NCBI RefSeq assembly: GCF_000015865.1
Contig: NC_009012.1
Span: 1,915,081-1,979,080 of the forward strand
Direction: 5' to 3'
DNA: 64,000 nt
Source: Acetivibrio thermocellus ATCC 27405
GTDB taxonomy: Bacteria > Bacillota > Clostridia > Acetivibrionales > Acetivibrionaceae
Under the pieces are notes generated by a model. The model was not told where the DNA came from. It saw only the letters and a program-made list of their open reading frames with translations, and did not search any database. The position numbers and the translations under genes were made by a program. Positions 1 through 64,000 of the stretch are shown here, piece by piece; positions within the stretch are counted from its first letter, which is position 1; every line of letters starts with the position of its first letter.

Positions 1-939
1 AAGCTCTTCTATGGCATGTAAATTTTTGTCTGTAACAAGCAAAGTCAGAGGTTTCAGAAGTGTCAGTATTAATATTCCCATAATCACAACGAACAAAATC
101 GCATATCGAAAAAGATCCTGCTGGAAACTTATAGATGTCAAAGTATACAGATACAAGGTGCCGTCGTTAAGAATGCTCTTTATTATCAGATATTGCTTCC
201 CATTTAATTCAATTATATCAACTTGATTTTTTTCAAACTGAGAACTTCCAACGGGATACTTTCCCATAGAGTCCTCGCTTTGTCTTCCAATAGAAAAAAT
301 TAAATTGTTAAATTGATCGGTTAAAATCACATCATCTACATTATATCTGCTTACAGTCTCATATATTTCCTCATCAAGCAATTCAAAAAACAAAAAGCCT
401 ACAGCTTCATTTCCATCCTTCACAGTACATCCTATCAGCAAATCTCCCGTCTGATTATAGGAATAATTCAGACGACTGGGAACCAAAAAAGTTCTCTGGG
501 GATCTGATAACATTTTTGAAACTAAACTTTTATACAGAAAACTTTGCAAAAATATATTGCGATTGTCTTTATACAGATTTGAACAAATTAAGTTTCCTTG
601 TAAATCTACAAGAGTAAATACTCCACGAATTTCCTGAGAATTTGAGAAATCATAGAGCAGGCGATTTACATTTGCAGTCTGTTCCTTTGTTTGTCGTTTA
701 CACAAGTTTATTATACGGTAATCGTTAGCAAGAGCTTTTAACCCTTCTTTGTAACTTACTATTTCCTGTTCCAAAACCTCTGCAATCTTTGCATTGTTCC
801 TCTGACTTTTGCTTGTGGTAAGCCATTTGATATTAATTATCAGAAATAAAATTACCAATATGCAAAGAAACAGTATTATTGAAAAGGTATAACGGTAAAA
901 TGTTCTCTGTACATAGCTTCTATACCGATTAGATGCCAT
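1..939 (-). CDS. Sensor histidine kinase, N-terminal part (runs off the left edge)
   Basis: An uninterrupted minus-strand frame runs from ATG at 939 (upstream AGAGGATGG) to base 1, giving 313 residues with no stop. A short N-terminus is followed by a first membrane helix (about 17-37), a large extracytoplasmic region (about 40-275) and a second helix (about 279-296). After that come KPL and a helical stretch of the kind that starts a HAMP-type linker. This topology is that of YesM-like two-component sensors, which have an extracellular dCache-like sensor and a His_kinase domain. The kinase domain itself would lie left of the window, so the class is inferred. The gene follows the ABC transporter on the same strand, 110 bp after the permease, suggesting it senses that transporter's substrate or binding protein, as HptS does with HptA in staphylococci. 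A chemoreceptor is the main alternative. Confidence 0.7.
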   Translation of the reverse strand, partial: MASNRYRSYVQRTFYRYTFSIILFLCILVILFLIINIKWLTTSKSQRNNAKIAEVLEQEIVSYKEGLKALANDYRIINLCKRQTKEQTANVNRLLYDFSNSQEIRGVFTLVDLQGNLICSNLYKDNRNIFLQSFLYKSLVSKMLSDPQRTFLVPSRLNYSYNQTGDLLIGCTVKDGNEAVGFLFFELLDEEIYETVSRYNVDDVILTDQFNNLIFSIGRQSEDSMGKYPVGSSQFEKNQVDIIELNGKQYLIIKSILNDGTLYLYTLTSISFQQDLFRYAILFVVIMGILILTLLKPLTLLVTDKNLHAIEEL

Positions 940-988
940 ATTCCATCCTCTCTGATTTCATAAATATTACAAAATGTCCCAATAATGC

Positions 989-1033
989 AAATAACAATAT
1001 ATTATAGCTTTCCGCTATAATATATTGTTATTT
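989..1033. terminator. Long perfect stem-loop between permease and sensor kinase genes
   Basis: Two 20-base arms (989-1008 and 1014-1033) are exact inverse complements around a TTTCC loop on the plus strand. The stem is AT-rich with a GC pair next to the loop. No clear U-tract follows on the minus strand, so a classical intrinsic terminator is not proven. It could be a read-through terminator or an mRNA-stabilising hairpin that separates transporter from kinase expression. Confidence 0.5.
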
Positions 1034-1049
1034 GACAATAGCCGTTTAA

Positions 1050-2705
1050 CTATACACTTATATCCTCACTTCCCGATACCTTAAAGAACAACAGCAAGGA
1101 TAAAACACTGGTAATTGTCAATACCGTTGAATAGGCAGCCGCATTTCCAAAGTTACTGCGAATGACTTCCGTATAAATTGCCACAGTCAAAGTCTGAGTT
1201 TTACTTGTATATAGAATAATGGAGGAACTCAGCTCACTAATCAGGGTAATCCAGCTCATAATTGCACCGGATAATACACCGGCCATCATCATCGGTACAG
1301 TTATCTTTACAAATGTCTTTACCTCTGTAGATCCCAGGCTGATTGCAGCTTCTTCAACACTTGGACTTATCTGTCCTATTATAGCCGTACTGGAACGGAT
1401 TGTATAAGGCATACGCCTGATACACAATGAAATAATAACTATGATTGCTGTTCCGCTAAGTAACAGCGGCTTTTTGTTAAACGCATACAAGAATGAAATA
1501 CCCAATACGGAACCGGGTATAATATATGGGAACATTGTCAATGTATCCAGTATGGAGGTTAAGAAAGACCTCTTTCTTACCGTTAAGTAAGATATCAATA
1601 CTCCCAGAATTACAACCAATATTATTGCAGCCAAACCAAATAGATACGTGTTGGTTATTGTACTGATATTTTTCGGCATTATAATATTTTTATAATTTTG
1701 CAAAGTAAATTGACCGGTATATGAAGCACCTCTTGTTTCCAGGAAGGATGTGGTAATTACTGTTAACTGCGGTAAAATTGCAGCCAATACAACTAAATAT
1801 ACAAAGCCGTGGGCAAGAACATTGCGAATCCCGGTCACTTTTTGCGGCTCCATCGGTTTTAACGCTGACATAGAGTAGGTCAGACGATTTCCAATGTACT
1901 TCTGCAAGAAAAACAAAACCAATGTAATTACAATTACAATAACACAAAGGGCTGCTGCATAGTGGGCGTCGGTACTTACCTCACCCATAAACTGGCTATA
2001 CAATAGTACCGGGAATGTCTTGTAACCCTCACCGATAAGCATCGGCGTACCAAAGTCTGAGAAGACACGCATGAAAACCAACAGTGAACTGGCCAGCAAC
2101 GTTGGAGTTATCAACGGCACAATAACTTTCCAAACCCTTTGAACAGTTGAACATCCAAGGCTTTCTGCCGCTTCATTCAAGGAATTATCCAAGTTTTTCA
2201 ATGCGCCTGAAACATACATATAAACCAATGGGAAAGACTGCAATGAGAAAACAAGAACAATACCTGCAAATCCATAAATACCGCCCAGTTTAGCATTGAA
2301 AACAGAATTTAAAATTCTTGTTATTACTCCGTTTCTTCCAAGAAGCTGTACCCATGCATAGGCTCCTATAAACGGAGGTGACAAATAAGATATAACAATA
2401 AGAATGTTTAAATACTTGCTGCCTTTAATCTTTATGCTTCTTAACAAATAAGCCATAATTAGTCCCAAAACAGCTGATACCAAAGTTGAAGCTATGGTAA
2501 CCTTAAAACTGTTAACCAGCGTACTCCAATAAAACTTTTTGGAGAAGAATTTCGTAAAGTAAGAAAAACTTATTGTGCCATCTTCCATCAAAATACTTTT
2601 ATATAGAATAAGACCTATCGGATACACTACAAAAATAAGAAACAAAGCTAGTATTGCCAATGCCAATACCAGCCATATGTTCAATTTCTTTTTTGCGGTA
2701 TTCAT
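1050..2705 (-). CDS. ABC transporter permease, AfuB/FbpB type (two fused permease halves)
   Basis: This is an inner-membrane permease of the Fe3+/2-aminoethylphosphonate/hexose-phosphate import class. At 551 residues it has the usual length for a fused two-half permease with about 12 helices. Each half carries an EAA loop that contacts the ATPase: EAAESLGCS near residue 180 and EAAISLGST near residue 450. Its start overlaps the stop of the ATPase gene by four bases, so the two are translationally coupled. It lies third in an operon binding protein, ATPase, permease. The substrate cannot be read from the permease; iron is the common database label, but hexose phosphate or phosphonate are equally compatible. 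Confidence 0.88.
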   Translation of the reverse strand: MNTAKKKLNIWLVLALAILALFLIFVVYPIGLILYKSILMEDGTISFSYFTKFFSKKFYWSTLVNSFKVTIASTLVSAVLGLIMAYLLRSIKIKGSKYLNILIVISYLSPPFIGAYAWVQLLGRNGVITRILNSVFNAKLGGIYGFAGIVLVFSLQSFPLVYMYVSGALKNLDNSLNEAAESLGCSTVQRVWKVIVPLITPTLLASSLLVFMRVFSDFGTPMLIGEGYKTFPVLLYSQFMGEVSTDAHYAAALCVIVIVITLVLFFLQKYIGNRLTYSMSALKPMEPQKVTGIRNVLAHGFVYLVVLAAILPQLTVITTSFLETRGASYTGQFTLQNYKNIIMPKNISTITNTYLFGLAAIILVVILGVLISYLTVRKRSFLTSILDTLTMFPYIIPGSVLGISFLYAFNKKPLLLSGTAIIVIISLCIRRMPYTIRSSTAIIGQISPSVEEAAISLGSTEVKTFVKITVPMMMAGVLSGAIMSWITLISELSSSIILYTSKTQTLTVAIYTEVIRSNFGNAAAYSTVLTITSVLSLLLFFKVSGSEDISV

Positions 2706-3805
2706 GGGCGGACCTCCCTATCTATAAAGCTTCTGCTGCCATCTTCACTGAACACATTTATTTTTTGCACCTGTACTTTAAGATGAACTTTCTTACCGTT
2801 TGGAATTATTTCTCCAATATCTGAACTTTGTATTACCTCTATCTCCTGCCCCTCTTTGGTTTCAACAAAATAATGGGTTGTAACTCCAAGAAAAACACTG
2901 CTTTTCACTGTAACCGGAATGCCTTCTTCGGTTTCTTTGTTAATAATAAACTCTTCAGGTCGAACCGACACTTTAACAGGGCAATTGGAGCCACAGTCCT
3001 TTTTAATATTATTCATTTGAAACTTATAATCACCAATTCTTATTAAAGCTTTGCCGTTTTCATTGCTCTCAAGCTTTCCATCCATTATGTTGGAAAGTCC
3101 AATAAACGTCGAAACAAATGTGTTCGCCGGACGCTGATAAATATTTTTAGGGGTATCAATCTGCTGAATTACTCCGCCATTCATAACTGCAATTCTGTCA
3201 GATACCGCCAACGCTTCCTCCTGGTCGTGGGTTACATACACTGTTGTAATCCCCACCTGCTGCTGAATCTGTTTTATAGCGTTTCGCATCTCTGTACGCA
3301 GTTTTGCGTCCAAATTGGAAAGAGGCTCATCCATCAAAAGAACCTCAGGATGAATAACAATTGCTCTGGCCAGGGCAATACGCTGTTGTTGTCCACCGGA
3401 CATTTTGTGCGGCATTCGGTCTTTTAAATGATCTATCTTAACAATTTTTAAGATTTCATCTACTCTTTTCTCAATCTCAGCTTTGGGTACTTTCCTGTTT
3501 TTCAATCCAAAGGCTATATTATCCTTAACCGACATATGTGGAAATATCGCATAGTTTTGAAATACCATACCCATATTTCTCTTATTGGTAGGAATATTAT
3601 TTATTACTTTCCCATCAATTTTAATCTGTCCGCCTTCAATGGAATTAAATCCGATTATCATACGAAGCAGCGTGGTCTTTCCGCAACCGGACGGTCCAAG
3701 CAATGTAAAAAATTCTCCCGGTTTTATTTCCAATGATAATCCGTTTATAACTGTCTCTTTTCCAAAACGCTTTACAACATTCTCTATACTGATAGCTACA
3801 CTCAT
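2702..3805 (-). CDS. ABC transporter ATP-binding protein, AfuC/FbpC type
   Basis: This cytoplasmic ATPase energises the permease encoded next to it. Motifs are complete: Walker A GPSGCGKTT (about 38-46), Q-loop VFQNYAIF, signature SGGQQQR (about 138), Walker B LLMDEPLSNLD (about 158) and the switch histidine in YVTHDQEEA (about 194). Residues from about 240 onward form a TOBE-like C-terminal domain, which in this family can bind substrate or regulators. The length (367) is typical of FbpC/PotA/MalK-type ATPases. It shares an ATGA overlap with the permease. A 137-bp gap with dyad symmetry separates it from the binding-protein gene. Confidence 0.92.
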   Translation of the reverse strand: MSVAISIENVVKRFGKETVINGLSLEIKPGEFFTLLGPSGCGKTTLLRMIIGFNSIEGGQIKIDGKVINNIPTNKRNMGMVFQNYAIFPHMSVKDNIAFGLKNRKVPKAEIEKRVDEILKIVKIDHLKDRMPHKMSGGQQQRIALARAIVIHPEVLLMDEPLSNLDAKLRTEMRNAIKQIQQQVGITTVYVTHDQEEALAVSDRIAVMNGGVIQQIDTPKNIYQRPANTFVSTFIGLSNIMDGKLESNENGKALIRIGDYKFQMNNIKKDCGSNCPVKVSVRPEEFIINKETEEGIPVTVKSSVFLGVTTHYFVETKEGQEIEVIQSSDIGEIIPNGKKVHLKVQVQKINVFSEDGSRSFIDREVRP

Positions 3806-3841
3806 TATTTGACCTCTCCTTTATTCAGTAGTAAAATACTA

Positions 3842-3904
3842 AGGGCCACTTTTGCCTGTCACGCCATGAGTTTTTCCCGACGTAACGTCGCCTTAAGCGG
3901 CCCT
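3842..3904. promoter_or_regulatory. Dyad structure between binding-protein and ATPase genes
   Basis: Outer arms AGGGCC (3842-3847) and GGCCCT (3899-3904) enclose a palindrome CGACG-TAA-CGTCG (3878-3890). The location, just after the lipoprotein gene and before the ATPase gene, fits an intercistronic stem-loop that lets the binding protein be made in excess, as in many ABC operons. No T-tract is present. The function is inferred. Confidence 0.35.
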
Positions 3905-3942
3905 GTTCAGTAATCTTAATCTAATGTTTTATTTAACGGGTA

Positions 3943-5049
3943 TTAGTCCATAGATGATTCCAGGTGCTCGCTAAACTTGTTTGTAATTGCCAATTTGTTT
4001 GCAGCAACCCATCCTTCATCATAGTTACTGAATAACTTAATTTCGGACTGAGGGGTCATATAATCTGCCAATTTTGCACCTTTTCTGAGAGGACGAACTG
4101 TCAATTCGGAGCCCACTCTGTTCTGAACCTCTTCAGACAGCATGAAATCTACAAATTTCTTTGCATTTTCCGGATGCTTGCAATTCTTTATAATCTGCAC
4201 AGATTCACCCGGGAAAATGGTTCCTTCTTTAGGGAATACAACCTCAACGTTAGCTCCCTCTTTTACATATTTAGCAGCCGGGTCTTCCCAGGTAAGTCCT
4301 ACAATATATTCACCTTCTGCCACACCTTTATATACCTGACTGGAGCTGTTAGCCATTTTGCCGTCAAGGTTCTTTAAGAATTGATCTACAAACTCCCATG
4401 CTTTATCGGACATTGGGTCATTGTTTTCGCCCATAGCATACAGCATTGCAACTAAAGACTGGAATGCCGAACTGGAGTTGACAGGATCTCCAAAAGCAAT
4501 CTTTCCTTTCAGTTTAGGATTCAATAAATCTTCAAACCCTTCGATTTTTATATCACCTTTTAAGTCAGTATTGACAATAAATACCGCTGGATCTGCAAAT
4601 GCCGGCGAAAAATATCCGGTTGTGTTCTGGAATCCTTCCATCATATTTCCGTCTTCCTTGGATACATATTCCATGAACAAATCCTCAGATGCAGCAAGCA
4701 TGGTACGGTCTGCTGCCCATAAAATATCACCCAATGGGTTGTCTTTTTCTGACTCTACACGCTTAAGCAATTCTCCTGTACCTGCTGTTACCAATTCAAC
4801 TTTGATTCCGGTTTCTTTTTCAAACTCTGAAATCACAGCTTTATTTAATTCTTCACTTCTTGCCGTATATACTACTAATACATTCTCTTCGTTATTATTG
4901 TTGTTATTATTATTGTTGTTGTTTGTTTCTTGATTTTTAGTTGTTGGGTCTTGTTTAGTCGTTTCTGTCTTTGAACCCGAACATGCAGTCACAGAAATTG
5001 CCATTAGGGCTGCTAATATAAGTGCCAACCAACTTTTTTTAATTTTCAT
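3943..5049 (-). CDS. Extracellular solute-binding lipoprotein, AfuA/FbpA type
   Basis: This is a substrate-binding lipoprotein for the ABC transporter encoded downstream. A signal peptide ends in the lipobox VTAC (cysteine about 23), followed by a charged and asparagine-rich linker with an uninterrupted run of 11 Asn (about 45-55) and then a class II periplasmic-binding fold starting LVVYTARSEE. The fold belongs to the ferric/hexose-phosphate/2-aminoethylphosphonate group. I do not see an obvious Tyr-Tyr pair of the kind that binds Fe3+ in FbpA, so iron is not assured. The start is supported by AGGAGG nine bases upstream. The adjacent sensor kinase points to a sensed nutrient such as a phosphorylated sugar, by analogy with HptA. 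Confidence 0.85.
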   Translation of the reverse strand: MKIKKSWLALILAALMAISVTACSGSKTETTKQDPTTKNQETNNNNNNNNNNNEENVLVVYTARSEELNKAVISEFEKETGIKVELVTAGTGELLKRVESEKDNPLGDILWAADRTMLAASEDLFMEYVSKEDGNMMEGFQNTTGYFSPAFADPAVFIVNTDLKGDIKIEGFEDLLNPKLKGKIAFGDPVNSSSAFQSLVAMLYAMGENNDPMSDKAWEFVDQFLKNLDGKMANSSSQVYKGVAEGEYIVGLTWEDPAAKYVKEGANVEVVFPKEGTIFPGESVQIIKNCKHPENAKKFVDFMLSEEVQNRVGSELTVRPLRKGAKLADYMTPQSEIKLFSNYDEGWVAANKLAITNKFSEHLESSMD

Positions 5050-5114
5050 GCACTTCGTCCTCCTAAGACTTATTTTTTGTTGTTTTATTTCCTTATGTTT
5101 TAATATTACTGCTA

Positions 5115-5163
5115 AAAAAGGTACAAATAAATCCTACTATCAAACAAAAAGGTGCAAAATAAA
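5115..5163. promoter_or_regulatory. Direct repeat upstream of the binding-protein operon
   Basis: Two near-identical boxes, AAAAAGGTACAAATAAA (5115-5131) and AAAAAGGTGCAAAATAAA (5146-5163), are 31 bp apart, which is three helical turns. They lie about 65-115 bp upstream of the lipoprotein start, where an activator such as the partner response regulator would bind. The divergent BlaI promoter is a further 120 bp away. This is a prediction from sequence only. Confidence 0.4.
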
Positions 5164-5281
5164 AAAGGGAAATATTGTATGTTGTGATTTTTAAAAAAAA
5201 GCCGTTATCTTATATGTCAGCTCACATCTAACACTACCGGGACAGTTGATATGTTTCCTCTTTCAGTATGAAACAAATCTA

Positions 5282-5334
5282 TTGACAAGACAGGTTTATA
5301 ATGATAAACTTAAGAGGTCGATAGTTATAAACCT
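5282..5334 (+). promoter_or_regulatory. Promoter and BlaI-type operator of the repressor/peptidase operon
   Basis: A TTGACA hexamer (5282-5287) is followed at 17 bp by TAAACT (5305-5310). Overlapping this are inverted decamers AGGTTTATAA (5292-5301) and TTATAAACCT (5325-5334), and a local dyad GTTTA/TAAAC. BlaI/MecI-family repressors bind such dyads over their own promoters, so this is a likely autoregulated operator. The remaining part of the 307-bp intergenic region (5050-5356) holds the divergent transporter promoter region. Confidence 0.55.
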
Positions 5335-5356
5335 AAGTTAAAGAAAGGGGAATGTT

Positions 5357-5719
5357 ATGAAATATTATTTAAACGACAGTGAATATCGGTTTATGTGCAT
5401 TGTATGGGATGTGGAGCCCATAAATTCAATGGAACTCGTAAGGATATGTTATGATAAGCTTGGGTGGAAAAAATCCACAACATTTACTGTAATCCGAAAC
5501 CTGTGCAAAAAAAAGATTCTTTCCAATGAGAATGCAGTAGTTAAGGCACTTGTTTCGCGTAACAGTATTCAAAAGCAGGAAGTCCGTGACTTTCTGGATA
5601 AAAAATTTCAGGGAAGTCTGCCTGCATTTATCTCAGCGTTTTTACAGGATAAAAAGCTGACACGGGAAGAAGCTGAATATCTTCAGAAACTCATAGACGA
5701 TGCTAAGGAGGATGAATAA
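5357..5719 (+). CDS. BlaI/MecI/CopY-family transcriptional repressor
   Basis: This is a winged-helix repressor of 120 residues, the usual family size. The N-terminus (LNDSEYRFMCIVWDVEP) and the WKKSTTFTVIRNLCKKK recognition region (about 35-52) match the BlaI family. The C-terminal half would form the dimer, where the sensor peptidase cleaves in the known systems. AAAGGGG lies nine bases upstream of the ATG. The gene ends one codon before the membrane peptidase gene and is probably co-transcribed and co-regulated with it through the dyad upstream. The target genes beyond its own operon are not visible here. Confidence 0.9.
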   Translation: MKYYLNDSEYRFMCIVWDVEPINSMELVRICYDKLGWKKSTTFTVIRNLCKKKILSNENAVVKALVSRNSIQKQEVRDFLDKKFQGSLPAFISAFLQDKKLTREEAEYLQKLIDDAKEDE

Positions 5720-7984
5720 ATGACCAAGTTATTTGAACTGTTCCTGCAAAACAGCTTTACCGGTATAATTTTTATATTGGTAATATTAATAATAAGGCAG
5801 CTTACCAAAAACTTTTCAAAAAGATACGTTACTGTTCTTTGGATTCTGCTGCTTGCAGAACTGTTGTTTACTCCGCTGGTCACAGGTCCGTTTCATACAA
5901 TACGAAATGTCGCAATCCTTAATTTTAATGATGGCGTCTATGACAGCTCCGAAAGTTTAGGGCAAAATCAAATAAACTACAATAACTCTGATACATATAA
6001 ACAAATAGAAGGAGTTAATTCAACCGGTAACAGTAATTTAAGCCTTGCACGCAAGATACAGGAAAACAGGATTGATAAAGACAATTTGACTGAAAATAAT
6101 ATCACATCTTCAAATAATGACAGTTCCATTCCCACAGAAAAGCACAGATTGGCAGAATATTTATCCTTTGTATGGCTTTCGGGAATCATAGTATTCACTG
6201 TTTATTTCCTTATACAATATATAAAATTGAGGCACATGCTAAAAGGGGCTATTAAAGTGGATAATAACATATGGGAAACTTCAGCCTGTGACATTCCATT
6301 TGTTATGCCCGGTATTCCTTCTAAAATCTACATTCCGGTCGGGCTTGAAGGACGCCAGCGTGAGGATATTCTTACACATGAAAGGGAGCATATCAGGCAT
6401 TTTGATCCGTGGATAAAATGCCTGGCAACCATTGCTTTGACTGTACACTGGTTCAATCCTTTTGTCTGGATTGCATTCTCCCTGATGGGAAAAGATATAG
6501 AAATGTATTGTGATGAACGTGTTTTAAGAGGAAAAGGACTAAATGAAAAAAAGCAATACTCACAAACCATACTGGATTTTTCAAAGAAAGCCAATGGGTT
6601 ACCATTAGCAATAGGTTTTGCAAAAAATAATACTGAAAACAGAATTAAGCATATACTCTGTTCCAAAAAGCCACACCGTATCATGAATATTGTATTGGTT
6701 GCCGTAATACTGGCCTGCGGAGTATTGTTTCTTACAGCGGGAAAAAAGTATGCTGAAAATACATACAACGAAAACAAGCTGAATGGAACTCAAAGAGAAA
6801 ATAATATCAGTGATACAGAAAAAACCCCGGCATCTGGGAAAGAATCAGCATCAGACAATAACGCAGCCGATGATTCGAAGGCTGAAAATGAAGCCGTAAC
6901 CGAAAATCAGAATAGTTATACGGAAGAAGAGGAATTCTGGGATGAAAAATTAATCGTCGGAACTACTTTTGAACCGGATCCGAATTTAAAGAAACGTATA
7001 CTGGATGCACCGGATTATGCCAGTGACTGGGGCAGTTTTCATCCTGTATTTGAGGGCAATATGACCGAAAATATCAATTTAATCGGAAAAACGCAGCACT
7101 TTTTGTTGTACGGTACCTCAAATACGGAAAGTATGATCGTAAAAACCCCGGACAACCGATATATCTCAGCAAAAGTACCATATACCTCCCACTACATGTT
7201 CCAGCCCCTTGTAAATGAGATGGATTATGATAGGGACGGCGAAAACGAACTTGCAATTATCATCTATGTTAAACATGGCACAGGCTGTTCAATAAAGACA
7301 TTATTTATGGTCGATAAAGCAAACGACGGAAAATGGTATATGTACCAATTGCTTGAGAATGAATATCTGCCTCAGCTTGAAGCCAAATTTGATACAGTGT
7401 ATACAGAAGACAGCATTAAACTATTACTTGACGGCAAACATGTCGGTCTGACGAAACCTATGGATAATGAATTCAGAAACAGCAGTGTCAACTATAAATT
7501 TCATGCCGGTATGCAGATTCAAATCCATTTCGTTGAAGACCGGATTGAACTGAATGCAGATCTCCTTGGATATTCTGATACCTTTTTTTCGGGAGAATTT
7601 ACAGGGCACAGAATAAATGCAGATATTGCCTATCTTGGTGAGGGAAAATGGGAACTGAAAAATTTCCGATACAGAGATATCAATATGGACTTAGTGATTG
7701 AGGATGCGCTGACCATGTACTTTACCGGCCGAACCGAGGAATTGAACCAATATTACATGGCAGATGGATTTCACCTGAAAGAGATCAGGAAAAAGAGCAA
7801 TGATGCATCTGTTCTCAATATATCATATCCGGTTGATAACATGGACAGCGGCAAAGTCGAAGCTCATGCAACAGTTCGCCTGGACAGCAGCAGCTCTTTA
7901 ATCAATGTAACAGTTTCCATGAAGCTGACAGACTCATTAAACGGTACATGGAAAATTGTCGGAATTGATGTTTCGGGGCTGTAG
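5720..7984 (+). CDS. M56-family (BlaR1-like) membrane metallopeptidase sensor with non-beta-lactam output domain
   Basis: This is a zinc metalloprotease sensor of 754 residues that should inactivate the repressor encoded just upstream. Helices near 12-28, 36-54, 148-167 and about 318-338 frame the cytoplasmic catalytic loop with HEREH (H220, E221, H224). Genuine BlaR1 ends in a penicillin-binding serine transpeptidase-like domain. Here a Glu/Asp/Asn-rich linker (about 345-395) leads to about 360 residues without an SxxK motif that I can recognise. That region contains a DRDGENEL calcium-loop-like segment near 500. The signal sensed is therefore unlikely to be a beta-lactam by the usual route. 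A 62-residue Asn/Ser-rich loop between helices 2 and 3 is unusually long. Confidence 0.85.
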   Translation: MTKLFELFLQNSFTGIIFILVILIIRQLTKNFSKRYVTVLWILLLAELLFTPLVTGPFHTIRNVAILNFNDGVYDSSESLGQNQINYNNSDTYKQIEGVNSTGNSNLSLARKIQENRIDKDNLTENNITSSNNDSSIPTEKHRLAEYLSFVWLSGIIVFTVYFLIQYIKLRHMLKGAIKVDNNIWETSACDIPFVMPGIPSKIYIPVGLEGRQREDILTHEREHIRHFDPWIKCLATIALTVHWFNPFVWIAFSLMGKDIEMYCDERVLRGKGLNEKKQYSQTILDFSKKANGLPLAIGFAKNNTENRIKHILCSKKPHRIMNIVLVAVILACGVLFLTAGKKYAENTYNENKLNGTQRENNISDTEKTPASGKESASDNNAADDSKAENEAVTENQNSYTEEEEFWDEKLIVGTTFEPDPNLKKRILDAPDYASDWGSFHPVFEGNMTENINLIGKTQHFLLYGTSNTESMIVKTPDNRYISAKVPYTSHYMFQPLVNEMDYDRDGENELAIIIYVKHGTGCSIKTLFMVDKANDGKWYMYQLLENEYLPQLEAKFDTVYTEDSIKLLLDGKHVGLTKPMDNEFRNSSVNYKFHAGMQIQIHFVEDRIELNADLLGYSDTFFSGEFTGHRINADIAYLGEGKWELKNFRYRDINMDLVIEDALTMYFTGRTEELNQYYMADGFHLKEIRKKSNDASVLNISYPVDNMDSGKVEAHATVRLDSSSSLINVTVSMKLTDSLNGTWKIVGIDVSGL

Positions 7985-8051
7985 TACCGCATAAATCTCT
8001 CATTAGGTACGCATCTCAATTCTTTCATATGGTATGAAACATCTTTTTCAG

Positions 8052-8318
8052 CTAACTTTTGATATTACAGCTCATAATTTTTATACTGACCATAAGAACG
8101 GCGAAGGACAGCACGGACGTTACAGGTACTTGCCAGCGAAGGGTTTTCTTCGGAATGATTATCAGCACTGCCGATATGAACAATGAAAGTGCCGACAGCA
8201 GTATAATTGTAAGCAGGCTGTTCCTTTGCCGTTCGAAATCTTTTATAAATTGTGAATCCAGCGTCTTATTAGCTTCCTTATCGACAGAGCTTAAAACTAT
8301 TCCTGGGGTTAAGGCTGT
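8052..8318 (-). pseudogene. Small two-helix membrane protein, broken reading frame
   Basis: A minus-strand frame of 88 codons without a usable start encodes an amphipathic segment (KTLDSQFIKDFERQRN) followed by two hydrophobic helices and a stop. An ATG at 8322 with an AGGAAG site upstream lies in another frame; loss of one C in the CCCC run after it would join the two. The encoded protein is not recognised. It lies between the peptidase and a response-regulator remnant and is probably the end of a decayed sensor or a small membrane protein. Confidence 0.4.
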
Positions 8319-8363
8319 TCATGCTTTTACTTCCTATAACTTCCAGTATTTACAGTCGGAAAA

Positions 8364-8583
8364 TCAGGGGTTCATCTCTGAACAACTCATGGAATCAACA
8401 AAAAGTTCCAGCAGCTCATACTCCTTCGCAGTTAAATCCAGCATTTTGCTTTCTAAAAAACTGTCTTCGTTTCTTTGTTCAATTCCTGTTTCCCGCATTT
8501 AATCCTGTTAACATTGCCGTCGAAACCGTCACACCTTAAAATCGCATCCATTCTGGCTTTAAGTACCGGATTTCCATGGAGAC
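8364..8583 (-). pseudogene. Remnant of an OmpR/PhoB-family response regulator
   Basis: Two overlapping minus-strand frames read as one piece of a response regulator. First comes the linker and start of the winged helix (VLKARMDAILRCDG, then CGKQELNKETKTVF). Then, in the next frame, comes MLDLTAKEYELLELF, the hallmark alpha-loop of the OmpR DNA-binding domain. Adding one T to a T6 run joins the frames. The receiver domain is absent and the C-terminal half ends early, so this is a fragment even after repair. The ParB-fold gene begins just upstream and appears to have replaced the 5' part. Confidence 0.55.
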
Positions 8584-8606
8584 ATTCCCTTTCAATGCGT
8601 TGTGAC

Positions 8607-9020
8607 TCATATTTGTTTGTCTTTAAACCATCCTTTTTCAGTCATTATTTTCCTTGCTAAATCTGCAAATTTTCTGCTACACCATACAATAGTATAATAG
8701 CTGGTTTTCCCCAGTCTTTTCAGTGCACTGTATCGGTGATTTCCGTCGGTCAACACAAAATCAATTCCATCAAATTGGGCGATAAGCGGCGGTATGTTCC
8801 AATCCTGCAGTTTAGATATAATCTTTTCTACTTTATAATTAAAATACTTTAATTCATTTTCATCAAAAATATCTTTTTCGGTACGCACCGTTTTAATCTC
8901 ACAAAGTGGAATGTTCACAGGGCAAAAATATTTTCTTTCCTCTAACAACAAACCATCAGCTAAAGCAAAATTCGGATTTGGCATATCTCCCTCTTCCGAA
9001 CGCAAAACTTCTGAATCCAT
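8607..9020 (-). CDS. ParB/Srx-fold nuclease-like protein
   Basis: This is a 137-residue protein with the ParB-like core: a leading strand (FCPVNIPLCEIKTVR), an acidic helix and the signature TDGNHRYSALKRLG (about 91-104), which corresponds to the GxHR-type nucleotide-binding motif of ParB and sulfiredoxin folds. It lacks a DNA-binding helix-turn-helix, so it is not a chromosome-partition ParB. Similar stand-alone proteins occur in mobile and defence contexts, but I cannot assign a function. The ATG has only a weak upstream GGAAAC/GATGG, and no operon partner is visible. Confidence 0.65.
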   Translation of the reverse strand: MDSEVLRSEEGDMPNPNFALADGLLLEERKYFCPVNIPLCEIKTVRTEKDIFDENELKYFNYKVEKIISKLQDWNIPPLIAQFDGIDFVLTDGNHRYSALKRLGKTSYYTIVWCSRKFADLARKIMTEKGWFKDKQI

Positions 9021-9465
9021 CCATCAAGTTTCCCATTACGATAATATAAAAGCGACTCGTTAAGAGTAAACTCCATTCCCCGCCACCCCACTTTACCATG
9101 TAAACATTTTTACTCTTTGAACATCAATGAACTGCTTTTGGTAAAACTTCTGATAAGCATGTAACATTTTGCCTTATTATAGGTTATTATTAACAGAAAG
9201 TCAAATAGGAGGTGATTTAATTGAAGAGAAGCATTTCAAAAACGTTTTAACTGCGCTTTTGTTATTTGCTGAAACTTTATGACACAGCAGGCGGCATTAT
9301 GGTTATAGTCAATAGAGGACAGTCCCAAAATGGTTGCATTTACTTTGCATATAAAATAGTGATATAATGACTGATGTGTACATGCAATATGTTTCTTTGT
9401 GAACTAATTTATGTAAATGTCAATTACAGCTAAGCATAATTCCATATATTAAAGGGAGATTATGA
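9021..9465. other. Intergenic region with a decayed start of a small gene
   Basis: No intact gene is seen here. At 9207-9221 a strong AGGAGGTGATTTAA precedes a TTG codon that opens MKRSISKTF and stops at once (9221-9250). One extra T in the TTTT run would extend it with LTALLLFAETL, a signal-peptide-like stretch, before another stop. This looks like a dead secreted-peptide gene. Short AT-rich sequence that may carry the glycerate kinase promoter follows. Confidence 0.4.
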
Positions 9466-10641
9466 ATGAAGAAAGTAGTGTTGGTGCCTGATTCCTTTAA
9501 AGGTACAATGAGTTCTTCAAAAGTATGCGAAATAATGGAGAAAAAGGTAAAAGAATATTTTCCCTGTTGTGAAGTAATTTCAATTCCGGTGGCCGACGGC
9601 GGAGAGGGAAGTGTAGATTGTTTTTTGAGAGCTGTTGGCGGAGAAAAAATCAGGGTGAAAGTAAAAAATCCATACTTTGAAGATATGGAAGCATTCTATG
9701 GGCTTATTGACCAGGGAAAAACCGCTGTAATTGAGATGGCTGCCTGTGCAGGCTTGCCGTTGGTTGAAAACAGGAAGAATCCTTCTAAAACCACTACCTA
9801 TGGAGTTGGACAGTTGATTATGGATGCTGCCGGCAGAGGCGTAAAAAAGATAATTGTGGGTCTGGGAGGAAGCTGCACAAACGACGGCGGATGTGGTGCT
9901 GCTGCGGCAGTAGGAATAAAATTTATAAACAGGAATGGAAATGAGTTTATTCCCACCGGAGGAACACTGCATGAAATCGACAGTATTGACATGTCAGGAA
10001 AAGCAGAAATTTTAAAGGGTATTGAAATAGTCACGATGTGTGATATTGATAATCCGATGTACGGGCCTAACGGCGCTGCTTATGTTTTTGCGCCGCAAAA
10101 GGGAGCGGACCGGGATATGGTAATGCATCTGGACAGAGGAATTTATCACCTGTCTGAGGTTATTAAGAAGGATTTGAACAAAGATTTGGCAGATATACCT
10201 GGAACCGGAGCCGCCGGTGCCATGGGTGCCGGAATGATGGCTTTTTTTGATTCCACGCTGCAAATGGGAATTGAGACTGTGTTGGATACAGTAAGATTTG
10301 ATTCTCTGATACATGATGCAGATATGATATTTACCGGCGAAGGAAAGCTTGATAGCCAAAGCCTGAGAGGTAAAGTAGTAATGGGAGTGGCAAAAAGGGC
10401 ATCTGTTGCCAATGTGCCGGTTATAGTGGTAGCAGGCGGTGCCGACCTGGATATAGATGAAATATATAATTTTGGAGTTACTTCGGTATTCACAATTAAC
10501 AGATTACCGGAAGATTTTGAGATAAGCCGTTCAAAGAGTGTGGAGAATTTGAATTTTACGATGGATAATATTTTGAGGCTAATGGTCCGTTTGAAGTTAA
10601 ATGCAACAGAAAAAATGAGTAAAAAGCTGCAACCATTGTGA
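9466..10641 (+). CDS. glxK: Glycerate kinase (GarK/GlxK family)
   Basis: The enzyme phosphorylates D-glycerate with ATP, probably to 2-phosphoglycerate, linking glycerate and serine-type carbon to glycolysis. The 391-residue length is typical. Family motifs are present: PDSFKGTMSS at residues 7-16, VADGGEGSVD at 42-51, LGGSCTNDGGCG near 130 and FTGEGKLD near 285. The ATG has AAAGGGAG ten bases upstream. It stands alone between an intergenic region and a convergent NUDIX gene. Nothing nearby suggests a dedicated glycerate or tartronate pathway. Confidence 0.93.
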   Translation: MKKVVLVPDSFKGTMSSSKVCEIMEKKVKEYFPCCEVISIPVADGGEGSVDCFLRAVGGEKIRVKVKNPYFEDMEAFYGLIDQGKTAVIEMAACAGLPLVENRKNPSKTTTYGVGQLIMDAAGRGVKKIIVGLGGSCTNDGGCGAAAAVGIKFINRNGNEFIPTGGTLHEIDSIDMSGKAEILKGIEIVTMCDIDNPMYGPNGAAYVFAPQKGADRDMVMHLDRGIYHLSEVIKKDLNKDLADIPGTGAAGAMGAGMMAFFDSTLQMGIETVLDTVRFDSLIHDADMIFTGEGKLDSQSLRGKVVMGVAKRASVANVPVIVVAGGADLDIDEIYNFGVTSVFTINRLPEDFEISRSKSVENLNFTMDNILRLMVRLKLNATEKMSKKLQPL

Positions 10642-10659
10642 GAAATCATGTATGATTTG

Positions 10660-11229
10660 TCAAAGTTTTCCGGGGTCTACCTTGCGTTTACAGGCATCTT
10701 TTACCATTTTTAGTTCACCCAGGTATATGCAATGCTTTATTCGGTTATTTTCAACCGCTGCAATACACTCGTCCAGATCCATCCAAAGTACACTGTCTAC
10801 CTCTTCTTTTTGAAGTATAAATTCTTCCTCATCTATATCCCGCCACAGAATGAATACTCGCGTATATTGCCTGTCATGAAAAGGTTTACCGCAGATATAA
10901 TCATCCCAGACTACAGTCCTGTTTCCACAGAATATAAGTTCATCAGCGGATGCTGAAATTCCCAATTCCTCTTGCAGCTCTCTTATGGCCGATTCGACAA
11001 AATCCATTCCTGCAGGAATATGACCGGCACTTGAAATATCATAGCATTCAGGGTATGATTCCTTGCTTCCAGACCTCTTCTGCAGCAGGACTTGGATCTT
11101 GCCCTGCTTTTCCCTGAGAATCCAGACATGCGATGTCCTGTGCAATATACCTTCTTCATGAGCTTTTTGGCGTTCTACAGTTTTACCGGTGGGATTACCG
11201 TGTTCATCAACAATGTCCAGGATTTCCAT
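10660..11229 (-). CDS. NUDIX hydrolase
   Basis: This is a 189-residue NUDIX protein. The Nudix box is complete: GHIPAGMDFVESAIRELQEE gives G-x5-E-x7-RE-x2-EE. The N-terminus EILDIVDEHGNPTGKTV and the following HRTSHVWILRE resemble isopentenyl-diphosphate isomerase-like NUDIX proteins of the YfcD type, whose true substrates are mostly unknown. The start is placed at the ATG preceded by AGGTG with six-base spacing; a GTG nine bases upstream is the alternative. It converges on the glycerate kinase gene. Confidence 0.88.
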   Translation of the reverse strand: MEILDIVDEHGNPTGKTVERQKAHEEGILHRTSHVWILREKQGKIQVLLQKRSGSKESYPECYDISSAGHIPAGMDFVESAIRELQEELGISASADELIFCGNRTVVWDDYICGKPFHDRQYTRVFILWRDIDEEEFILQKEEVDSVLWMDLDECIAAVENNRIKHCIYLGELKMVKDACKRKVDPGKL

Positions 11230-11340
11230 TTTAAACACCTATCCTTAATCTCTATTATAAATATGTACCAGCATTAGGCCAAGGTGCAAATATCACAAGT
11301 TCTGCCTTGAGCCAATGTCAATAAATTGATAACTATTCCC

Positions 11341-11933
11341 TCAATCGCTGATATAATACTCTTTGGCTAAATCAGCACATTTTCTTCTCAATAGTCGAAT
11401 CTCACTATCCCAGGGACTTGCCCCATTATGAGCTAGATTTAAGATTGGCTTTAGTTTTTCTATAATATAAGCTTCTATTTCTCCTAAAGTTCCGGCTTCA
11501 TCCCCTTCATACTCATAGAAACTCAACGATAAATTATTTCTCATCCAGTTCGTAAGTTTCTCTTCACTTTCCATATCAAATTTATAATGTATAAACATTC
11601 TATTTTTTCCTTCTGTAAAACTCCGTGGTATTGGCTTAAGCATTAACTTATCCAGCAAAATTGCACCTATTGTTCTTCTTAATGTTGAACTACTCGTTTT
11701 CCCACTCTCAAAATGTGTTCTTAAGTTCCTTTTTTTCCACCACTTACCGACTTGCCTATGTATATTATATCTCCTTTTGCAATTTTGTCCTCAGCTGATT
11801 CTAAAGGAAATTTATCGCCATTAAATCCAATTGCATATATTCCCGGCTTATCAGAAAAAGTTTCAATCTGATTAAATGGCCGTAATCCGGAAATTAATAA
11901 CTCAATAATTTTATTTAATTTCTCGTTATTCAT
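11341..11933 (-). pseudogene. GIY-YIG nuclease-domain protein, frameshifted
   Basis: The first frame (11721-11933) gives the N-terminal GIY-YIG core: KPGIYAIGFNG followed by GDIIYIGKS. It stops after an A7 run. A +1 change to A8 continues into GKTSSSTLRRTIGAILLDK and then the second open frame (11341-11658), which completes a GIY-YIG-like protein of about 195 residues. Such proteins include DUF-type relatives of UvrC/homing nucleases. Either the gene is dead or the run length is miscalled. It has a plausible AAGGAAAGG site. It has no clear partners. Confidence 0.7.
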
Positions 11934-12247
11934 ATTAACCTTTCCTTTTTAATAGTTAGATTGACCTGATAAAATCGGTTTTCATAAACAACATCTCTTT
12001 GAATTAAAAAATTATTAATTTTTGCATCTGTTCGTCGAAACATGTCAATCGGTTTTTCAGCAATTCTGAAAAAACGCTGTTCAAGGGAACATATCTGCCA
12101 AATTTTTACCTGTTAAGCCTATATAACATCGTATCTGTTATATACATAAATTATTAACCAATTTCACTATTTCTACGTTTTTTATATTTCAGGGATATAT
12201 AGAAGTACCAAGACATAAAACTGTCCTATCTCATGCATTAACAGAAT
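11934..12247. other. AT-rich intergenic region with a hairpin
   Basis: No gene is seen in these 314 bases. A hairpin TTTTTCAG-CAATT-CTGAAAAA (about 12052-12073) could terminate transcription on either strand. The remainder is AT-rich sequence without recognisable coding potential. Confidence 0.4.
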
Positions 12248-12787
12248 TTATTTATTTAATTCAACAGTATATATTTCTTCGACAGGAAATGTTATTTTTA
12301 CTAACCCTATCGAAACGAACTCGCCATACATTTTTTCGAACTCATGCAATATTAAATCGCTTGCCTTATAAAAAACACTATCCTCATCTTCACGAGTCAG
12401 AGCGATGGTGCAATGTGGAACCCAACGATCCGGACAATACCACTCCCAACCCTTTTTGTCAAAATCATTTAGATATTCGTGCAATTCTCGCTGAAATTGA
12501 AACATACTACTATTCATCACAGGTGATACAAAAATAGTCTTTGTATCAGTAAACATTCCTACAGAAGCAATGCATGCAGGCATTCGGCTATGGCTTTTGG
12601 CAAACTCTTTTAATAGTTTAATGCATTTCTCTTCATCCACATCATTAAAACAAGCTAACGTAAGGTGTGGTCTTGTTTTCCATTCCAAAAATTTTGTACT
12701 CAACTTTTCATCTGCTACTCTTTTTGCCAAATTAAAAAGCTTCTGTTCCGTCACTTCATCAAAATACAATTCTATTGCATATTGCAT
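12248..12787 (-). CDS. 2H phosphoesterase / 2'-5' RNA ligase-like protein
   Basis: This is a 179-residue protein with the two histidine motifs of the 2H superfamily: RPHLTLA (about 41-47) and VPHCTIAL (about 127-134). Members hydrolyse 2',3'-cyclic phosphates or ADP-ribose-type esters, and some act as RNA ligases in vitro. The start is set at the ATG with GAGGAGGTAAG upstream rather than a more distal ATG. It is a monocistronic host gene divergent from the MarR operon. The specific substrate is unknown. Confidence 0.85.
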   Translation of the reverse strand: MQYAIELYFDEVTEQKLFNLAKRVADEKLSTKFLEWKTRPHLTLACFNDVDEEKCIKLLKEFAKSHSRMPACIASVGMFTDTKTIFVSPVMNSSMFQFQRELHEYLNDFDKKGWEWYCPDRWVPHCTIALTREDEDSVFYKASDLILHEFEKMYGEFVSIGLVKITFPVEEIYTVELNK

Positions 12788-13004
12788 ATTACTTACCTCC
12801 TCAAATTCTGTATATGGAAACATTCCACAGCAATTGATTTTTTCCCTTCCATCCCTCCATCTCATCTTAATATTTATTATATCTTATAACCATCTAACGC
12901 CAAATACTAATTCAGTAAATTTAGACTTAGCCCTCGATATCAATGTCATACCCTTCACATGGCTTTTATGGTGAAAGGGGGTGCCATTTGAACAAGAGAA
13001 AGTC

Positions 13005-13055
13005 TTTACACAGGAGATGTAATATGATATTATGATTAATATCTTAACTGTTAAG
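13005..13055 (+). promoter_or_regulatory. Promoter and operator of the MarR operon
   Basis: TTTACA (13005-13010), a 17-bp spacer and TATTAT (13028-13033) form a good sigma-A promoter. A 13-bp palindrome CTTAAC-T-GTTAAG (13043-13055) lies just downstream, in the usual place for an autoregulatory MarR dimer site. The translation start follows 24 bp later. Confidence 0.6.
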
Positions 13056-13078
13056 TTATAAACCAATGAGGTGTTATA

Positions 13079-13552
13079 ATGGCAGATACTTTGGGCAGGG
13101 ACTTTCTTAGAGCATTGTTCAAACTAAAAAGCTTGCTTGGCTCTGAATTTGGCAAAGGAGGCGCTGGAAAGAAAAATCATATCAACTTGCCGGAATATAT
13201 CCTTCTCCGCGAGATAGCAGAAAACGCAATAGGTGCAGATACAAACACTGAATTGGCCGATATCCGGGAGTTTCTTTCAATCTCCAAAGCTGCGGTTTCT
13301 CAAATGCTTGCCTCATTAGAGAAGAAAGGTTATATCACGCGCGAGGTAAACCCTGAGAACCGAAAATATCTTATTGTAACCCTAACCCCACAAGGCAGAA
13401 AGATTCTCCAGGATATAGATAAGGTATATACCTGTCGTCTTCAGCAGATTATAAAAGTTATGGGAGAGCAGAATATTAAATACATGATTCGCCTTATCAA
13501 TCTCCTGAATGCCGCAGTAAATATTTTAAATAATAATATGGAGGGAGAGTAA
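13079..13552 (+). CDS. MarR-family transcriptional regulator
   Basis: This is a winged-helix regulator of 157 residues. It has the MarR core: helix-turn-helix LADIREFLSISKAAVSQMLA (about 60-79) followed by the wing LEKKGYITREVNPENRKY. It probably represses its own operon through the palindrome over the promoter and responds to a small phenolic, quinone or oxidant ligand, as is usual for regulators encoded with flavin enzymes. Its stop overlaps the start of the flavodoxin gene (TAATG), so translation is coupled. Confidence 0.92.
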   Translation: MADTLGRDFLRALFKLKSLLGSEFGKGGAGKKNHINLPEYILLREIAENAIGADTNTELADIREFLSISKAAVSQMLASLEKKGYITREVNPENRKYLIVTLTPQGRKILQDIDKVYTCRLQQIIKVMGEQNIKYMIRLINLLNAAVNILNNNMEGE

Positions 13553-13995
13553 TGAAAACAGCCATTGTTTATTATTCGCAGCATCACGGAAACACTAAAA
13601 AACTTCTTGATGCAATTGCAATAGTCGATGATGTAACGCTAATCGATGTTACAAAACACACTGCTTATGATTTGAATGAATTTAATTTGATAGGCTTTGC
13701 GTCGGGCATTTATTTTCAAAAATTTAGCAAGAAGGTTCTTGATTTTGCCAAAAACAATCTCCCCTTCAACAAAAAGGTCTTCTTTATATATACCTGTGGA
13801 ATAAAGTTTCCTTCCTATACTGTGGCAATCCGTGCAGTGGTAAAGGAGAAAAATGCCGATATAGTTGGTGAATACGGTTGTCCCGGGTTTGACACGTTTG
13901 GACCGTTTAAAATTGTGGGAGGAATACGAAAAGGCAGGCCGAATGAGAATGATATCGCAAAAGCAGTACAATTCTTCAGGGGGATACTGAAATGA
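13552..13995 (+). CDS. Flavodoxin-family protein
   Basis: This is a 147-residue FMN-binding electron carrier. The N-terminus TAIVYYSQHHGNTKKL holds the phosphate-binding loop (SQHHGNT, about 8-14). A second flavin loop region lies near FIYTCGIK (about 78-85) and the GCPGFDTFGPF segment near 105. It overlaps both neighbours by four bases or less. Together with the nitroreductase it may form a reductase/electron carrier pair for detoxification. The start has GGAGGGAG close upstream. Confidence 0.87.
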   Translation: MKTAIVYYSQHHGNTKKLLDAIAIVDDVTLIDVTKHTAYDLNEFNLIGFASGIYFQKFSKKVLDFAKNNLPFNKKVFFIYTCGIKFPSYTVAIRAVVKEKNADIVGEYGCPGFDTFGPFKIVGGIRKGRPNENDIAKAVQFFRGILK

Positions 13996-14666
13996 ACGAG
14001 ATAATATATAAACGCAGGTCTGTAAGGAAATTTGAAAACTCAGAGTTGGATAGTGATACTCTCAAAAAAATTCAAGATATCATCGACAAGGCAAAGCCTC
14101 TTTTCCCGGATGCTTCTTATTCCGTCGAGATTGTAAAAAGTAAATGGCCCATTCCATATTTTCTTGCTTTTTGTGGTGAAAACCTTGAAAACATTGGTTT
14201 TATCGGACAGCAAATTAGCCTGGCCCTTTCGGCAATCGGCATAGGTTCATATTGGAAAATGGGCAAGCCTCAAGGCGAAATAAAAAGCAAGTATCCGTTC
14301 GTTATCTCAATGCCATTTGGAAAACCCGCCGAACCGTTATTCCGCGCAAAAAACGAGTTCGTTCGTAAAAGCCTTGAGGAGATTTCCGAAGGTAATGATC
14401 ACCGACTCGAGGCTGCTCGGCTTGCGCCTAGCGGATTGAATGCTCAAGACTGGTATTTTATTGCCGAAAGCGGAAATATTCATTGTTTTCGTAAAAAGCC
14501 GAACATACTCATGGCCCCGATAAAAAACAAGTTGAACAGAATTGACATAGGTATAGCTATTTGCCATATTGCAGAAGAAAGTGAAGATTTTAAATTCGTC
14601 CAACTATCCACCCCGCCCACAAAAGCAGGATATATCTATGTTGGTACTGTAACAAAAGCAAACTGA
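13992..14666 (+). CDS. Nitroreductase-family flavoprotein
   Basis: This is a 224-residue FMN-dependent reductase of the putative TM1586-type nitroreductases. The start IYKRRSVRKFENSEL is the canonical FMN-phosphate contact (RRSVR). Further motifs are SYWKMG (about 96), APSGLNAQDWYF (about 150-161), which resembles the substrate-face SPSGGNxQPW motif, and RIDIGIAICH near the end. It overlaps the flavodoxin gene by ATGA. The MarR context suggests reduction of nitroaromatics, quinones or another stress ligand; the substrate is inferred only. Confidence 0.87.
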   Translation: MNEIIYKRRSVRKFENSELDSDTLKKIQDIIDKAKPLFPDASYSVEIVKSKWPIPYFLAFCGENLENIGFIGQQISLALSAIGIGSYWKMGKPQGEIKSKYPFVISMPFGKPAEPLFRAKNEFVRKSLEEISEGNDHRLEAARLAPSGLNAQDWYFIAESGNIHCFRKKPNILMAPIKNKLNRIDIGIAICHIAEESEDFKFVQLSTPPTKAGYIYVGTVTKAN

Positions 14667-14750
14667 CAGCTTCTTCAAGGCCAGTATAACCGGGACCCAA
14701 AAAGTGGAATTTGCAAATAAAATGCTCTTGCTGGAAAATTCTTTTTAATT

Positions 14751-14784
14751 AGCCTACGTTTTTTGTCGTGGGCTTTTAATTTTA
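14751..14784 (+). terminator. Intrinsic terminator of the MarR-flavodoxin-nitroreductase operon
   Basis: AGCCTACG (14751-14758) pairs with CGTGGGCT (14767-14774) with one G-U pair, followed by TTTTAATTTT. It lies 85 bp after the nitroreductase stop. Confidence 0.65.
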
Positions 14785-15180
14785 AATTTAATACACTATT
14801 TTTATTAACTGCATTTATAGACCTTACAGGTCGGATAAAACCATCTTGTAAGGTCTTATGTTAATTTGCTGATGTATCTACTGCGTCAACCCTGAACACC
14901 ACAGCCACCATTACATAATCTTTTATTTGCTTATTACGTGCGAAGTCATTTACTGGGGCAAAAGTGTAATACTCATAAAAGTGCCTAAAATTAAGGACTT
15001 CTAAAAATCTACTCTTTGCATTCGAGCTACACTCTCCACATGGCCCGAGCCGCTTGGATTGATGTCTTAGGCTGATTTTTTGAACCTTACGTTTACGGGA
15101 ACATGTCAATGGTTTTTGGTTGTTTTTAAAATAATCTAGGTATGCGGAAACATATCAACAAAACACCGTGCTATTCGGTT
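14785..15180. other. Intergenic region with an inverted repeat
   Basis: No convincing gene is present. AGACCTTACA (14819-14828) and TGTAAGGTCT (14847-14856) form a perfect 10-bp dyad with an 18-base loop. An 82-codon minus-strand frame beyond it has no recognisable family and no good ribosome site, and I regard it as non-coding or remnant sequence. Confidence 0.4.
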
Positions 15181-16851
15181 CTATTGTTCACGACTAAATA
15201 TAACTGTAATCGTTGTACCCTTTCCAGGCTTGCTCATCAATCGAATCTTTGCATTATGGAATTCGGCACTGTGCTTTACAATAGAAAGGCCCAGACCAGT
15301 TCCACCGGTTTCCCTTGAATGGGACTTGTCGATTCTATAAAAGCGTTCAAACACGCGGCTTTGATGCTCCCTCGGAATGCCAAAGCCATTATCGGCTACG
15401 GTTAGTACAACCTGGTCGGAGAAAGTTTTTACATTTACATCAACCTTGCCGTTTTCATAATTGTATTTGATTGCGTTATCACAAAGATTATAGATCATCT
15501 CCTCCAGAATTTGTCTAACACCAAAAATGATCGCGTTATCACCGCCGACTGATAGCTTTATCCGTTTCTGCTGTGCAAGGGAAGATAATCTGCCGACTGT
15601 TTCTTTTGCCAATTCCAATAAATCAATCTCTTCAAAGGGGAGCTGAACATTTTTTTCATCCAGTCTGGAGATCCGTATCACATCTTCTATCAAGTCTATG
15701 AGATGCCTTGCTTCGTTGTATATGCGGTCGGAAAACTCGGAAATGTCTTCAGGTTTTACCATGCCGCTTTTCATAAGCTCTGCGTAACCTAAAATAGAGG
15801 TGAGAGGCGTTTTAAGTTCATGCGACACATTAGCGGCAAACTCACGGCGCATTTTTTCGGCGGATTGTTTTTCTGTTACATCCAATATAAACAGAATAAC
15901 TCCTTTGACAACCACTTCATCCTTAACAGGGCTAGCCAGTAAATTAAAAGAATTTTCACCTATGGCAAATATATCCTCAAATAAATGCCCTCCCATAGCT
16001 GTCTCTATTGCCTTTTGAAGAGTTATGCTTCGATCAAGTGTTAATATATGCTTGTTAATTATATCCTGAGTACTGACATTGAATATGTCTGCGGCACTTT
16101 TGTTTATGAATAATATCAAGCCTTTGTTGTTTAAAACTATGATTCCCTCTCTAATATTCTCCGTAATTGCATTAAACTCTTCCTTCTGCTCTTTCAGTTT
16201 TTTGAACTGACTTTTAATCTGATCATTTTGTTTAGCCATGCGAATTAGCAATGGAGACAATTCGTCATAGACATCATTGGACAACGGATCCTCCAAATTT
16301 AAATTGTTCAAAGGAAGAAAGATTTTTTTCGTCAACAGGTTGGCAATGATCATGGTCAGCAAGATAACCATCAATGTGATTAAAGCGACATACGGAAAAA
16401 AACCTAAAACAGATTTAAAAACACTATTAGTCGTGGCTGATACTCTTAGGACTGTGCCGTCATTAAGTCGGACAGCCCAATAAAAGGTCTGAGTTCCTAG
16501 AGTTTTGGAAAGGTGAACTGCTTCACCAAATCCGTTTTTCAACGCATCGGCAATTTCCGGCCTGTTGAGGTGATTTTCCATCTTTTCTGCATCAGCCATA
16601 TTATCAAACAAAACAGTACCGTCACTAGCTACCCATGTAATCCTGCTAGAGCTTTCTTGATCTGCAATGCTAGAAAAAAACTCTTGTCCGATTAGATTGT
16701 AAGCGGATGATATAAAAATGGCTTCATTCCTGATTTCTTGCTGCATCCTGAGATAGAATGCCCGGTACATCACTCCGGTTATAAGAAACGAGGTAAGTAA
16801 AATAGTTGTAAGGGCCAATACCAGCATGCTTTTATAAATACTCTTTTTCAT
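15181..16851 (-). CDS. phoR: Phosphate-regulon sensor histidine kinase PhoR
   Basis: This membrane kinase phosphorylates PhoB/PhoP under phosphate limitation. Two helices (about 9-30 and 150-175) flank an extracytoplasmic domain. They are followed by a HAMP-like linker, a PAS domain (about 235-330), a HisKA box with VSHELKTPLTSILGY (His about 349) and a HATPase domain with NLCDNAIKYN, GFGIP and GTGLGLSIVKH. The length (556) is usual for Gram-positive PhoR. The start overlaps the response-regulator stop by four bases. It is the last gene of the pst-pho cluster, an arrangement in which PhoU and the transporter feed the phosphate signal to this kinase. Confidence 0.92.
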   Translation of the reverse strand: MKKSIYKSMLVLALTTILLTSFLITGVMYRAFYLRMQQEIRNEAIFISSAYNLIGQEFFSSIADQESSSRITWVASDGTVLFDNMADAEKMENHLNRPEIADALKNGFGEAVHLSKTLGTQTFYWAVRLNDGTVLRVSATTNSVFKSVLGFFPYVALITLMVILLTMIIANLLTKKIFLPLNNLNLEDPLSNDVYDELSPLLIRMAKQNDQIKSQFKKLKEQKEEFNAITENIREGIIVLNNKGLILFINKSAADIFNVSTQDIINKHILTLDRSITLQKAIETAMGGHLFEDIFAIGENSFNLLASPVKDEVVVKGVILFILDVTEKQSAEKMRREFAANVSHELKTPLTSILGYAELMKSGMVKPEDISEFSDRIYNEARHLIDLIEDVIRISRLDEKNVQLPFEEIDLLELAKETVGRLSSLAQQKRIKLSVGGDNAIIFGVRQILEEMIYNLCDNAIKYNYENGKVDVNVKTFSDQVVLTVADNGFGIPREHQSRVFERFYRIDKSHSRETGGTGLGLSIVKHSAEFHNAKIRLMSKPGKGTTITVIFSREQ

Positions 16852-17522
16852 GCCTTTCCTCCGATCTTATAGCCAACCCCTCTCACCGTCTCAATAATCG
16901 CTCCCGCTTCTCCAAGCTTCTGCCGCAGGGTACGGATATGCACATCCAAAGTACGAGTTTCGCCTTCATATTCATATCCCCATACTTCCTCCAGGAGCTT
17001 ATCCCTTGTCAGCACAATGCCAGCATTTTCCATCAAATATTTCAGAAGCTCAAATTCTTTGAACGTAAGAGCAACCTCTTTCCCGTCTGCTATAACAACA
17101 TGCTTGTCAATATACATCGTTAGCTGTCCAACAGATATTTCAGATGAATTACTTACATTTCCTGATCTTCTGAGAACTGCTTTGACACGGGAAAGGAACT
17201 CCATAATACCAAAAGGCTTGGTAATATAATCATCTGCTCCACTGTCCAGCCCTAAAACCTTGTCATATTCTGCGCTTTTTGCAGTAAGCATGATTACCGG
17301 AATATTTCGTAGTTTCGGTGATGCCTTTAGTTTTTTCAATATTTCAATACCATCTTCGCCGGGCAACATGATATCAAGCAATACTAAATCGGGTAGCTTA
17401 TTTTCCAATTCTTTATAAAATGGCTCAGCTTTGTCAAAGCCTACAGCCTCATAACCATTGGATTTCAGTGCATATATGATAAGCTCCCGAATGCTTCTAT
17501 CGTCCTCTACACAATAGATCAT
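16848..17522 (-). CDS. phoB: Phosphate-regulon response regulator PhoB/PhoP
   Basis: This is an OmpR-class regulator of 224 residues: receiver domain with EDD at 5-7 and phospho-acceptor Asp in LVLLDIMLPGEDG (about 51), then a winged helix with LTFKEFELLKYLM and RTLDVHIRTLRQKLGE. The start is placed at the ATG with GGAGGAAG upstream; this ATG overlaps the phoU stop (ATGA). It should bind the TTTACA/TTAAC-type repeats upstream of pstS when phosphorylated by PhoR. Confidence 0.92.
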   Translation of the reverse strand: MIYCVEDDRSIRELIIYALKSNGYEAVGFDKAEPFYKELENKLPDLVLLDIMLPGEDGIEILKKLKASPKLRNIPVIMLTAKSAEYDKVLGLDSGADDYITKPFGIMEFLSRVKAVLRRSGNVSNSSEISVGQLTMYIDKHVVIADGKEVALTFKEFELLKYLMENAGIVLTRDKLLEEVWGYEYEGETRTLDVHIRTLRQKLGEAGAIIETVRGVGYKIGGKA

Positions 17523-18169
17523 TGTTCTTCCTCCACATGCTTGCCGGTAATGGAAAATATGACCCATTCTGCAATATTTGTAGCATGATCGCCTATCCGT
17601 TCAAAATATTTGGCAATCATCATCAGGTCAATAGCAAATTCACCATTTTTAGTATCTTCATTAATCAGCCTGATTATATCCGCTTTTACATCATTAAACA
17701 GATTGTCTACTACATCATCGTAATCTATTACCGCTTTTGCAAGTTTTAAATCCTGTTGTACATACGCATCAATACTGTCGGTAACCATTTTTATCGTAGC
17801 CTTTGCCATGTTTGCTATATGACTTATGTTATTTGCAGACTTTATATTTGCAAGCCTGATAATTTCTGAAATATCTGCAGCTTGGTCACCAATTCGTTCC
17901 ATATCTGTTATTATCTTTAGAGCAGAAGAAATCTGCCGTAAATCCCTGGCAACCGGCTGAAACTGTAGAAGCAATTTGAGACAAATGCTTTCAATCTCCT
18001 TTTCCTTGTTATCTATGTCCTCATCTTTAGTTATTACTTTTTTGGCAAGTTCCATATCTCCGTTGATAAGCGCTTTTGTTGCACTTGCTATGGCTTCTTC
18101 GCACAATGCACCCATTTGTATCATCTGAGTCTTTAAAAGGTCCAGTTGTTCATCAAATTTATTACTCAT
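17519..18169 (-). CDS. phoU: Phosphate signalling protein PhoU
   Basis: This is a 216-residue all-helical protein made of two three-helix PhoU repeats. The metal-binding acidic motifs are visible: DMERIGDQAADISE (about 90-103) and KYFERIGDHATNIAEW (about 187-202). PhoU couples the Pst transporter to PhoR and damps signalling when phosphate is plentiful. It abuts pstB (one-base overlap) and phoB (ATGA overlap). Confidence 0.94.
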   Translation of the reverse strand: MSNKFDEQLDLLKTQMIQMGALCEEAIASATKALINGDMELAKKVITKDEDIDNKEKEIESICLKLLLQFQPVARDLRQISSALKIITDMERIGDQAADISEIIRLANIKSANNISHIANMAKATIKMVTDSIDAYVQQDLKLAKAVIDYDDVVDNLFNDVKADIIRLINEDTKNGEFAIDLMMIAKYFERIGDHATNIAEWVIFSITGKHVEEEQ

Positions 18170-18918
18170 TACCCAAACCTCCCGGTTATATAGTCCTCTG
18201 TGCGTTTATCCTGTGGCATATAGAACAGTTTCTCCGCTCTTGCATATTCTATCACTTCTCCATTTAAAAAAAAAGCTACACTATCTGCAATGCGTACCGC
18301 CTGTTGCATATTATGGGTAACTATAATAATAGTATAATCTTTTTTTAACTCAACAACAAGGTCTTCAATTTTGGATGTTGAGATAGGATCCAAAGCTGAC
18401 GTAGGTTCATCCATCAATAAAACTTCCGGCTGTACCGCCAATGCCCTCGCAATACAGAGCCTTTGCTGCTGGCCGCCAGAGAGTTCCAAAGCACTCTTTT
18501 TTAAGCGGCTCTTTAATTCATCCCATATTGCGGCCTGCCTGAGCGACCGTTCCACTATATCGTCCAGTTTGATTTTTGATTTTATGCCATGTGTACGTGG
18601 CCCGAATGCCACATTATCATACACACTCATAGGAAAAGGATTGGGCTTTTGGAAAACCATTCCCACCCGTTTTCGAAGCAGGTTGATATCTATATCACCG
18701 TAAATGTCTTCACCATCCAGGAGGACCTTACCAGTTATCCTGCAACCTTCAACAATGTCATTCATTCGGTTCAGGCATTTTAAAAGCGTAGATTTTCCGC
18801 AGCCTGATGGCCCGATAAAGGCTGTAATCTCATTTGCTTTTATATTCAGGTTGATTTTCTTCAGCGCCTGAAAATCGCCGTAATATAAGTCCAGATTTTT
18901 TATACAAATCTTATCCAT
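18169..18918 (-). CDS. pstB: Phosphate ABC transporter ATP-binding protein PstB
   Basis: This is a 249-residue ATPase of the Pst importer. Walker A is GPSGCGKST, followed by [10 protein letters not shown], a Pst-specific signature. The ABC signature is [15 protein letters not shown], Walker [12 protein letters not shown] and the switch His is in [12 protein letters not shown]. The start is set at the ATG with GGAGGTAG seven bases upstream; two upstream ATGs lack a good site. Its length matches PstB of other Firmicutes. Confidence 0.95.
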
Positions 18919-19026
18919 TTTTTCTACCTCCATGTCTTCCGGTAACAAAAGTCTAATATTTAGTGCCTTGCATCTAATGTCTGGCCCTTGGCATCAATTA
19001 TTACCAAATGCCTTTCAAATGGCTTT

Positions 19027-19902
19027 TTAGACTTTTGAAAGTTTCTTTGATATAAACCCTGATAGGTAGTTAATCAATACAACAATAATTAATAGTATAA
19101 CAGCAGTTGCGTAAGACTGGTTTACATATAGCCCTTCACTGGCAAGAGCATACATATGAACCGATAATGTTCGGGTAGAATCAAACAGAAAATCGCTGCC
19201 CTTTGGTATTTCAGCTACAGTTCCAGCCGTATAGATTAACGCGGCGCTTTCTCCTACAATCCTTCCGATGCCCAGGATGACGCCGGCCAAAATGCCAGGC
19301 ATTGCAGAGGGTAAAACGATTTTAAATACAGTCCTTAGCTTACCTGCACCCAGCCCATAACTGCCTTCTCGATACGAGTTGGGAACTGCTTTTAATGCTT
19401 CCTCGGTGGTACGCATAATTAGTGGCAGTATCATAATTGACAGTGTGAATGCCCCTGCCAGGAGAGACATCCCCCAGCCAAGAGCAGTTACAAAGAACAG
19501 CAAACCAAACAGGCCGTAAACAATTGACGGAATCCCTGACAGTGTTTCTGCAGTAATTCTGATTATGCTAACCAACTTGTTGCCTTTTTTTGCATATTCA
19601 ACCAGATAGATAGCAGAAAAAACTCCTATAGGTGCCGCAATCAGAAGCGAAATGATCGTTATGATAACAGTATTAATTAAAGCAGGCATCAGCGACACGT
19701 TTAAGGTGTTGTATTCCCACTGAAACAGTTCAGGCTTGATATGGGGGATTCCCTTGATCATGATATACCCAATCAAAAAAAGCAAAAGCCCAATCGTAAG
19801 AATTGTTGATACAATTACTAAAAGGAATAAAACTAGCGATCTGGGGTCTCGTTTATAAGTCCTGAGTTTTTGAATATATGATAGTTTGTTGATGGATTCC
19901 AT
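19027..19902 (-). CDS. pstA: Phosphate ABC transporter permease PstA
   Basis: This is an inner-membrane permease of 291 residues with about six helices. The cytoplasmic EAA loop reads EEALKAVPNSYREGSYGLGA (about 166-185), the PstA-type signature. LLIAAPIGVFSAIYLVEYA is the usual segment after the second helix. It overlaps pstC by one base, and a 108-bp gap separates it from pstB. It forms the channel heterodimer with PstC. Confidence 0.94.
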   Translation of the reverse strand: MESINKLSYIQKLRTYKRDPRSLVLFLLVIVSTILTIGLLLFLIGYIMIKGIPHIKPELFQWEYNTLNVSLMPALINTVIITIISLLIAAPIGVFSAIYLVEYAKKGNKLVSIIRITAETLSGIPSIVYGLFGLLFFVTALGWGMSLLAGAFTLSIMILPLIMRTTEEALKAVPNSYREGSYGLGAGKLRTVFKIVLPSAMPGILAGVILGIGRIVGESAALIYTAGTVAEIPKGSDFLFDSTRTLSVHMYALASEGLYVNQSYATAVILLIIVVLINYLSGFISKKLSKV

Positions 19903-20756
19903 CAGCCAGTCCTCCTTTTAAGCAATGATAGTAATAAATTTATAATAAGAATGAAAACAAACAACACGACACCTGTCGCAATTAGAGCCTCTCTATGCAA
20001 TTCCGCAGCATAACCCATTTCGATTATTATGTTGGCTGTAAGTGTTCTAACGCCTTTCAACAATCCGGCAGGCATTCTTGCCTGGTTCCCTGCAACCATG
20101 ATGACTGCCATGGTTTCTCCTATGGCTCTGCCTATCCCTAAGACTATAGCAGCCATGATACCGGATTTTGCTGCCGGCAGAACTACAAAAAAAGTGCTTC
20201 TCTCATGACTTGCTCCGAGTGCCAGCGCACCCTCATAATAACTTTGGGGTATGGCTCTGATTGCTGATTCGCTTATACCTACAATCGTAGGCAGAATCAT
20301 GATGCCTAAGAGAATGGATGCCGCCAGCATGCTGTTGCCGGTGCCCCCAAAGGTATCACGGATAAAAGGAACTATGACTACAAGTCCGAAAAATCCGTAT
20401 ACGATGGAGGGAATCCCTGCGAGCAGGTTTATGGCGGGTTTTAAGATGCGGTAAAGCTTTTTGGGGCAATATTTGGCCATGAATACGGCTGTTAAAACCC
20501 CTACGGGAACTCCGACAACCGCAGCGCCGGCTGTTACATAGATACTTCCCAGGATCATGGGTAAAATGCCGAATGAAGGAGGCGTATTATTCGGTTTCCA
20601 TGTTGTGCCCATCAGAAAATCAAATATCCCGATTTTAGCAATAGCGGGGACACCGTTTATAAATAGAAATAAACAAATAAGCGTGACAGCCAGAATGGAT
20701 GTGCAGGCTGCTGCAAAAAATATTGCTTTCATTATGCTTTCTTTGTATTTTGTCAT
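19902..20756 (-). CDS. pstC: Phosphate ABC transporter permease PstC
   Basis: This is a 284-residue permease that pairs with PstA. The EAA loop is ESAIRAIPQSYYEGALALGA (about 161-180), and VGVPVGVLTAVFMAKYCP follows the second helix. GIGRAIGETMAVIMVAGN (about 205-222) is the strongly conserved PstC segment. It lies 69 bp after pstS. Length and topology are normal. Confidence 0.94.
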   Translation of the reverse strand: MTKYKESIMKAIFFAAACTSILAVTLICLFLFINGVPAIAKIGIFDFLMGTTWKPNNTPPSFGILPMILGSIYVTAGAAVVGVPVGVLTAVFMAKYCPKKLYRILKPAINLLAGIPSIVYGFFGLVVIVPFIRDTFGGTGNSMLAASILLGIMILPTIVGISESAIRAIPQSYYEGALALGASHERSTFFVVLPAAKSGIMAAIVLGIGRAIGETMAVIMVAGNQARMPAGLLKGVRTLTANIIIEMGYAAELHREALIATGVVLFVFILIINLLLSLLKRRTG

Positions 20757-20825
20757 AGATACTTAACCCCTTAAAAGCCAGAATGTGCGTCTCATCCAGC
20801 AAATGCTCCGCTGGCTTGTTTTATC

Positions 20826-21680
20826 TTACTTAGCAACCTCATTCCAAGAGGTAATTTCTCCTTTGAAAATACCTTTAATTTGGTCACTTGTCAGATTACT
20901 TACCGGGTTTTCCTTATTTACAATAACAACAAGACCATCCATGGCTATAACTGTTGGCTTTAACTTCTTCAATTCGCTCTCCTTCAATTCTCTGGATGCC
21001 ATACCAATATCGCATGTTCCTTCCATAGCTAATTTCATTCCCGTTGTGGAATCACTCGCCTGTATTTCAATTTCTGCATTGGTATTCACTTTCAAATAAG
21101 CCTCTTTTAACTTCTCCATGAGCGGTGTTACCGAGGAAGACCCAGCTATTACTATTTTACCGGATGGCTTCGTACTGCTGTAAGGGCCTTTTTCTGATGC
21201 AGCAATATAACTATTTTCTTCCACGACCTTTTGTCCGTCACTGCTAAGGATAAAGCTGATAAAATCCTGAGTCAGTTCGCCGGGATTTTCCTTGGTTGCG
21301 ATAATAAAAGGCCTGAAAACCTTGTAAGTATTGTTCTTGATATTCTCAACAGTAGGTTCAACTCCGTCAACTTTAACCGCTTTGACGGTATCATTCAAAG
21401 AACCCAGAGATATATATCCTATGGAATTCTTATTACCAGCGACTGTGGTCATTACAACAGAGGTACTGTTTACAACGGTTGCTTCGTCCGTTGTTTTATC
21501 TACCTTATTTCCGTTTGAATCCTTCTCTTCAATTCCAAACAGTTCAATAAATGCTCCTCTGGTGCCCGAACCTTCTTCCCGGGAAACAACAACAATTTCA
21601 TTATTGTTTTCAGTTGCACAGCCTGTAATGAAGAGTGCCAGTATGGTTACGGTCAATACAATTCTTTTCATCTTTTTCAT
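20826..21680 (-). CDS. pstS: Phosphate-binding lipoprotein PstS, circularly permuted order
   Basis: This is the phosphate-binding lipoprotein of the Pst importer: a signal peptide with lipobox ITGC (Cys about 21) and 284 residues. The two halves occur in reverse order relative to classical PstS. The SREEGSGTRGAF phosphate loop, normally mid-protein, starts at about residue 33. The classical N-terminal block (GKIVIAGSSSVTPLMEKL, then SDSTTGMKLAM, DIGMASRELK and DGLVVIVNKENP) comes second and the protein ends at SWNEVAK, which classically precedes SREEGSG. All ligand loops are present, so it should still fold and bind phosphate. I recall similar orders in other clostridial binding proteins, but I cannot search. 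Confidence 0.9.
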   Translation of the reverse strand: MKKMKRIVLTVTILALFITGCATENNNEIVVVSREEGSGTRGAFIELFGIEEKDSNGNKVDKTTDEATVVNSTSVVMTTVAGNKNSIGYISLGSLNDTVKAVKVDGVEPTVENIKNNTYKVFRPFIIATKENPGELTQDFISFILSSDGQKVVEENSYIAASEKGPYSSTKPSGKIVIAGSSSVTPLMEKLKEAYLKVNTNAEIEIQASDSTTGMKLAMEGTCDIGMASRELKESELKKLKPTVIAMDGLVVIVNKENPVSNLTSDQIKGIFKGEITSWNEVAK

Positions 21681-21725
21681 AACGTTTTTTCTCCTTTCCC
21701 TCCAGTTTTTTTACAATTCAAATAC

Positions 21726-21776
21726 TACAGCAGAATAGTAAAATCTAAAGGCAGGTTAAGGTTAAATCTATGTAAA
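21726..21776 (-). promoter_or_regulatory. Putative Pho box and promoter of pstS
   Basis: Read on the minus strand, TTTACA (21771-21776), TTTAAC (21761-21766) and CTTAAC (21755-21760) are tandem TT(A/T)ACA-like boxes at about 10-bp and then 6-bp spacing, as in Gram-positive Pho boxes. A possible -10 TACTAT lies about 20 bp downstream, near 21736-21741. GGAGGGAAAGG precedes the start. The prophage begins immediately upstream of these boxes but leaves them intact. Confidence 0.55.
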
Positions 21777-21803
21777 ATCTCACGTAACACCCTTTTCTCA
21801 GAT

Positions 21804-21847
21804 TAAAAAGCCGCCAATTAAGAAGGTTTCCTCCTCAACTGACGGCA
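21804..21847 (-). terminator. Intrinsic terminator after the recombinase operon
   Basis: On the minus strand GCCGTCAGTTGAGGAGG pairs with CTTCTTAATTGGCGGC using several G-U pairs, followed by TTTTTAAT. It starts seven bases after the recombinase stop. It insulates the prophage end from pstS, and the left attachment site probably lies just beyond it (about 21,777-21,803). Confidence 0.75.
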
Positions 21848-21853
21848 TTCTTT

Positions 21854-23433
21854 TTACAATTTCTCTAGATTCACTTCTATTTCTAATCCCGACTTAAACT
21901 CTACCATTAACCTGTCATCATATACAATTGCTTTTTCAACTAGTTTTCTAACCAGTTTATCATCGAACTCCGTAATATCACCCGTTTGCGTTTTAAGGAA
22001 GTCCGTCATTTCAGCAATCCGATCCCGCTTATCTTGGCGGAGAGCGTTTCTTGAAAGTGTTTCTTGCCTTAAATCTCGCAACCTATAAATTTCATTTACA
22101 ATATTATTGTATTCTTCCTTTAAATTTGCCTTTTGGATCAACTCGGTTTGGAGTTCTTCTAGCCTTTTATCAATATCTGATGTACTCTCATCCAAATCCT
22201 CGCTTAATACGGTTTCAATATTCTTCTTCAGTATGGCCAGAAAAGAGTTTTTTCCGCTGACCGCTACATTGATGGCTTCTACAATTTTCTCTTTAAGCGT
22301 ATCTTCAAGTATAGTGGAAGCGGTACAAAACAAACCGGTGTTTTCCAATCTACTAATGCATCTCCATACGATTGATTTCTTTCCTCGGTTATTCCAATGA
22401 ACCCTTCGAAATATTTCATGACAGTTGCCGCAGAAAACCATCTGTGATAAAGGATGCTTGTTGCTATAGTTTCTCTTCTTTCCGTTCTTACTTATGTGCA
22501 CACATCTTCTTTTGACAAGTTGTTCTTGAACTTGCATAAAAATTTCACGCGGGATTATAGGCTCATGACTGTTTTCTACATAGTATTGCGGAACAATACC
22601 ATTATTGGGTACCCTTTTCTTTGATAAAAAATCTACTGTATAGGTTTTCTGTAATAGCGCATCACCGATATATTTTTCATTCCTCAAAATCTTATTGATG
22701 GTGCTGGTATGCCATCTGGGATTGCCTGCACCCGTCAGAATTCCGTCAGCCTCCAAACCCCCCTAGCTATCTGTAGCATACTGGAACCTTCAAGATATTC
22801 TCTGTAAATGCGTTTGACGATCTCAGCTTCTTCAGGTACGATAACTAAATTGCCATCCTTATCCTTTGTATAGCCAAGAAACCGGTTGTGATTGATATGG
22901 ATTTTTCCTTGCTGATATCGGTATTGAATACCCAGTTTTACATTCTGGCTTAACGATTGGCTTTCTTGCTGTGCCAAAGATGCCATAATGGTCAACAGGA
23001 TTTCTCCTTTGGAATCCAATGTGTTTATATTTTCCTTTTCAAAGTAAACTGGAATATTTTTTTCTTTAAGCTGCCTTATGTACTTTAGGCAGTCCAGCGT
23101 ATTTCTTGCAAACCGGCTGATAGATTTCGTAATTATCATATCGATTTTGCCTTGCATGCATTCTTCTATCATCCGATTAAACTCTTCACGCTTTTTCGTG
23201 TTGGTTCCTGTAATCCCTTCATCCGCAAATATGCCGGCTAACTCCCATTCCGGATTGCTTTTAATGTAATTGGTGTAATGTTCGATCTGTGCTTCATAAC
23301 TGGTTGCCTGCTCTTCGCTGTCCGTAGAAACACGGCAATAGGCTGCCACCCGAAGCTTAGGCAATTCCTCGGCCTTTGCACTATTCCCAATTCGCTTACG
23401 AGCAGGAATTATCGTAACATTCCTGGTTGTCAT
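21854..23433 (-). pseudogene. Large serine recombinase, third gene of the operon, frameshifted at a G-run
   Basis: The first frame (22735-23433) is a resolvase catalytic domain: [11 protein letters not shown] with nucleophile Ser (about 36), DEGITGT and [11 protein letters not shown], then the start of the recombinase domain. It stops after a G6 run near 22,757. The second frame (21854-22756, first start codon a TTG) continues with [37 protein letters not shown], a zinc ribbon (CGNC...WRC...C) and a coiled coil. One G more, or two fewer, restores a protein of about 525 residues. It may be inactive, phase-variable or misassembled. It is the most distal of three coupled recombinase genes. Confidence 0.8.
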
Positions 23434-23854
23434 CTAAAATCACCTCGCTCTTGATAAGACTATAAGCATACTCTGCCTGCTGAAATGGATCATCGTATAG
23501 ATTATCTGGCATTGAAGCATGAAACCTAAAATTCAGGCATTTCTTTTCATTTCCTTTATGTTCATAAATCCTGCCAAGCGCCTCAGCTCGTCTGCGTCTT
23601 TCAAGTTGTGCTTTTTCGAATGTGTCCCTGCTGATAATTGGCGGATAGAATTTATCCTCAACATACCGTTTATCTGAAAGCATTCTTGCAATAGATGTGT
23701 GGTAACGCTTAATGCCCGCTTTTTGAGCCGCCTCGGCTAAAGAAAGCCCGGAAAGATAAGCCTCAAATAGTTTCTTAATTTTAACTGCTTCCTCTTCATT
23801 AACGACAGCCCTGCCGTTTTGAATGGTATATCCAAAAGGTATATGGCTCATCAT
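23396..23854 (-). CDS. Recombinase-domain accessory protein without catalytic domain
   Basis: This is a protein of about 152 residues that corresponds only to the DNA-binding recombinase region of large serine recombinases: [56 protein letters not shown]. It has no resolvase catalytic domain and no active-site serine. The start is at an ATG that overlaps the stop of the preceding recombinase (ATGATGA), and its end overlaps the start of the next one. It may help the two full recombinases choose sites or direction. It could equally be a minimal recombination directionality factor; neither is shown. Confidence 0.75.
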
Positions 23855-25419
23855 TTCATCAACCTTTCCCTCAAGTTCAACCCGCATTTCATTTTGAAAC
23901 CTATTTCCTCCTGTGAAAACACAATGATTTCTTCAATAAAGTTCTCAAATATATCGCTATCAAATGCATCAATCTGCTTTTCAGCCTTCGTTGCAAATTT
24001 AAAAAGCTTTTCTACCTCAACAAGAGTAGTCATGCCTCCATCGATTACGCGTTTTAATGCTTCTCTTTGTTCTTTTAATAAAGCCGCTTCTTTGAGCAGC
24101 TCATTTTTCTGTGTATTAAAAAGAGCGGGTTCCAGGTATCCTTTGGCCATAAGTCCCATAATCACCTGAACTTGCTCTGTATTTTCTTTGATTTTAGTTT
24201 CCAGTTCCTGAATCTTAGTTATGTTATCTGAGTAATTTGTTTTCTTTAAGCTTTGCAGCAATGGCCTTAGAATGAACTTATGTCCGAAAATAAGCTTATT
24301 GATCATTACAACGAAGGCCTGATGGATCGCATCCTCTCTGACAAACTTCATGGAACAGCTTGATGCGTCCTTTATATGCTTTGTGCAGCACCAGGCAATG
24401 TATTTATGATTACCACTGCCATGAATTCGACGCTTAAAACTGCTGCCACATTCTGCGCATTTGATTTTCCCCGAGAAAGGGTAGCGGTTTTGATATTTAC
24501 TGCTTCCCTTGATTACGCCTTTTTCTTTACCTCTTTGCTTCAATATTTCTTTGACGGCTTCAAATTCCTCATGGGATATAATGGCTTCATGATGATCTTT
24601 TATCATGTATTGATCTTTTTCCCCATGATTATAATGCCGTTTAAAATTCTCATCTGTATAGGTCTTTTGCAGAAGGACATCCCCAGTATATTTTTCATTG
24701 CTTAAAATGCCGCGGATAGTTGTCGCTGTCCAGTGTGAACCTCTCTTTGTTGGGATTTTATCCGAATTTAGCCCATCTGCAATTTTCTGTGTGCCTTTAC
24801 CGTCCAAAGCCTCGGAAAAAATCCGCTTTACGATTTCAGCCTGTTCTTTATTGATAAATAGCTTTCCATCCACATAATCGTAACCATAGGGAGGATACGA
24901 AATTTTGTATGTTCCGTTTTGGAACCTACGTCTGATAGACCACTTACTATTTTCTGCAATGGATAATGACTCGTTTTCTGCAAGACTGCTCAAAATTGTC
25001 AGCACCAATTCGCCTTCCATGCGCTGTGTGTTTATATTCTCTTTCTCGAAATAGATGAAAACACCGAGATCGGTAAGTTTTCTCACCATCTCAATACAGT
25101 CGGTTGTGTTTCTGGCAAATCTGCTGACCGACTTGGTTATAATAAAGTCAATTTTCTTGTTTTCACAATCTGCAAGCAGCCTTAAAAGTCCAGTCCGATT
25201 CTCCTTTTTTGTGCCTGATATGCCTTCATCATAGTAAATCCCTGCAAATTCCCAATCAGGATTTGCTTTTATATAGGATTCATAATGGTCTTTTTGTGCT
25301 TCCAGGGTTGCCATTTGTTCATCACTGTCTGTTGAAACCCTGCAATAAGCCGCTACCCTCACCTTTGGCTTGAAAGCTTGGAGAGCATTGTTCCCATCAA
25401 TCCTCGTTACCTTTCTCAC
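23851..25419 (-). CDS. Large serine recombinase (site-specific integrase candidate)
   Basis: This is an intact serine recombinase of about 522 residues. The N-terminal resolvase domain has [13 protein letters not shown] (Ser about 31), DEGISGTKK and TKSVSRFARNTTD. The recombinase domain has GYDYVDGKLFINKEQAEIVK and NEKYTGDVLLQKTYT. A zinc ribbon (CAECG...WCC...C, about 340-370) and a long C-terminal coiled coil complete it. It is the likely prophage integrase, located at the left end. The chosen GTG start has AAAGGAGG eight bases upstream; a GTG nine bases further up lacks spacing. Confidence 0.88.
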   Translation of the reverse strand: MRKVTRIDGNNALQAFKPKVRVAAYCRVSTDSDEQMATLEAQKDHYESYIKANPDWEFAGIYYDEGISGTKKENRTGLLRLLADCENKKIDFIITKSVSRFARNTTDCIEMVRKLTDLGVFIYFEKENINTQRMEGELVLTILSSLAENESLSIAENSKWSIRRRFQNGTYKISYPPYGYDYVDGKLFINKEQAEIVKRIFSEALDGKGTQKIADGLNSDKIPTKRGSHWTATTIRGILSNEKYTGDVLLQKTYTDENFKRHYNHGEKDQYMIKDHHEAIISHEEFEAVKEILKQRGKEKGVIKGSSKYQNRYPFSGKIKCAECGSSFKRRIHGSGNHKYIAWCCTKHIKDASSCSMKFVREDAIHQAFVVMINKLIFGHKFILRPLLQSLKKTNYSDNITKIQELETKIKENTEQVQVIMGLMAKGYLEPALFNTQKNELLKEAALLKEQREALKRVIDGGMTTLVEVEKLFKFATKAEKQIDAFDSDIFENFIEEIIVFSQEEIGFKMKCGLNLRERLMK

Positions 25420-25480
25420 TGTTTTCACCTCCTTTGGGTATGTGACATGTTACCTCTTTGTGCCGCTAATAGCAAGCCAA

Positions 25481-25699
25481 TTAGGCCATAAGCTGTGCAT
25501 ACATCGGCGAGAAAGTTTTGCGGTTCAACTTGTCGATTTTGTTGAATTCTTCTTCTGAAATCAGTCCCGCCTTAAGCATCCTCTGCAGAATTTTGTACGC
25601 CCGCCAGTAATCAACCTCTCTTTGAATTTCCTCCTGTGTTATCTTTGTATAGTTCGTTTCCTGCGGGTTATATGGTATATGATTAGCCGTCTCTATCAT
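25481..25699 (-). CDS. Small SHOCT-like protein leading the recombinase operon
   Basis: This is a 72-residue protein with a helical region (TQEEIQREVDYWRAYKILQ) and the SHOCT-like motif MLKAGLISEEEFNKIDKL (about 41-58). It has a strong AGGAGGTG start site and lies 61 bp upstream of the integrase on the same strand. SHOCT modules are short oligomerisation motifs. Genes like this are common next to clostridial serine recombinases. A role as partner or directionality factor is possible but unproven. Confidence 0.65.
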   Translation of the reverse strand: MIETANHIPYNPQETNYTKITQEEIQREVDYWRAYKILQRMLKAGLISEEEFNKIDKLNRKTFSPMYAQLMA

Positions 25700-25726
25700 T
25701 CAAGAAAGCACCTCCTATAAAAACTT

Positions 25727-25750
25727 AGGACAGCCGCGATTGGCTGTCCT
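25727..25750 (-). terminator. Intrinsic terminator after the lysis amidase
   Basis: AGGACAGCC pairs perfectly with GGCTGTCCT (9 bp, 6-base loop). On the minus strand it is followed by AAGTTTTTATAG. It separates the lysis genes from the integrase operon. Confidence 0.75.
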
Positions 25751-25756
25751 TTATCG

Positions 25757-26761
25757 TTATTCCGGCAATTTCAGAACTTGTCCGGGGTAAATAGTATCTG
25801 AAGTCAGGCCATTGAGTTTCTTAATCTCCGGATATCTTGTTCCTCTACCAAGTTCTTTTTCCGCTATTCTCCATAAGGTATCGCCTTTTTGCACTGTATA
25901 GGTTCTATTGCCCTTGTTATCAGGAATGCTGTTTACAATTACAAGGTTTTCTTTTGCTACCCAAGTGTTTATGCCTGCGATTTCTTGACCGCCGGATTTC
26001 TTAACCTTTTTGCCAAGCAATACACATTCTTTGCCGCCTTTTATGACCGGCTTGCCTTTGTATAAAGTCTGTGTGACCCTGTGGTAATAGTCATTTTTGA
26101 CCCACGTTGGAACTTCCACACTGCCGGGGTAGTAATTCTTTACACTGACCTTAAACTCCACCATATCTCCAATTCCAATATCAGTATTGTTATCTGTACT
26201 GTTCTCCAGCGCTTTTTTCACTGCTTTTCGGAAAGTGTCCATATTCTCCCCATGCTTGGGGAACCAGTGCATCACATCAGCATGGTTGCTGGCAATACCG
26301 AGCTTGTATCCTTCGGAGTGGCAGATGATGTCATTCTCGTCAAGTCCGTACTCCCTGCAGAGCATAACGCAGAGTTCAACCGCATTCTGCCACGCTTTAA
26401 AGAAATAATCTTCCTGCTTTGCTGCATCATAACCCACCATCACCGACCCGGATTTATACGAAAACCCAGCAGGCTCACAGATTTCAAAGCCAATATGGGT
26501 ATTGTTTGCTGCTCCTCCCGCATGCCACCCGCGATGATCCCAAGGCAGGTATTGCCAAACCTCTTTATCGTCTACAAAAGCGTGAACACATACCTGCCTA
26601 TTTATTTCGCCGGCCTTGTAAGATTTGTTCCAACGGGAAAACCACTCAGCCGCCATTACACCCGGCACAGCCGTCGAATGTACCATGATTCCTTTAGGCG
26701 TGATTTTCCGACCTGCTGTATAGCAATCGTTTCGCGTCATGTATTTTGTAAAAAGCTTCAT
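25757..26761 (-). CDS. Phage endolysin: N-acetylmuramoyl-L-alanine amidase with LysM
   Basis: This is a 334-residue lytic enzyme that cuts the MurNAc-L-Ala bond. The Amidase_2 domain (about 1-180) contains the zinc ligands visible as [11 protein letters not shown] (His about 28), HIGFEICEP and [21 protein letters not shown] central SH3-like region (about 195-280) precedes a C-terminal LysM repeat, [20 protein letters not shown] (about 288-307), for wall binding. Its start overlaps the holin stop by four bases. There is no signal peptide, consistent with release through the holin. Confidence 0.9.
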
Positions 26762-27177
26762 TTCTTTTCATCCTCCTCATTTGAGTGGCCATGCAGTTGT
26801 TCCAATGCGTTCTTCAGCTTTTCAGGAATGGGCAGTCCTATATGTGCTGCATTCTCAAGAATTGAAATTCCCTCGTTACTCAGGTAAAAGAAAATCACCG
26901 CTGTCCGGATTGCCCCTCCGTTGCCGAGAACCTGGCTGTCGATTATGTGTCCCACACCCACAAGTACAAATATAAGCACTTTCTTAAAGATGCCCTTGGC
27001 TCCGACTTCACTCGAAAGCTTTCTGTCTACAACGGCACACATCACTCCGGTCACATAGTCAATGGCTACAAAAGCGATGAGTGCATATAAAAATCCATCC
27101 AGCCCTCCAAGAAACCAGCCAAGAAATCCGCCAATAGCAGTAAAAACCGCCTGCGCCCAGTTCCATACTGTTTTCAT
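26758..27177 (-). CDS. Phage holin, toxin secretion/lysis family
   Basis: This is a 139-residue membrane protein. It has helices at about 10-30 ([20 protein letters not shown]), 31-50 ([10 protein letters not shown]) and about 65-85, and a charged C-terminus ending EEDEKK. The [10 protein letters not shown]...[14 protein letters not shown] pattern is the signature of the Bacteriophage_holin_4 family. It controls timing of lysis with the adjacent amidase. AGGTTTAAGAC precedes the ATG. Confidence 0.9.
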
Positions 27178-27213
27178 TGTCTTAAACCTCCGTTCAACTT
27201 GAGTTTTGCATAT

Positions 27214-27244
27214 AAAAAAGCGCCCTGCCTTAAAGCAAAGCGCT
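27214..27244 (-). terminator. Terminator between the GH18 gene and the holin
   Basis: AGCGC and GCGCT arms, with a TGC/GCA inner stem, are followed on the minus strand by TTTTTTATAT. It may end most tail-operon transcription, with some read-through needed for lysis genes. Confidence 0.55.
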
Positions 27245-27263
27245 GAAAATTAAAACTTCTAAT

Positions 27264-29732
27264 CTATATTTGCTTCGGAAGCGCCTCCCACAACCGCATA
27301 TCCTCCTGCCCAAGAGACCAGATGGCTATACCTCGCAGTTTCCATCGATAAGCCGCTTCGTTTGCCCAGTAAACAAGGCTGTCCACATCCTGATAATACA
27401 GAATAGAAAAACCATCTGCATCTCCGAGGAAGAGACGGGATATCCAGATATTGATGTCTTTCAGTATAATCTTTACTTCATAGTCATTACCGCAAGAAAG
27501 AGCCAAAAGTTGTGAGTGGAAGAAGTCATAGTCCATCGAAATGTCCTCACTGCGAGTTATCGATTCCTCCACATCGTTATTTACTGAAAACACCTGAAAT
27601 TCATCATCCCACGTGACACCAGTGCGAGCAAGCCTGCCAAAGCTGGTTATATTTCCATCCGGAAGTTCCACATCAAAACGCTCGTATGGTTCATATACCC
27701 ATGCATCGCCCAGTCGCAGCAGCTCGCATACCGTCCGGTTGTCCGAGCAGTAACCTACATAACCACTACCACCGGTTACATTCACTGTGAAGCGCAGGGT
27801 TGAAGCTGCACCTGAATATACTCTTACCTTATTGCCGCGTTTTCGCATCTCTATAGTATACATATTCGGATTAGCACGAAGATCGGCATCTACAGTTTTT
27901 GAGAAACTGGTGGAATAGCTACCAAGCAAGGAATTACCTTGATAAAGCTCGACTCTTTGCGTGTCATAATTTAAGCAGCAGAAAATATCCCCAAGGAACA
28001 CCCCAGCCCGTCCACTGCTATTTTGAGGGAAAGCCAGCCTTGCCCGGATATGAATATCGGAAAACCCGTCGTATTTCCATGCAAGTTTGCCATATCCCTC
28101 GAGCTGGGAATATGGACGGTTTTCTGTGCTGTCTGGGTCTTGCCAAACATCCCATTCGCCATCCAGCACAGTCCAGTAGTTTTCAGGCAGGATGTTCCTG
28201 TCTCGAAAATCCTCATACCAAATAAGCGCCGAGTCGGGTTTTCTTCGCAACATTTCAAAGGTCAGTTTAAAACCTCGATCCGGCTCAACCATCACACCAT
28301 TTACATCCTTGAACCGACGAGGAGAGAGCATAAAGCTGGCTTCACCGGCAAAGGGATACTCCGAAAATCCACTGCAAACCCTAAAACCGTAAAACTGGAC
28401 TCCCGGCACACCACCGCTTATGCTGATAGCATGCGTTCCCTCTTGGAGAAATACACCTTTTGCAAGTGTCAACCAGCAAACTCTTCTCCAGTATGGCCAC
28501 CATAAACGGTTCTCGCTGAAAGTCTTTGATATACCATCAAGGGAAACAATAATCGCATTTTTGTCCCAGTAAGGAAAGCAAAGCTGTACTGCAATATCGT
28601 AATATCCCGCTTCTCTTATCTCAAAACGGTACTCTGCTGACGCCTGGGCATCTCCCAGTGAGGTCATCTCATCAGTAATAATGACATTTCCTTCGTATTC
28701 ATCCGGAACTCCGTTCCTGTCAATATAAATGGTTCCGAACTCCGCTTTCTGCTCCTTGCCATAGCTTGTCAAATATCTTCGCCTGTTGTAAACCCCTTTT
28801 AGCAGCGGATATTCCCAGGATACAGCATCCCATCCTTCCATATAGTCATATACATGAGGAAGAGCCCAAGGTACTTTGTTATAGTCATCCCAGTAAGCCA
28901 CAATTGGAATAAACGGCTGGGGCGGTGCATCACCTGTGAAATTGTAAACCCCAGTCATCCAGTATTTAGCCGCATAGTAGGTATTAGACACTCCTCGATA
29001 GGTTATTCCGAGGTTTTCAGGCGTATCATGGATCCTCCAGTTCCAGCCATAAGCAGGCAAACCCATGAATATCTTGTCCGGCGACATAACGGAAACAGCA
29101 TAATCATATATGCCCTCAAGCCAGTCACGGGGAGATACCGGACCGGGAGCAGAACCCGCCCATGCCATGCCGTAGCTCATGATGGCGGCGGTATCGCAAT
29201 AGTCGTTAAGATCGGCATAAACACACCAGTTTTCACCGCCCACCGAGCCTTGAACACCGATCATACCCGGCAGGCAGATGTTGACAAGCTTTGTTGCATC
29301 ATAAGACTTAACTGTATTGTATATATCCCTAAATAGTGCATTCGCCGCATCCTTGTTTTCATAACCGCCGCCGCGCTCCAGGTCAATATCTACCCCAGCG
29401 CACCATGGATACTTGTTCATTATTCGGATGATTTCAGTGAGAAACTTATCCTTTGCACCGTTTTCGTTGTTGCGAAGTGCAGTAAAAATATTGGCTATTC
29501 CATGATTCATAATAGTGAGCAGCCACTTAATGTGCGGCCATTTCTGAATATACGGAAGCATGCTGCTGATGCTGGTACCGGTTTCAGTGATTGTGCCTGT
29601 TTCGTCAACCTCAAAAGTAAAAATGCCTACCGTATCAAAGCGGTCGCCGTAGTCTCTAAGTGCTTCATACATTCGGGCATTTCCCATAAAACTCCACACC
29701 ATGCACCGCTTACCTTTTAAATAATCCCTCAC
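27264..29732 (-). CDS. GH18-domain tail-associated protein
   Basis: This is an 822-residue protein whose first 330 residues form a glycoside hydrolase family 18 barrel. The catalytic stretch reads GVDIDLE with D115, D117 and E119; the outermost Asp of the DxxDxDxE motif is Ala112. Further barrel strands (IMSYGMAWAG, IFMGLPAYGW) are clear, close to spore-type YaaH hydrolases. The remainder contains two jelly-roll-like regions (about 345-470 and 500-670) that could bind carbohydrate. A GTG start overlaps the previous stop (GTGA). It lies after the tail-spike genes, so it is probably a receptor-degrading tail tip component acting on wall or chitin-like glycans. Confidence 0.8.
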   Translation of the reverse strand: MRDYLKGKRCMVWSFMGNARMYEALRDYGDRFDTVGIFTFEVDETGTITETGTSISSMLPYIQKWPHIKWLLTIMNHGIANIFTALRNNENGAKDKFLTEIIRIMNKYPWCAGVDIDLERGGGYENKDAANALFRDIYNTVKSYDATKLVNICLPGMIGVQGSVGGENWCVYADLNDYCDTAAIMSYGMAWAGSAPGPVSPRDWLEGIYDYAVSVMSPDKIFMGLPAYGWNWRIHDTPENLGITYRGVSNTYYAAKYWMTGVYNFTGDAPPQPFIPIVAYWDDYNKVPWALPHVYDYMEGWDAVSWEYPLLKGVYNRRRYLTSYGKEQKAEFGTIYIDRNGVPDEYEGNVIITDEMTSLGDAQASAEYRFEIREAGYYDIAVQLCFPYWDKNAIIVSLDGISKTFSENRLWWPYWRRVCWLTLAKGVFLQEGTHAISISGGVPGVQFYGFRVCSGFSEYPFAGEASFMLSPRRFKDVNGVMVEPDRGFKLTFEMLRRKPDSALIWYEDFRDRNILPENYWTVLDGEWDVWQDPDSTENRPYSQLEGYGKLAWKYDGFSDIHIRARLAFPQNSSGRAGVFLGDIFCCLNYDTQRVELYQGNSLLGSYSTSFSKTVDADLRANPNMYTIEMRKRGNKVRVYSGAASTLRFTVNVTGGSGYVGYCSDNRTVCELLRLGDAWVYEPYERFDVELPDGNITSFGRLARTGVTWDDEFQVFSVNNDVEESITRSEDISMDYDFFHSQLLALSCGNDYEVKIILKDINIWISRLFLGDADGFSILYYQDVDSLVYWANEAAYRWKLRGIAIWSLGQEDMRLWEALPKQI

Positions 29733-30304
29733 AACCGGTCACCGCCTTCTTGCATCTCCTGAAATTCAAAGAGCACCCGCGCCGATTTTCTCTCTTCCAG
29801 CTTCACCATATGTTTGCTATCCCATGCCGCAGAGTATTGATAAAATCCATCCTTACGAGTAGGGCTTCCGTTTTTAAGGCATTGACGGGTGGAAGCCTTG
29901 AGCGCCAGCTCATCGCCTGCATTAACCGGGTCAAGAAACTTTACCTTATGCGCACCTACACCTTGGGATAGTTCAATACTCCCTGCGGCCATATACTGTA
30001 TAGGATAGATATAACAGTCAAGACCAGCAGAAGTTTTGCCAAGGTTGAATAAGACTACAGTCTCCGCTGTTCGCACCACACCGTTATAATGCCGGGGCGG
30101 AACTGGCTGCCCGTTTTCCTGCATTTTCTTTAGCATTTTGCTCGTGTGGACGGTATAACCTGTTAATTGATCTCCTTCCTGAAACTGCAAGTCGGTGAAA
30201 TAGATTGTTCCGGTGCAGTCGGAAATCTTGAGTGTCACAGTAACGCCCACCACATGTTTATTGCTTTTTGGTTGTATGGTTTCCGCAAACCTTGAAAACT
30301 GCAT
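29729..30304 (-). CDS. Phage tail-region protein with DCTGTIYFTDL module
   Basis: This is a protein of about 191 residues with no recognised family name. It contains the module VTLKISDCTGTIYFTDLQFQ (about 24-43), which is repeated in the neighbouring 64-residue gene. The remainder (RHYNGVVRTAETVVLFNLGK and GLDCYIYPIQYMAAGSIEL) has beta-rich character, as expected for an accessory fibre or chaperone. The ATG with AGGTG six bases upstream is preferred over a GTG nine bases earlier. Its position between tail spike and GH18 protein suggests a structural role in the tail tip. Confidence 0.7.
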   Translation of the reverse strand: MQFSRFAETIQPKSNKHVVGVTVTLKISDCTGTIYFTDLQFQEGDQLTGYTVHTSKMLKKMQENGQPVPPRHYNGVVRTAETVVLFNLGKTSAGLDCYIYPIQYMAAGSIELSQGVGAHKVKFLDPVNAGDELALKASTRQCLKNGSPTRKDGFYQYSAAWDSKHMVKLEERKSARVLFEFQEMQEGGDRL

Positions 30305-30313
30305 CCATTTCAC

Positions 30314-30508
30314 CTACCCGTCCAATGTCCACTGTATTTCGCATACATGCCCGATCCATCCGGTAGTAACCGCGCCACCTTGAAGCAATAAGTCTGTAAA
30401 GTACACTGTGCCGGTGCAGTCAGTGACACACAGCCTGATGGTGATAGATTTGACTCTGCTGATACTTTTGGGATAAATACTGTATGCAATCTGATTGAAA
30501 TATGCCAT
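30314..30508 (-). CDS. Small phage tail-region protein, paralogue of the next gene's N-terminus
   Basis: This is a 64-residue protein with a GAGGGTGATGAT start site. Its core ITIRLCVTDCTGTVYFTDLL matches the DCTGTIYFTDL module of the adjacent gene, and its end (QGGAVTTGW) matches QEGDQLTGY there. A partial duplication is therefore likely. An overlapping 70-codon frame is rejected because it lacks this homology. Function unknown. Confidence 0.65.
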   Translation of the reverse strand: MAYFNQIAYSIYPKSISRVKSITIRLCVTDCTGTVYFTDLLLQGGAVTTGWIGHVCEIQWTLDG

Positions 30509-30518
30509 ATCATCACCC

Positions 30519-33041
30519 TCAAATCAGGTCTATAAATCTTGTTTCTGTTGTACCGTCCTCGTATTCAATGACTATCTCAACACCAACTTGGCCGTTTTCA
30601 CCCTTTTCGAGGCTTTCGGAAGCAATTTGTGCTGAAAAAGTGTAGCTTTTACGCGTTGCTGGATATACCGTCTGTGAAAGGCTCTTTTTCATACCAGGTA
30701 CACCGACAGCCTTGAAGGAAGCAGTTCCCGAAACACCATTTTCAGTATCCACTTCAAAACCGGAATTGACCCAGTAGGCAAAACCATCATCCGCTCTGGA
30801 ATTGCGCAGATGGTTGAATGGTACCATATCTTTAATTTCCTGACGGTTTATCAACTCTGCTGAGGACAGCGCATCCGCTGCCTTGTCCCACTGTGCTGAA
30901 GAATCGCCAAGTTCCCGCAGTTTAGTTGAAAGCTCAATCACTGTTTTCCATGGTTCCTGCAAGTTATACTGCCTTCTCACAACACGAGTCTTTACCAAAA
31001 GGCCTAGTTCTTTATCGTCCACTGTAACAATATCACCCAGTTTCCATGCTTCGTGCTCATAACCGGTTAGCGCAGATAAATCCATTGCCGACAGCACATA
31101 AGAGACGCGAGGCTTCGAATATTCTGCAAGCCGCATTTTTGCATATTCCAGCATCTGATACGGATTTGTAAACGACGAACAATCAAGCGTCGACACCCTC
31201 ACTTCACTGGAAAAAGTGTAATCTTCCACGTATTCCTTACCTCCATTAATTGAAGCGAAGGTCAATCCGTCCTTTCCATAAGCATAGAGCTTTGTCACTA
31301 ATTCACGTGTATCGACTACCCGCTGAATACTTTTCAAATTCTTTCTATATGAAAAAAGCGCTCCGCTATCAGTACCACTAAAAGTCAAAAGGTGTACCTG
31401 GCGGTTGGCGCTGTCAAACACCAGATCGCCGCCATAAATATTCTGTACGGTGCGAAGGATGGATAAGGCATTTTTTTCTGTACACTGCCATGTCCGTTTC
31501 GTAGTGACAGTAACATTTCCTACTGTCCAGCCTGTACCCAAAAGTGCATATTGCATCGGAACATCTGCAGTATCTGCATTGAATTCTCTAGGTTCTTTTT
31601 CCGCACTGAAAGACAGATCGTAAAATACCGCTTCAGCATATACTTGCGTGATAACACGCCCATCTTCGCCTTTATTGTCCGTTAAGGTTCGGATCCGGTA
31701 AATGTCATTTACGATTTGCACTTGTTTTTCATTTTCCAGTGTGCTTCTTTTTGGATCATGGAACGGAAGCTTGAATTCCAGCGTATCCGCGCCGTTCACC
31801 TCACCAGTGACAATGATATCAAAGGCATTTTCAAGAACAGCTTCCCATGCTCCGTTTTTGTCCAAAATCACAGGACGGGCAAAGCCTAATTTCTCATAGG
31901 GCGCTTTCGGTATATCATGAAGCTGTATTTCCAGAAGTTTTGGCGTCTTCAACGGATCGCTGCTGGTAAGGGTAACACGGAACCTTATATATTGCCGATT
32001 TGGCGATTGAAGTTCACCGCTGGTTCCCACAGCCTGCCATGCAGACCATTCTTCAAGATCATCGCTTGTGCTGGTCTCTACTAGAGACACTGAAGTAACA
32101 CCTGCAGTATATTCGCTTGTCACAGCTACACGACCGCTGCCCGATAATGCACATGGAACCGCCCTTGTATAAAGTACGCCACTTGCAGGATACTCGCCAT
32201 CTGTTGCTTTAAGGGTGACTGCGCCAGGCTCTGCCAAAGCATCTACATCCGAAGCCGCATCCCCACCGTTTGCTTGTAAAGACGACTTAAAATATAACAG
32301 CAAATCATCAGCTGTAAGCTGTGAGTCCGTTTCCAGAAACCAGTCGTCGAAGCCTCCGGCATAGTAGTAGGTATTTGCATGCATCCCCATAATAATGTCT
32401 GCTATACATTCCCGATTCAGCTCTCCCGAAAAGGAACGCACAGGTGACACCCAGGTTGCCCCGTCGCTGCGATCGCATATGATGTTCTGCACCTTTTTGT
32501 TGTTTACTTCAATGATGGAGGCGATAAAGTACCAGCCGCCGTTTTTTAAGGTAATGGTAGCTGTTTCACTCTGGTCGTAGATTAGTGTGCCGGAGGAGTT
32601 ATACAACATCAGCCTAAGTCTTCCTTGATAAAGTGAAACATAAAGAATTGGCTGACCAGGTCCTTGGCGGGTATTGAATATGGATATATATGTCTGGCCG
32701 ACCGAATAGGTGGTAGGATTAATCCAACCGCCTACAACAATCTTTTCGCCCAGATTGCTAAAGAAACTCCCATCATTTTCTGCTATAAGATGGGTCTTTT
32801 CAGAAGTCGGATTAACAATATTTTGCCTAAAGTATCTTCCGAATCTTCCAGCAATAAGGTTTGCCGATGTCCCTGACCAGCCGGAGATGGTAAAATGTCT
32901 GCCATGTCCCGATGAATCCATAAGCAGAAGATTTTCGTCTGGTGTTTTTTCATTAAATCGCCATAAAGCAGACGTCCTTGATGTTACAGGAAACTCACCG
33001 GTAAAATCCTCTTGGCTCGTTAGAATTGATTTTATCGCCAT
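30519..33041 (-). CDS. Phage tail spike / tail-associated endopeptidase-like protein with LamG-like N-terminus
   Basis: This is an 840-residue tail-tip protein. Residues about 20-265 look like a concanavalin/LamG lectin fold (ALWRFNEKTPDENLLLMDSSG ... GGWINPTTYSVG ... GGFDDWFLETDS). Residues about 400-690 resemble the siphovirus prophage tail (gp37-like, Gp27-type hub) region, with GEVNGADTLEFKLPF, KQVQIVNDIYRIRTL and ALSILRTVQNIYGGDLVFD. The C-terminus holds another carbohydrate-binding-like region (about 745-840). It follows the distal tail protein gene, as usual. It probably mediates attachment to cell-wall glycans. Confidence 0.82.
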   Translation of the reverse strand: MAIKSILTSQEDFTGEFPVTSRTSALWRFNEKTPDENLLLMDSSGHGRHFTISGWSGTSANLIAGRFGRYFRQNIVNPTSEKTHLIAENDGSFFSNLGEKIVVGGWINPTTYSVGQTYISIFNTRQGPGQPILYVSLYQGRLRLMLYNSSGTLIYDQSETATITLKNGGWYFIASIIEVNNKKVQNIICDRSDGATWVSPVRSFSGELNRECIADIIMGMHANTYYYAGGFDDWFLETDSQLTADDLLLYFKSSLQANGGDAASDVDALAEPGAVTLKATDGEYPASGVLYTRAVPCALSGSGRVAVTSEYTAGVTSVSLVETSTSDDLEEWSAWQAVGTSGELQSPNRQYIRFRVTLTSSDPLKTPKLLEIQLHDIPKAPYEKLGFARPVILDKNGAWEAVLENAFDIIVTGEVNGADTLEFKLPFHDPKRSTLENEKQVQIVNDIYRIRTLTDNKGEDGRVITQVYAEAVFYDLSFSAEKEPREFNADTADVPMQYALLGTGWTVGNVTVTTKRTWQCTEKNALSILRTVQNIYGGDLVFDSANRQVHLLTFSGTDSGALFSYRKNLKSIQRVVDTRELVTKLYAYGKDGLTFASINGGKEYVEDYTFSSEVRVSTLDCSSFTNPYQMLEYAKMRLAEYSKPRVSYVLSAMDLSALTGYEHEAWKLGDIVTVDDKELGLLVKTRVVRRQYNLQEPWKTVIELSTKLRELGDSSAQWDKAADALSSAELINRQEIKDMVPFNHLRNSRADDGFAYWVNSGFEVDTENGVSGTASFKAVGVPGMKKSLSQTVYPATRKSYTFSAQIASESLEKGENGQVGVEIVIEYEDGTTETRFIDLI

Positions 33042-33045
33042 GTTA

Positions 33046-33819
33046 TCACCTCCATCTGCTTTTTGCCTGTATTTTTAACTCAGTAAAGGTCGCGTTTTCT
33101 GCGGCAATCTCAATATGATTAACACCTTTCCTGAGAATTGGAAAATTCAGATCCTGCAGGCTGGGAAGACCATTTCTCAAGGTTCGGCCTGTTTCATCAA
33201 TAACCTTAGCTGTTACCATGCCGGAGTCGACAATCAGAGTTTCACCTTCAGATAATGAGCCAACAATTCTCAATTCCTCGCCGTTTGTAATAAGCGAAAT
33301 ATAGCTTGATGAGGACGTTGATATCAAACCCTTCAAGAGATAAACCGGATTGGAATCCGCATTTCCTTTAACCCTCTCCAATTCATGCAGACCTGTTTCA
33401 GAAAGAACAAATATCTCATCTTCCAACGCGTAAACATACGGGTCGGGACAAACAAACCGAAGTTCAAAGCTGCCCGCTGTCCGCAATATCCGCTCACAGT
33501 CAACCGCTTCTGATAAGCGAGCCATGAAATATCGGTCGGGCAAATCATCTATAACAAGTTGCTTAAGCCCGTTTTCCGGATTTAACCATTCTGCAACATT
33601 ATCAAGAACCGATACAAGCTCAGCAAAACTGCGCTGGGGAAGCACACTACAGCTAATTATTATGTTTCGTTCTGATATATCGCAGCCAAAATCTGCAATA
33701 CCTGCTTTGCCCGGCACAGTTTCAAAGGAATTGCGCAGGGCAGGGGAGACCTGCCATTTAGTAAGTCTTGCTCGTATTTTCATACTTTGCGACGATATTC
33801 CATTGTAGATAAATCCCAT
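33046..33819 (-). CDS. Distal tail protein (Dit-like, siphovirus tail component)
   Basis: This is a 257-residue protein with the Sipho_tail pattern: GFIYNGISSQSMKIRA at the N-terminus, ERNIIISCSVLPQ, AEWLNPENGLKQLVIDDLPDRYFMARLSE (about 92-120) and SFELRFVCPDPYVYA (about 137-151). Dit forms the hub ring that joins tail tube to the tip. Spacing and order after the tape measure gene are standard. Confidence 0.87.
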   Translation of the reverse strand: MGFIYNGISSQSMKIRARLTKWQVSPALRNSFETVPGKAGIADFGCDISERNIIISCSVLPQRSFAELVSVLDNVAEWLNPENGLKQLVIDDLPDRYFMARLSEAVDCERILRTAGSFELRFVCPDPYVYALEDEIFVLSETGLHELERVKGNADSNPVYLLKGLISTSSSSYISLITNGEELRIVGSLSEGETLIVDSGMVTAKVIDETGRTLRNGLPSLQDLNFPILRKGVNHIEIAAENATFTELKIQAKSRWR

Positions 33820-33832
33820 ATGCTTCCCTCCA

Positions 33833-36121
33833 TTACGCTGTTATAAAACGTCCCTGCGCCCTTGAACCTGTCTGCATCAGGTTATATAACTCCTGTGAAA
33901 TCCTACGTATGTCTTCTTCACCACGAACAATCATCTGCTGCACCACAACAAGCGGCCCAGAAGCTAAACCGCTAAATTCACCTCTTCCACTTACATTAAT
34001 ATCAGGAGATATATTAAAATCTGTCGGCACTGCATTTTGCATATCGTCTGCCACTCTGGCCATAGCCTTGTCAAATCCCTCACCAATACCCAGTGCCATA
34101 TTGCCGCCAATGCCTTCAAAAACAGTGGACGGAGATCTGATTCCAAGAAAATTCTTTACTCCATCAACAATACCGGAAAAGAAACCGGAAACCTTATCCT
34201 TAATCCAGCTACCAAGGCTTTTAATACCTTCCCAGATGCCTTTTACAATGTTCTTACCAATCTCAACTACTGAAACAACCGCCTTGCCCAAACCTTCAAT
34301 AATTGCCGCAACAATCTGAGGTAAAGACTTTACTAGTTCTGGAATGGCTTTCACAAGCCCGGCAGCAAGATGTACGATAAGCGTAATTCCCAATTCTATG
34401 ATCTTCGGCATATTGTTCGTCACAAAGTCAATGATTGTTGTAATTATCCTCGGCAGTGCTTCAATTAGTTCTGGCAATGCATTTAAAAGTCCCTGCGCCA
34501 ACCCCTGTATGATCTGAAACGCTGCGTCAAGAATTTTATCCATATTGTCAAGAAGTACCTCGGCAATGAGGATAATGGCTTCGACAACAGCGGGTATCAG
34601 CTCCGGAAGCGCCTCCCCGATACCGGACGCCAGTGTGGCAATCATTTGCACCGCGGCTTCCACCAAAGCGGGAAGGTTGTCAATAATTCCCTGCACCAGC
34701 GCCATAACAAGCTGCAAAGCACCGTCGGTTATCTGCGGCAGTGCATCGATTAAAGCCTGCAGCAGCGTCATGACAATCCGCACCGCCGCGTCGATAATAA
34801 CCGGCAGATTGTCCACAATAGCCCCGCCGATGGAGGTGACGATATCCAATCCTACCTGGATAAGCTTCGGCAGGTTTTCCATCAGCATGTTTACAAGGCT
34901 TCCCACCGTATTGCCGATGACCCCGCTGATCTTCGTCCAGTCTCCGTTTGCTTCAGATAATCCACGAGTAAATTCCCCGAGAAGCACAACCCCGTCGTCG
35001 GCCAATATCTGAAGCTGGGGAAGCAGCACGGTGCCCAGCATGTTTTTGGCCGCCGCGCCGCCCGCCTTGAGCCGCTGGATGCTGTCGTCAAATTTCCCGA
35101 GAGCGTTCAATGAATCCTCGCTCATCACTGCGCCCATGCGCTTTGCTTCCTCGGTCAGCTCCGCTATCCCTGCCGAACCCTGCGCAATCAGGGGATTGAG
35201 TTCCTGTGCGGACTTTCCGAAAATCTGCATGGCCAGCGCGTCACGCTCAGTTTCGTTGGACACCTTGCCAAGTGCGTCTATGGTTTCCCAGTATACGGCT
35301 TCGCTGTCGCGCAGGTTGCCGTTGGCGTCCGTGACCGAAACGCCGAGCTTCCGGTAAGCGTCCGCGATCTCACCGGTGCCTTTCCGTGCTGAAGACATGG
35401 ATCTGACGTTCCTTGCCATGCTGCCGGTTAAAGTATCTAAGGAGACATCCACAAGCTCCGCGGCGTATTTATACGCCTGCAGGCTGTCGGTGGACATGCC
35501 GGTTACGGTCGAGGCGGTAAGGATTTCATCGGCATAGGCCGCCGAATTTACCGACATATCCACAAGAGCTTTTCCCGCACCGACCGCTGCTGTACCAATA
35601 GCGGCCAGGGCTGCTCCCATGGCCACACCGATACCTTTCAATACACCTCCCAGTTTTTCAAAGCGCCCGCCTGCGTCATCCGCCTGATCCGCGGCCTTTT
35701 TAATTTCTCTGCCAAATTCGCCCGCCTGTTTTTCCGCTTCGTCAAACTCTTTTCCCGCATTGTCCAGCGCTTTGTTGTTCGCTTCCAGCTCGCGCTCCAT
35801 TTTGTTCAGCTCTGCTTTGGCGTTGTTAAGCTGTATCTGCCAGGACTGCGTCCGCTTGTCGGTCTCCCCGAAAGAGGAGGCGGCGTTGGCAAGCGCTTTC
35901 TCCAAAGTAGCAATTTTTTCTTTCTGCAATTCGATTTCTTTATTCAGCACCTTGTTTCTTGCAGTAACAGCTTCAACTGATTTATCTTGCTTATCAAACT
36001 GAGATGCAACCAGGTTCATCTCGCTGCCCAGTACCTTAAAACTTTGGTTGATCTCACGAATGGCGTTCTTAAATTCCTTTTCGCCTTCAATCCCAATCTT
36101 CAAGCCAAAATTGTCTGCCAC
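33833..36121 (-). CDS. Phage tail tape measure protein
   Basis: This is a 762-residue tape measure. An N-terminal helical region has a long coiled coil (about 40-140, EIELQKEKIATLEKALANA). Next comes a small-residue-rich membrane-insertion-like stretch (LKGIGVAMGAALAAIGTAAVGA, about 160-181). A repetitive hydrophobic central region (about 420-640) contains units of the type DNLPxIIDAAVxIVMTLLQAL. The C-terminus matches SPSTVFEGIGGNMALGIGEGF, a conserved tape-measure tail. Length sets tail length; this one suggests a short to medium siphovirus tail. Codon use is visibly more GC-rich between about 34,600 and 35,700. Confidence 0.9.
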   Translation of the reverse strand: MADNFGLKIGIEGEKEFKNAIREINQSFKVLGSEMNLVASQFDKQDKSVEAVTARNKVLNKEIELQKEKIATLEKALANAASSFGETDKRTQSWQIQLNNAKAELNKMERELEANNKALDNAGKEFDEAEKQAGEFGREIKKAADQADDAGGRFEKLGGVLKGIGVAMGAALAAIGTAAVGAGKALVDMSVNSAAYADEILTASTVTGMSTDSLQAYKYAAELVDVSLDTLTGSMARNVRSMSSARKGTGEIADAYRKLGVSVTDANGNLRDSEAVYWETIDALGKVSNETERDALAMQIFGKSAQELNPLIAQGSAGIAELTEEAKRMGAVMSEDSLNALGKFDDSIQRLKAGGAAAKNMLGTVLLPQLQILADDGVVLLGEFTRGLSEANGDWTKISGVIGNTVGSLVNMLMENLPKLIQVGLDIVTSIGGAIVDNLPVIIDAAVRIVMTLLQALIDALPQITDGALQLVMALVQGIIDNLPALVEAAVQMIATLASGIGEALPELIPAVVEAIILIAEVLLDNMDKILDAAFQIIQGLAQGLLNALPELIEALPRIITTIIDFVTNNMPKIIELGITLIVHLAAGLVKAIPELVKSLPQIVAAIIEGLGKAVVSVVEIGKNIVKGIWEGIKSLGSWIKDKVSGFFSGIVDGVKNFLGIRSPSTVFEGIGGNMALGIGEGFDKAMARVADDMQNAVPTDFNISPDINVSGRGEFSGLASGPLVVVQQMIVRGEEDIRRISQELYNLMQTGSRAQGRFITA

Positions 36122-36167
36122 ATAACCGCCTCCTTTCGAGTAAAAATTAAAAAATTATAAAAGGCTA

Positions 36168-36217
36168 TTGTATTTCAATGCGGTTTGGCATATACTAATA
36201 GTAGGGAAAGTAGGGAA
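36168..36217 (+). promoter_or_regulatory. Promoter and operator of the AbrB/PIN toxin-antitoxin operon
   Basis: TTGTAT (36168-36173), a 17-bp spacer and TATACT (36191-36196) make a promoter. It is followed by a tandem direct repeat of AGTAGGGAA (36200-36208 and 36209-36217), which is a likely antitoxin binding site. AAAGGAGG precedes the first ATG. Confidence 0.6.
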
Positions 36218-36254
36218 TTTCCTGCTTTTCAAATCCTAAAAAGGAGGACTTAGC

Positions 36255-36527
36255 ATGAACGTTCCCATAGTTGATAATGCAAAGGTAATGGCAAAAGGCC
36301 AGATCACGCTGCCAAAAGATATCCGCTCCAAACTTCGCCTTTCCACCGGAGACCGCGTCACCCTCATTTGCGAGGAAGACCGGGTTATCCTTATGAACTC
36401 CGCTGTCTACGCCATGAAAATGCTACAGAAAGAAATGGAGGGCGAAGCGGAAAAAGCCGGGATCCGCAATGATGACGATGTTATGGATCTGGTGAAGGAC
36501 GTCCGCGCGGAGATTGAAGGTCTATGA
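36255..36527 (+). CDS. AbrB/SpoVT-family antitoxin
   Basis: This is a 90-residue protein. The swapped-hairpin AbrB domain is clear at about 9-45: AKVMAKGQITLPKDIRSKLRLSTGDRVTLI. The acidic helical C-terminus would wrap the toxin. It overlaps the PIN gene by four bases (ATGA). The pair lies on the plus strand inside the minus-strand tail operon. Confidence 0.88.
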   Translation: MNVPIVDNAKVMAKGQITLPKDIRSKLRLSTGDRVTLICEEDRVILMNSAVYAMKMLQKEMEGEAEKAGIRNDDDVMDLVKDVRAEIEGL

Positions 36528-36928
36528 GAGTGTTAATTGACACCAACATCCTGATCTCCGCTTCCTTGAGCTGCGAAGGAACGCCTTATCAGGCGTACAT
36601 TAAAGCTGTAACACACCCCAACCATGGTATGGTTTGCGATCAAAACATCGATGAGCTTCGCCGGGTATACAACCGGAAATTCCCCCATAAGATCCAGGCG
36701 CTTGAACGCTTTTTGGCGATTGCGCTTACTGTTCTTGAAGTTGTTCCAACTCCCGCAGTTGACGTGTCGGATGAGGCGCTTGTCCGGGACGCATCCGACA
36801 GGCCAATACTCAGGGCGGCCATTGCGGCAAAAGCTGACGTGCTTGTAACCGGAGACAGGGATTTCCTTGAATCCGGCATAACAAACCCAAAGATCGTAAC
36901 AGCGGCAGAGTTTCTGCAAATGGAATAA
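36524..36928 (+). CDS. PIN-domain toxin (VapC-like RNase)
   Basis: This is a 134-residue putative toxin of the PIN superfamily (COG1569-like). Acidic catalytic residues are visible in VLIDTNILISA (Asp about 5), DEALVRDASDRPIL (Asp about 83-91) and VLVTGDRDFLE (Asp about 109-111). PIN toxins cleave RNA, often tRNA or rRNA. Here its activity would be held by the AbrB-type antitoxin. It is probably a moron that aids maintenance of the prophage. Confidence 0.87.
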   Translation: MRVLIDTNILISASLSCEGTPYQAYIKAVTHPNHGMVCDQNIDELRRVYNRKFPHKIQALERFLAIALTVLEVVPTPAVDVSDEALVRDASDRPILRAAIAAKADVLVTGDRDFLESGITNPKIVTAAEFLQME

Positions 36929-36940
36929 AAGCAGCTTTTT

Positions 36941-36972
36941 AAAGCAGGGATTACAGCCACCCTGCTTTTTTG
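36941..36972 (+). terminator. Terminator of the AbrB/PIN operon
   Basis: AAAGCAGGG and CCCTGCTTT form a perfect 9-bp stem with a 10-base loop and a T-tract. Outer arms AAGCAGC/GCTGCTT extend it. It may also act on the minus strand just after the small tail gene. Confidence 0.7.
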
Positions 36973-36976
36973 CTGC

Positions 36977-37168
36977 TTATATTCCATAAGGTATCACATC
37001 ATCAATGGTCAGCATACGCTTTGGTTTCGCCAGCCCTAAAAACTGCTTATGGCACTCCCATAAATCCAGCAGGTACCCAACAGGCATTAGCCATACTTCA
37101 TCCTCTGAACGATTAAGCTGGACGGTGCCGTAATATAAAAGCCGAGTGAACAATTCCTCATCGCTCAC
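36977..37168 (-). CDS. Small phage protein at the tail assembly chaperone position
   Basis: This is a 63-residue protein starting at GTG that overlaps the previous stop (GTGA). It sits where siphoviruses encode the second tail assembly chaperone (gp15/gpT-like) after the first. The sequence has a helical core (DLWECHKQFLGLAKPKRM). In many phages this frame is reached by ribosomal frameshift; here it has its own start, so the fusion is not needed. The tape measure gene follows after the inserted toxin-antitoxin pair. Confidence 0.6.
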   Translation of the reverse strand: MSDEELFTRLLYYGTVQLNRSEDEVWLMPVGYLLDLWECHKQFLGLAKPKRMLTIDDVIPYGI

Positions 37169-37548
37169 TCGGCCGGTGTGTTTTTTAAATCATCCTCACT
37201 TTCAACATTTCTTTTGGTGCCTTTGAACATCGCTTTCATGATAGCGTCTTTATATGCTGCCAGTTCCAAAGGAGATGTGAGAAGTTCCACTGTCTCTTCG
37301 GTAAGGAGTTCACGCTTATCCTGATGTTTGAGATTGTGTATCAGAATGCTCTGGTTAGCCAGCAGTGTAATCAGCCATACCACTTCGTCAAGAGCCATTT
37401 CGAAGTTCTCGGTTTTCATCAGTTTCGTGCCGAGGTTTTCAAGACCGCCGTACCTTTTTGCAATCTCCTTTGTCGCTTTAGTGGTTAGAATAAGCTGGTA
37501 TTCTTCGCCGCCGATGCTGATGTTTGCGCTTCTGTCCGTATCCTGCAT
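37165..37548 (-). CDS. Phage tail assembly chaperone (gp14-like)
   Basis: This is a 127-residue protein located between the major tail protein and the tape measure. The features DRSANISIGGEEYQLILTTKATKEIAKRYGGLENLG and a long helical C-terminal part match Gram-positive siphovirus tail assembly chaperones. It should coat the tape measure during tail polymerisation. Confidence 0.75.
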   Translation of the reverse strand: MQDTDRSANISIGGEEYQLILTTKATKEIAKRYGGLENLGTKLMKTENFEMALDEVVWLITLLANQSILIHNLKHQDKRELLTEETVELLTSPLELAAYKDAIMKAMFKGTKRNVESEDDLKNTPAE

Positions 37549-37550
37549 TA

Positions 37551-38156
37551 TTAGCTTCCTCCTCCCACAGCAAATACCGGCTCATAAACTTCCGTATACC
37601 AGCCAGCGATAGTTTCAGGCAATACACCGGGATCGTCTTCGCTGACCTCCGCCTTCCAAGGGTGCTTTCCCTGGCCATCTGGTTTGTTACGTCTCATGAC
37701 TGTCCCTTCAATGGTGGGGGTCGAAAAGGTAATGCTGTCACCTTTCGTTTGCAGATTTGTCGCCGGGATTCCGAATTTCACCCTGTAAAGCCAAAAATAC
37801 CTGTACTTGCCGTTAGCTTTCTTGGCTCTAAAGCCAATTGCAACAGGCGCGCCTCCATCCTCGCTGGTGGAAATCAGCACCTTGTTGTCATCAAGGGTGG
37901 CTCCCGTCAAAACCTCAGCAGCGTCTACTCCGATATCTGCAACACCAAGAGTCAGTGTGCCGCTTTGAAATTCCTTGACCACTTCTGCCGCCCCGTCATC
38001 GGCATAAAGCGTCGCCTCTGCCAGCTCCACAGAAAGCTCTGCCGTAATAGCCTTAGCCAGCGGAACAGGCGTGGCGTATGTCTCTTCTCCGTTTTCATTC
38101 TCAGTTATTTTGGCATAATATAACCTGTCCAGTCCGATTGTGGCCATGTTTTTCAT
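37551..38156 (-). CDS. Phage major tail tube protein (phi13 family)
   Basis: This is a 201-residue protein with MATIGLDRLYYAKITENENGEETYATP at the N-terminus, the signature of the phi13-type major tail protein. VRVKFGIPATNLQT-like and DDGAAEVVKEFQSGTLTLGV segments build the tube beta-sandwich. The ATG overlaps the upstream stop. High copy in the virion is expected. Confidence 0.88.
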   Translation of the reverse strand: MKNMATIGLDRLYYAKITENENGEETYATPVPLAKAITAELSVELAEATLYADDGAAEVVKEFQSGTLTLGVADIGVDAAEVLTGATLDDNKVLISTSEDGGAPVAIGFRAKKANGKYRYFWLYRVKFGIPATNLQTKGDSITFSTPTIEGTVMRRNKPDGQGKHPWKAEVSEDDPGVLPETIAGWYTEVYEPVFAVGGGS

Positions 38157-38497
38157 TCCTCCTTTACTTCATATTCTTTTGCCACATCAATGGCATAGTG
38201 GTGATAGCCGGTATCGTCCTCATGGCCTATATACCGCCTGTCGGTAATGGTAAAGCCTGCTTGAAGCAATGTGTTCACTATTTCGTTTTTACGGGCAGTG
38301 TAGTTTCCCTTTATAAATAAAGACAACCTTACCTCCTGGGTTTCTACCTGAGGCTGGTTGTCTGCAAAAACTTCAAATGTATCTGTCATCGGAGTAATGA
38401 CAAGGTACTCATCTGGCGGTACACCGCTAAATACCCCGGTTTCAATGGGGATACCCAAACCATCCAATAACGAGTTTAATTCTGACAATATGCTCAT
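38153..38497 (-). CDS. Phage tail completion / minor capsid protein (gp12-like)
   Basis: This is a 114-residue protein between the HK97-gp10-like gene and the tail tube gene. EYLVITPMTDTFEVFADNQP and VRLSLFIKGNYTARKNEIVNTLLQAGF match tail-terminator-like proteins that cap the tail for joining to the head. It overlaps both neighbours by four bases, which fits a tightly coupled morphogenesis operon. Confidence 0.72.
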   Translation of the reverse strand: MSILSELNSLLDGLGIPIETGVFSGVPPDEYLVITPMTDTFEVFADNQPQVETQEVRLSLFIKGNYTARKNEIVNTLLQAGFTITDRRYIGHEDDTGYHHYAIDVAKEYEVKEE

Positions 38498-38925
38498 ATA
38501 CGACCCAGCTCCTGTTCCAGTCTTGACTTCATTACTTCGATGCAGGACTTCCTTGTAGCTGATTTTGCCGGTTTCAAAAAGGGCCTTGGAGGCTGCCCGG
38601 ACTTGCCATACTCAATAATATTAGCAATCTTCGCATTGCTTTCCCCATCCTTCCTTGGTTCAGTAAAGCCGATTTTTATGTTGTGGTTTCCATCCCTGTC
38701 CTGCTTGGCAGGAGAAAGTCCCAAAGCATTTACCAATTCACCGGTTGCTCTGGACGGATATTTAGTGCCGCTCCCGATAACTGACTGAAGATTGGACTTT
38801 ACTTTTGAAAGAACCACTTCCCCGCCTGCTTCCAGCACCTTAGGTATGATTTCGTCTGTTCTTTCTCCAAGTCTGGATAACTTGAGCAAGAACTGTTCCG
38901 GCATTTTAACTTCCACCTTAGCCAC
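38494..38925 (-). CDS. HK97 gp10-family phage protein
   Basis: This is a 143-residue protein with the HK97-gp10 pattern: a helical N-terminus (PEQFLLKLSRLGERTDEIIPKVLEAGGEVV) and the region IANIIEYGKSGQPPRPFLKPA. It acts in head-tail joining or tail completion. The start is a GTG preceded by AAAGGAGGGG. Confidence 0.83.
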   Translation of the reverse strand: MAKVEVKMPEQFLLKLSRLGERTDEIIPKVLEAGGEVVLSKVKSNLQSVIGSGTKYPSRATGELVNALGLSPAKQDRDGNHNIKIGFTEPRKDGESNAKIANIIEYGKSGQPPRPFLKPAKSATRKSCIEVMKSRLEQELGRI

Positions 38926-38941
38926 GTTGCAGCCCCTCCTT

Positions 38942-39277
38942 TTATGCTTTGCTTGATTTCACCTTTTCCGCAAGCACCTCAATATACATTCCACGTCCTT
39001 TTACATCCTCAACACTTATAATGTTGTACCTGCCATCGCTGCAAACGAGTACAAGATCTGTGGTAATTTCAAGGTTAGGTATCTTACGGAAGCGGAACAG
39101 GGCAGACGCCTGCGAAAACGCCGCCCTGTTTGCCCATTTTTCACTGCCATGCCTATCTTCCTTGTATGCTCTTACCGAAGCAAGAATGACATCACCTTTT
39201 TCAGTAAAACCCTCACTATCCTTAACCGGCTTGACTGAGATAATGTCCACGAAAGTTTTCATTTTCCCAAGGCCCAT
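38942..39277 (-). CDS. Phage head-tail adaptor (stopper)
   Basis: This is a 111-residue protein with the H_T_join pattern: KTFVDIISVKPVKDSEGF, then ANRAAFSQASALFRFRKI and VCSDGRYNIISVEDVKGRGMYIEV. It plugs the connector and attaches the tail. The ATG with GGAAGGTG upstream is preferred over a TTG five codons earlier. Confidence 0.8.
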   Translation of the reverse strand: MGLGKMKTFVDIISVKPVKDSEGFTEKGDVILASVRAYKEDRHGSEKWANRAAFSQASALFRFRKIPNLEITTDLVLVCSDGRYNIISVEDVKGRGMYIEVLAEKVKSSKA

Positions 39278-39279
39278 AT

Positions 39280-39588
39280 TTACACCTTCCAATCCCGGTC
39301 AAGCCGCAGCAATAGATTAACTGTATTCCATACCTGCTGTCCTGCCTGCACACTATCCCCAAAAAAGCCAGCAGTCGAGCCATCCCTGCTTTCATAAAAA
39401 TGGCTCGACAGCATAATGACAGCCTGCTCAGTAGTAGGCGGCATGGGGTTTTCAGCATAATATCCTTCCGGCTTTTTCTGGTAACTTTCCGCATAGGCCA
39501 CTGCGGCTTTGATATACTCTTGTAAAAGTGCGTCATCTTCGCTGTGCTGCAATATGAGGTTTGCTTTAACCTTCTCCAAAAGTTCCAT
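39280..39588 (-). CDS. Phage gp6-like head-tail connector protein
   Basis: This is a 102-residue helical protein (LLQEYIKAAVAYAESYQKKP ... TTEQAVIMLSSHFYESRDG ... VNLLLRLDRDW) typical of the gp6/gp15 connector family that binds below the portal. It lies directly after the capsid gene. A longer overlapping frame (39222-39665) has no such match. Confidence 0.83.
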   Translation of the reverse strand: MELLEKVKANLILQHSEDDALLQEYIKAAVAYAESYQKKPEGYYAENPMPPTTEQAVIMLSSHFYESRDGSTAGFFGDSVQAGQQVWNTVNLLLRLDRDWKV

Positions 39589-39609
39589 GCCGCAGCACCT
39601 CCGTTTTCA

Positions 39610-40812
39610 TTAAGTTGATTTCTGCTGCAGTATCTTGACTGCTTCAGACAGTACCAGCTTGCCATCTACACGCTGGGTTGCCATGAATCCAACTTGTCCG
39701 GTCGCAGCATACAACTCATTAAGCCGCTTAAAAACCCTGCCTTGACGGTCTGCCACCCAGTAATAAGAAAAATCGCCGAATACAATCGTTTTTGCTCCGG
39801 CGGCAATGGCTGGCATAAATGCAGAAGTTTTAACTGGACGATTGAGGATAGTATCCGGTGTTCCAGCAGTTACAGAAGGCTGCCAGAGATACTGACCGTT
39901 GTTGTCTTTGAGCTTCCTTATAGCTTTAATTGTCGAATCATTCATAATGAATACAGCGTTCCTGCGGTACGGAGACTTTAGGCTGTAGAACAAGTCCATG
40001 ATCTCGTCAAGGGTAATGGCTGTTGCACTCGCCGCGGTTACTCCTATCTCGCCACCGCCGTTATCCGCCAAGATACCGGTTGGCTTGCCAGATCCGTCGC
40101 CGATAAAAAATGCTTCCTCCTCTTTTGCTCCGATTCGGCGGGCGAATTCTTTGGCTATATACTGTTCAAGGTTAAATACACTGTCGTTTAACAATTCCTC
40201 TGACACCTTGATCATAGTAGCCAGCTTATATGCGCCGATGGATACCTGTGCAAAGGAGTCATCGCTTTCGGGAATCTGGCCTTCCTCATCCACCCAGGAT
40301 GCAGTACCCTTGCTTGCCACCACAGGAATTTTCTTGTCACCGCTGGACGTGGTAATAACATTGGCAATCTGCCTAAAGATATTCTCCTCCTCCAGTGCTT
40401 CCACAAGAGTACGCTCAAAGTCGTCGGGAACAAGATATCCACCTTCGGTGTCCTCTCCAATCTGCAGCGCGTTGTGTACGTCATATTTGCGCCTGCCGCG
40501 CATCATGTTCCAGAAAGACTGCCTGTACTCATCGCTGGCACGTCCGGTTTTTTCATTGTTGCCAGATATGGAAGTGGGTTTGTCTGTAATAGGAATATTC
40601 AACGGTTTTGACAGTTCCAAATCTATGGCAGCCTGACGCTCAAGACGCTCTATTTCTTTGCCCAGCGCAATAACGTCGGCTTCCATTTTTTCATAAGTTG
40701 CGGTATCCTCCGGTGAAAGCAGTCCGTCGTTCCCGCGTTTGCTGTCGAGGAAAGCTTTAGCAGCTTCCCCTACTTTCGCGCGTTTTTCACGCAGTTCCAG
40801 TATTTTGCTCAT
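39610..40812 (-). CDS. HK97-family major capsid protein
   Basis: This is a 400-residue coat protein. The N-terminal about 100 residues are a coiled-coil delta domain (LELREKRAKVGEAAKAFLDS) removed by the protease. The HK97 fold follows, with GGYLVPDDFERTLVEALEEEN, IKVSEELLNDSVFNLEQYIAKEF and GDFSYYWVADRQGRVFKRLNE. The ATG with AGGAGG eight bases upstream is chosen over a TTG two codons upstream. Cross-linking Lys/Asn cannot be judged without a structure. Confidence 0.93.
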   Translation of the reverse strand: MSKILELREKRAKVGEAAKAFLDSKRGNDGLLSPEDTATYEKMEADVIALGKEIERLERQAAIDLELSKPLNIPITDKPTSISGNNEKTGRASDEYRQSFWNMMRGRRKYDVHNALQIGEDTEGGYLVPDDFERTLVEALEEENIFRQIANVITTSSGDKKIPVVASKGTASWVDEEGQIPESDDSFAQVSIGAYKLATMIKVSEELLNDSVFNLEQYIAKEFARRIGAKEEEAFFIGDGSGKPTGILADNGGGEIGVTAASATAITLDEIMDLFYSLKSPYRRNAVFIMNDSTIKAIRKLKDNNGQYLWQPSVTAGTPDTILNRPVKTSAFMPAIAAGAKTIVFGDFSYYWVADRQGRVFKRLNELYAATGQVGFMATQRVDGKLVLSEAVKILQQKST

Positions 40813-40862
40813 AATCAAATCCTCCTTAAGGTTTTATTTGGGGTCCCCGCTAAATCGTAGAT

Positions 40863-41591
40863 TTAGTGGGGTAAAAGTAGAAAAAGCCGCTTTTCAAGCG
40901 ACTCAATTGGTGTTCCTTTTGGTTTTTCTTTTGGTTTAAGCTTTTGCAGGATGGAATTTGTTACTGCCTGCCTGCTGAAGATCATTCCTCCTGATACTTC
41001 AAACTCGGATGGGAATGATTCATCCTCCATAAACAAGATTCCATCAGCAAAGCCAAGTTCCACCGCTTTTCTTGCGTTAAACCAGCTTTCTGCATCCATT
41101 AGGTGCGATATTTTTGCCCTGGAAAGTCCGGTTTTCAGCTCATAAGCGTTGATGATGGATTCCTTTATTTCTTCCAGCATTGCGATAGCTTTCTCCATTT
41201 CTTCTGTATCACCGATGGCTATTGTCATAGGGTTGTGAATCATCATCATGCTGACTGGTGACATAAAGACGTCACCTCCGGCCATAGCTATGACCGAAGC
41301 GGCGCTGGCTGCAATACCGTCAATCTTTACCGTCACTTTGCCTTTGTAATCCATAAGCATGTTGTAAATTTGATTAGCTGCAAATATATCTCCGCCAGGG
41401 CTGTTGATCCAGATCGTTATATCACCCTCTCCGGACAACAGCTCTGATTTGAACTGTTTGGGAGTTACTTCGTCTCCCAGCCAGCTTTCTTCAGCTATTG
41501 GGCCGTCAATATATAATGTCCGGCTGCCATCATCGTTTTGTATCCAGTTCCAGAAGCGGCGAACCGGTTTTTGTTTTTGTGATTTGTTCAA
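40863..41591 (-). CDS. Phage head maturation protease, ClpP-like
   Basis: This is a serine protease of the ClpP/S14 fold, 242 residues from a TTG start preceded by CGGAGGG with eight-base spacing inside the portal gene; an upstream ATG at 41648 is less well placed. Catalytic residues: the Ser in IAASAASVIAMAG (about 90-102) and the His in MMMIHNPMTIAIG (about 110-122), with the Asp near LSRAKISHLMDAE. WINSPGGDIFAANQIYNML is the oxyanion/handle region. It removes the capsid delta domain and the portal scaffold. Confidence 0.9.
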   Translation of the reverse strand: MNKSQKQKPVRRFWNWIQNDDGSRTLYIDGPIAEESWLGDEVTPKQFKSELLSGEGDITIWINSPGGDIFAANQIYNMLMDYKGKVTVKIDGIAASAASVIAMAGGDVFMSPVSMMMIHNPMTIAIGDTEEMEKAIAMLEEIKESIINAYELKTGLSRAKISHLMDAESWFNARKAVELGFADGILFMEDESFPSEFEVSGGMIFSRQAVTNSILQKLKPKEKPKGTPIESLEKRLFLLLPH

Positions 41592-42852
41592 CTTTTGATC
41601 CCTCCGTTTCAGCATTGTTTTTGCCTGCAAATGTACCTGCATCGGCAAGCCTGGTCATGTTACCGTTAACAAGATACAGATCTCCGCCCAACTCCGCCGG
41701 AATCCGGTTCATGTCCTCAAGCTCGCGGATATCGTTAGCAGACATCCAGCCGTTCTGGCGAGCTACAGCATAACCATTCATGCGGCTTGCATAATCACCG
41801 CGCAGAAGGCCATCTACATTGAATTTGACAAAGTATGCCCGCTTCTCTGATGGTAAAAGCAGCGCTTTTTGGAGAGCCTGTTCCCAACGCACCACCCACG
41901 GGTCAAGCGTGTATTTAACAAATTCCAGAGATTGCTGTTCGATGTTTGAAAAGCTTGACTTTTCAAGATCTCCAACCATATGGGGAGGTACTCGGAATAT
42001 CCGGGCAATTTCGTTTATCTGGAACTTTCTTGTCTCCAAAAACTGTGCCTGTTCGGGTGGAATGCCGATTGGCTGAAACTTCATTCCCTCTTCCAGGACT
42101 GCAATACGGTGAGCATTGGCACTTCCTTGATAAACAGCGTTCCAGCTTTCACGCACCTTTGCCGGATCCTTTAATACGCCGGGATGTTCCAGAACGCCAC
42201 CCGGATTTGCTCCGTTGGCAAAAAAGGATGCACCATACTCCTCACAGGCAATAGCCATGCCTATGGCATTCTTGGCCATAGCAATAGGGGAGTATCCGAT
42301 CAGTCCGTCAAAACCGAGTCCCGGGATGTGAAGAACCTCATCACTTCGTAGGTATATAAGGCCTGCTTTTGGATTAACCCTGCTCTCATCGCTGTCGCGC
42401 CGATAAGTGTAATACAGCTCTCCGTTTGGAGCCCTGTCTACCGTCATTTTGTTTGGCAAAAGGGGATAAAGCGCCAGCACTCGCCCGGAACCGTCCCTGA
42501 CAATCTGGGCATAAGCATTTCCCCATAAAAGAAGATGACTCATCAGTGTTTCTCGGAACACAAATGAAGTCATCTCAGGGTTTGGTTCGTCATGGAGCAA
42601 ATAATAGAGCGGGTGGGTCAACGCTTTTTCTTTGCCACCGTCTTCCTTGTATCGGTATACATGAAGCGGAAGCCCGGCGATGGCTTCTGCAAGTATCCTT
42701 ACACAGGCATACACTGCAGTTGTCTGCATAGCAGTCCGCTCATTGACAGCTTTTCCGCTGGATGTGCCGCCGAAGAAAAAGCTATATGCATTACCGAACA
42801 GGCTGTTTTTCGGCTTGTCCCTTGCTTTGAACAAGCGGGAAAATATTCTCAT
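41530..42852 (-). CDS. Phage portal protein, HK97 type
   Basis: This is a 440-residue portal subunit (SPP1/HK97-like phage portal). Conserved segments: TAVYACVRILAEAIAGLPLH, TSFVFRETLMSHLLLWGNAYA, GLIGYSPIAMAKNAIGMA and NEIARIFRVPPHMVGD. The start is ATGAGAATATTT with AGGAG just upstream, shorter than the longest possible frame. The 3' end overlaps the protease start, as in HK97-like phages. Confidence 0.92.
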   Translation of the reverse strand: MRIFSRLFKARDKPKNSLFGNAYSFFFGGTSSGKAVNERTAMQTTAVYACVRILAEAIAGLPLHVYRYKEDGGKEKALTHPLYYLLHDEPNPEMTSFVFRETLMSHLLLWGNAYAQIVRDGSGRVLALYPLLPNKMTVDRAPNGELYYTYRRDSDESRVNPKAGLIYLRSDEVLHIPGLGFDGLIGYSPIAMAKNAIGMAIACEEYGASFFANGANPGGVLEHPGVLKDPAKVRESWNAVYQGSANAHRIAVLEEGMKFQPIGIPPEQAQFLETRKFQINEIARIFRVPPHMVGDLEKSSFSNIEQQSLEFVKYTLDPWVVRWEQALQKALLLPSEKRAYFVKFNVDGLLRGDYASRMNGYAVARQNGWMSANDIRELEDMNRIPAELGGDLYLVNGNMTRLADAGTFAGKNNAETEGSKVEQITKTKTGSPLLELDTKR

Positions 42853-42878
42853 AAGCATCACTCCTAAAAATGGGCATG

Positions 42879-42902
42879 AAAAAAGCACCACATTTGTGGA
42901 GC
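42879..42902 (-). terminator. Intrinsic terminator after the AIPR gene
   Basis: On the minus strand GC-T-CCACA and TGTGG-T-GC form a stem around AA, followed by TTTTTTCATG. It separates the defence gene from the portal gene and helps define the moron as its own transcription unit. Confidence 0.6.
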
Positions 42903-42928
42903 TTCTTTACATTTTTATATTTTATTGA

Positions 42929-44713
42929 TTAACTTCTTATTAACTTATCCTTATTTTGTAGTAAAATATCTGTTGTTTCTTTCCGTTCAAACAATTTACG
43001 ATCCGTCAAATCTAATTCTTTTTGTGTTTCAATGAATTCAATTATTCTTAAAAAATAATCGAGACATTTCCCTGAATCATTCAAGATACGCAAAATTTGA
43101 TTGCAAGCATTGATCATTTTTTTGGCACTATGATGTTTTGGTAAGTTGTTTGTTGCCATATACTTTAAAAGCATTATGGCATGATACTTTCCTTTACGGT
43201 ATTTTTTATCAATACATTTTGTTTTTATCAGGTTTTCGAAACGAAACATGGCCAAAGAACTTGTGTAATACAATATAGGCTGGTCGTCAGGTAGAAAAAT
43301 ACGGTTTCCAATATCTTTCAATAAGCTACTATAATGACCAGCAGCGTCGTGTGGTTTATCATTGAACATTGATGATGCATTTTTTAACTGGGCACGAATA
43401 GTAACTATTCGATCTTTGGGAATCGATTCATTCCTATATTGTCCTGAACGACGTTCATAATACAAGCGTTCATCCTCAGCAGTGTATGTGCGATAGTATT
43501 CCTCCAGTGTTTTTTGGAAAGTTGATAACGCTTCTAATTGTTCTTTGGTTATACCAGTTTGATTATTTGTAGCTTTTGTAATACGGTTTTTTAAGTCCTC
43601 ATCCTTGGTTACAATAATCTTAATCGGTATAAGTAAATCATGTATTCCAAGATTATCACGGTTAAGATACAAAACATGGCTGGTTTGGCATCCATTAACT
43701 ATCTGATAGTTTGAAATTGTCATCTTATCGCTCACAAGCACAGCAGAATGAGCGACAATTGTTATTCCATTATTTAGCATGCAAAAAGCGCTATTTCTGC
43801 CTTCAACAATAGTTTCTTCAATGTCCGCATTAACATAATTATTCACTCCAAGGAAGTCCCGAATATTATCTTCAAATACTTTTTTTAGTGAACCATTTTC
43901 ATCGCATATAATTTTATAAAATTCGCAGAATGGCAGTACCCCACTATATCCATAATCTCCATTATCATCAGAAAACATCATCACATTTTTTGTAAAAACA
44001 AAAGTCGCTTCTATTTGCTCTTGTGATTTTCTATACATACGCTGTATTTCTTGGGCACCGCAAGGTATAAATTCCACAGATGAAAAAAGTGCCATGTTAT
44101 TAAGCGTATCTATATGACTATTAATTACAGCTTTCAAATTGGAATCATCATCGTTCCACTTCCCCGGAGCAATATAATAAAGTCGTATTATCGGGTTTTT
44201 GACTTTCATATAGCGAGAATTACTATAAATAAAATCCTTCATTTCTATGAAGTCTGCCATTTCCTCTGTACTGAATGTATTCTTAGCTTCATCAGAAAAA
44301 AAGACTTTAACAAAAGACAAAAAGTTACTTATCTCTGAATTATCAAAACTGTCAGATGTTTTTGCTTGTACAAATATAAATTTTACATCAAGTTTTTTAT
44401 TTTGCTTAATTAACGTTTCTATCTCATCAATACTGCACACAATAGCTCCGTTTACTTCTATCGCTATTCCATCAATACCTTGAGTAGCATTGCCAGTATG
44501 CATGTCTTGAATATCTATTTCAACCATGCCAGTTTCTGCAGATAAAGCACAGAAATTGGCAAAATGCTCGAATTGAACACTTGTTTCGTACATAGTAAAA
44601 TTATGGCTAATAGAAAATTCATCTAAAAAAGCCTGAGTTATACGATCCAAAGTTACTCCTCCGATAATAATCTTATTTGGAGGAATTATAACACGTTTTG
44701 TCAAAAAATTCAA
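42929..44713 (-). CDS. AIPR-family abortive infection protein (phage-encoded moron)
   Basis: This is a 594-residue protein with the AIPR core: EGRNSAFCMLNNGITIVA (about 304-321) and the hallmark ISNYQIVNGCQTSHVLYLN (about 333-351). AIPR proteins confer abortive infection against other phages. The N-terminal third has an IDGIAIEVNGA ... KFIFVQAK pattern (Asp81, Gln116, Lys118) that resembles a PD-(D/E)xK nuclease core. The TTG start has GAGGAGTG upstream. The gene is flanked by a terminator and an AT-rich upstream gap, sits between terminase and portal and has more AT-rich codon use. All three points indicate a horizontally acquired cargo gene. Confidence 0.8.
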   Translation of the reverse strand: MNFLTKRVIIPPNKIIIGGVTLDRITQAFLDEFSISHNFTMYETSVQFEHFANFCALSAETGMVEIDIQDMHTGNATQGIDGIAIEVNGAIVCSIDEIETLIKQNKKLDVKFIFVQAKTSDSFDNSEISNFLSFVKVFFSDEAKNTFSTEEMADFIEMKDFIYSNSRYMKVKNPIIRLYYIAPGKWNDDDSNLKAVINSHIDTLNNMALFSSVEFIPCGAQEIQRMYRKSQEQIEATFVFTKNVMMFSDDNGDYGYSGVLPFCEFYKIICDENGSLKKVFEDNIRDFLGVNNYVNADIEETIVEGRNSAFCMLNNGITIVAHSAVLVSDKMTISNYQIVNGCQTSHVLYLNRDNLGIHDLLIPIKIIVTKDEDLKNRITKATNNQTGITKEQLEALSTFQKTLEEYYRTYTAEDERLYYERRSGQYRNESIPKDRIVTIRAQLKNASSMFNDKPHDAAGHYSSLLKDIGNRIFLPDDQPILYYTSSLAMFRFENLIKTKCIDKKYRKGKYHAIMLLKYMATNNLPKHHSAKKMINACNQILRILNDSGKCLDYFLRIIEFIETQKELDLTDRKLFERKETTDILLQNKDKLIRS

Positions 44714-44786
44714 TTACTTCACTCCTCGAGTGTTTTTTAATTAAGGACTTATATAAGATATTATGCTCACTTATGATATATTTTGT

Positions 44787-46354
44787 TTATAAAAATAAAA
44801 TTCCCCTTTCATCATAAATTGATCCGTTGCGTTCATCCCCGTCATGCCTTAACGCGCGGTCAAGCGCCATAATTAACGCTACCGCGCCATCTATTCTCTC
44901 GGTGGATTTTTCTTTATCAGGCTTTATGTTTCCAGCTGGATCAGTTTTGACATAGATATTGTCCATCATCCAGCGCAGTACTGGATGGCCACCATGGGCG
45001 ATGCGTTCTTCCAATGTCAGCTTCATCAACTCTTTTGTAGGCGGCGACATATCTTTGAAACCCTGGCCGAACGGAACAACCGTAAAGCCCAAGGCCTCGA
45101 GGTTTTGCGTCATCTGAATTGCTCCCCAGCGGTCAAAGGCTATTTCCTTAATGTTATATTTCATCCCGAGCTCCTCAATAAAAGTCTCGATAAAACCGTA
45201 ATGCACGACGTTACCCTCAGTGGTATATAAAAAGCCCTGCCGCTCCCAGACATCATAAGGTACGTGATCTCTCCGCACACGCTGATCGATATTCTCCTCC
45301 GGTATCCAGAAAAAAGTCAGTATCTGATATTTGTCCGATTCATCAAGCGGCGGAAACACCAGTACAAATGCAGTAATATCGGTAGTAGATGACAGGTCAA
45401 GTCCTCCGTAACAGGTTCTGCCGCGCAATTTTTCCGCATCAACAGGAAACGCACACTTATCCCATTTATCCATTGGCATCCAGCGCACCGATTGTTTCAC
45501 CCACTGATTTAAGCGGAGCTGACGGAATAAATTTTCCTCTGCGGGGTTTTGCTTGGCATTTTCACAAGCCACCCTCAGTTTTTCGATGTCGACTGTAATG
45601 CCTAGTGACGGATTAACCTTTCTCCATACCTTTTCACTTGTCCAGTCGTCGGTATCGGATGCGCTGTAGATAACAGGGTAGAAAGTCGGATCTATCTTAC
45701 GTCCCTGCAGAATATCCTCTGCCTTTTGATGCACTTCCCAGCAGATGGAATTGCGGTCTGTGCCAGCAGTTGTGATCAGGAAAAACAGCGGTTGTTTTCT
45801 TGCATCGCCAGATCCGTGAAGCATTACATCATAAAGATCCCTGTTTGGCTGAGCATGAAGTTCGTCAAATACCACACCATGGACGTTTAGGCCATGTTTC
45901 GTATATGCCTCCGCTGAAAGCACCTGATAAAAACTGCCTAACGGTTTATAAACCAGCCGCTTCTGTGACAGCATTGGTTTAATTCGAGATTTTAATGCCG
46001 GACACTGTTCCACCATATCTACTGCAACGTCGAAAACAATGGATGCCTGCTGACGATCAGACGCACATCCATAAACCTCGCCACCATGCTCGAAATCACC
46101 ACAGGTAAGATATAAAGCAATTGCCGCTGCAAGTTCGCTCTTACCCTGCTTTTTGGGATTTCTATATAGGCAGTGTTAAACTGCCGGTATCCGTTAGGTT
46201 TCAAGATTCCGAATATGTCCCGGACAATCTGTTCCTGCCAGTCAATTAATTCAAAAGGCATTCCATACCATTCACCCTTGGTATGCTTCAGGCAGTTTAT
46301 AAAAGTAACAGCGGCATCCGCCGCTTCCTTGTCATATCGAGAACCTTCCGCCAT
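44787..46354 (-). pseudogene. terL: Terminase large subunit, frameshifted at Walker A
   Basis: The N-terminal frame (46019-46354) reads AEGSRYDKEAADAAVTFINC ... YIEIPK and then loses homology. The downstream frame (44787 to the A-run) is open from the same point and reads KKQGKSELAAAIALYLTC, continuing into the ATPase and nuclease domains (VEQCPALKSRIK, FDELHAQPNRDLYDVM, GGLDLSSTTDITAF). One extra A in an A5 run joins them and restores the Walker A lysine. Without it no packaging motor is made. An ATG at 46354 is the first canonical start, but similarity-like codons continue upstream to about 46,400. Confidence 0.85.
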
Positions 46355-46422
46355 AAACTTGGTTGGTTTATATCGTTTTAACTTCCGCAGCTTTGCCGCC
46401 TCCTTTCCTAAAATTGAGCAAG

Positions 46423-46450
46423 AAAAAAGGAACCTCAGGGATGAAGTTCC
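46423..46450 (-). terminator. Intrinsic terminator upstream of the large terminase
   Basis: GGAAC and GTTCC arms around a CA-rich loop are followed by TTTTTTCTTG on the minus strand. It lies between the DUF5049 gene and terL and may reduce read-through of the preceding cassette. Confidence 0.5.
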
Positions 46451-46492
46451 TCTCGTTAGTGGATTTCTATGAAGCCTGTTACGTTATTACTG

Positions 46493-46687
46493 TTATCGTT
46501 TGCCTGTCAGGATAAACTCGGCATATTCTTTTTTGTGTTCATTTAGAAAGACCACCAATTCATAATAACCCTTTTTGTATGCCTCCTCCTGCACTCTTGG
46601 CAAATCAAACATATTGCAGACACCGCTGTCCCGTATGACAATTATCTGCCGGTAAATCTTATCAGTTATCAGATTTTCTATACCCAT
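46493..46687 (-). CDS. DUF5049-like small phage protein
   Basis: This is a 64-residue helical protein (TDKIYRQIIVIRDSGVCNMFDL ... EEAYKKGYYELVVFLNEHKKEYAEFIL) that matches the small DUF5049 proteins found beside terminases in Firmicutes prophages. It follows the GGCT gene with four bases between. Function is unknown. Confidence 0.72.
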   Translation of the reverse strand: MGIENLITDKIYRQIIVIRDSGVCNMFDLPRVQEEAYKKGYYELVVFLNEHKKEYAEFILTGKR

Positions 46688-46690
46688 GTC

Positions 46691-47158
46691 CTACACCTCA
46701 GACTTCTCTGCCGCTGAAATTGAATCTCTTACCGCTTTATTGAGAACTGAAATATCAAAGCCCGCGTCTATATATCCGTGCCGAATCACCTCGTAATAGT
46801 AACGACCCGGTGCTCCCAGTGGTCTGCCTTCATTCATGATATACACCATTGCGGGTACCCACTGCCCTTTGAAACGTACCTTAACTGTTTCTTTCCGGTA
46901 TAGATGCGGATAACCTTCATATCTGTCCAGCGCTTTCTCATCATTAGGCATGATTCTCCAAAGCAGTACTGGTACTCTTTCACCTTTTTGTTTTTCTATT
47001 GTCGCTACTGCGCCGCCATTCCCTCCTCTGAATAACAGCCGGTATCCTGTGAGTTTTGCACTCCCCAGCACTTTTGCCGTCGGGCAGCGGTATGCCATCT
47101 GCCTTAAGTTCAGATTGCTTCCGTATGCTAAATATATGGTTCCTTTTTCTTTGCTCAT
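46691..47158 (-). CDS. Gamma-glutamylcyclotransferase-fold (GGCT/AIG2-like) protein
   Basis: This is a 155-residue protein with the GGCT substrate-binding loop TIYLAYGSNLNLRQM (about 7-21) and the likely catalytic Glu in DRYEGYPHLYRKE (about 78-90). Phage GGCT proteins are often encoded with amidoligases and are thought to cut or reshape gamma-glutamyl amide bonds made by them. It lies directly downstream of the amidoligase gene, separated by a GC-rich hairpin. Confidence 0.87.
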   Translation of the reverse strand: MSKEKGTIYLAYGSNLNLRQMAYRCPTAKVLGSAKLTGYRLLFRGGNGGAVATIEKQKGERVPVLLWRIMPNDEKALDRYEGYPHLYRKETVKVRFKGQWVPAMVYIMNEGRPLGAPGRYYYEVIRHGYIDAGFDISVLNKAVRDSISAAEKSEV

Positions 47159-47185
47159 CGTATCATCCTCCTTGTATTTACCAAG

Positions 47186-47209
47186 GCAGGGGCGGAGATC
47201 CGCCCCTGC
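47186..47209. other. GC-rich hairpin between amidoligase and GGCT genes
   Basis: GCAGGGGCGG and CCGCCCCTGC form a perfect 10-bp stem around AGAT. It has no T-tract on either strand, so it is not a simple terminator. It may stabilise or process the cassette transcript. Confidence 0.4.
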
Positions 47210-47219
47210 GCTTGTCTAT

Positions 47220-48119
47220 CTATGCCGCCCGAAACCGCCATGCCGCGTTGCCGCCCAAGTGTTTGCAAAGGTGCTCCCGACAATTTTTGAACTCATCACC
47301 AATAAGTCCTATGCGGTTGAGATATGTCCGCATGGCAAACTTCTCGTTCTCGACCTGCGGCTTTTTGCTGGAAGCGCATTTTTGCGTCAGCGCCTGATGG
47401 TTGAGCGCCAAGGCAAGGACGATGTAGCTCCTTATTATCCCGGCGTGGAGTTCGCTGTTGAAGCCGCGAAGCTCGATCGTACCGTTGCCGTTGAAAAAGC
47501 TGTGCAGATTGAGAAAATAGTACCGACTTCCATGATATCGCTGGCTGCGGCTTTCGCTGTAACCCTCATACCAGATGCTCTCAATCGCCGCCATGGTTTT
47601 GGGCTTACGCCGATTCATCTTCTCAACCAGTGCCGCATCCATCTTTTTACAAAACCGCATCCTGTCCGGCTCAATCTGCAATGCTTTATAGAAAAGGTCA
47701 TTCTTGCTGGCGATAATATTGATAAAATTGCGGATGCTTCGAGGCGTGTGGTCTGCCCCGTCTATATGGATATGGATCCCACAGCTTGTGTTTGCAAAAC
47801 CTCCCGCCTTGCGAAGCCTCCTTACCAATTCCTGCAGGGTTTCAATGTCCTCGCGGTATGTCAGTATCGGACTTACCAACTCGACGCTATATTCCCGGCC
47901 AGCCGCCGCAATCCGGCCGTTTTCCTTTTTCTGAGTCCGAATGCTCCCGTCGCTCATGAATTTCCATATCCGTCCATCCGGTGCAATAACCTTTTGGGTA
48001 TCGTAATAATCTCCGCTGGATTCAATCCTCCCTCCAAGAAAAGCTGCTGCAGTTTTTGCCGCCTGTTTTCTTGTAATCCCCGTCAATTCTACCTCGATTC
48101 CAAATCTCGTTGTAAGCAT
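47220..48119 (-). CDS. Amidoligase-family protein (ATP-dependent carboxylate-amine ligase)
   Basis: This is a 299-residue member of the amidoligase_2 family. The ATP/Mg signature is RFGIEVELTG (about 5-14, Glu9/Glu11). EYSVELVSP (about 77-84), TSCGIHIHIDGAD (about 111-123) and TIELRGFNSELH match the glutamine-synthetase-like catalytic fold. It probably links an amino group to a carboxylate, perhaps on a peptide or protein. The start is the ATG with GAGGAG upstream; a longer frame lacks such a site. The last 55 residues match those of the upstream neighbour. Confidence 0.85.
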   Translation of the reverse strand: MLTTRFGIEVELTGITRKQAAKTAAAFLGGRIESSGDYYDTQKVIAPDGRIWKFMSDGSIRTQKKENGRIAAAGREYSVELVSPILTYREDIETLQELVRRLRKAGGFANTSCGIHIHIDGADHTPRSIRNFINIIASKNDLFYKALQIEPDRMRFCKKMDAALVEKMNRRKPKTMAAIESIWYEGYSESRSQRYHGSRYYFLNLHSFFNGNGTIELRGFNSELHAGIIRSYIVLALALNHQALTQKCASSKKPQVENEKFAMRTYLNRIGLIGDEFKNCREHLCKHLGGNAAWRFRAA

Positions 48120-48260
48120 TGCGCTTTCTCCTCGCTTTCTCTGTGTTTTTTGCCCTTTGGCAGTGTACATTAGGCCATTGAAAACACAGGATAGCAAGGC
48201 AATTCTGCATGAGTTTCCGCTGGATTTTGGACAATTTTACATATCTTGATTTGTGTACAT

Positions 48261-48491
48261 TTACAGCTTTCTGATCACATCTATACCATAGGCTGCACCC
48301 AGAGAAGAACCGCAGTCCCAGTTGATATGAACGGTTCCGATATCATCCACGAAAGATACTGTTCCTTGGTCTCCCGGTTTCAGCTTAGAATACGGATCAT
48401 CCATGCAGATAAGTTCAACGCGTGTTCCCGGTGGATACTGCTCTTTAAGGCGAAGGACTGTTTCTTTTGAAGGAAAGCCTCTTGCACTCAT
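48261..48491 (-). CDS. DUF4314-domain protein
   Basis: This is a 76-residue protein with the DUF4314 pattern: RLKEQYPPGTRVELICMDDP, KPGDQGTVSFVDDIGTVHINWD and GSSLGAAYGIDVIR. DUF4314 proteins are beta-barrel-like and common in Firmicutes phage and ICE cassettes; their role is unknown. The start is the ATG with AGGAGG seven bases upstream. It overlaps none of its neighbours. Confidence 0.8.
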   Translation of the reverse strand: MSARGFPSKETVLRLKEQYPPGTRVELICMDDPYSKLKPGDQGTVSFVDDIGTVHINWDCGSSLGAAYGIDVIRKL

Positions 48492-48516
48492 AGTCCGTCC
48501 TCCTCTCCAGGATAAA

Positions 48517-49209
48517 TCATTCATTTTCGTCCACCGCCTTTGCTCTGCCTTTCCGATACGCCCCGTTACCGGACAGCCTTGAAAGTAACACCTTGCGTTC
48601 AGTTTTGAAGTTATCACCTATAAACCCCAACCTAAGCAGGAAACAGCGAAAAGCATATTTTTCATTATCTGTTGGTTTTTCTTTTCGTAGTACTCGCTTC
48701 TGTAATTTTGCCTGTTCTGCCATCTGCTTTGCCAGCGTTATATAGGTCTGCACTTCATCAGCATTTAAAGTCGCGTTCCAGAAAGGAAAGGAAATCTCAT
48801 CATTTTCAGCTAAGACTACAAGTTCCCCCTCAATCAACATTGCCTTCTTTATCAATGTCTCTTTGCTGGCCAGCATATTATTTAGGTTTTCAAGGCTAAT
48901 CTCGCTAAAGCCCTCCAACGAAAGAGTAATTGTCATGGTTTCCTCTGCTGAAAAACCCTCCACATTCAACGCGTCAATAACTGAACGGATGGTTTTTATT
49001 TCATTGAGACTGATTTTCGGTGAGTGAACCACACTGTCCCTGTCAATCGTCCAACTGCCAGCAGATTTTTCGTCTTTAATCTCATACAAAAACTCCGGTG
49101 CTCCGGCATAGCGCACCTGGCCTTCAAGGGCTTCAGCTATGACCGAGGCAATGGCTTTTCTCTCCTGACCGACAATCTTCTGTGAAAAGCGAAAGCTGTT
49201 ATTGCTCAT
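48517..49209 (-). CDS. Degenerate amidoligase paralogue (predicted inactive)
   Basis: This is a 230-residue protein collinear with the amidoligase encoded downstream. Matching blocks are LENLNNMLASKETLIKKAML (against IRNFINIIASKNDLFYKALQ) and, at the end, TDNEKYAFRCFLLRLGFIGD (against VENEKFAMRTYLNRIGLIGD). The catalytic blocks are changed: FGIEVEL becomes FRFSQKI and the HIHID core becomes ITLSLEG, so no metal/ATP Glu or His pair remains. It is probably a regulatory or structural partner (pseudoenzyme) of the active paralogue. ATG with GGGAGG upstream is preferred to a GTG three codons earlier. Confidence 0.7.
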   Translation of the reverse strand: MSNNSFRFSQKIVGQERKAIASVIAEALEGQVRYAGAPEFLYEIKDEKSAGSWTIDRDSVVHSPKISLNEIKTIRSVIDALNVEGFSAEETMTITLSLEGFSEISLENLNNMLASKETLIKKAMLIEGELVVLAENDEISFPFWNATLNADEVQTYITLAKQMAEQAKLQKRVLRKEKPTDNEKYAFRCFLLRLGFIGDNFKTERKVLLSRLSGNGAYRKGRAKAVDENE

Positions 49210-49251
49210 GCCATACACCTCCCCTCAAATAAGCTAAAACATTTTTGATTC

Positions 49252-49285
49252 CCATAAAAAATCCCACCTTTCCTTTTTGGTGGGG
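49252..49285 (-). terminator. Intrinsic terminator after the methyltransferase genes
   Basis: CCCACC (49263-49268) and GGTGGG (49279-49284) form a stem followed on the minus strand by ATTTTTTATGGG. Outer arms CCCCTCAAA/TTTTGAGGGG extend the fold. It marks the end of the methylase transcription unit. Confidence 0.6.
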
Positions 49286-49325
49286 TACATTAACGCTCTG
49301 TTTTGAGGGGAAAGCAAGGACATTT

Positions 49326-50579
49326 TTAATCAATCTGTGTTTCCGCGTAAGGTATTTTTTCACTACCTGTTACCAAGAATACTGAATCTGCGCCAAATTG
49401 TGAAACATAGCGCTTTACAATCACATCGCAGTATTTCGGGTCAAGCTCCATCATAAAACAAACCCGCCCGGTCTGCTGTGCCGCAATCATTGTCGTACCA
49501 GAACCACCGAACAGGTCAAGAGTTAAATCTCCAATATGGGAACTATTGAGCATTGCCTTTGCTACAAGCGATACCGGCTTCATGGTAGGGTGCTCCTCCG
49601 ATACTTTAGGACGGGGTATCTCCCAAACATCTGACTGTTTACGGTCTTTAAGCGGGCAAAGGCGTGTTCCTTCAAGCCAACCGTACCAGATCGGCTCGTA
49701 CTGGGTATGATAGTCCTTTCTTGACAGTACCAAGCTGTCTTTTTTCCATATAATTGTGCTCGACCAGTGATACCCTGCCTCCCGCATGACGTTCATCAAA
49801 CTGCCCCATTCCTGAGCACTCATTACTATATAGGTCATGCATCCGGCTTCAGAAACCTCTTTCATGCATTTAAAAGCGCGCAATAAAAAAGCGCCGAATT
49901 CTTCGGTGCTCATATTGTCATTTAGAATTTGTCTTGGCTTCCAGCTTGGATGCCTGGTATCTGAACCGTAATCAACATTCCAGGGTGGGTCGGTGAAAAC
50001 AAATCTCGCCTTTTGTCCGTTCATCAGCTTTTGCACATCTGAAAGCATGGTGCTATCACCGCACATCAGACGGTGGCTGCCAAGCACCCATATGTCGCCC
50101 TTTTTAGTGACCGGAGTTTCAATCTCTGCAATTGCCTTTTCTGTATCGAAATTATCCTCTTTGACATTAGCGGTTGTTTTATCACGGAACAACTCATCAA
50201 TTTCCGCAGCATCAAACCCGGTAAGAGAAACGTCAAAACCATCTTCATTTAAATCCATAAGCAGATCGGTCAAAAGCGGAATATCAAACTCGCCACTGAT
50301 TTTATTCAGTGCAACATTGAGCGCCTTTTCCCGCTGTTCATCCAAATCAACTACAACACAGTCGATCTCCTTATACCCCAAAGCTGTAAGTACTTTATAA
50401 CGCTGATGTCCGCCGACAATGTTCCCGGTGCGTTTATTCCATATAACCGGCTCTACATATCCAAACTCTTCAATAGACCGACGTAATTTTTCATATTCAG
50501 GGTCACCAGGCTTTAAATCTTTCCGCGGATTATATTTAGATGGTTTTAGTTTTTCTGTTGGTATTTTCAGTATATCCAT
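49326..50579 (-). CDS. ParB-domain DNA methyltransferase, DPPW class
   Basis: This is a 417-residue fusion. An N-terminal ParB-like domain (about 1-110, IVGGHQRYKVLTALG) is joined to an N6/N4 amino-methyltransferase with motif IV VFTDPPWNVDYG (about 195-206) before the SAM motif LDLFGGSGTTMIAAQQTG (about 355-372), that is, beta-class order. DPPW suggests N6-adenine methylation. It follows its paralogue by five bases. Such phage methylases protect the genome from host restriction; no restriction partner is seen. The ParB part may set DNA contact or processivity. Confidence 0.88.
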   Translation of the reverse strand: MDILKIPTEKLKPSKYNPRKDLKPGDPEYEKLRRSIEEFGYVEPVIWNKRTGNIVGGHQRYKVLTALGYKEIDCVVVDLDEQREKALNVALNKISGEFDIPLLTDLLMDLNEDGFDVSLTGFDAAEIDELFRDKTTANVKEDNFDTEKAIAEIETPVTKKGDIWVLGSHRLMCGDSTMLSDVQKLMNGQKARFVFTDPPWNVDYGSDTRHPSWKPRQILNDNMSTEEFGAFLLRAFKCMKEVSEAGCMTYIVMSAQEWGSLMNVMREAGYHWSSTIIWKKDSLVLSRKDYHTQYEPIWYGWLEGTRLCPLKDRKQSDVWEIPRPKVSEEHPTMKPVSLVAKAMLNSSHIGDLTLDLFGGSGTTMIAAQQTGRVCFMMELDPKYCDVIVKRYVSQFGADSVFLVTGSEKIPYAETQID

Positions 50580-50584
50580 AAATC

Positions 50585-51883
50585 TTAACCCTCCAGTTTG
50601 ATGGCTTTTTCGCCGGTGAATTCCTCCCAGCGCTTAACAGCTAAATCACAGTAAACAGGGGATAACTCCATTGCGTAGCATTTACGCTCGGTCTGTTCAG
50701 CCGCAATTATAGTAGTTCCGCTACCAGAGAACGGCTCAAGCACAATACCGCCTTTGTCGCTGTGCATTTTGATGCACCGCCATGGAAGCTCCACAGGGAA
50801 CATTGCAGGATGCTCCTTGTTTGCCCGTACAGTGGTCATCTCCCATATCCCAGCATAACCCCATTTCTTGCGTTCTTCCTTTGTAAGCCGTTTCACAAAT
50901 TTATAACTGTGTCCCGCAAAGGCTGAAAGCCATACATATTCCTGATCGTTATATTCCTCAACTTCTCCTTTATTGCTGAAGGCCGAAATATACTCATACT
51001 GCTGAACCGGCTTGTTTGAAACAAGATGATAGGGTCCTACACCAAAGTTCTGCCCCTGCTTCTTCCAAATACGGATCCAGATAGGTCGATAGCCATTGTC
51101 CAAAAACATATTCACGCTGTACACGCTGGTTGGTTCAATAAACTGGGAGCCGGTTGCATATAAATCACCTAAGTTCCAGCAGACAATATCTGCATACCTG
51201 CATAAGTTTCTAATCACTGGGCGTACTGTCTCGAACCATGGCTCAATCCCGGCTTTTTCATATTCTTTGCCTACCCCATAAGGCGGGGAAGTCACTGCCA
51301 TCTGTGCGTGACACCCTTCCATCAACTTCTCAAAATCCTCATTCTTCGTAGAGTCGCCGCACATCAAGCGATGATTCCCGAGAAGCCAGATATCGCCCCG
51401 CTTCGTTACCGGCTCGCGCTGCACGATTTCCTCATGCGCTTTATCTATGTCAAAGCTGTCTTGTACCGCCTCTTTGGAGTACCATCGGTTAAGTAGTTCG
51501 TCTATTTCAGAGGCGTCAAACCCTGTAAGCGAAACATCAAATGCACCTGCGTCCAACTCAGCCATCAGTTCGGCCAGTTTATTCTCGTCCCACTCTCCTT
51601 GAATCTTATTGAGAGCAAGATTAAGCGCTTTTTCTCTCTGCGGGTCAAGATCCACTACAACGCAGTCTATCTCAGTCTGTCCCAAGTCCAGCAAAACCTT
51701 TAAGCGTTGATGCCCGCCTACCACATTACCTGTTTTTTGGTTCCAGATAACAGGCTCCACATAGCCAAATTCCTCTATTGACCGTTTTAGCTTTTCATAT
51801 TCCTTATCGCCAGGTTTTAAATCCTTGCGCGGGTTGTATGCTGCTGGATTAAGTTTTTCAACAGATATTTTTTGTATGTTCAT
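50585..51883 (-). CDS. ParB-domain DNA methyltransferase, SPPY class
   Basis: This is a 432-residue paralogue of the next gene. Its ParB-like N-terminus is nearly identical in layout (NPRKDLKPGDKEYEKLKR, VVGGHQRLKVLLDLG). The methyltransferase has motif IV AVTSPPYGVGKEY and motif I LEPFSGSGTTIIAAEQT. SPPY is typical of N4-cytosine enzymes, so the pair may modify different bases. The gene overlaps a small upstream gene by 26 bp. Confidence 0.88.
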   Translation of the reverse strand: MNIQKISVEKLNPAAYNPRKDLKPGDKEYEKLKRSIEEFGYVEPVIWNQKTGNVVGGHQRLKVLLDLGQTEIDCVVVDLDPQREKALNLALNKIQGEWDENKLAELMAELDAGAFDVSLTGFDASEIDELLNRWYSKEAVQDSFDIDKAHEEIVQREPVTKRGDIWLLGNHRLMCGDSTKNEDFEKLMEGCHAQMAVTSPPYGVGKEYEKAGIEPWFETVRPVIRNLCRYADIVCWNLGDLYATGSQFIEPTSVYSVNMFLDNGYRPIWIRIWKKQGQNFGVGPYHLVSNKPVQQYEYISAFSNKGEVEEYNDQEYVWLSAFAGHSYKFVKRLTKEERKKWGYAGIWEMTTVRANKEHPAMFPVELPWRCIKMHSDKGGIVLEPFSGSGTTIIAAEQTERKCYAMELSPVYCDLAVKRWEEFTGEKAIKLEG

Positions 51884-52040
51884 GCTGCATTCTCCTGTTC
51901 AATATTTTCTTAAGACCCTTTTTTGCGCCCTCACAATCTCCGTTTATTACTTGTCCCCGCAGAGTCTTAAACTGCTGCTTCGTTAAATGGTCTTTATATT
52001 TTCTTAGTTCCCTAAGAAAGATTGAATTTGTTTTATGCAT
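51858..52040 (-). CDS. Small basic phage protein between small terminase and methylases
   Basis: This is a 60-residue protein starting at an ATG that overlaps the small terminase stop (TGATG). The sequence RELRKYKDHLTKQQFKTLRGQVINGDCEGAKKGL is helical and basic, and could bind DNA. I do not recognise a family. Confidence 0.6.
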   Translation of the reverse strand: MHKTNSIFLRELRKYKDHLTKQQFKTLRGQVINGDCEGAKKGLKKILNRRMQHEHTKNIC

Positions 52041-52591
52041 CAGCCACCCCTCCTGGCTGTCAGTAGTTTTTCCATCACATCGTCGTGGGGAGTGGCCCCC
52101 TTGTATTCGGTAGCACAGTTTTCCCGCACGACTTGATAAATTTGATACCACAGGTTATTGGCCTGTTTCATAAAGCTTTGACTCATAGCCACATAAGGTG
52201 ACGGGATGGCATTGCCAGTTGTCGGATGTTTAGCAAGAAAGCCAAATTCAGTGATACATTCCTCGCACTTGATCCACCGCGCCACACTCTGGGCATATTG
52301 CTCTATAAGCTGCGCAGGGATAAGGTGAACACACCTGCGTTCCTTAAGCCACTGCCATGTTTTTTCGTATATTTCCACCGCCAGTGTTGTTTTTCCGTTC
52401 TTCTGCTTTGCAGCAAGATAATCCCTCGGTGGCGGCATGCTCTCTCCTTCTAGTTCCGCAGCATCCGTAAACTCCATTACCATGAGCTTTCGTCTGCCGG
52501 GGTTTCCTTCCAAAATCTTATCCGCCAGAGGCTTTTTCTTCTGTCCTGCACCGATACGTGCCCCGCCGCGGTTGGTACCGTCCTTTGCCAT
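52040..52591 (-). CDS. terS: Phage terminase small subunit, P27 family
   Basis: This is a 183-residue protein with the P27 pattern: basic N-terminus GGARIGAGQKKKPLADKILEGNPGRRKL (a DNA-binding-like tail), then PPPRDYLAAKQKNGKTTLAVEIYEKTWQWL and the central helices SPYVAMSQSFMKQANNLWYQIYQ. It should recognise the packaging site and load the large terminase. The start follows GAGGTG with six-base spacing. Confidence 0.85.
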   Translation of the reverse strand: MAKDGTNRGGARIGAGQKKKPLADKILEGNPGRRKLMVMEFTDAAELEGESMPPPRDYLAAKQKNGKTTLAVEIYEKTWQWLKERRCVHLIPAQLIEQYAQSVARWIKCEECITEFGFLAKHPTTGNAIPSPYVAMSQSFMKQANNLWYQIYQVVRENCATEYKGATPHDDVMEKLLTARRGG

Positions 52592-52711
52592 ACACATCAC
52601 CTCGATTCATGTAAAAATAAACAGGGGATATACCCCGTTTGAAACTGCGATTTTTCGCGCGTGACCCCCCGCCCGTTGCACAAAACTGCTTCACCAGAGA
52701 TTTTGACCCCC

Positions 52712-53071
52712 CTACCGTCTTGCCCATCGCTCTCCTTCGCGGGCAGTGATCGATGAGTGACATTGTTTGCATAGACTCATAAGGTTACTGTCTGCATTGG
52801 TTCCGCCTTTGGATAAAGGGATAATATGATGTACCTCTTCGGCTGGTGTAAGCCTTCCGTACTTTTGGCACTCCTCGCAAAGCGGATGCTCTGAGATATA
52901 TCTGTCCCTGATGCGTTTCCATCTCCGGTCATAGCGTTTTCTTGTTTGGGGATCTCGTTCGTATTTGTTGTAATAAGCATCCATTTGCCTTTGATGCATG
53001 TCGCAGTACCTTCCGTCCGTCAGTTCAGGACAGCCAGGAAAGGAGCAAGGCCTTTTTGGTTTTCTTGGCAT
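52712..53071 (-). CDS. HNH endonuclease (terminase-associated)
   Basis: This is a 119-residue HNH protein. The zinc and catalytic region reads CEECQKYGRLTPAEEVHHIIPLSKGG followed by NLMSLCKQCHSS, giving the HH-N-H triad and two CxxC knuckles. HNH genes just upstream of terS/terL assist DNA packaging in HK97-like phages. AAAGGAGGTGG precedes the ATG. Upstream is the second copy of the leader element. Confidence 0.88.
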   Translation of the reverse strand: MPRKPKRPCSFPGCPELTDGRYCDMHQRQMDAYYNKYERDPQTRKRYDRRWKRIRDRYISEHPLCEECQKYGRLTPAEEVHHIIPLSKGGTNADSNLMSLCKQCHSSITAREGERWARR

Positions 53072-53097
53072 CTGGCCACCTCCTTTACGCGTATAAA

Positions 53098-53195
53098 AAA
53101 GCCCTCACAGGTTCATCCCATGAAGGCTTATCTATAATTTTTCACAATACCATTATATTTGGATTTATAATGAATTTCATCTCATAAAAATCTCA
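53098..53195 (-). promoter_or_regulatory. Leader element copy B upstream of the HNH/terS operon
   Basis: On the minus strand this has TGAGATTTTTATGAGATG, a 20-nt spacer, TATAATG and then TAT-GTGAAAAA (53195 to 53138). A stem-loop AAGCC...GGGCTT with TTTTTTAT (about 53131-53098) follows. The same order and spacing occur in copy A 362 bp upstream. TATAATG could be a -10 box. The terminator right after it suggests attenuation or antitermination of the late operon. Confidence 0.65.
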
Positions 53196-53435
53196 TCTGG
53201 AATATTGAACAACACATTTGCTATTTGACCATGGCATCTTACCGTTATAATACTTATCGGAGATATACCGCTGCATATCGGGTGGTAAAGCTGCAAGCAA
53301 AAGATAAGCCTTTTTCCTGTCTTCCTCTAACTCCTGGGTGCTTTTATAGAAGGAACATTTATCTTGCAAGCACTTGTGTACAGTCAGGATATTGCAGCCA
53401 TTCCTTCCGTTACTGCCAAAACAATTATCGTACAT
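53193..53435 (-). CDS. Small cysteine-rich phage protein
   Basis: This is an 80-residue protein with four N-terminal cysteines (Cys5, Cys14, Cys22, Cys27) and then a helical part (ELEEDRKKAYLLLAALPPDMQRYI). The Cys spacing suggests a metal knuckle. AGGAGTGAGG precedes the ATG. It sits between the two leader copies and may be an adaptor or regulator specific to them; function unknown. Confidence 0.68.
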   Translation of the reverse strand: MYDNCFGSNGRNGCNILTVHKCLQDKCSFYKSTQELEEDRKKAYLLLAALPPDMQRYISDKYYNGKMPWSNSKCVVQYSR

Positions 53436-53460
53436 CTTTCCTCACTCCTGTTTTATGGCA

Positions 53461-53557
53461 TAAAAAAAGCCCCGAAGGGCTTATGCGTTTTAATGTTATT
53501 TTTTCACGATATCATTATATATGGGATACCTGTGTTTTACATCTCATAAAAATCTCA
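53461..53557 (-). promoter_or_regulatory. Leader element copy A upstream of the Cys-rich gene
   Basis: This holds the same TGAGATTTTTATGAGATG box, 20-nt spacer, TATAATG and GTGAAAAA (53557 to 53500) as copy B. It is followed by a perfect hairpin AAGCCC-TTCG-GGGCTT with TTTTTTTA (53482-53461). The gene start is 26 bases further down. Only the box, the -10-like hexamer, the GTGAAAAA and the terminator are conserved; the spacer differs, which supports selection on the boxes. Confidence 0.68.
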
Positions 53558-53578
53558 CATAAAAGGAATGTAAAAATA

Positions 53579-54577
53579 TCAGTTTATTTGTTCAAAGATA
53601 GCTTTCGAGTATACTTCTATATCTCCAGGAGTGAGCATGTTGAATTTTTCTTTCACAGCGACAAAATATTCCCCGATCAATTCTTTGGGTATTACACGAT
53701 TAGAATGCGCATCCACCGGCAAACCGTCTCTGGTATACCGCCATGGTTTCTCCAGATGCGTAAACTTTTCTAGTATTTTTCCACTATAGCAGCAGAAGTT
53801 CTTAATAACGCTATCCAATATTGCTTTTTCAGCAGTTGTAAAAACTGATTCATCGAAAGCTTCAACGCTCTCAATTGGGTCAAACCGATAAGATGAATAC
53901 CTGTTATATACATCTCTGTAAACCGGTCCATGAACCCATGCCTCACAGTCTTCTTCAAAAAGAAACCGTCCTTCAAAAGCGTAATAAAAGCCCTGGACAT
54001 AATATAGTGCCTTTTGTAAAGCTAAAGGAGTTATGTCCTCGCACTTATAAAGCAGATATTGGATAATTGAGTCCAGCTTCGAACCCGTTTTGTTTTCTTC
54101 CCCAAGCAGTTCCTGTACCTTCCGCTTACTTTTTTCATATGCCTGCAGAGATTTTAAATTGTCCTTATTTTTCTCCAGTAATTCTTTATAATACGCTGGA
54201 TCATCATAAATCTTTTGAAGAATATCTGAATACTGTTTTGTAGGCATATCACCTTCACAATATCTCGAAAAAGTCATTTCCCCCCAACCTAAAAGCAATG
54301 ATAGCGGACGTTTGCCAATATTGTATTTCTGAGGTATTTCTAATATCTTCTCCAGCGAAATAATGCCGTTTTTTTGACGGTACGTGTCATACAAAGCCTT
54401 TAGATTTTCGTCCTCTATATCCGCTACATAGACTTCGCTCCCACATTCCGTACAAATAGCCTTCTTTCCAGTATACTCATATTCTTCGCCTTTAAGTTTA
54501 CCCTTAATTGTTGCTGTTTCTACCATGTATTCGACATCTCTTCTGCATTCCTCGCAAAATGTCTTATTCCTATTCAT
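53579..54577 (-). CDS. Antitoxin: MqsA-like zinc finger with HTH and Panacea domain
   Basis: This is a 332-residue protein. It has two CxxC knuckles (CEEC at 8-11 and CTEC about 42-45) as in MqsA, a helix-turn-helix (about 75-110) and a C-terminal Panacea/SocA (DUF4065) domain (about 170-310: LLYKCEDITPLALQKALYYVQGFYYAF, EAWVHGPVYRDVY). Panacea domains neutralise many unrelated toxins. The start at AAGGAGG plus ATG is well supported. It follows the toxin gene by 39 bp. Confidence 0.82.
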   Translation of the reverse strand: MNRNKTFCEECRRDVEYMVETATIKGKLKGEEYEYTGKKAICTECGSEVYVADIEDENLKALYDTYRQKNGIISLEKILEIPQKYNIGKRPLSLLLGWGEMTFSRYCEGDMPTKQYSDILQKIYDDPAYYKELLEKNKDNLKSLQAYEKSKRKVQELLGEENKTGSKLDSIIQYLLYKCEDITPLALQKALYYVQGFYYAFEGRFLFEEDCEAWVHGPVYRDVYNRYSSYRFDPIESVEAFDESVFTTAEKAILDSVIKNFCCYSGKILEKFTHLEKPWRYTRDGLPVDAHSNRVIPKELIGEYFVAVKEKFNMLTPGDIEVYSKAIFEQIN

Positions 54578-54616
54578 AAGGCGGCCTCCTTTCAAACTCT
54601 CTAATTTTCTGATTGA

Positions 54617-55027
54617 TCATCGGAAAAGATAATCAATCGGCTTGTTTCGCTTATGAAACGATATAACAACCACTCGTTTTCCACTTTCACTATCAATTAG
54701 ATTAAATTTCGTATATATATCAACTAACTCCTCAATGCCATCAAAGTTAAATAACGTAACCTGGGGACAAAATACATATAAAACCTCATGTTCAAATCCT
54801 ACTTTCGTATTTTGCAATGAATGGCAAAAATCTTCTGTTTTTATTTTCAGTAAAATCTCCTTTTGCCTTCTGCTGTTTAGATTATATTCATTTATAAAAT
54901 CTATGTTTTCTTGTCTATTCTCATTTTTTGATATAATGAATCTGCCCTCTCTAATACAGTCATGTATCATTGCCAAAATCTCATCAATCTGTTCCCAGGT
55001 ATAATTCTGATTATAGTGCTGATTCAT
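54617..55027 (-). CDS. MqsR-like toxin of the Panacea system
   Basis: This is a 136-residue protein placed first in the operon, as in mqsRA. The helical start (IDEILAMIHDCIREGRFIIS) and the strands HEVLYVFCPQVTLFNFDG and VVVISFHKRNKPIDYLFR fit the RelE/MqsR fold. MqsR is an mRNA interferase that cuts at GCU. The actual specificity here is not known. The start with GAGGTG eight bases upstream is preferred over an ATG inside the promoter. Confidence 0.65.
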   Translation of the reverse strand: MNQHYNQNYTWEQIDEILAMIHDCIREGRFIISKNENRQENIDFINEYNLNSRRQKEILLKIKTEDFCHSLQNTKVGFEHEVLYVFCPQVTLFNFDGIEELVDIYTKFNLIDSESGKRVVVISFHKRNKPIDYLFR

Positions 55028-55043
55028 TGCATCACCTCTTTTG

Positions 55044-55079
55044 TGATACAATGATACTATATTATATGCCTTTTGTCAA
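55044..55079 (-). promoter_or_regulatory. Promoter and operator of the toxin-antitoxin operon
   Basis: On the minus strand TTGACA, a 17-bp spacer and TATCAT form the promoter. GTATCATTGTATCA overlaps the -10; the direct repeat of GTATCA would let the antitoxin repress its own operon. The start codon is about 20 bp downstream. Confidence 0.55.
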
Positions 55080-55189
55080 GATTTATGCATCAATTAGTGC
55101 ATTTTTATTTTGTTGATTTTTACATTAAAATATGTATACTAAAGATAACAGCTCCTACAAGCTTATATTAAGCGCAATACAGTAGGCCA

Positions 55190-55230
55190 TTAAAAATACC
55201 CACTTAGGTAGTTCGTTCTATCTAAGTGGG
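55190..55230 (-). terminator. Terminator after the late regulator gene
   Basis: CCCACTTAGGTAG and CTATCTAAGTGGG form a 13-bp stem with one G-U pair. On the minus strand it is followed by TATTTTTAAT. It closes the early operon 36 bases after the ArpU-like gene. Confidence 0.75.
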
Positions 55231-55265
55231 TTTCCTATTTAACATGCTGCTAATGTTATCTTAAA

Positions 55266-55721
55266 CTACTTCCCGTATAAAAGCAGTGCCAGATGATTAA
55301 GTGCCTTGTCCTTCCTACGGTACACCTGTGCTCTTTCAAGAAACAGCTTCTCTCCGATGTTTGCTACAGCTTCTGTCTTGCTCACATCATTAACAAAAAA
55401 TTCTGTCAGTATAAACTGTTCTTCCTCCGACAGGGCTTCCCAAGCAGGCTTGAACCACTCCATATATTCTAATGCCCGTCTGTAACGTTCTTTCAACACA
55501 TCAATCTCGTCAAGGCAAGCAGCAAGGCGTTCTTCGCCGCTTTTGGGATTGTGTTTGCCCGGAACTCCGGTAATCTTTGCACTATGAGGGCTTGTCATAC
55601 GGGTTTCAATTTCATATATATCCTCATCACTGTGTTCGATAATGTACTGCATGCTGCTGTAATCTTTCAAAGCTTCAACAGCAGCCGCTTTTTTATCTAA
55701 ATACTGCCATGCAATCAGCAT
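55266..55721 (-). CDS. ArpU-like phage late-gene transcription regulator (sigma-70-like)
   Basis: This is a 151-residue protein with an N-terminal helical part (AWQYLDKKAAAVEALKDYSS) and a C-terminal sigma region 4-like helix-turn-helix (ALSEEEQFILTEFFVNDVSKTEAVANIGEKLFLERAQVYRRKDKALNHL). Phage regulators of this ArpU/DUF1492 group switch on late genes. The start has GGAGGTG upstream. It ends the early operon, and the two leader elements it might control are 1.7-2.1 kb downstream. Confidence 0.75.
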   Translation of the reverse strand: MLIAWQYLDKKAAAVEALKDYSSMQYIIEHSDEDIYEIETRMTSPHSAKITGVPGKHNPKSGEERLAACLDEIDVLKERYRRALEYMEWFKPAWEALSEEEQFILTEFFVNDVSKTEAVANIGEKLFLERAQVYRRKDKALNHLALLLYGK

Positions 55722-55812
55722 ATCGCACCTCCAAAAAATCAAGATAAAAAACCTTGATCTTTGAAGCAGTGTGCTTTTTTTCGTTGCTTTGCAGTGCTTG
55801 TTTCCTTGTTCG

Positions 55813-56115
55813 TTATATCTTCGTTCTTTGCAGAAGGTCATGCTTTTCCAGAATAACCTTCACCTCATCTACCGAATGGACAACCGCTGCCACGCCTCCG
55901 GCATTGAGGATTTTTTTGATGGTTGCTTCCTGCAGTTTTGTTGTCTTTCCCGATGGGGTTTTTACTTCAAAAGCTATAAACCGCCCATTTACACAGGCAA
56001 TAATGTCTGGTAGCCCGGCTGTGCCGTACATACCGCCATGTTCCTTCCAACAGAAACACCCCGGTACTGTCTTTAAGTACCGCAGGATTTTAGTCACAAT
56101 ACTCTTTTCAGACAT
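55813..56115 (-). CDS. VRR-NUC domain nuclease
   Basis: This is a 100-residue stand-alone VRR-NUC protein, a PD-(D/E)xK nuclease type common in phage replication modules. The catalytic core reads GTAGLPDIIACVNGRFIAFEVKTPSGK (Asp about 36, Glu about 49, Lys about 51). It lies between the origin candidate and the late regulator. It probably cuts branched or flap DNA during replication. Confidence 0.85.
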   Translation of the reverse strand: MSEKSIVTKILRYLKTVPGCFCWKEHGGMYGTAGLPDIIACVNGRFIAFEVKTPSGKTTKLQEATIKKILNAGGVAAVVHSVDEVKVILEKHDLLQRTKI

Positions 56116-56135
56116 AACCGCTTATCCTCCAAAAA

Positions 56136-56405
56136 TGTTACCTTTTCCCCTCTTGTTACCCCGGTATTTCTAAAAAGGTAACTTCTCAAACCCGCTTTAC
56201 AAGCGCATTTGCGGATTTTGTTACCTTGTTACCTTTTTTTGGGGTAGGTATAGACACAAATATTTATATTTTTTTATTTTTTATTTTTCAAAAAATAATT
56301 TCATCTCTCGCGCGTATATATAAAGTTTAGGTAACAAAGGTAACATCGGTAACAAGTGGCTATTCACCAGCGTTTCGGGCGTTACCTTTTTGTTACCTTG
56401 TTACC
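56136..56405. other. Iteron-like repeat cluster, candidate phage replication origin
   Basis: About 11 copies of TGTTACC/GGTAACA lie in this gap between the primase and VRR-NUC genes. Forward copies start at 56136, 56154, 56219, 56227, 56381 (CGTTACC), 56391 and 56399. Reverse copies are at 56177 (GGTAACT), 56330, 56339 and 56348. Neighbours are 8 or 9 bp apart. The middle (about 56,255-56,300) is a run of A/T only, suitable for duplex opening. The region has no gene. Confidence 0.65.
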
Positions 56406-56415
56406 TTTTTCAATA

Positions 56416-58971
56416 CTAAAGAGGCTCAATATCTGTAATTTCAAAGCCGCTCACATCGCATCGCTCTTTCAGTATCGAGAAATCAAGAGCCCACGCTTTT
56501 TTTGTTTCATTCCCGAAACGCATCGTTTTATTGCTCTCTATAAAAAAGTCACTTTGCCTCAATTGCTTCAGAAACTGGTTATATGGAAGACATTCACCTG
56601 TGATTGCATAATCGCGTCTGTACTTGGTATAGCGGTCATATACATCACAGAAACGAATCCCGATAACCTTGCCATCTTTATCAAAAGTGTAGTCTTGATT
56701 CGGAGCCAGTTTCATCCGGGCCATGATTTCCAGGGTCTGTTCTACAATGGTCTTGTTATTGCTGCCGCCATCCAGCAAGTACTCCTGCACACCGTTTTGA
56801 AGATATCGAATACATGCCCCTTTGTTAATGGGAAATACTTCAGCCCACGTTACATTAAGGAATTCACACAGTTTGTTTACTAGGCTCAATCCGGCATAGC
56901 AACAGGCGAGATTATTGACGATACGAGATGGAAACTCATCAGATATCTCTGACTTTGCTTCCTCATACCACTTCTCTGCCTCAGCAACCGATACTCTGAG
57001 TGCTATATCCAGCAGGCTCCGACCGAAGCTGCCAAGCAGATCCGCTTTTGCACACAGCTTATAAAATGCTTGTCTATGGCTGGCTGGTTTTAAGTCCTTC
57101 TTGCTGAATAGCAATTCTATGCTCCGTTCTCTGATGGCCGCTTCATCCGGCGATTCCTCACCAGCTACAATAATAGGTGCCAACAGTTCATAAGTAACAG
57201 CACTTTGATCCGCCCTACCGCGGACACCTTCATGGCCGTCATATGCATCTCGAAGATGGTTGTATAAGGCATTTAGCCTTAACTTATCTATCTTTGAAGG
57301 CTTGAACTCATCCATCAACTGCGGTATAAGATTCGATGATGCAGATTCCTTCATCAGTGTAAATGCAGTAACCTGCGTAGACGCGCGGATTTTGCTGCAC
57401 GAAAATACCGGCAGAATAACCCGCTCCAATGTATTACTTTTTCCGCTGCCTTGTTCTCCGACAAGCAATAAATGAGGAAACTTGATGCCTGATTTTTTAA
57501 GATGCGGTTTAATGAAGCATCCGGCCACCCAGGCCATTACTGATACCGTTTTTATGGGCTCGTTATAGCTGAGGAGCCATTCACCAAGCATAATAAGCTG
57601 TTTCTTTGTCAATGGCTCAAAGGTTAGGATATCGGTTGTTATGCTTTTATACTTATCAAGCTGCACGATATCTTCAACAATGTTGCCTCCTGCTTCAATG
57701 GCACCATCCGTTGAAACATATACCATCCGCCCGCCATGCTCATAAATCCCAAGAGCCTTGACCCCTGTTTTCCTTACCCACTCCATTTCAGATATATAAC
57801 CTTTCAGCAGTTCCAAATCTCCTTCTGAGCCAAAATAGCCTAAGGATATTGTCCGGCGGTTCAAGATATTTTTAAATTTTTGGATGTTATTGAAGTCGGT
57901 AGTCATAAATGTCTGGCGGTATATTTCATCACGGATTGTAATAAGGTCAGCAGTCATCTGCGTTTCATCTTCCGATACAATCATCTCCACCGGTTGAATG
58001 ATAAAATTTGTTATAGGATACACACTTTCGCCTCTGGTGCGGTAATACCTGCCCTCATGTTCAAAGATAACTGACTCGCTTTCGCGGCTGTATACATTCT
58101 CTGTGACTTCAATGGCCTTATCCAGTGTCTCCTGCCCATATGTTGCTCCACTTGCATGATGTACCGTATCCCACTTTTCCCGGAATAACCCGGAATTTCT
58201 AAACAGCCTGTCCATCTGCTCTTTGTTTTTGCCTGACCAGAAAGCCAGCATACAGCAAAGAGCAAGGTCGGCTTCGGACTGGCTCGGATACCCTGCTTCC
58301 TGCCATTTTCCTTCCCATAGCAGTTCAAATTCCTTATGGTTTTCGGCTGTCTGGGCTTTCTCCAGAATTTCTTCATCTGTAAGCGGCTCTAGCTTAAAAT
58401 TCTTACGGTTTTTCTTGCTTTTCCCGCTCCGCTTCTTGCTTTTGATATAGTTCTCATGTATCCAGGCCAGTGCTCCGTTATCTTCGGCAATGCTATCAGG
58501 AGTCCCGGGCAACGGGTCGCCGGTCATTGTGAAGTACCTGCTGTGGGCATACATTTCAACGCCGGTTTTAGTGTTTTTATTGCCCTTGGCAGGCATCTCC
58601 CCTTTATAGAAAATATGAAGCCCAGTTCCTGAAGGGCTGATTTCCGTATAGGACGGAAACCGCTCAAGGATATCCTTGGCGGTATCGCTTAATTCCCCAG
58701 TGTTTTTGTCGCGGCAGTGATCTATGTCTATCCCTACTAAACCTCCGCTTTTTGCGAATACAAAATCTAATCCGGTATAGAGGTATTGTTCTTTTGCCGC
58801 AATCGCATCGTCAAGGGTCGACCAGTCGTTTGGGTTAGTGCTTGAGGCTTTTCTGCCGGTTAAGGGATTGTAAGGGATTTTACTGTCTCTTCCGTCCTTT
58901 GTGTTTGGTTCCAGACGCCAGCAGATCCATTGCTTCCGGTTTGCCAATTCTTTAGGGAATGAGATGCTCAC
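56416..58971 (-). CDS. Phage primase-helicase (primase-polymerase and superfamily 3-like ATPase)
   Basis: This is an 851-residue replication protein. The N-terminal AEP primase-polymerase domain (about 1-190) shows GLVGIDIDHC (about 74-83) and the SPSGTGLHIFYKG nucleotide motif (about 107-119). A linker follows. The ATPase domain has Walker A LLLVGEQGSGKSN (about 500) and further helicase motifs (MDEFKPS, ELLAPIIVAGEES). Such proteins prime and unwind DNA at a phage origin, which fits the iteron cluster directly after its stop. It overlaps the DUF4406 gene by four bases. Confidence 0.88.
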   Translation of the reverse strand: MSISFPKELANRKQWICWRLEPNTKDGRDSKIPYNPLTGRKASSTNPNDWSTLDDAIAAKEQYLYTGLDFVFAKSGGLVGIDIDHCRDKNTGELSDTAKDILERFPSYTEISPSGTGLHIFYKGEMPAKGNKNTKTGVEMYAHSRYFTMTGDPLPGTPDSIAEDNGALAWIHENYIKSKKRSGKSKKNRKNFKLEPLTDEEILEKAQTAENHKEFELLWEGKWQEAGYPSQSEADLALCCMLAFWSGKNKEQMDRLFRNSGLFREKWDTVHHASGATYGQETLDKAIEVTENVYSRESESVIFEHEGRYYRTRGESVYPITNFIIQPVEMIVSEDETQMTADLITIRDEIYRQTFMTTDFNNIQKFKNILNRRTISLGYFGSEGDLELLKGYISEMEWVRKTGVKALGIYEHGGRMVYVSTDGAIEAGGNIVEDIVQLDKYKSITTDILTFEPLTKKQLIMLGEWLLSYNEPIKTVSVMAWVAGCFIKPHLKKSGIKFPHLLLVGEQGSGKSNTLERVILPVFSCSKIRASTQVTAFTLMKESASSNLIPQLMDEFKPSKIDKLRLNALYNHLRDAYDGHEGVRGRADQSAVTYELLAPIIVAGEESPDEAAIRERSIELLFSKKDLKPASHRQAFYKLCAKADLLGSFGRSLLDIALRVSVAEAEKWYEEAKSEISDEFPSRIVNNLACCYAGLSLVNKLCEFLNVTWAEVFPINKGACIRYLQNGVQEYLLDGGSNNKTIVEQTLEIMARMKLAPNQDYTFDKDGKVIGIRFCDVYDRYTKYRRDYAITGECLPYNQFLKQLRQSDFFIESNKTMRFGNETKKAWALDFSILKERCDVSGFEITDIEPL

Positions 58972-59393
58972 TTACACTGCACCTCCTCGCATCGTTCATT
59001 AAAATACCGGATCGGAATGCTGCGCTGCTTTGCCTTTTCAATCTCAATGGACATCCCTTTAGTAATTTTTCTGCCAAATACCCACACTTCTGAGCACTTT
59101 GACATCAATACCATGCCAAAGTACAAGCCCAGATTTCGCATTTGTTCATCATCGTCGTCCATAAACTGCGGAAACAAGAGGTGCGGAGCAATAGGTATGC
59201 AATTCCTGCTCACTGCAAAGCGGCAGTACCCCTGAGCCTTACGGATATTACGTTCTATATCACCAGCATATGGGCTGCAGATAAATACCATCGGTCTGTA
59301 GGGCGCTTTCCTGGCCTCTCGCTCAATCCTAAGCAGTGCTTCATAAGGTGTGGGGTCGTAATATCCTTCTGCGTTAAACTTGCTGATACTCAT
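58968..59393 (-). CDS. DUF4406 / nucleoside 2-deoxyribosyltransferase-like protein
   Basis: This is a 141-residue protein with the Rossmann-like start MVFICSPYAGDIERNIRKAQGYCRFA (about 35-60), then IPIAPHLLFPQFMDD and the active-site-like region KCSEVWVFGRKITKGMSIEIEKAKQ (about 97-122). DUF4406 is related to nucleoside deoxyribosyltransferases. A role in nucleotide salvage or base modification for phage DNA is plausible. Confidence 0.83.
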   Translation of the reverse strand: MSISKFNAEGYYDPTPYEALLRIEREARKAPYRPMVFICSPYAGDIERNIRKAQGYCRFAVSRNCIPIAPHLLFPQFMDDDDEQMRNLGLYFGMVLMSKCSEVWVFGRKITKGMSIEIEKAKQRSIPIRYFNERCEEVQCK

Positions 59394-59408
59394 GGTATTA
59401 CCCCCTGC

Positions 59409-60206
59409 CTATGCGCTTTTTTGTTCACGTTCGATTACAGGCAATATACCTTTCTTGTTTTTAAGAAGGTCATAGATAAATAGCCTTCCTTTTTGTGTCC
59501 AATATGTGTGCATTACGCTTCTTTCTGCATCAATAGCATGAGTCTTGGACTGCGTGTATCCTTGATCGGCGTACTCCTGATATAAAAGCCAGCAGTTTCC
59601 CATTTTGTACTGTACTCCAAGCTCATGAAGCAGCTTATTGAAAGCGCGGCCAGACATTCCGTAATCCTTGGCAATCTTGCTGATCGGCACAAGGCTTTTA
59701 TTTTGCAATATGAGATCATAATAGCTCGCTTTGGGCTTCAACTCACTGATAATCTGTTTATTCTTTGCATTTTCTATTTCTAAAGCTTTCCGCCTGTCGC
59801 GTTCTGCCTTTAGTTCAGAGAAAATCCTGATGCCATACTCCGGATTAGAAATCATCTCTTCGATAACTTTATCTGTAGCATAAACTCCATATTTTCTGAT
59901 CGTGGGCAGCACTTCATCAAAGACCCATTTCTCAAAGCGTTCAGCTGCAGGAAGTTGGGATTTAACTATCAACCGGAACAAATCACCTTCGGGAATATAA
60001 TTTATGTTGATGGTTTTTTCAGGATTTTGCGGATGAGGTACCTCACGTTTTGTTAGGTACTTACAATGATCTATTACTGCCTTGTGTGGGTTACTGTATC
60101 CCAGCATCCTTGCACAATCCGTTGCAGGAAAGTATTCCTTTCCATCAATAACGAGTACTTTAAGTTCTCCAAATTCTGTATTCTTAAAAACCTGTAAATT
60201 AGTCAT
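59409..60206 (-). CDS. Phage antirepressor, Bro-N and KilAC domains
   Basis: This is a 265-residue protein. The N-terminal Bro-N domain (VFKNTEFGELKVLVIDGKEY, ATDCARMLGYSNPHKAVIDHC, KWVFDEVLPTIRKYGVYA) is followed by a KilAC/ANT C-terminal domain (KASYYDLILQNKSLVPISKIAKDYGMSGRAFNKLL). Antirepressors counter the lysogeny repressor, which must lie outside the window. Spacing to the polymerase gene is four bases. Confidence 0.9.
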   Translation of the reverse strand: MTNLQVFKNTEFGELKVLVIDGKEYFPATDCARMLGYSNPHKAVIDHCKYLTKREVPHPQNPEKTININYIPEGDLFRLIVKSQLPAAERFEKWVFDEVLPTIRKYGVYATDKVIEEMISNPEYGIRIFSELKAERDRRKALEIENAKNKQIISELKPKASYYDLILQNKSLVPISKIAKDYGMSGRAFNKLLHELGVQYKMGNCWLLYQEYADQGYTQSKTHAIDAERSVMHTYWTQKGRLFIYDLLKNKKGILPVIEREQKSA

Positions 60207-60210
60207 AATA

Positions 60211-62133
60211 TCAATCCTCCATTTCTTTCATTTCTCCAAAATTTCTTCCTACCGAAGCCTCTGCCACAATAGGTACATCAAATGCAGGGAAGGGTTGTGT
60301 TTCCATACACTCTTTTATAAAAACAACTGCTTCGTCCACCTTGTCTTCCGGTAATTCAAAAACCAGCTCGTCATGTATCTGCAGCATAGGTTTCAGCCAA
60401 AGCCTTTCGGGAAGTCCACTGATGATGCGCCCACAGGCAAGCTTTAGAATATCTGCCGCTGTACCTTGAATAGGTGTATTTAATGCGCACCGCTCGGCAA
60501 ACGACTTCTTGCCCCAATCTGATGACCGAATTCCCAGCAAGTATCTTCGCCTGCCCAGCCATGTTTCTGAATAGCAGCTTACAGCAGCCCGCTTTTTTAC
60601 CTCATCCTGCCATTTGGCAAGACCGGGGTATCCGGATTTCAAGTTTTGAATGATGGTCTCACATTCAGCCAAAGTTGGGTTTATGCCAGCTTTAAATTTT
60701 AGTGTCCTCTGTAAGCCAGTGGGAAACAGGCCATAGAACACACCGAAATTGCAGTTCTTTGCGATGGTTCTTCGCTCTTTATAATGCGGAGCATTTTTGT
60801 CTGCTGCCTCCTCAAAAGGAATGCGGTAAATAACAGAAGTGGTCTGCGCATGGATGTCACCGCCTGTACGATAGGTTTCCAGCATACGTTTGTCCCTGCA
60901 ATAAAACGCTCCGACGCGCAGTTCTATCTGTGAAAAGTCAAGGGATAAAAGAACCTTTCCGGCTGGCGCAATGATAAATTTTCGTACACCTATTGGGTCA
61001 TTGTCTTTCTGCGGACAATTCTGCATATTCGGGTTTCTTGAAGCAAACCGCCCTGTCTCTGTCCCCAGCGGCATAAGATCTGGATGAATCCTGCCGGTAT
61101 CCTCATCAATAAATCGAAGATAACCGTCTATATAGGTGGATTTGAGTTTTCCCCATTTGCGGTACTCCTGTACCAGCTCAAATAAGCGAACTAGCTCGGG
61201 CCTGTTAGTTGCACACCATTCTTTTAACAGAATCATGGTTTCATCATCGGCAGCTTCCTGATGTTTTGCGGTTGTTTTCATAACCGGAAGGCCAAGATCC
61301 ACAAAAAGATACTTCTTAAATGCTGAAGTTGAAGCATTTGCCCCAATCTCTACATTGCCGATAATTCCGGCAATCTCTTTTCTGATACTGACAATCTTTT
61401 CTGCAGCTTCCGCTTGTTTCTTCAGCATGGCTGACTTATCCACCAATATGCCGTTATACTTCATTATCCCGACATATACTGATGTAGGCGATTCTACCTC
61501 TTCCACAATCGTTCTGTGTTTGGGTAAAAATCTATCAAACCACTGATTGAAAACATGATACAAGCGAAGAGTGTAGTCGCTGTCAGCACAAGCGTAGCGG
61601 ACAGTCTTCTCATCCTGAGGGTTCAATTCATCGAAAAACCGACCTTCAGTAACCGTTGAGAATTCTGTCATTTCTGCTTTGCAGAGTGCAGGCGCAAGCG
61701 TTTTAAGTCCGCTGTCAGCAAGACTTCTGAACTCCCACTTGCTTTTTAATGTAAGCTGTGATGCTGCAATCGTGTCATAGCAAGGCTTTTGAAGGACGAT
61801 ACCTCTTGCGTAAAGGAACATAGACTCAAAAGCCAGATTATGAGCAACTTTTATTACATCTTTTGATTCGAATAGTAATTTCAGATAATCCCATATTGCC
61901 GCCTGGTTCTCTGCATTTCGCCCGCTACGATGTTTAAGTGGAACATATATAGCAGTCCCTTCTGATACTGAAAAACTGATCCCTGTAATATCTGCTTTAT
62001 GAGCATCCAGAGCTGCACTTTTATCGTTCCTCCATTTATCGCGGGGTGACGTTTCAAAGTCGAAAGCAAATAGGACAGTGTTTTTCAGATACTCTTTTAT
62101 TTCAGACAGCATATAAACACATTTGTATCCCAT
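60211..62133 (-). CDS. DNA polymerase I family A (phage replicative)
   Basis: This is a 640-residue polymerase. The 3'-5' exonuclease domain has LFAFDFETS (about 21) and NLAFESMF; the polymerase domain has motif A LLSLDFSQIELRV (about 394-406), motif B RRTIAKNCNFGVFYGL and motif C LQIHDELVFE near the end. No 5' nuclease domain is present, as usual for phage type A enzymes. It is the main replication enzyme next to the primase-helicase. Confidence 0.93.
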   Translation of the reverse strand: MGYKCVYMLSEIKEYLKNTVLFAFDFETSPRDKWRNDKSAALDAHKADITGISFSVSEGTAIYVPLKHRSGRNAENQAAIWDYLKLLFESKDVIKVAHNLAFESMFLYARGIVLQKPCYDTIAASQLTLKSKWEFRSLADSGLKTLAPALCKAEMTEFSTVTEGRFFDELNPQDEKTVRYACADSDYTLRLYHVFNQWFDRFLPKHRTIVEEVESPTSVYVGIMKYNGILVDKSAMLKKQAEAAEKIVSIRKEIAGIIGNVEIGANASTSAFKKYLFVDLGLPVMKTTAKHQEAADDETMILLKEWCATNRPELVRLFELVQEYRKWGKLKSTYIDGYLRFIDEDTGRIHPDLMPLGTETGRFASRNPNMQNCPQKDNDPIGVRKFIIAPAGKVLLSLDFSQIELRVGAFYCRDKRMLETYRTGGDIHAQTTSVIYRIPFEEAADKNAPHYKERRTIAKNCNFGVFYGLFPTGLQRTLKFKAGINPTLAECETIIQNLKSGYPGLAKWQDEVKKRAAVSCYSETWLGRRRYLLGIRSSDWGKKSFAERCALNTPIQGTAADILKLACGRIISGLPERLWLKPMLQIHDELVFELPEDKVDEAVVFIKECMETQPFPAFDVPIVAEASVGRNFGEMKEMED

Positions 62134-62190
62134 GCGGTTCTCCTTTCCGCCCTATCGGAGATGGAAGTTACTCTCCGATAGGGCCTTTGA

Positions 62191-62943
62191 TCACTTAAGC
62201 GGCTCAGTAATTTCACCTGATTCAGGGTCTACATTTATTACCTCTTCACCGGCAGGTTCAGTGTCATGGCCGACTCGGGTACTGAATGCTTTGACCTGCT
62301 CGGAAAGCTTGGATATCAACGCATATTCGTCAGCGGTCAGATCCCGATCTACAGCAAACTGGGCCTGTGAATAGGTGATACCGCTTGAATTGGTCGCCTT
62401 TTTCAATGAAAAGCGGGTAACTACGCTGTTCGACTTTTTACCTTTAGAAAGCAGCCTTTTGATGTAGCGGGAAAACTCTTTCAACGATCCTGTTGGCAAT
62501 GAGAGTATCAACGGGAAAATCTCCCCTTCACGCAGTACATATATCCTGCGGCGGTTTTTGCAGGCTTTGCTGCCGTTTTCCCCCGAACCGAACTGATTAT
62601 ATGGGCATTTGGCACAGCTTCCTCCGGGGTCTCCTTCGCCGGTTATACCATCAAAGCTTCCGCAATCCGGTGGGTTACTGCCTCCGGTATACTTGTCCTT
62701 GTAGTATGCATAAAGTGGATGATGATAAAGGATTACCGCTGAGAATTCCTTGACAGTATCAGGTTCTCCGGGATTCTCACCAGGCACTTCAAATACTGTG
62801 CTGCCTGCGGACGGGATTTTTATGCGTTCAAAAGTCATGTCAAGACCGTCAAGTTCTGATGCCATTGCCTCGTCAAGATTGAAATCAGCGAGCTGAAGAA
62901 AACCTGTATTTTCGTTAATAGTTACGAGTTCATTGTTTTTCAT
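62191..62943 (-). CDS. Conserved phage protein with a Cys-rich centre (putative DNA-binding accessory)
   Basis: This is a 250-residue protein of a family common beside phage polymerases, name not recalled. Four cysteines (CGSFDGITGEGDPGGSCAKC ... ACKNRR, about 92-130) could form a zinc site. The C-terminal part is acidic. It may be a single-strand DNA-binding or recombination accessory protein; this is inference. The start has a TACCTCC-complement site. Confidence 0.55.
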   Translation of the reverse strand: MKNNELVTINENTGFLQLADFNLDEAMASELDGLDMTFERIKIPSAGSTVFEVPGENPGEPDTVKEFSAVILYHHPLYAYYKDKYTGGSNPPDCGSFDGITGEGDPGGSCAKCPYNQFGSGENGSKACKNRRRIYVLREGEIFPLILSLPTGSLKEFSRYIKRLLSKGKKSNSVVTRFSLKKATNSSGITYSQAQFAVDRDLTADEYALISKLSEQVKAFSTRVGHDTEPAGEEVINVDPESGEITEPLK

Positions 62944-62987
62944 GCTTTTATACCTCCGTAATTATGAATTTGGAATGTAATCTATAT

Positions 62988-63060
62988 CATTGTTCTTTGA
63001 AGCATTGTTCTTCGAACAGTTATTCCTTGAACATTGATATTGGAGCATTGCTTTCTGAAG
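62988..63060. repeat. Five imperfect tandem repeats of about 14 bp
   Basis: Units CATTGTTCTTTGAAG, CATTGTTCTTCGAA, CAGTTATTCCTTGAA, CATTGATATTGGAG and CATTGCTTTCTGAAG follow one another in the gap before the DNA-binding accessory gene. They are 13-15 bp long with two near-perfect units at the left. They could be binding sites for a phage regulator. Confidence 0.6.
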
Positions 63061-63064
63061 CTAT

Positions 63065-63481
63065 TTACCTTGCTGCTTTCCGCACAGTTACTGTTGTCTT
63101 TTCGAAGACATTCACAAGGCCTTTCAGCCAGTCCGGAAGCTCGTCCCCATTCTCCGCAATCTGTTCTTTAACAAATGCTGACAGGGAATTTGCATTTACT
63201 GTTTCATAGATGAGTTCTCCAAAGCCTTTACTGCGTAGTGCGTCAAACAGTTCCTCCTTCATGCCTGCGGCAGCACTGGCTCTTGTTGTCGTTGAAAGGC
63301 AGAACATTGTTCCTGCTCTTGTGAAGTTTTGCGTCTCACTGCTGATCATCAGCTCAGACAGACGGTATTCGACATCGTCAATCTCCGCATTTATGCTTTT
63401 CATTTCCTCTTCCGCGGCCTTTTTTGCATCGCGAAGCTCCTTAAGACGGTCAGCAAGTTCAAACATCGCATTATCGCTCAT
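63065..63481 (-). CDS. Conserved phage protein with coiled coil, between helicase and polymerase genes
   Basis: This is a 138-residue protein. An N-terminal coiled coil (about 5-50: LADRLKELRDAKKAAEEEMKS) is followed by a beta-rich half. No family is recognised. It overlaps the helicase end by 11 bp and belongs to the replication operon. The ATG has GGGAGGTG six bases upstream; an ATG eight codons earlier is less likely. Confidence 0.65.
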   Translation of the reverse strand: MSDNAMFELADRLKELRDAKKAAEEEMKSINAEIDDVEYRLSELMISSETQNFTRAGTMFCLSTTTRASAAAGMKEELFDALRSKGFGELIYETVNANSLSAFVKEQIAENGDELPDWLKGLVNVFEKTTVTVRKAAR

Positions 63482-64000
63482 AGCTTTCACCTCCCTCTGG
63501 GGCAAAAGGATTTGCTCCTTTGCGGTAGTCGTCTATCAGCATTTTTGCAAGATCTGCCTTATTGCGTAGGGCAGTCAGGATTTTTGAATCCACAGTACCC
63601 TTGGCAATAAGGTAGATATATGTGCAGCCATTCTTCTGTCCAACTCTATGGATGCGGGCCTTTGTCTGCTCGAAATTCGACATGGAATAATCAAGGGAGT
63701 AAAATACCATTGTGCTTGCAGCAGTCAGCGTAATACCGAGTCCAGCGGTTGCAATCTGGCCTACAAACACCATGCAGTCGGGATCATATTGAAACCGGTT
63801 TACTTGTTCTTGGCGATCCTTAGTCGCACCATAAATACACGCATAGCCGATGTTCTTTTTCTCCAGCAACCTGCATATAGCATGAATTTCAGGGATAAAC
63901 CTTGCTATGACAACCAGCTTATGTCCTTCTTGAATACTGCTTTCAAGGATATCTTCAAGAGCTTTCAACTTGGCATCACTGACTTGCTCGATTTTCCCAC
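63471..64000 (-). CDS. DEAD/SNF2-type helicase, C-terminal part (runs off the right edge)
   Basis: An open frame enters at the right edge and ends at 63471. It holds the helicase C-terminal domain: motif V-like VFVGQIATAGLGITLTAAS and motif VI TKARIHRVGQKNGC, with a PDSK-like end. The RIHRVGQ sequence is typical of SNF2-class helicases of phage replication modules. The N-terminal motifs lie outside the window. Confidence 0.85.
   Translation of the reverse strand, partial: GKIEQVSDAKLKALEDILESSIQEGHKLVVIARFIPEIHAICRLLEKKNIGYACIYGATKDRQEQVNRFQYDPDCMVFVGQIATAGLGITLTAASTMVFYSLDYSMSNFEQTKARIHRVGQKNGCTYIYLIAKGTVDSKILTALRNKADLAKMLIDDYRKGANPFAPEGGESYER

Follow-up and report, generated by a model that had tools for sequence, protein, structure and literature searches.

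In the window, i.e., the whole stretch of 64,000 nucleotides of Acetivibrio thermocellus ATCC 27405 DNA analyzed here (NC_009012.1, positions 1,915,081 to 1,979,080), the minus-strand gene lying between terL and the portal gene is probably a prophage moron that encodes a defence nuclease of the AIPR/AbiU type and resides in a recurrent terL-portal accessory slot. The moron reading is well supported by the comparison with related phages, and a defence function of the gene appears likely.

On the minus strand, the gene follows terL (44787..46354, read in two frames, 46019-46354 and 44787-46016) and is followed by the portal gene (41530..42852; PF04860, 452 bits), a Clp protease gene, a capsid-sized gene and then the tail genes. 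Both immediate neighbours, which the sequence-only reading had named as terL and portal, were identified by profile match, and the Pfam scan of the neighbourhood returned, apart from these and the Clp protease, GGACT, amidoligases and a DNA methylase. As delimited by blastn, the insertion that separates the conserved portions of terL and portal spans 42854..44802 of the minus strand (1.95 kb) and has a G+C content of 32%, against 46% in the surrounding prophage. The AT-rich gap upstream of the gene is also evident (27% G+C over 44651-44786). When ORFs of at least 60 aa are considered, the gene is indeed alone in its insert, the remaining ones being antisense and lying over the AIPR gene or the end of portal, and no second AbiU gene is found in the insert among ORFs of this size.

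The open frame at 42929-44713 on the minus strand is uninterrupted over 594 codons. Its assignment to the AIPR abortive-infection family was borne out by matches to Pfam AIPR PF10592 (162-165 bits, with a cut-off of 25, over model positions 1-298 of 308), to the AbiU model of PADLOC (398.6 bits, model positions 3-530 of 537) and to PHROG 1841 (273.7 bits), which carries the label 'Abi alpha-like abortive infection mechanism' and is placed in the category moron. No other gene in the 3.84-Mb genome matches AIPR at E <= 0.001. A search for relatives at E <= 1e-5 returned an AIPR relative in 7 of 59 other genomes, none of which belongs to the same genus or family. Among 58 AIPR-related loci examined (loci of the comparison are numbered L below), an AIPR match was present in 53, and terL and portal were also seen in only four, namely L003, L005, L180 and L184, the last two being two prophage records of the same 50% identical gene; many of the 58 loci are short, so that a distant portal would be missed. 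By eye, the gene of L197, a 43% identical relative, adjoins SIR2-like and HerA-like genes.

The start codon is likely the TTG at 44650, which gives an AIPR/AbiU-like protein of 573 aa (42929..44650, minus strand). The proteins of L192, L178 and L195 start at the residue that this codon encodes (MDLIT, MDKIT), and other homologues carry an in-frame ATG at the same residue (MDRIT, MHRIV). A ribosome-binding site, GGAGGAG, is located 5 nt ahead of it (44656..44662, minus strand). The TTG at 44713, from which the protein would have 594 aa, was rejected as a start, since the -35 hexamer begins at this very position and homologues begin at 44650. The TTG start of the earlier reading is accordingly corrected from 44713 to the likely 44650. 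An extended protein may nevertheless also be made, because upstream in-frame starts are present in L002, L003 and L005 as well.

A promoter-like site, TTGAAT-17-TATAAT with an extended -10 (TGn), was found at 44685..44713 on the minus strand. In a scan of 36000-52000, 30 sites matched at least 9 of 12 positions, compared with 28.2 in shuffled sequences, and this site was the only one to reach 10 of 12. As the number of sites is no higher than in shuffles, the argument for a promoter draws on where the site lies and on its conservation: L002 and L003, whose proteins are about 50% identical, have a -35 hexamer, a 17-nt spacer, a TGn -10, AGGAGG and a GTG start in the same order. Overall, the sequence supports a compact unit consisting of promoter-like site, ribosome site, gene and terminator.

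The intrinsic terminator that had been proposed for the gene corresponds to a hairpin with a T-run at 42879..42904 (minus strand), with similar arms at the same position in other slots. The 22-nt hairpin has a predicted energy of -9.5 kcal/mol, and a slightly longer stretch reaches -12.4; a first terminator scan omitted it owing to a stem mismatch. It is followed by a linker, CATGCCCATTTTT, and a ribosome site (42861..42878, minus strand), common to slots holding other cargo. A slot terminator was defined as a hairpin of <= -8 kcal/mol with at least 5 T in 8 nt, in forward orientation and <= 120 nt before portal. Such a terminator was present in 42 of 47 slots with co-directional cargo vs. 2 of 12 with opposite cargo (Fisher p 2.6e-6), and in 54 of 654 random windows. 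When counted by cargo cluster, with one mixed cluster omitted, the respective values were 37/42 and 1/9 (p 1.6e-5). A reverse terminator after terL was found in 4/12 opposite-cargo vs. 2/47 co-directional slots. Nine occupied slots of host genomes lie outside this count; by eye, the terminator edge is present in 7 of the 8 with co-directional cargo (L252 being without), and against the trend also in L256 of host genome G011, where the cargo is opposite. Ahead of the capsid gene, too, terminator-like hairpins occur in 39/87 loci, so hairpins are not unique to the slot and the orientation contrast is the stronger evidence. Hairpins in gaps of 1-110 bp (23/39 at a looser -5 kcal/mol) were not counted as slot terminators, because in the rows inspected they fall in the 3' end of terL.

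The edge before portal is also conserved at the level of short motifs. CYCATTTT was found ahead of portal in 20/47 co-directional, 1/12 opposite and 1/57 short or empty slots. The 24-base edge occurs in 20 IMG/VR stretches, 18 of which have it 37-45 nt before the portal gene; of the remaining two, L267 has no portal match and L273 an odd partial one. A looser edge pattern matched 17 times before portal and 11 times elsewhere. Judging by distance, 8 of these 11 lie just before terL, including a second terminator-linker-ribosome-site module that the pattern search located in the window (46405..46454, minus strand), and three are at other places (L003, L116, L144).

Near-identical phages lack the insert. 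In blastn alignments with L015, L096, L246, L247 and L248, the terL-side match breaks off at 44803 and the portal-side match picks up at 42853, or at 42860 in the case of L017, L095 and L097. The IMG/VR contigs L015 and L095 match the window with 95-97% identity in both flanks of the absent insert. In these insert-free relatives, the terL stop and the portal start overlap within ATGA. Such an empty junction with the overlap was also observed in 3/3 near-identical prophages of host genomes from other genera (G006, G009, G015), whose portal proteins are 98-99% identical and whose slot-flanking DNA is 95-98% identical. Another cargo, of 0.5 kb, occupies the slot in L016 (93-95% identical), and a further one that of L098 (84-85% identical). 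The idea that the gene splits an otherwise coupled terL-portal pair was thus confirmed, since the two genes are adjacent in relatives and separated here by the insert. Given that near-identical relatives lack the gene and retain the terL-portal overlap intact, it was probably gained recently rather than lost by the relatives.

A comparison of 170 collected loci, of which 140 had both genes in order and 115 were retained after removing duplicates (23, and then L004 and L066), indicates that the terL-portal junction is a recurrent accessory slot in this phage group. The frequencies describe near relatives, because the portal and terL scans comprise the best 80 of 597 and of 600 confirmed matches, respectively, and this holds for all counts in this and the following sentences. 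In these 115 loci, there was no gap in 18 (17 overlaps and the doubtful L114, with a gap of -278 that may be an alignment artefact or a broken locus), a gap of 1-110 bp in 39 and one of >200 bp in 58. Excluding L003 and L005, which were fetched via AIPR itself, the last class comprises 56 of 113 loci. Large gaps are specific to this junction to an extent beyond chance: gaps of >400 bp were present in 55/115 loci between terL and portal, 2/101 between portal and protease and 1/87 between protease and capsid. The principal cargo of the 59 occupied slots, window included, falls in 52 clusters, the AIPR cluster comprising L003, L005 and the window. None of the 113 distinct loci that were collected through portal or terL contained AIPR in the slot. 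Among host genomes, 17 regions were read and terL was upstream in 16; the gap exceeded 200 bp in 9/16, and AIPR was at none of these 16 readable junctions. The position therefore does not always carry this gene as a structural one. As to the classic moron layout suggested earlier, the self-contained insert was upheld, while a lone insertion was not, the site being a recurrent cargo slot.

Variable cargo that includes defence genes thus lies between two conserved genes, as in a hotspot. Clear defence-type cargo comprises Lamassu LmuA and LmuB (L058), an NsnA/PD-T4-2/GmrSD-like protein (L160), SoFic (L168) and AbiD (L122), next to weak DrmC/PLD (L033) and partial BrxP/PAPS-reductase (L059) matches. 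Other slots hold flavorubredoxin-like (L158), PAS-GGDEF (L056), SfLAP (L075), LRR (L087) and HNH (L036) proteins, a sigma-region-4 protein (L053), DUF3800 (L030, L044, L146) and transposases (L133, L046). In bulk scans, in which members or loci could not be assigned, two cargo proteins matched NCBIfam MzaE and one was lincosamide nucleotidyltransferase-like. The 72 aligned cargo proteins were scanned singly against PADLOC for 20 and against Pfam for 30, the others in bulk only; of the 20, seven matched PADLOC at 1e-5 (two of them weakly or partially) and 13 had no match. As only 7/20 match PADLOC, and metabolic genes and transposases also occupy the slot, the site amounts to an accessory slot that includes defence genes, not to a pure defence island. 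With regard to the defence reading, the defence genes of several kinds among the other occupants count for it, and the abundant non-defence cargo (flavorubredoxin-like, GGDEF, PAPS reductase, transposases, SfLAP) counts against it.

Concerning the protein, E28, D60 and Q95 are invariant in an alignment of 28 homologues (28/28), as is the stretch QIVNGCQT, and K97 is present in 27/28. A structure model from four sequences was discarded (pLDDT 47), and AlphaFold2 with the 28-sequence alignment gave a pLDDT of 88.5 and a pTM of 0.80. For the N-terminal domain (residues 2-213; 44012..44647, minus strand), VIA-align placed MspJI (Z 9.3; 133 residues, 3.7 A) and FokI (Z 9.1; 140 residues, 3.3 A) on top, followed by the Hachiman HamAB entry (6.6) and LmuA (5.8). 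Restriction or nicking endonucleases fill the top seven rows of this comparison, and unrelated folds set in at about Z 5; a Z under 8 can reflect common arrangements. Taken together, conserved acidic residues, a (D/E/Q)xK motif and a restriction-endonuclease-like fold in the model predict a PD-(D/E)xK nuclease; MspJI-family enzymes carry a QAK motif. This fold call comes from one aligner, because Foldseek against the PDB gave no match at E <= 0.001. Against viral models, Foldseek gave three matches at this threshold, one named AIPR protein and two uncharacterised, and a four-sequence profile against the PDB yielded no significant relative (one match at E 0.48). The middle domain (residues ~222-367; 43550..43987, minus strand), which forms part of the Pfam AIPR region, is predicted to resemble the ParB/Noc N domain, with middling scores (Z 5.5-6.6) to seven ParB and Noc chains over residues 222-367. 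The C-terminal helical domain (residues ~368-568; 42947..43549, minus strand) is weakly SspE-like (Z 4.8, 6jiv). A 2012 paper assigns a HEPN RNase to the AIPR N-terminus (PMC3506569). No HEPN chain was among the 50 VIA-align rows listed, and the model points to a PD-(D/E)xK nuclease as the more probable fold.

If the gene is a defence moron, its own promoter-like site would drive transcription during prophage dormancy, and the protein would stay idle until another phage infects the cell. The ParB-like/AIPR domain could then sense or bind a nucleotide, DNA or a phage product, and the N-terminal PD-(D/E)xK domain would cut DNA, so that the invader is stopped or the cell is killed. With the slot terminator immediately ahead of portal, late transcripts have to run through it; upon induction, transcription would presumably continue to the head genes through antitermination or a leaky terminator.

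Alternatively, the predicted nuclease might be a selfish homing enzyme: by cleaving the terL-portal junction where the insert is lacking, it would have its own gene copied there, and the lysogen would gain nothing. The exactness of the insertion at one junction and the HNH gene in the same slot of L036 fit this view, as would the nuclease fold predicted for the AIPR protein. We regard it as improbable, however, given that the slot is used by the 52 cargo clusters counted among near relatives (best 80 of 597 and 600), including non-nuclease enzymes and regulators, that only 4 of the 53 AIPR-matching loci, many of them short, also show terL and portal, that the Fels-2 and Thyatira homologues are at other sites and that a promoter-like site and a terminator accompany the cargo. 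A decaying remnant is equally improbable. In this case the AIPR gene would be passive baggage of a defective prophage, a notion prompted by terL, which is frame-broken in the window and in 0/5 relatives compared. With such a terL, the window copy may be non-packaging as sequenced, or the assembly may be in error at this gene; a homopolymer sequencing error would look identical. Furthermore, the AIPR frame is open throughout with its conserved motifs intact, and several other genes (portal, protease, tape measure and two tail genes) still match over long open frames, which speaks against decay.

Somewhat less improbable, but still unlikely, is that the gene guards against plasmids or phage satellites, or that the insert tunes late expression via its terminator, rather than excluding phages. 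Slot cargo is mixed, and a terminator ahead of the head genes could lower their expression. On the other hand, PADLOC, PHROG and PMC3506569 assign AbiU and AIPR relatives to phage defence, and the terminator tracks cargo orientation, as expected of a cargo end. We favour the defence moron. A broader and more tentative proposal, to which we give somewhat less than even chances, is that the terL-portal junction serves as a general cassette-exchange slot, whose edge would let cargo units swap while the head operon stays unharmed, the AIPR gene being one of many defence cargos. Recombination in the shared flanks would be the simplest account of how cargo is swapped. As the same edge module also occurs before terL and at a few other places, the phages would need processive late antitermination.

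Taken by itself, the AIPR gene adds a well-documented example to a known class. Of wider value is the slot, a single junction that can be recognised in metagenomic contigs and at which phages related to Ca. Heliusvirales gather short autonomous genes, several of them with matches to defence systems. This could offer a simple route to harvest candidate defence genes, and if the cassette-exchange proposal is true, the uncharacterised co-directional slot genes would be promising candidates for new defence systems. A testable question also follows, namely how late transcription passes the terminator in front of the portal gene. For the AIPR protein, the predicted PD-(D/E)xK nuclease with a ParB-like domain would replace the earlier HEPN-RNase suggestion and names the residues to mutate.

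AIPR genes in phages, AIPR morons and prophage defence hotspots are already known kinds. AbiU (AbiU1) of Lactococcus lactis is likewise one large protein, as reflected by the nearly full-model match reported above. AbiU is described as two genes, abiU1 and abiU2 (PMC3985639); compared with this adjacent pair, a single gene is present here among ORFs of at least 60 aa, in a prophage slot. The gene is also not within an mzaABCDE operon, as judged by the Pfam scan of its neighbours, and thereby differs from the MZA system. PADLOC 'AbiU' has also been reported alongside prophage integrases in Salmonella Typhimurium (PMC9958689). The match to PHROG 1841 and Mycobacterium phage Thyatira gp38, filed as a moron, is full-length, but gp38 lies two genes before the integrase, whereas the window gene is in the head operon. 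MspJI/FokI PD-(D/E)xK nucleases and the ParB/Noc N domain share the predicted folds in a different domain order.

The closest named phages were also compared. According to their records, Ca. Heliusvirales (PV036453 and others), Erysipelothrix phage phi1605 and Streptococcus phage phi1207.3 have portal proteins 72-79% identical to that of the window. Eleven named relatives (eight labelled Ca. Heliusvirales, plus phi1605, phi1207.3 and further NatCom records with the same label) carry, by annotation, clear genes in the terL-portal interval in 6/11, only a 34-aa ORF in 1/11 and none in 4/11; where present, the cargo differs from AIPR. No paper listed in the literature searches was recognised as describing a terL-portal slot, and the original descriptions of Heliusvirales or AbiU might contain one.

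The AIPR gene of Fels-2 (31% identical over 95% of the query) is also in an accessory locus adjoining portal, between gpA and gpQ. It differs in that Fels-2 is a P2-like phage, the locus is not the same and the homologue is on the strand opposite to portal. This gpA-gpQ interval is the place of the P2 defence hotspot of Rousset et al. (2022; PMC9122126). The hotspots named in the text consulted are those of P2 (cos), P4, Vibrio (cI-integrase) and Bacillus (near the integrase), none of them terL-portal, and AIPR is among the abbreviations explained for the P4-hotspot figure. These hotspots are likewise small, defence-rich loci of high turnover with two conserved phage genes around, whereas the slot of the window lies inside the terL-portal operon and ends in a conserved terminator-linker-ribosome-site edge.

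The slot, the accessory-gene site between terL and portal, holds an AIPR/AbiU-like gene in the window prophage. Judging by sequence matches, resistance-like genes are also among the cargo that it can carry, since in a bulk scan of the slot loci one cargo, not assigned to a locus, matched lincosamide nucleotidyltransferase models, and in Erysipelothrix phage phi1605 the gene between terL and portal at 4351-4845 (L284) is annotated as a putative aminoglycoside nucleotidyltransferase. The slot of the prophage in host genome G011 (L256) contains two opposite-strand genes, one resembling a membrane transporter of the multidrug type and the other a regulator of the MarR kind, and despite this orientation the terminator edge before portal is present (all by eye). 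Regarding relatives of the AIPR gene itself, one with 43% identity in the related locus L197 (885-5862) adjoins SIR2-like and HerA-like genes, with an HNH-like gene further along (all by eye).

Sequences similar to the slot edge, i.e., the terminator-linker-ribosome-site sequence before portal, were also found outside the slot. In the window, a module much like it lies directly before terL (46405-46454). Eight of the 11 such matches were located just before terL, as assigned by distance, while the remaining three occupy other places (L003, L116, and L144). In addition, a terminator-like hairpin precedes the capsid gene in the window (40884-40904), and such hairpins were present at this position in 39 of 87 loci, hinting that they may be read through or play a part in late expression.

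The terL of the window is split into two frames (46019-46354 and 44787-46016), with the break in the N-terminal part. As no break was found at the same place in any of the five close relatives compared, either the prophage would be unable to package or the assembly contains an error. The genome has a second portal gene, 40% identical, at a distance of approximately 85 kb (G000:C1:2041836-2042906), which probably belongs to another prophage.

The window contains two consecutive ParB-domain DNA methyltransferase genes (49326-51883), and GGACT and two amidoligase-like genes are located upstream of terL (46691-49218). An amidoligase and a gamma-glutamyl cyclotransferase are annotated at the same place, upstream of terL, in several records of related Ca. 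Heliusvirales phages.
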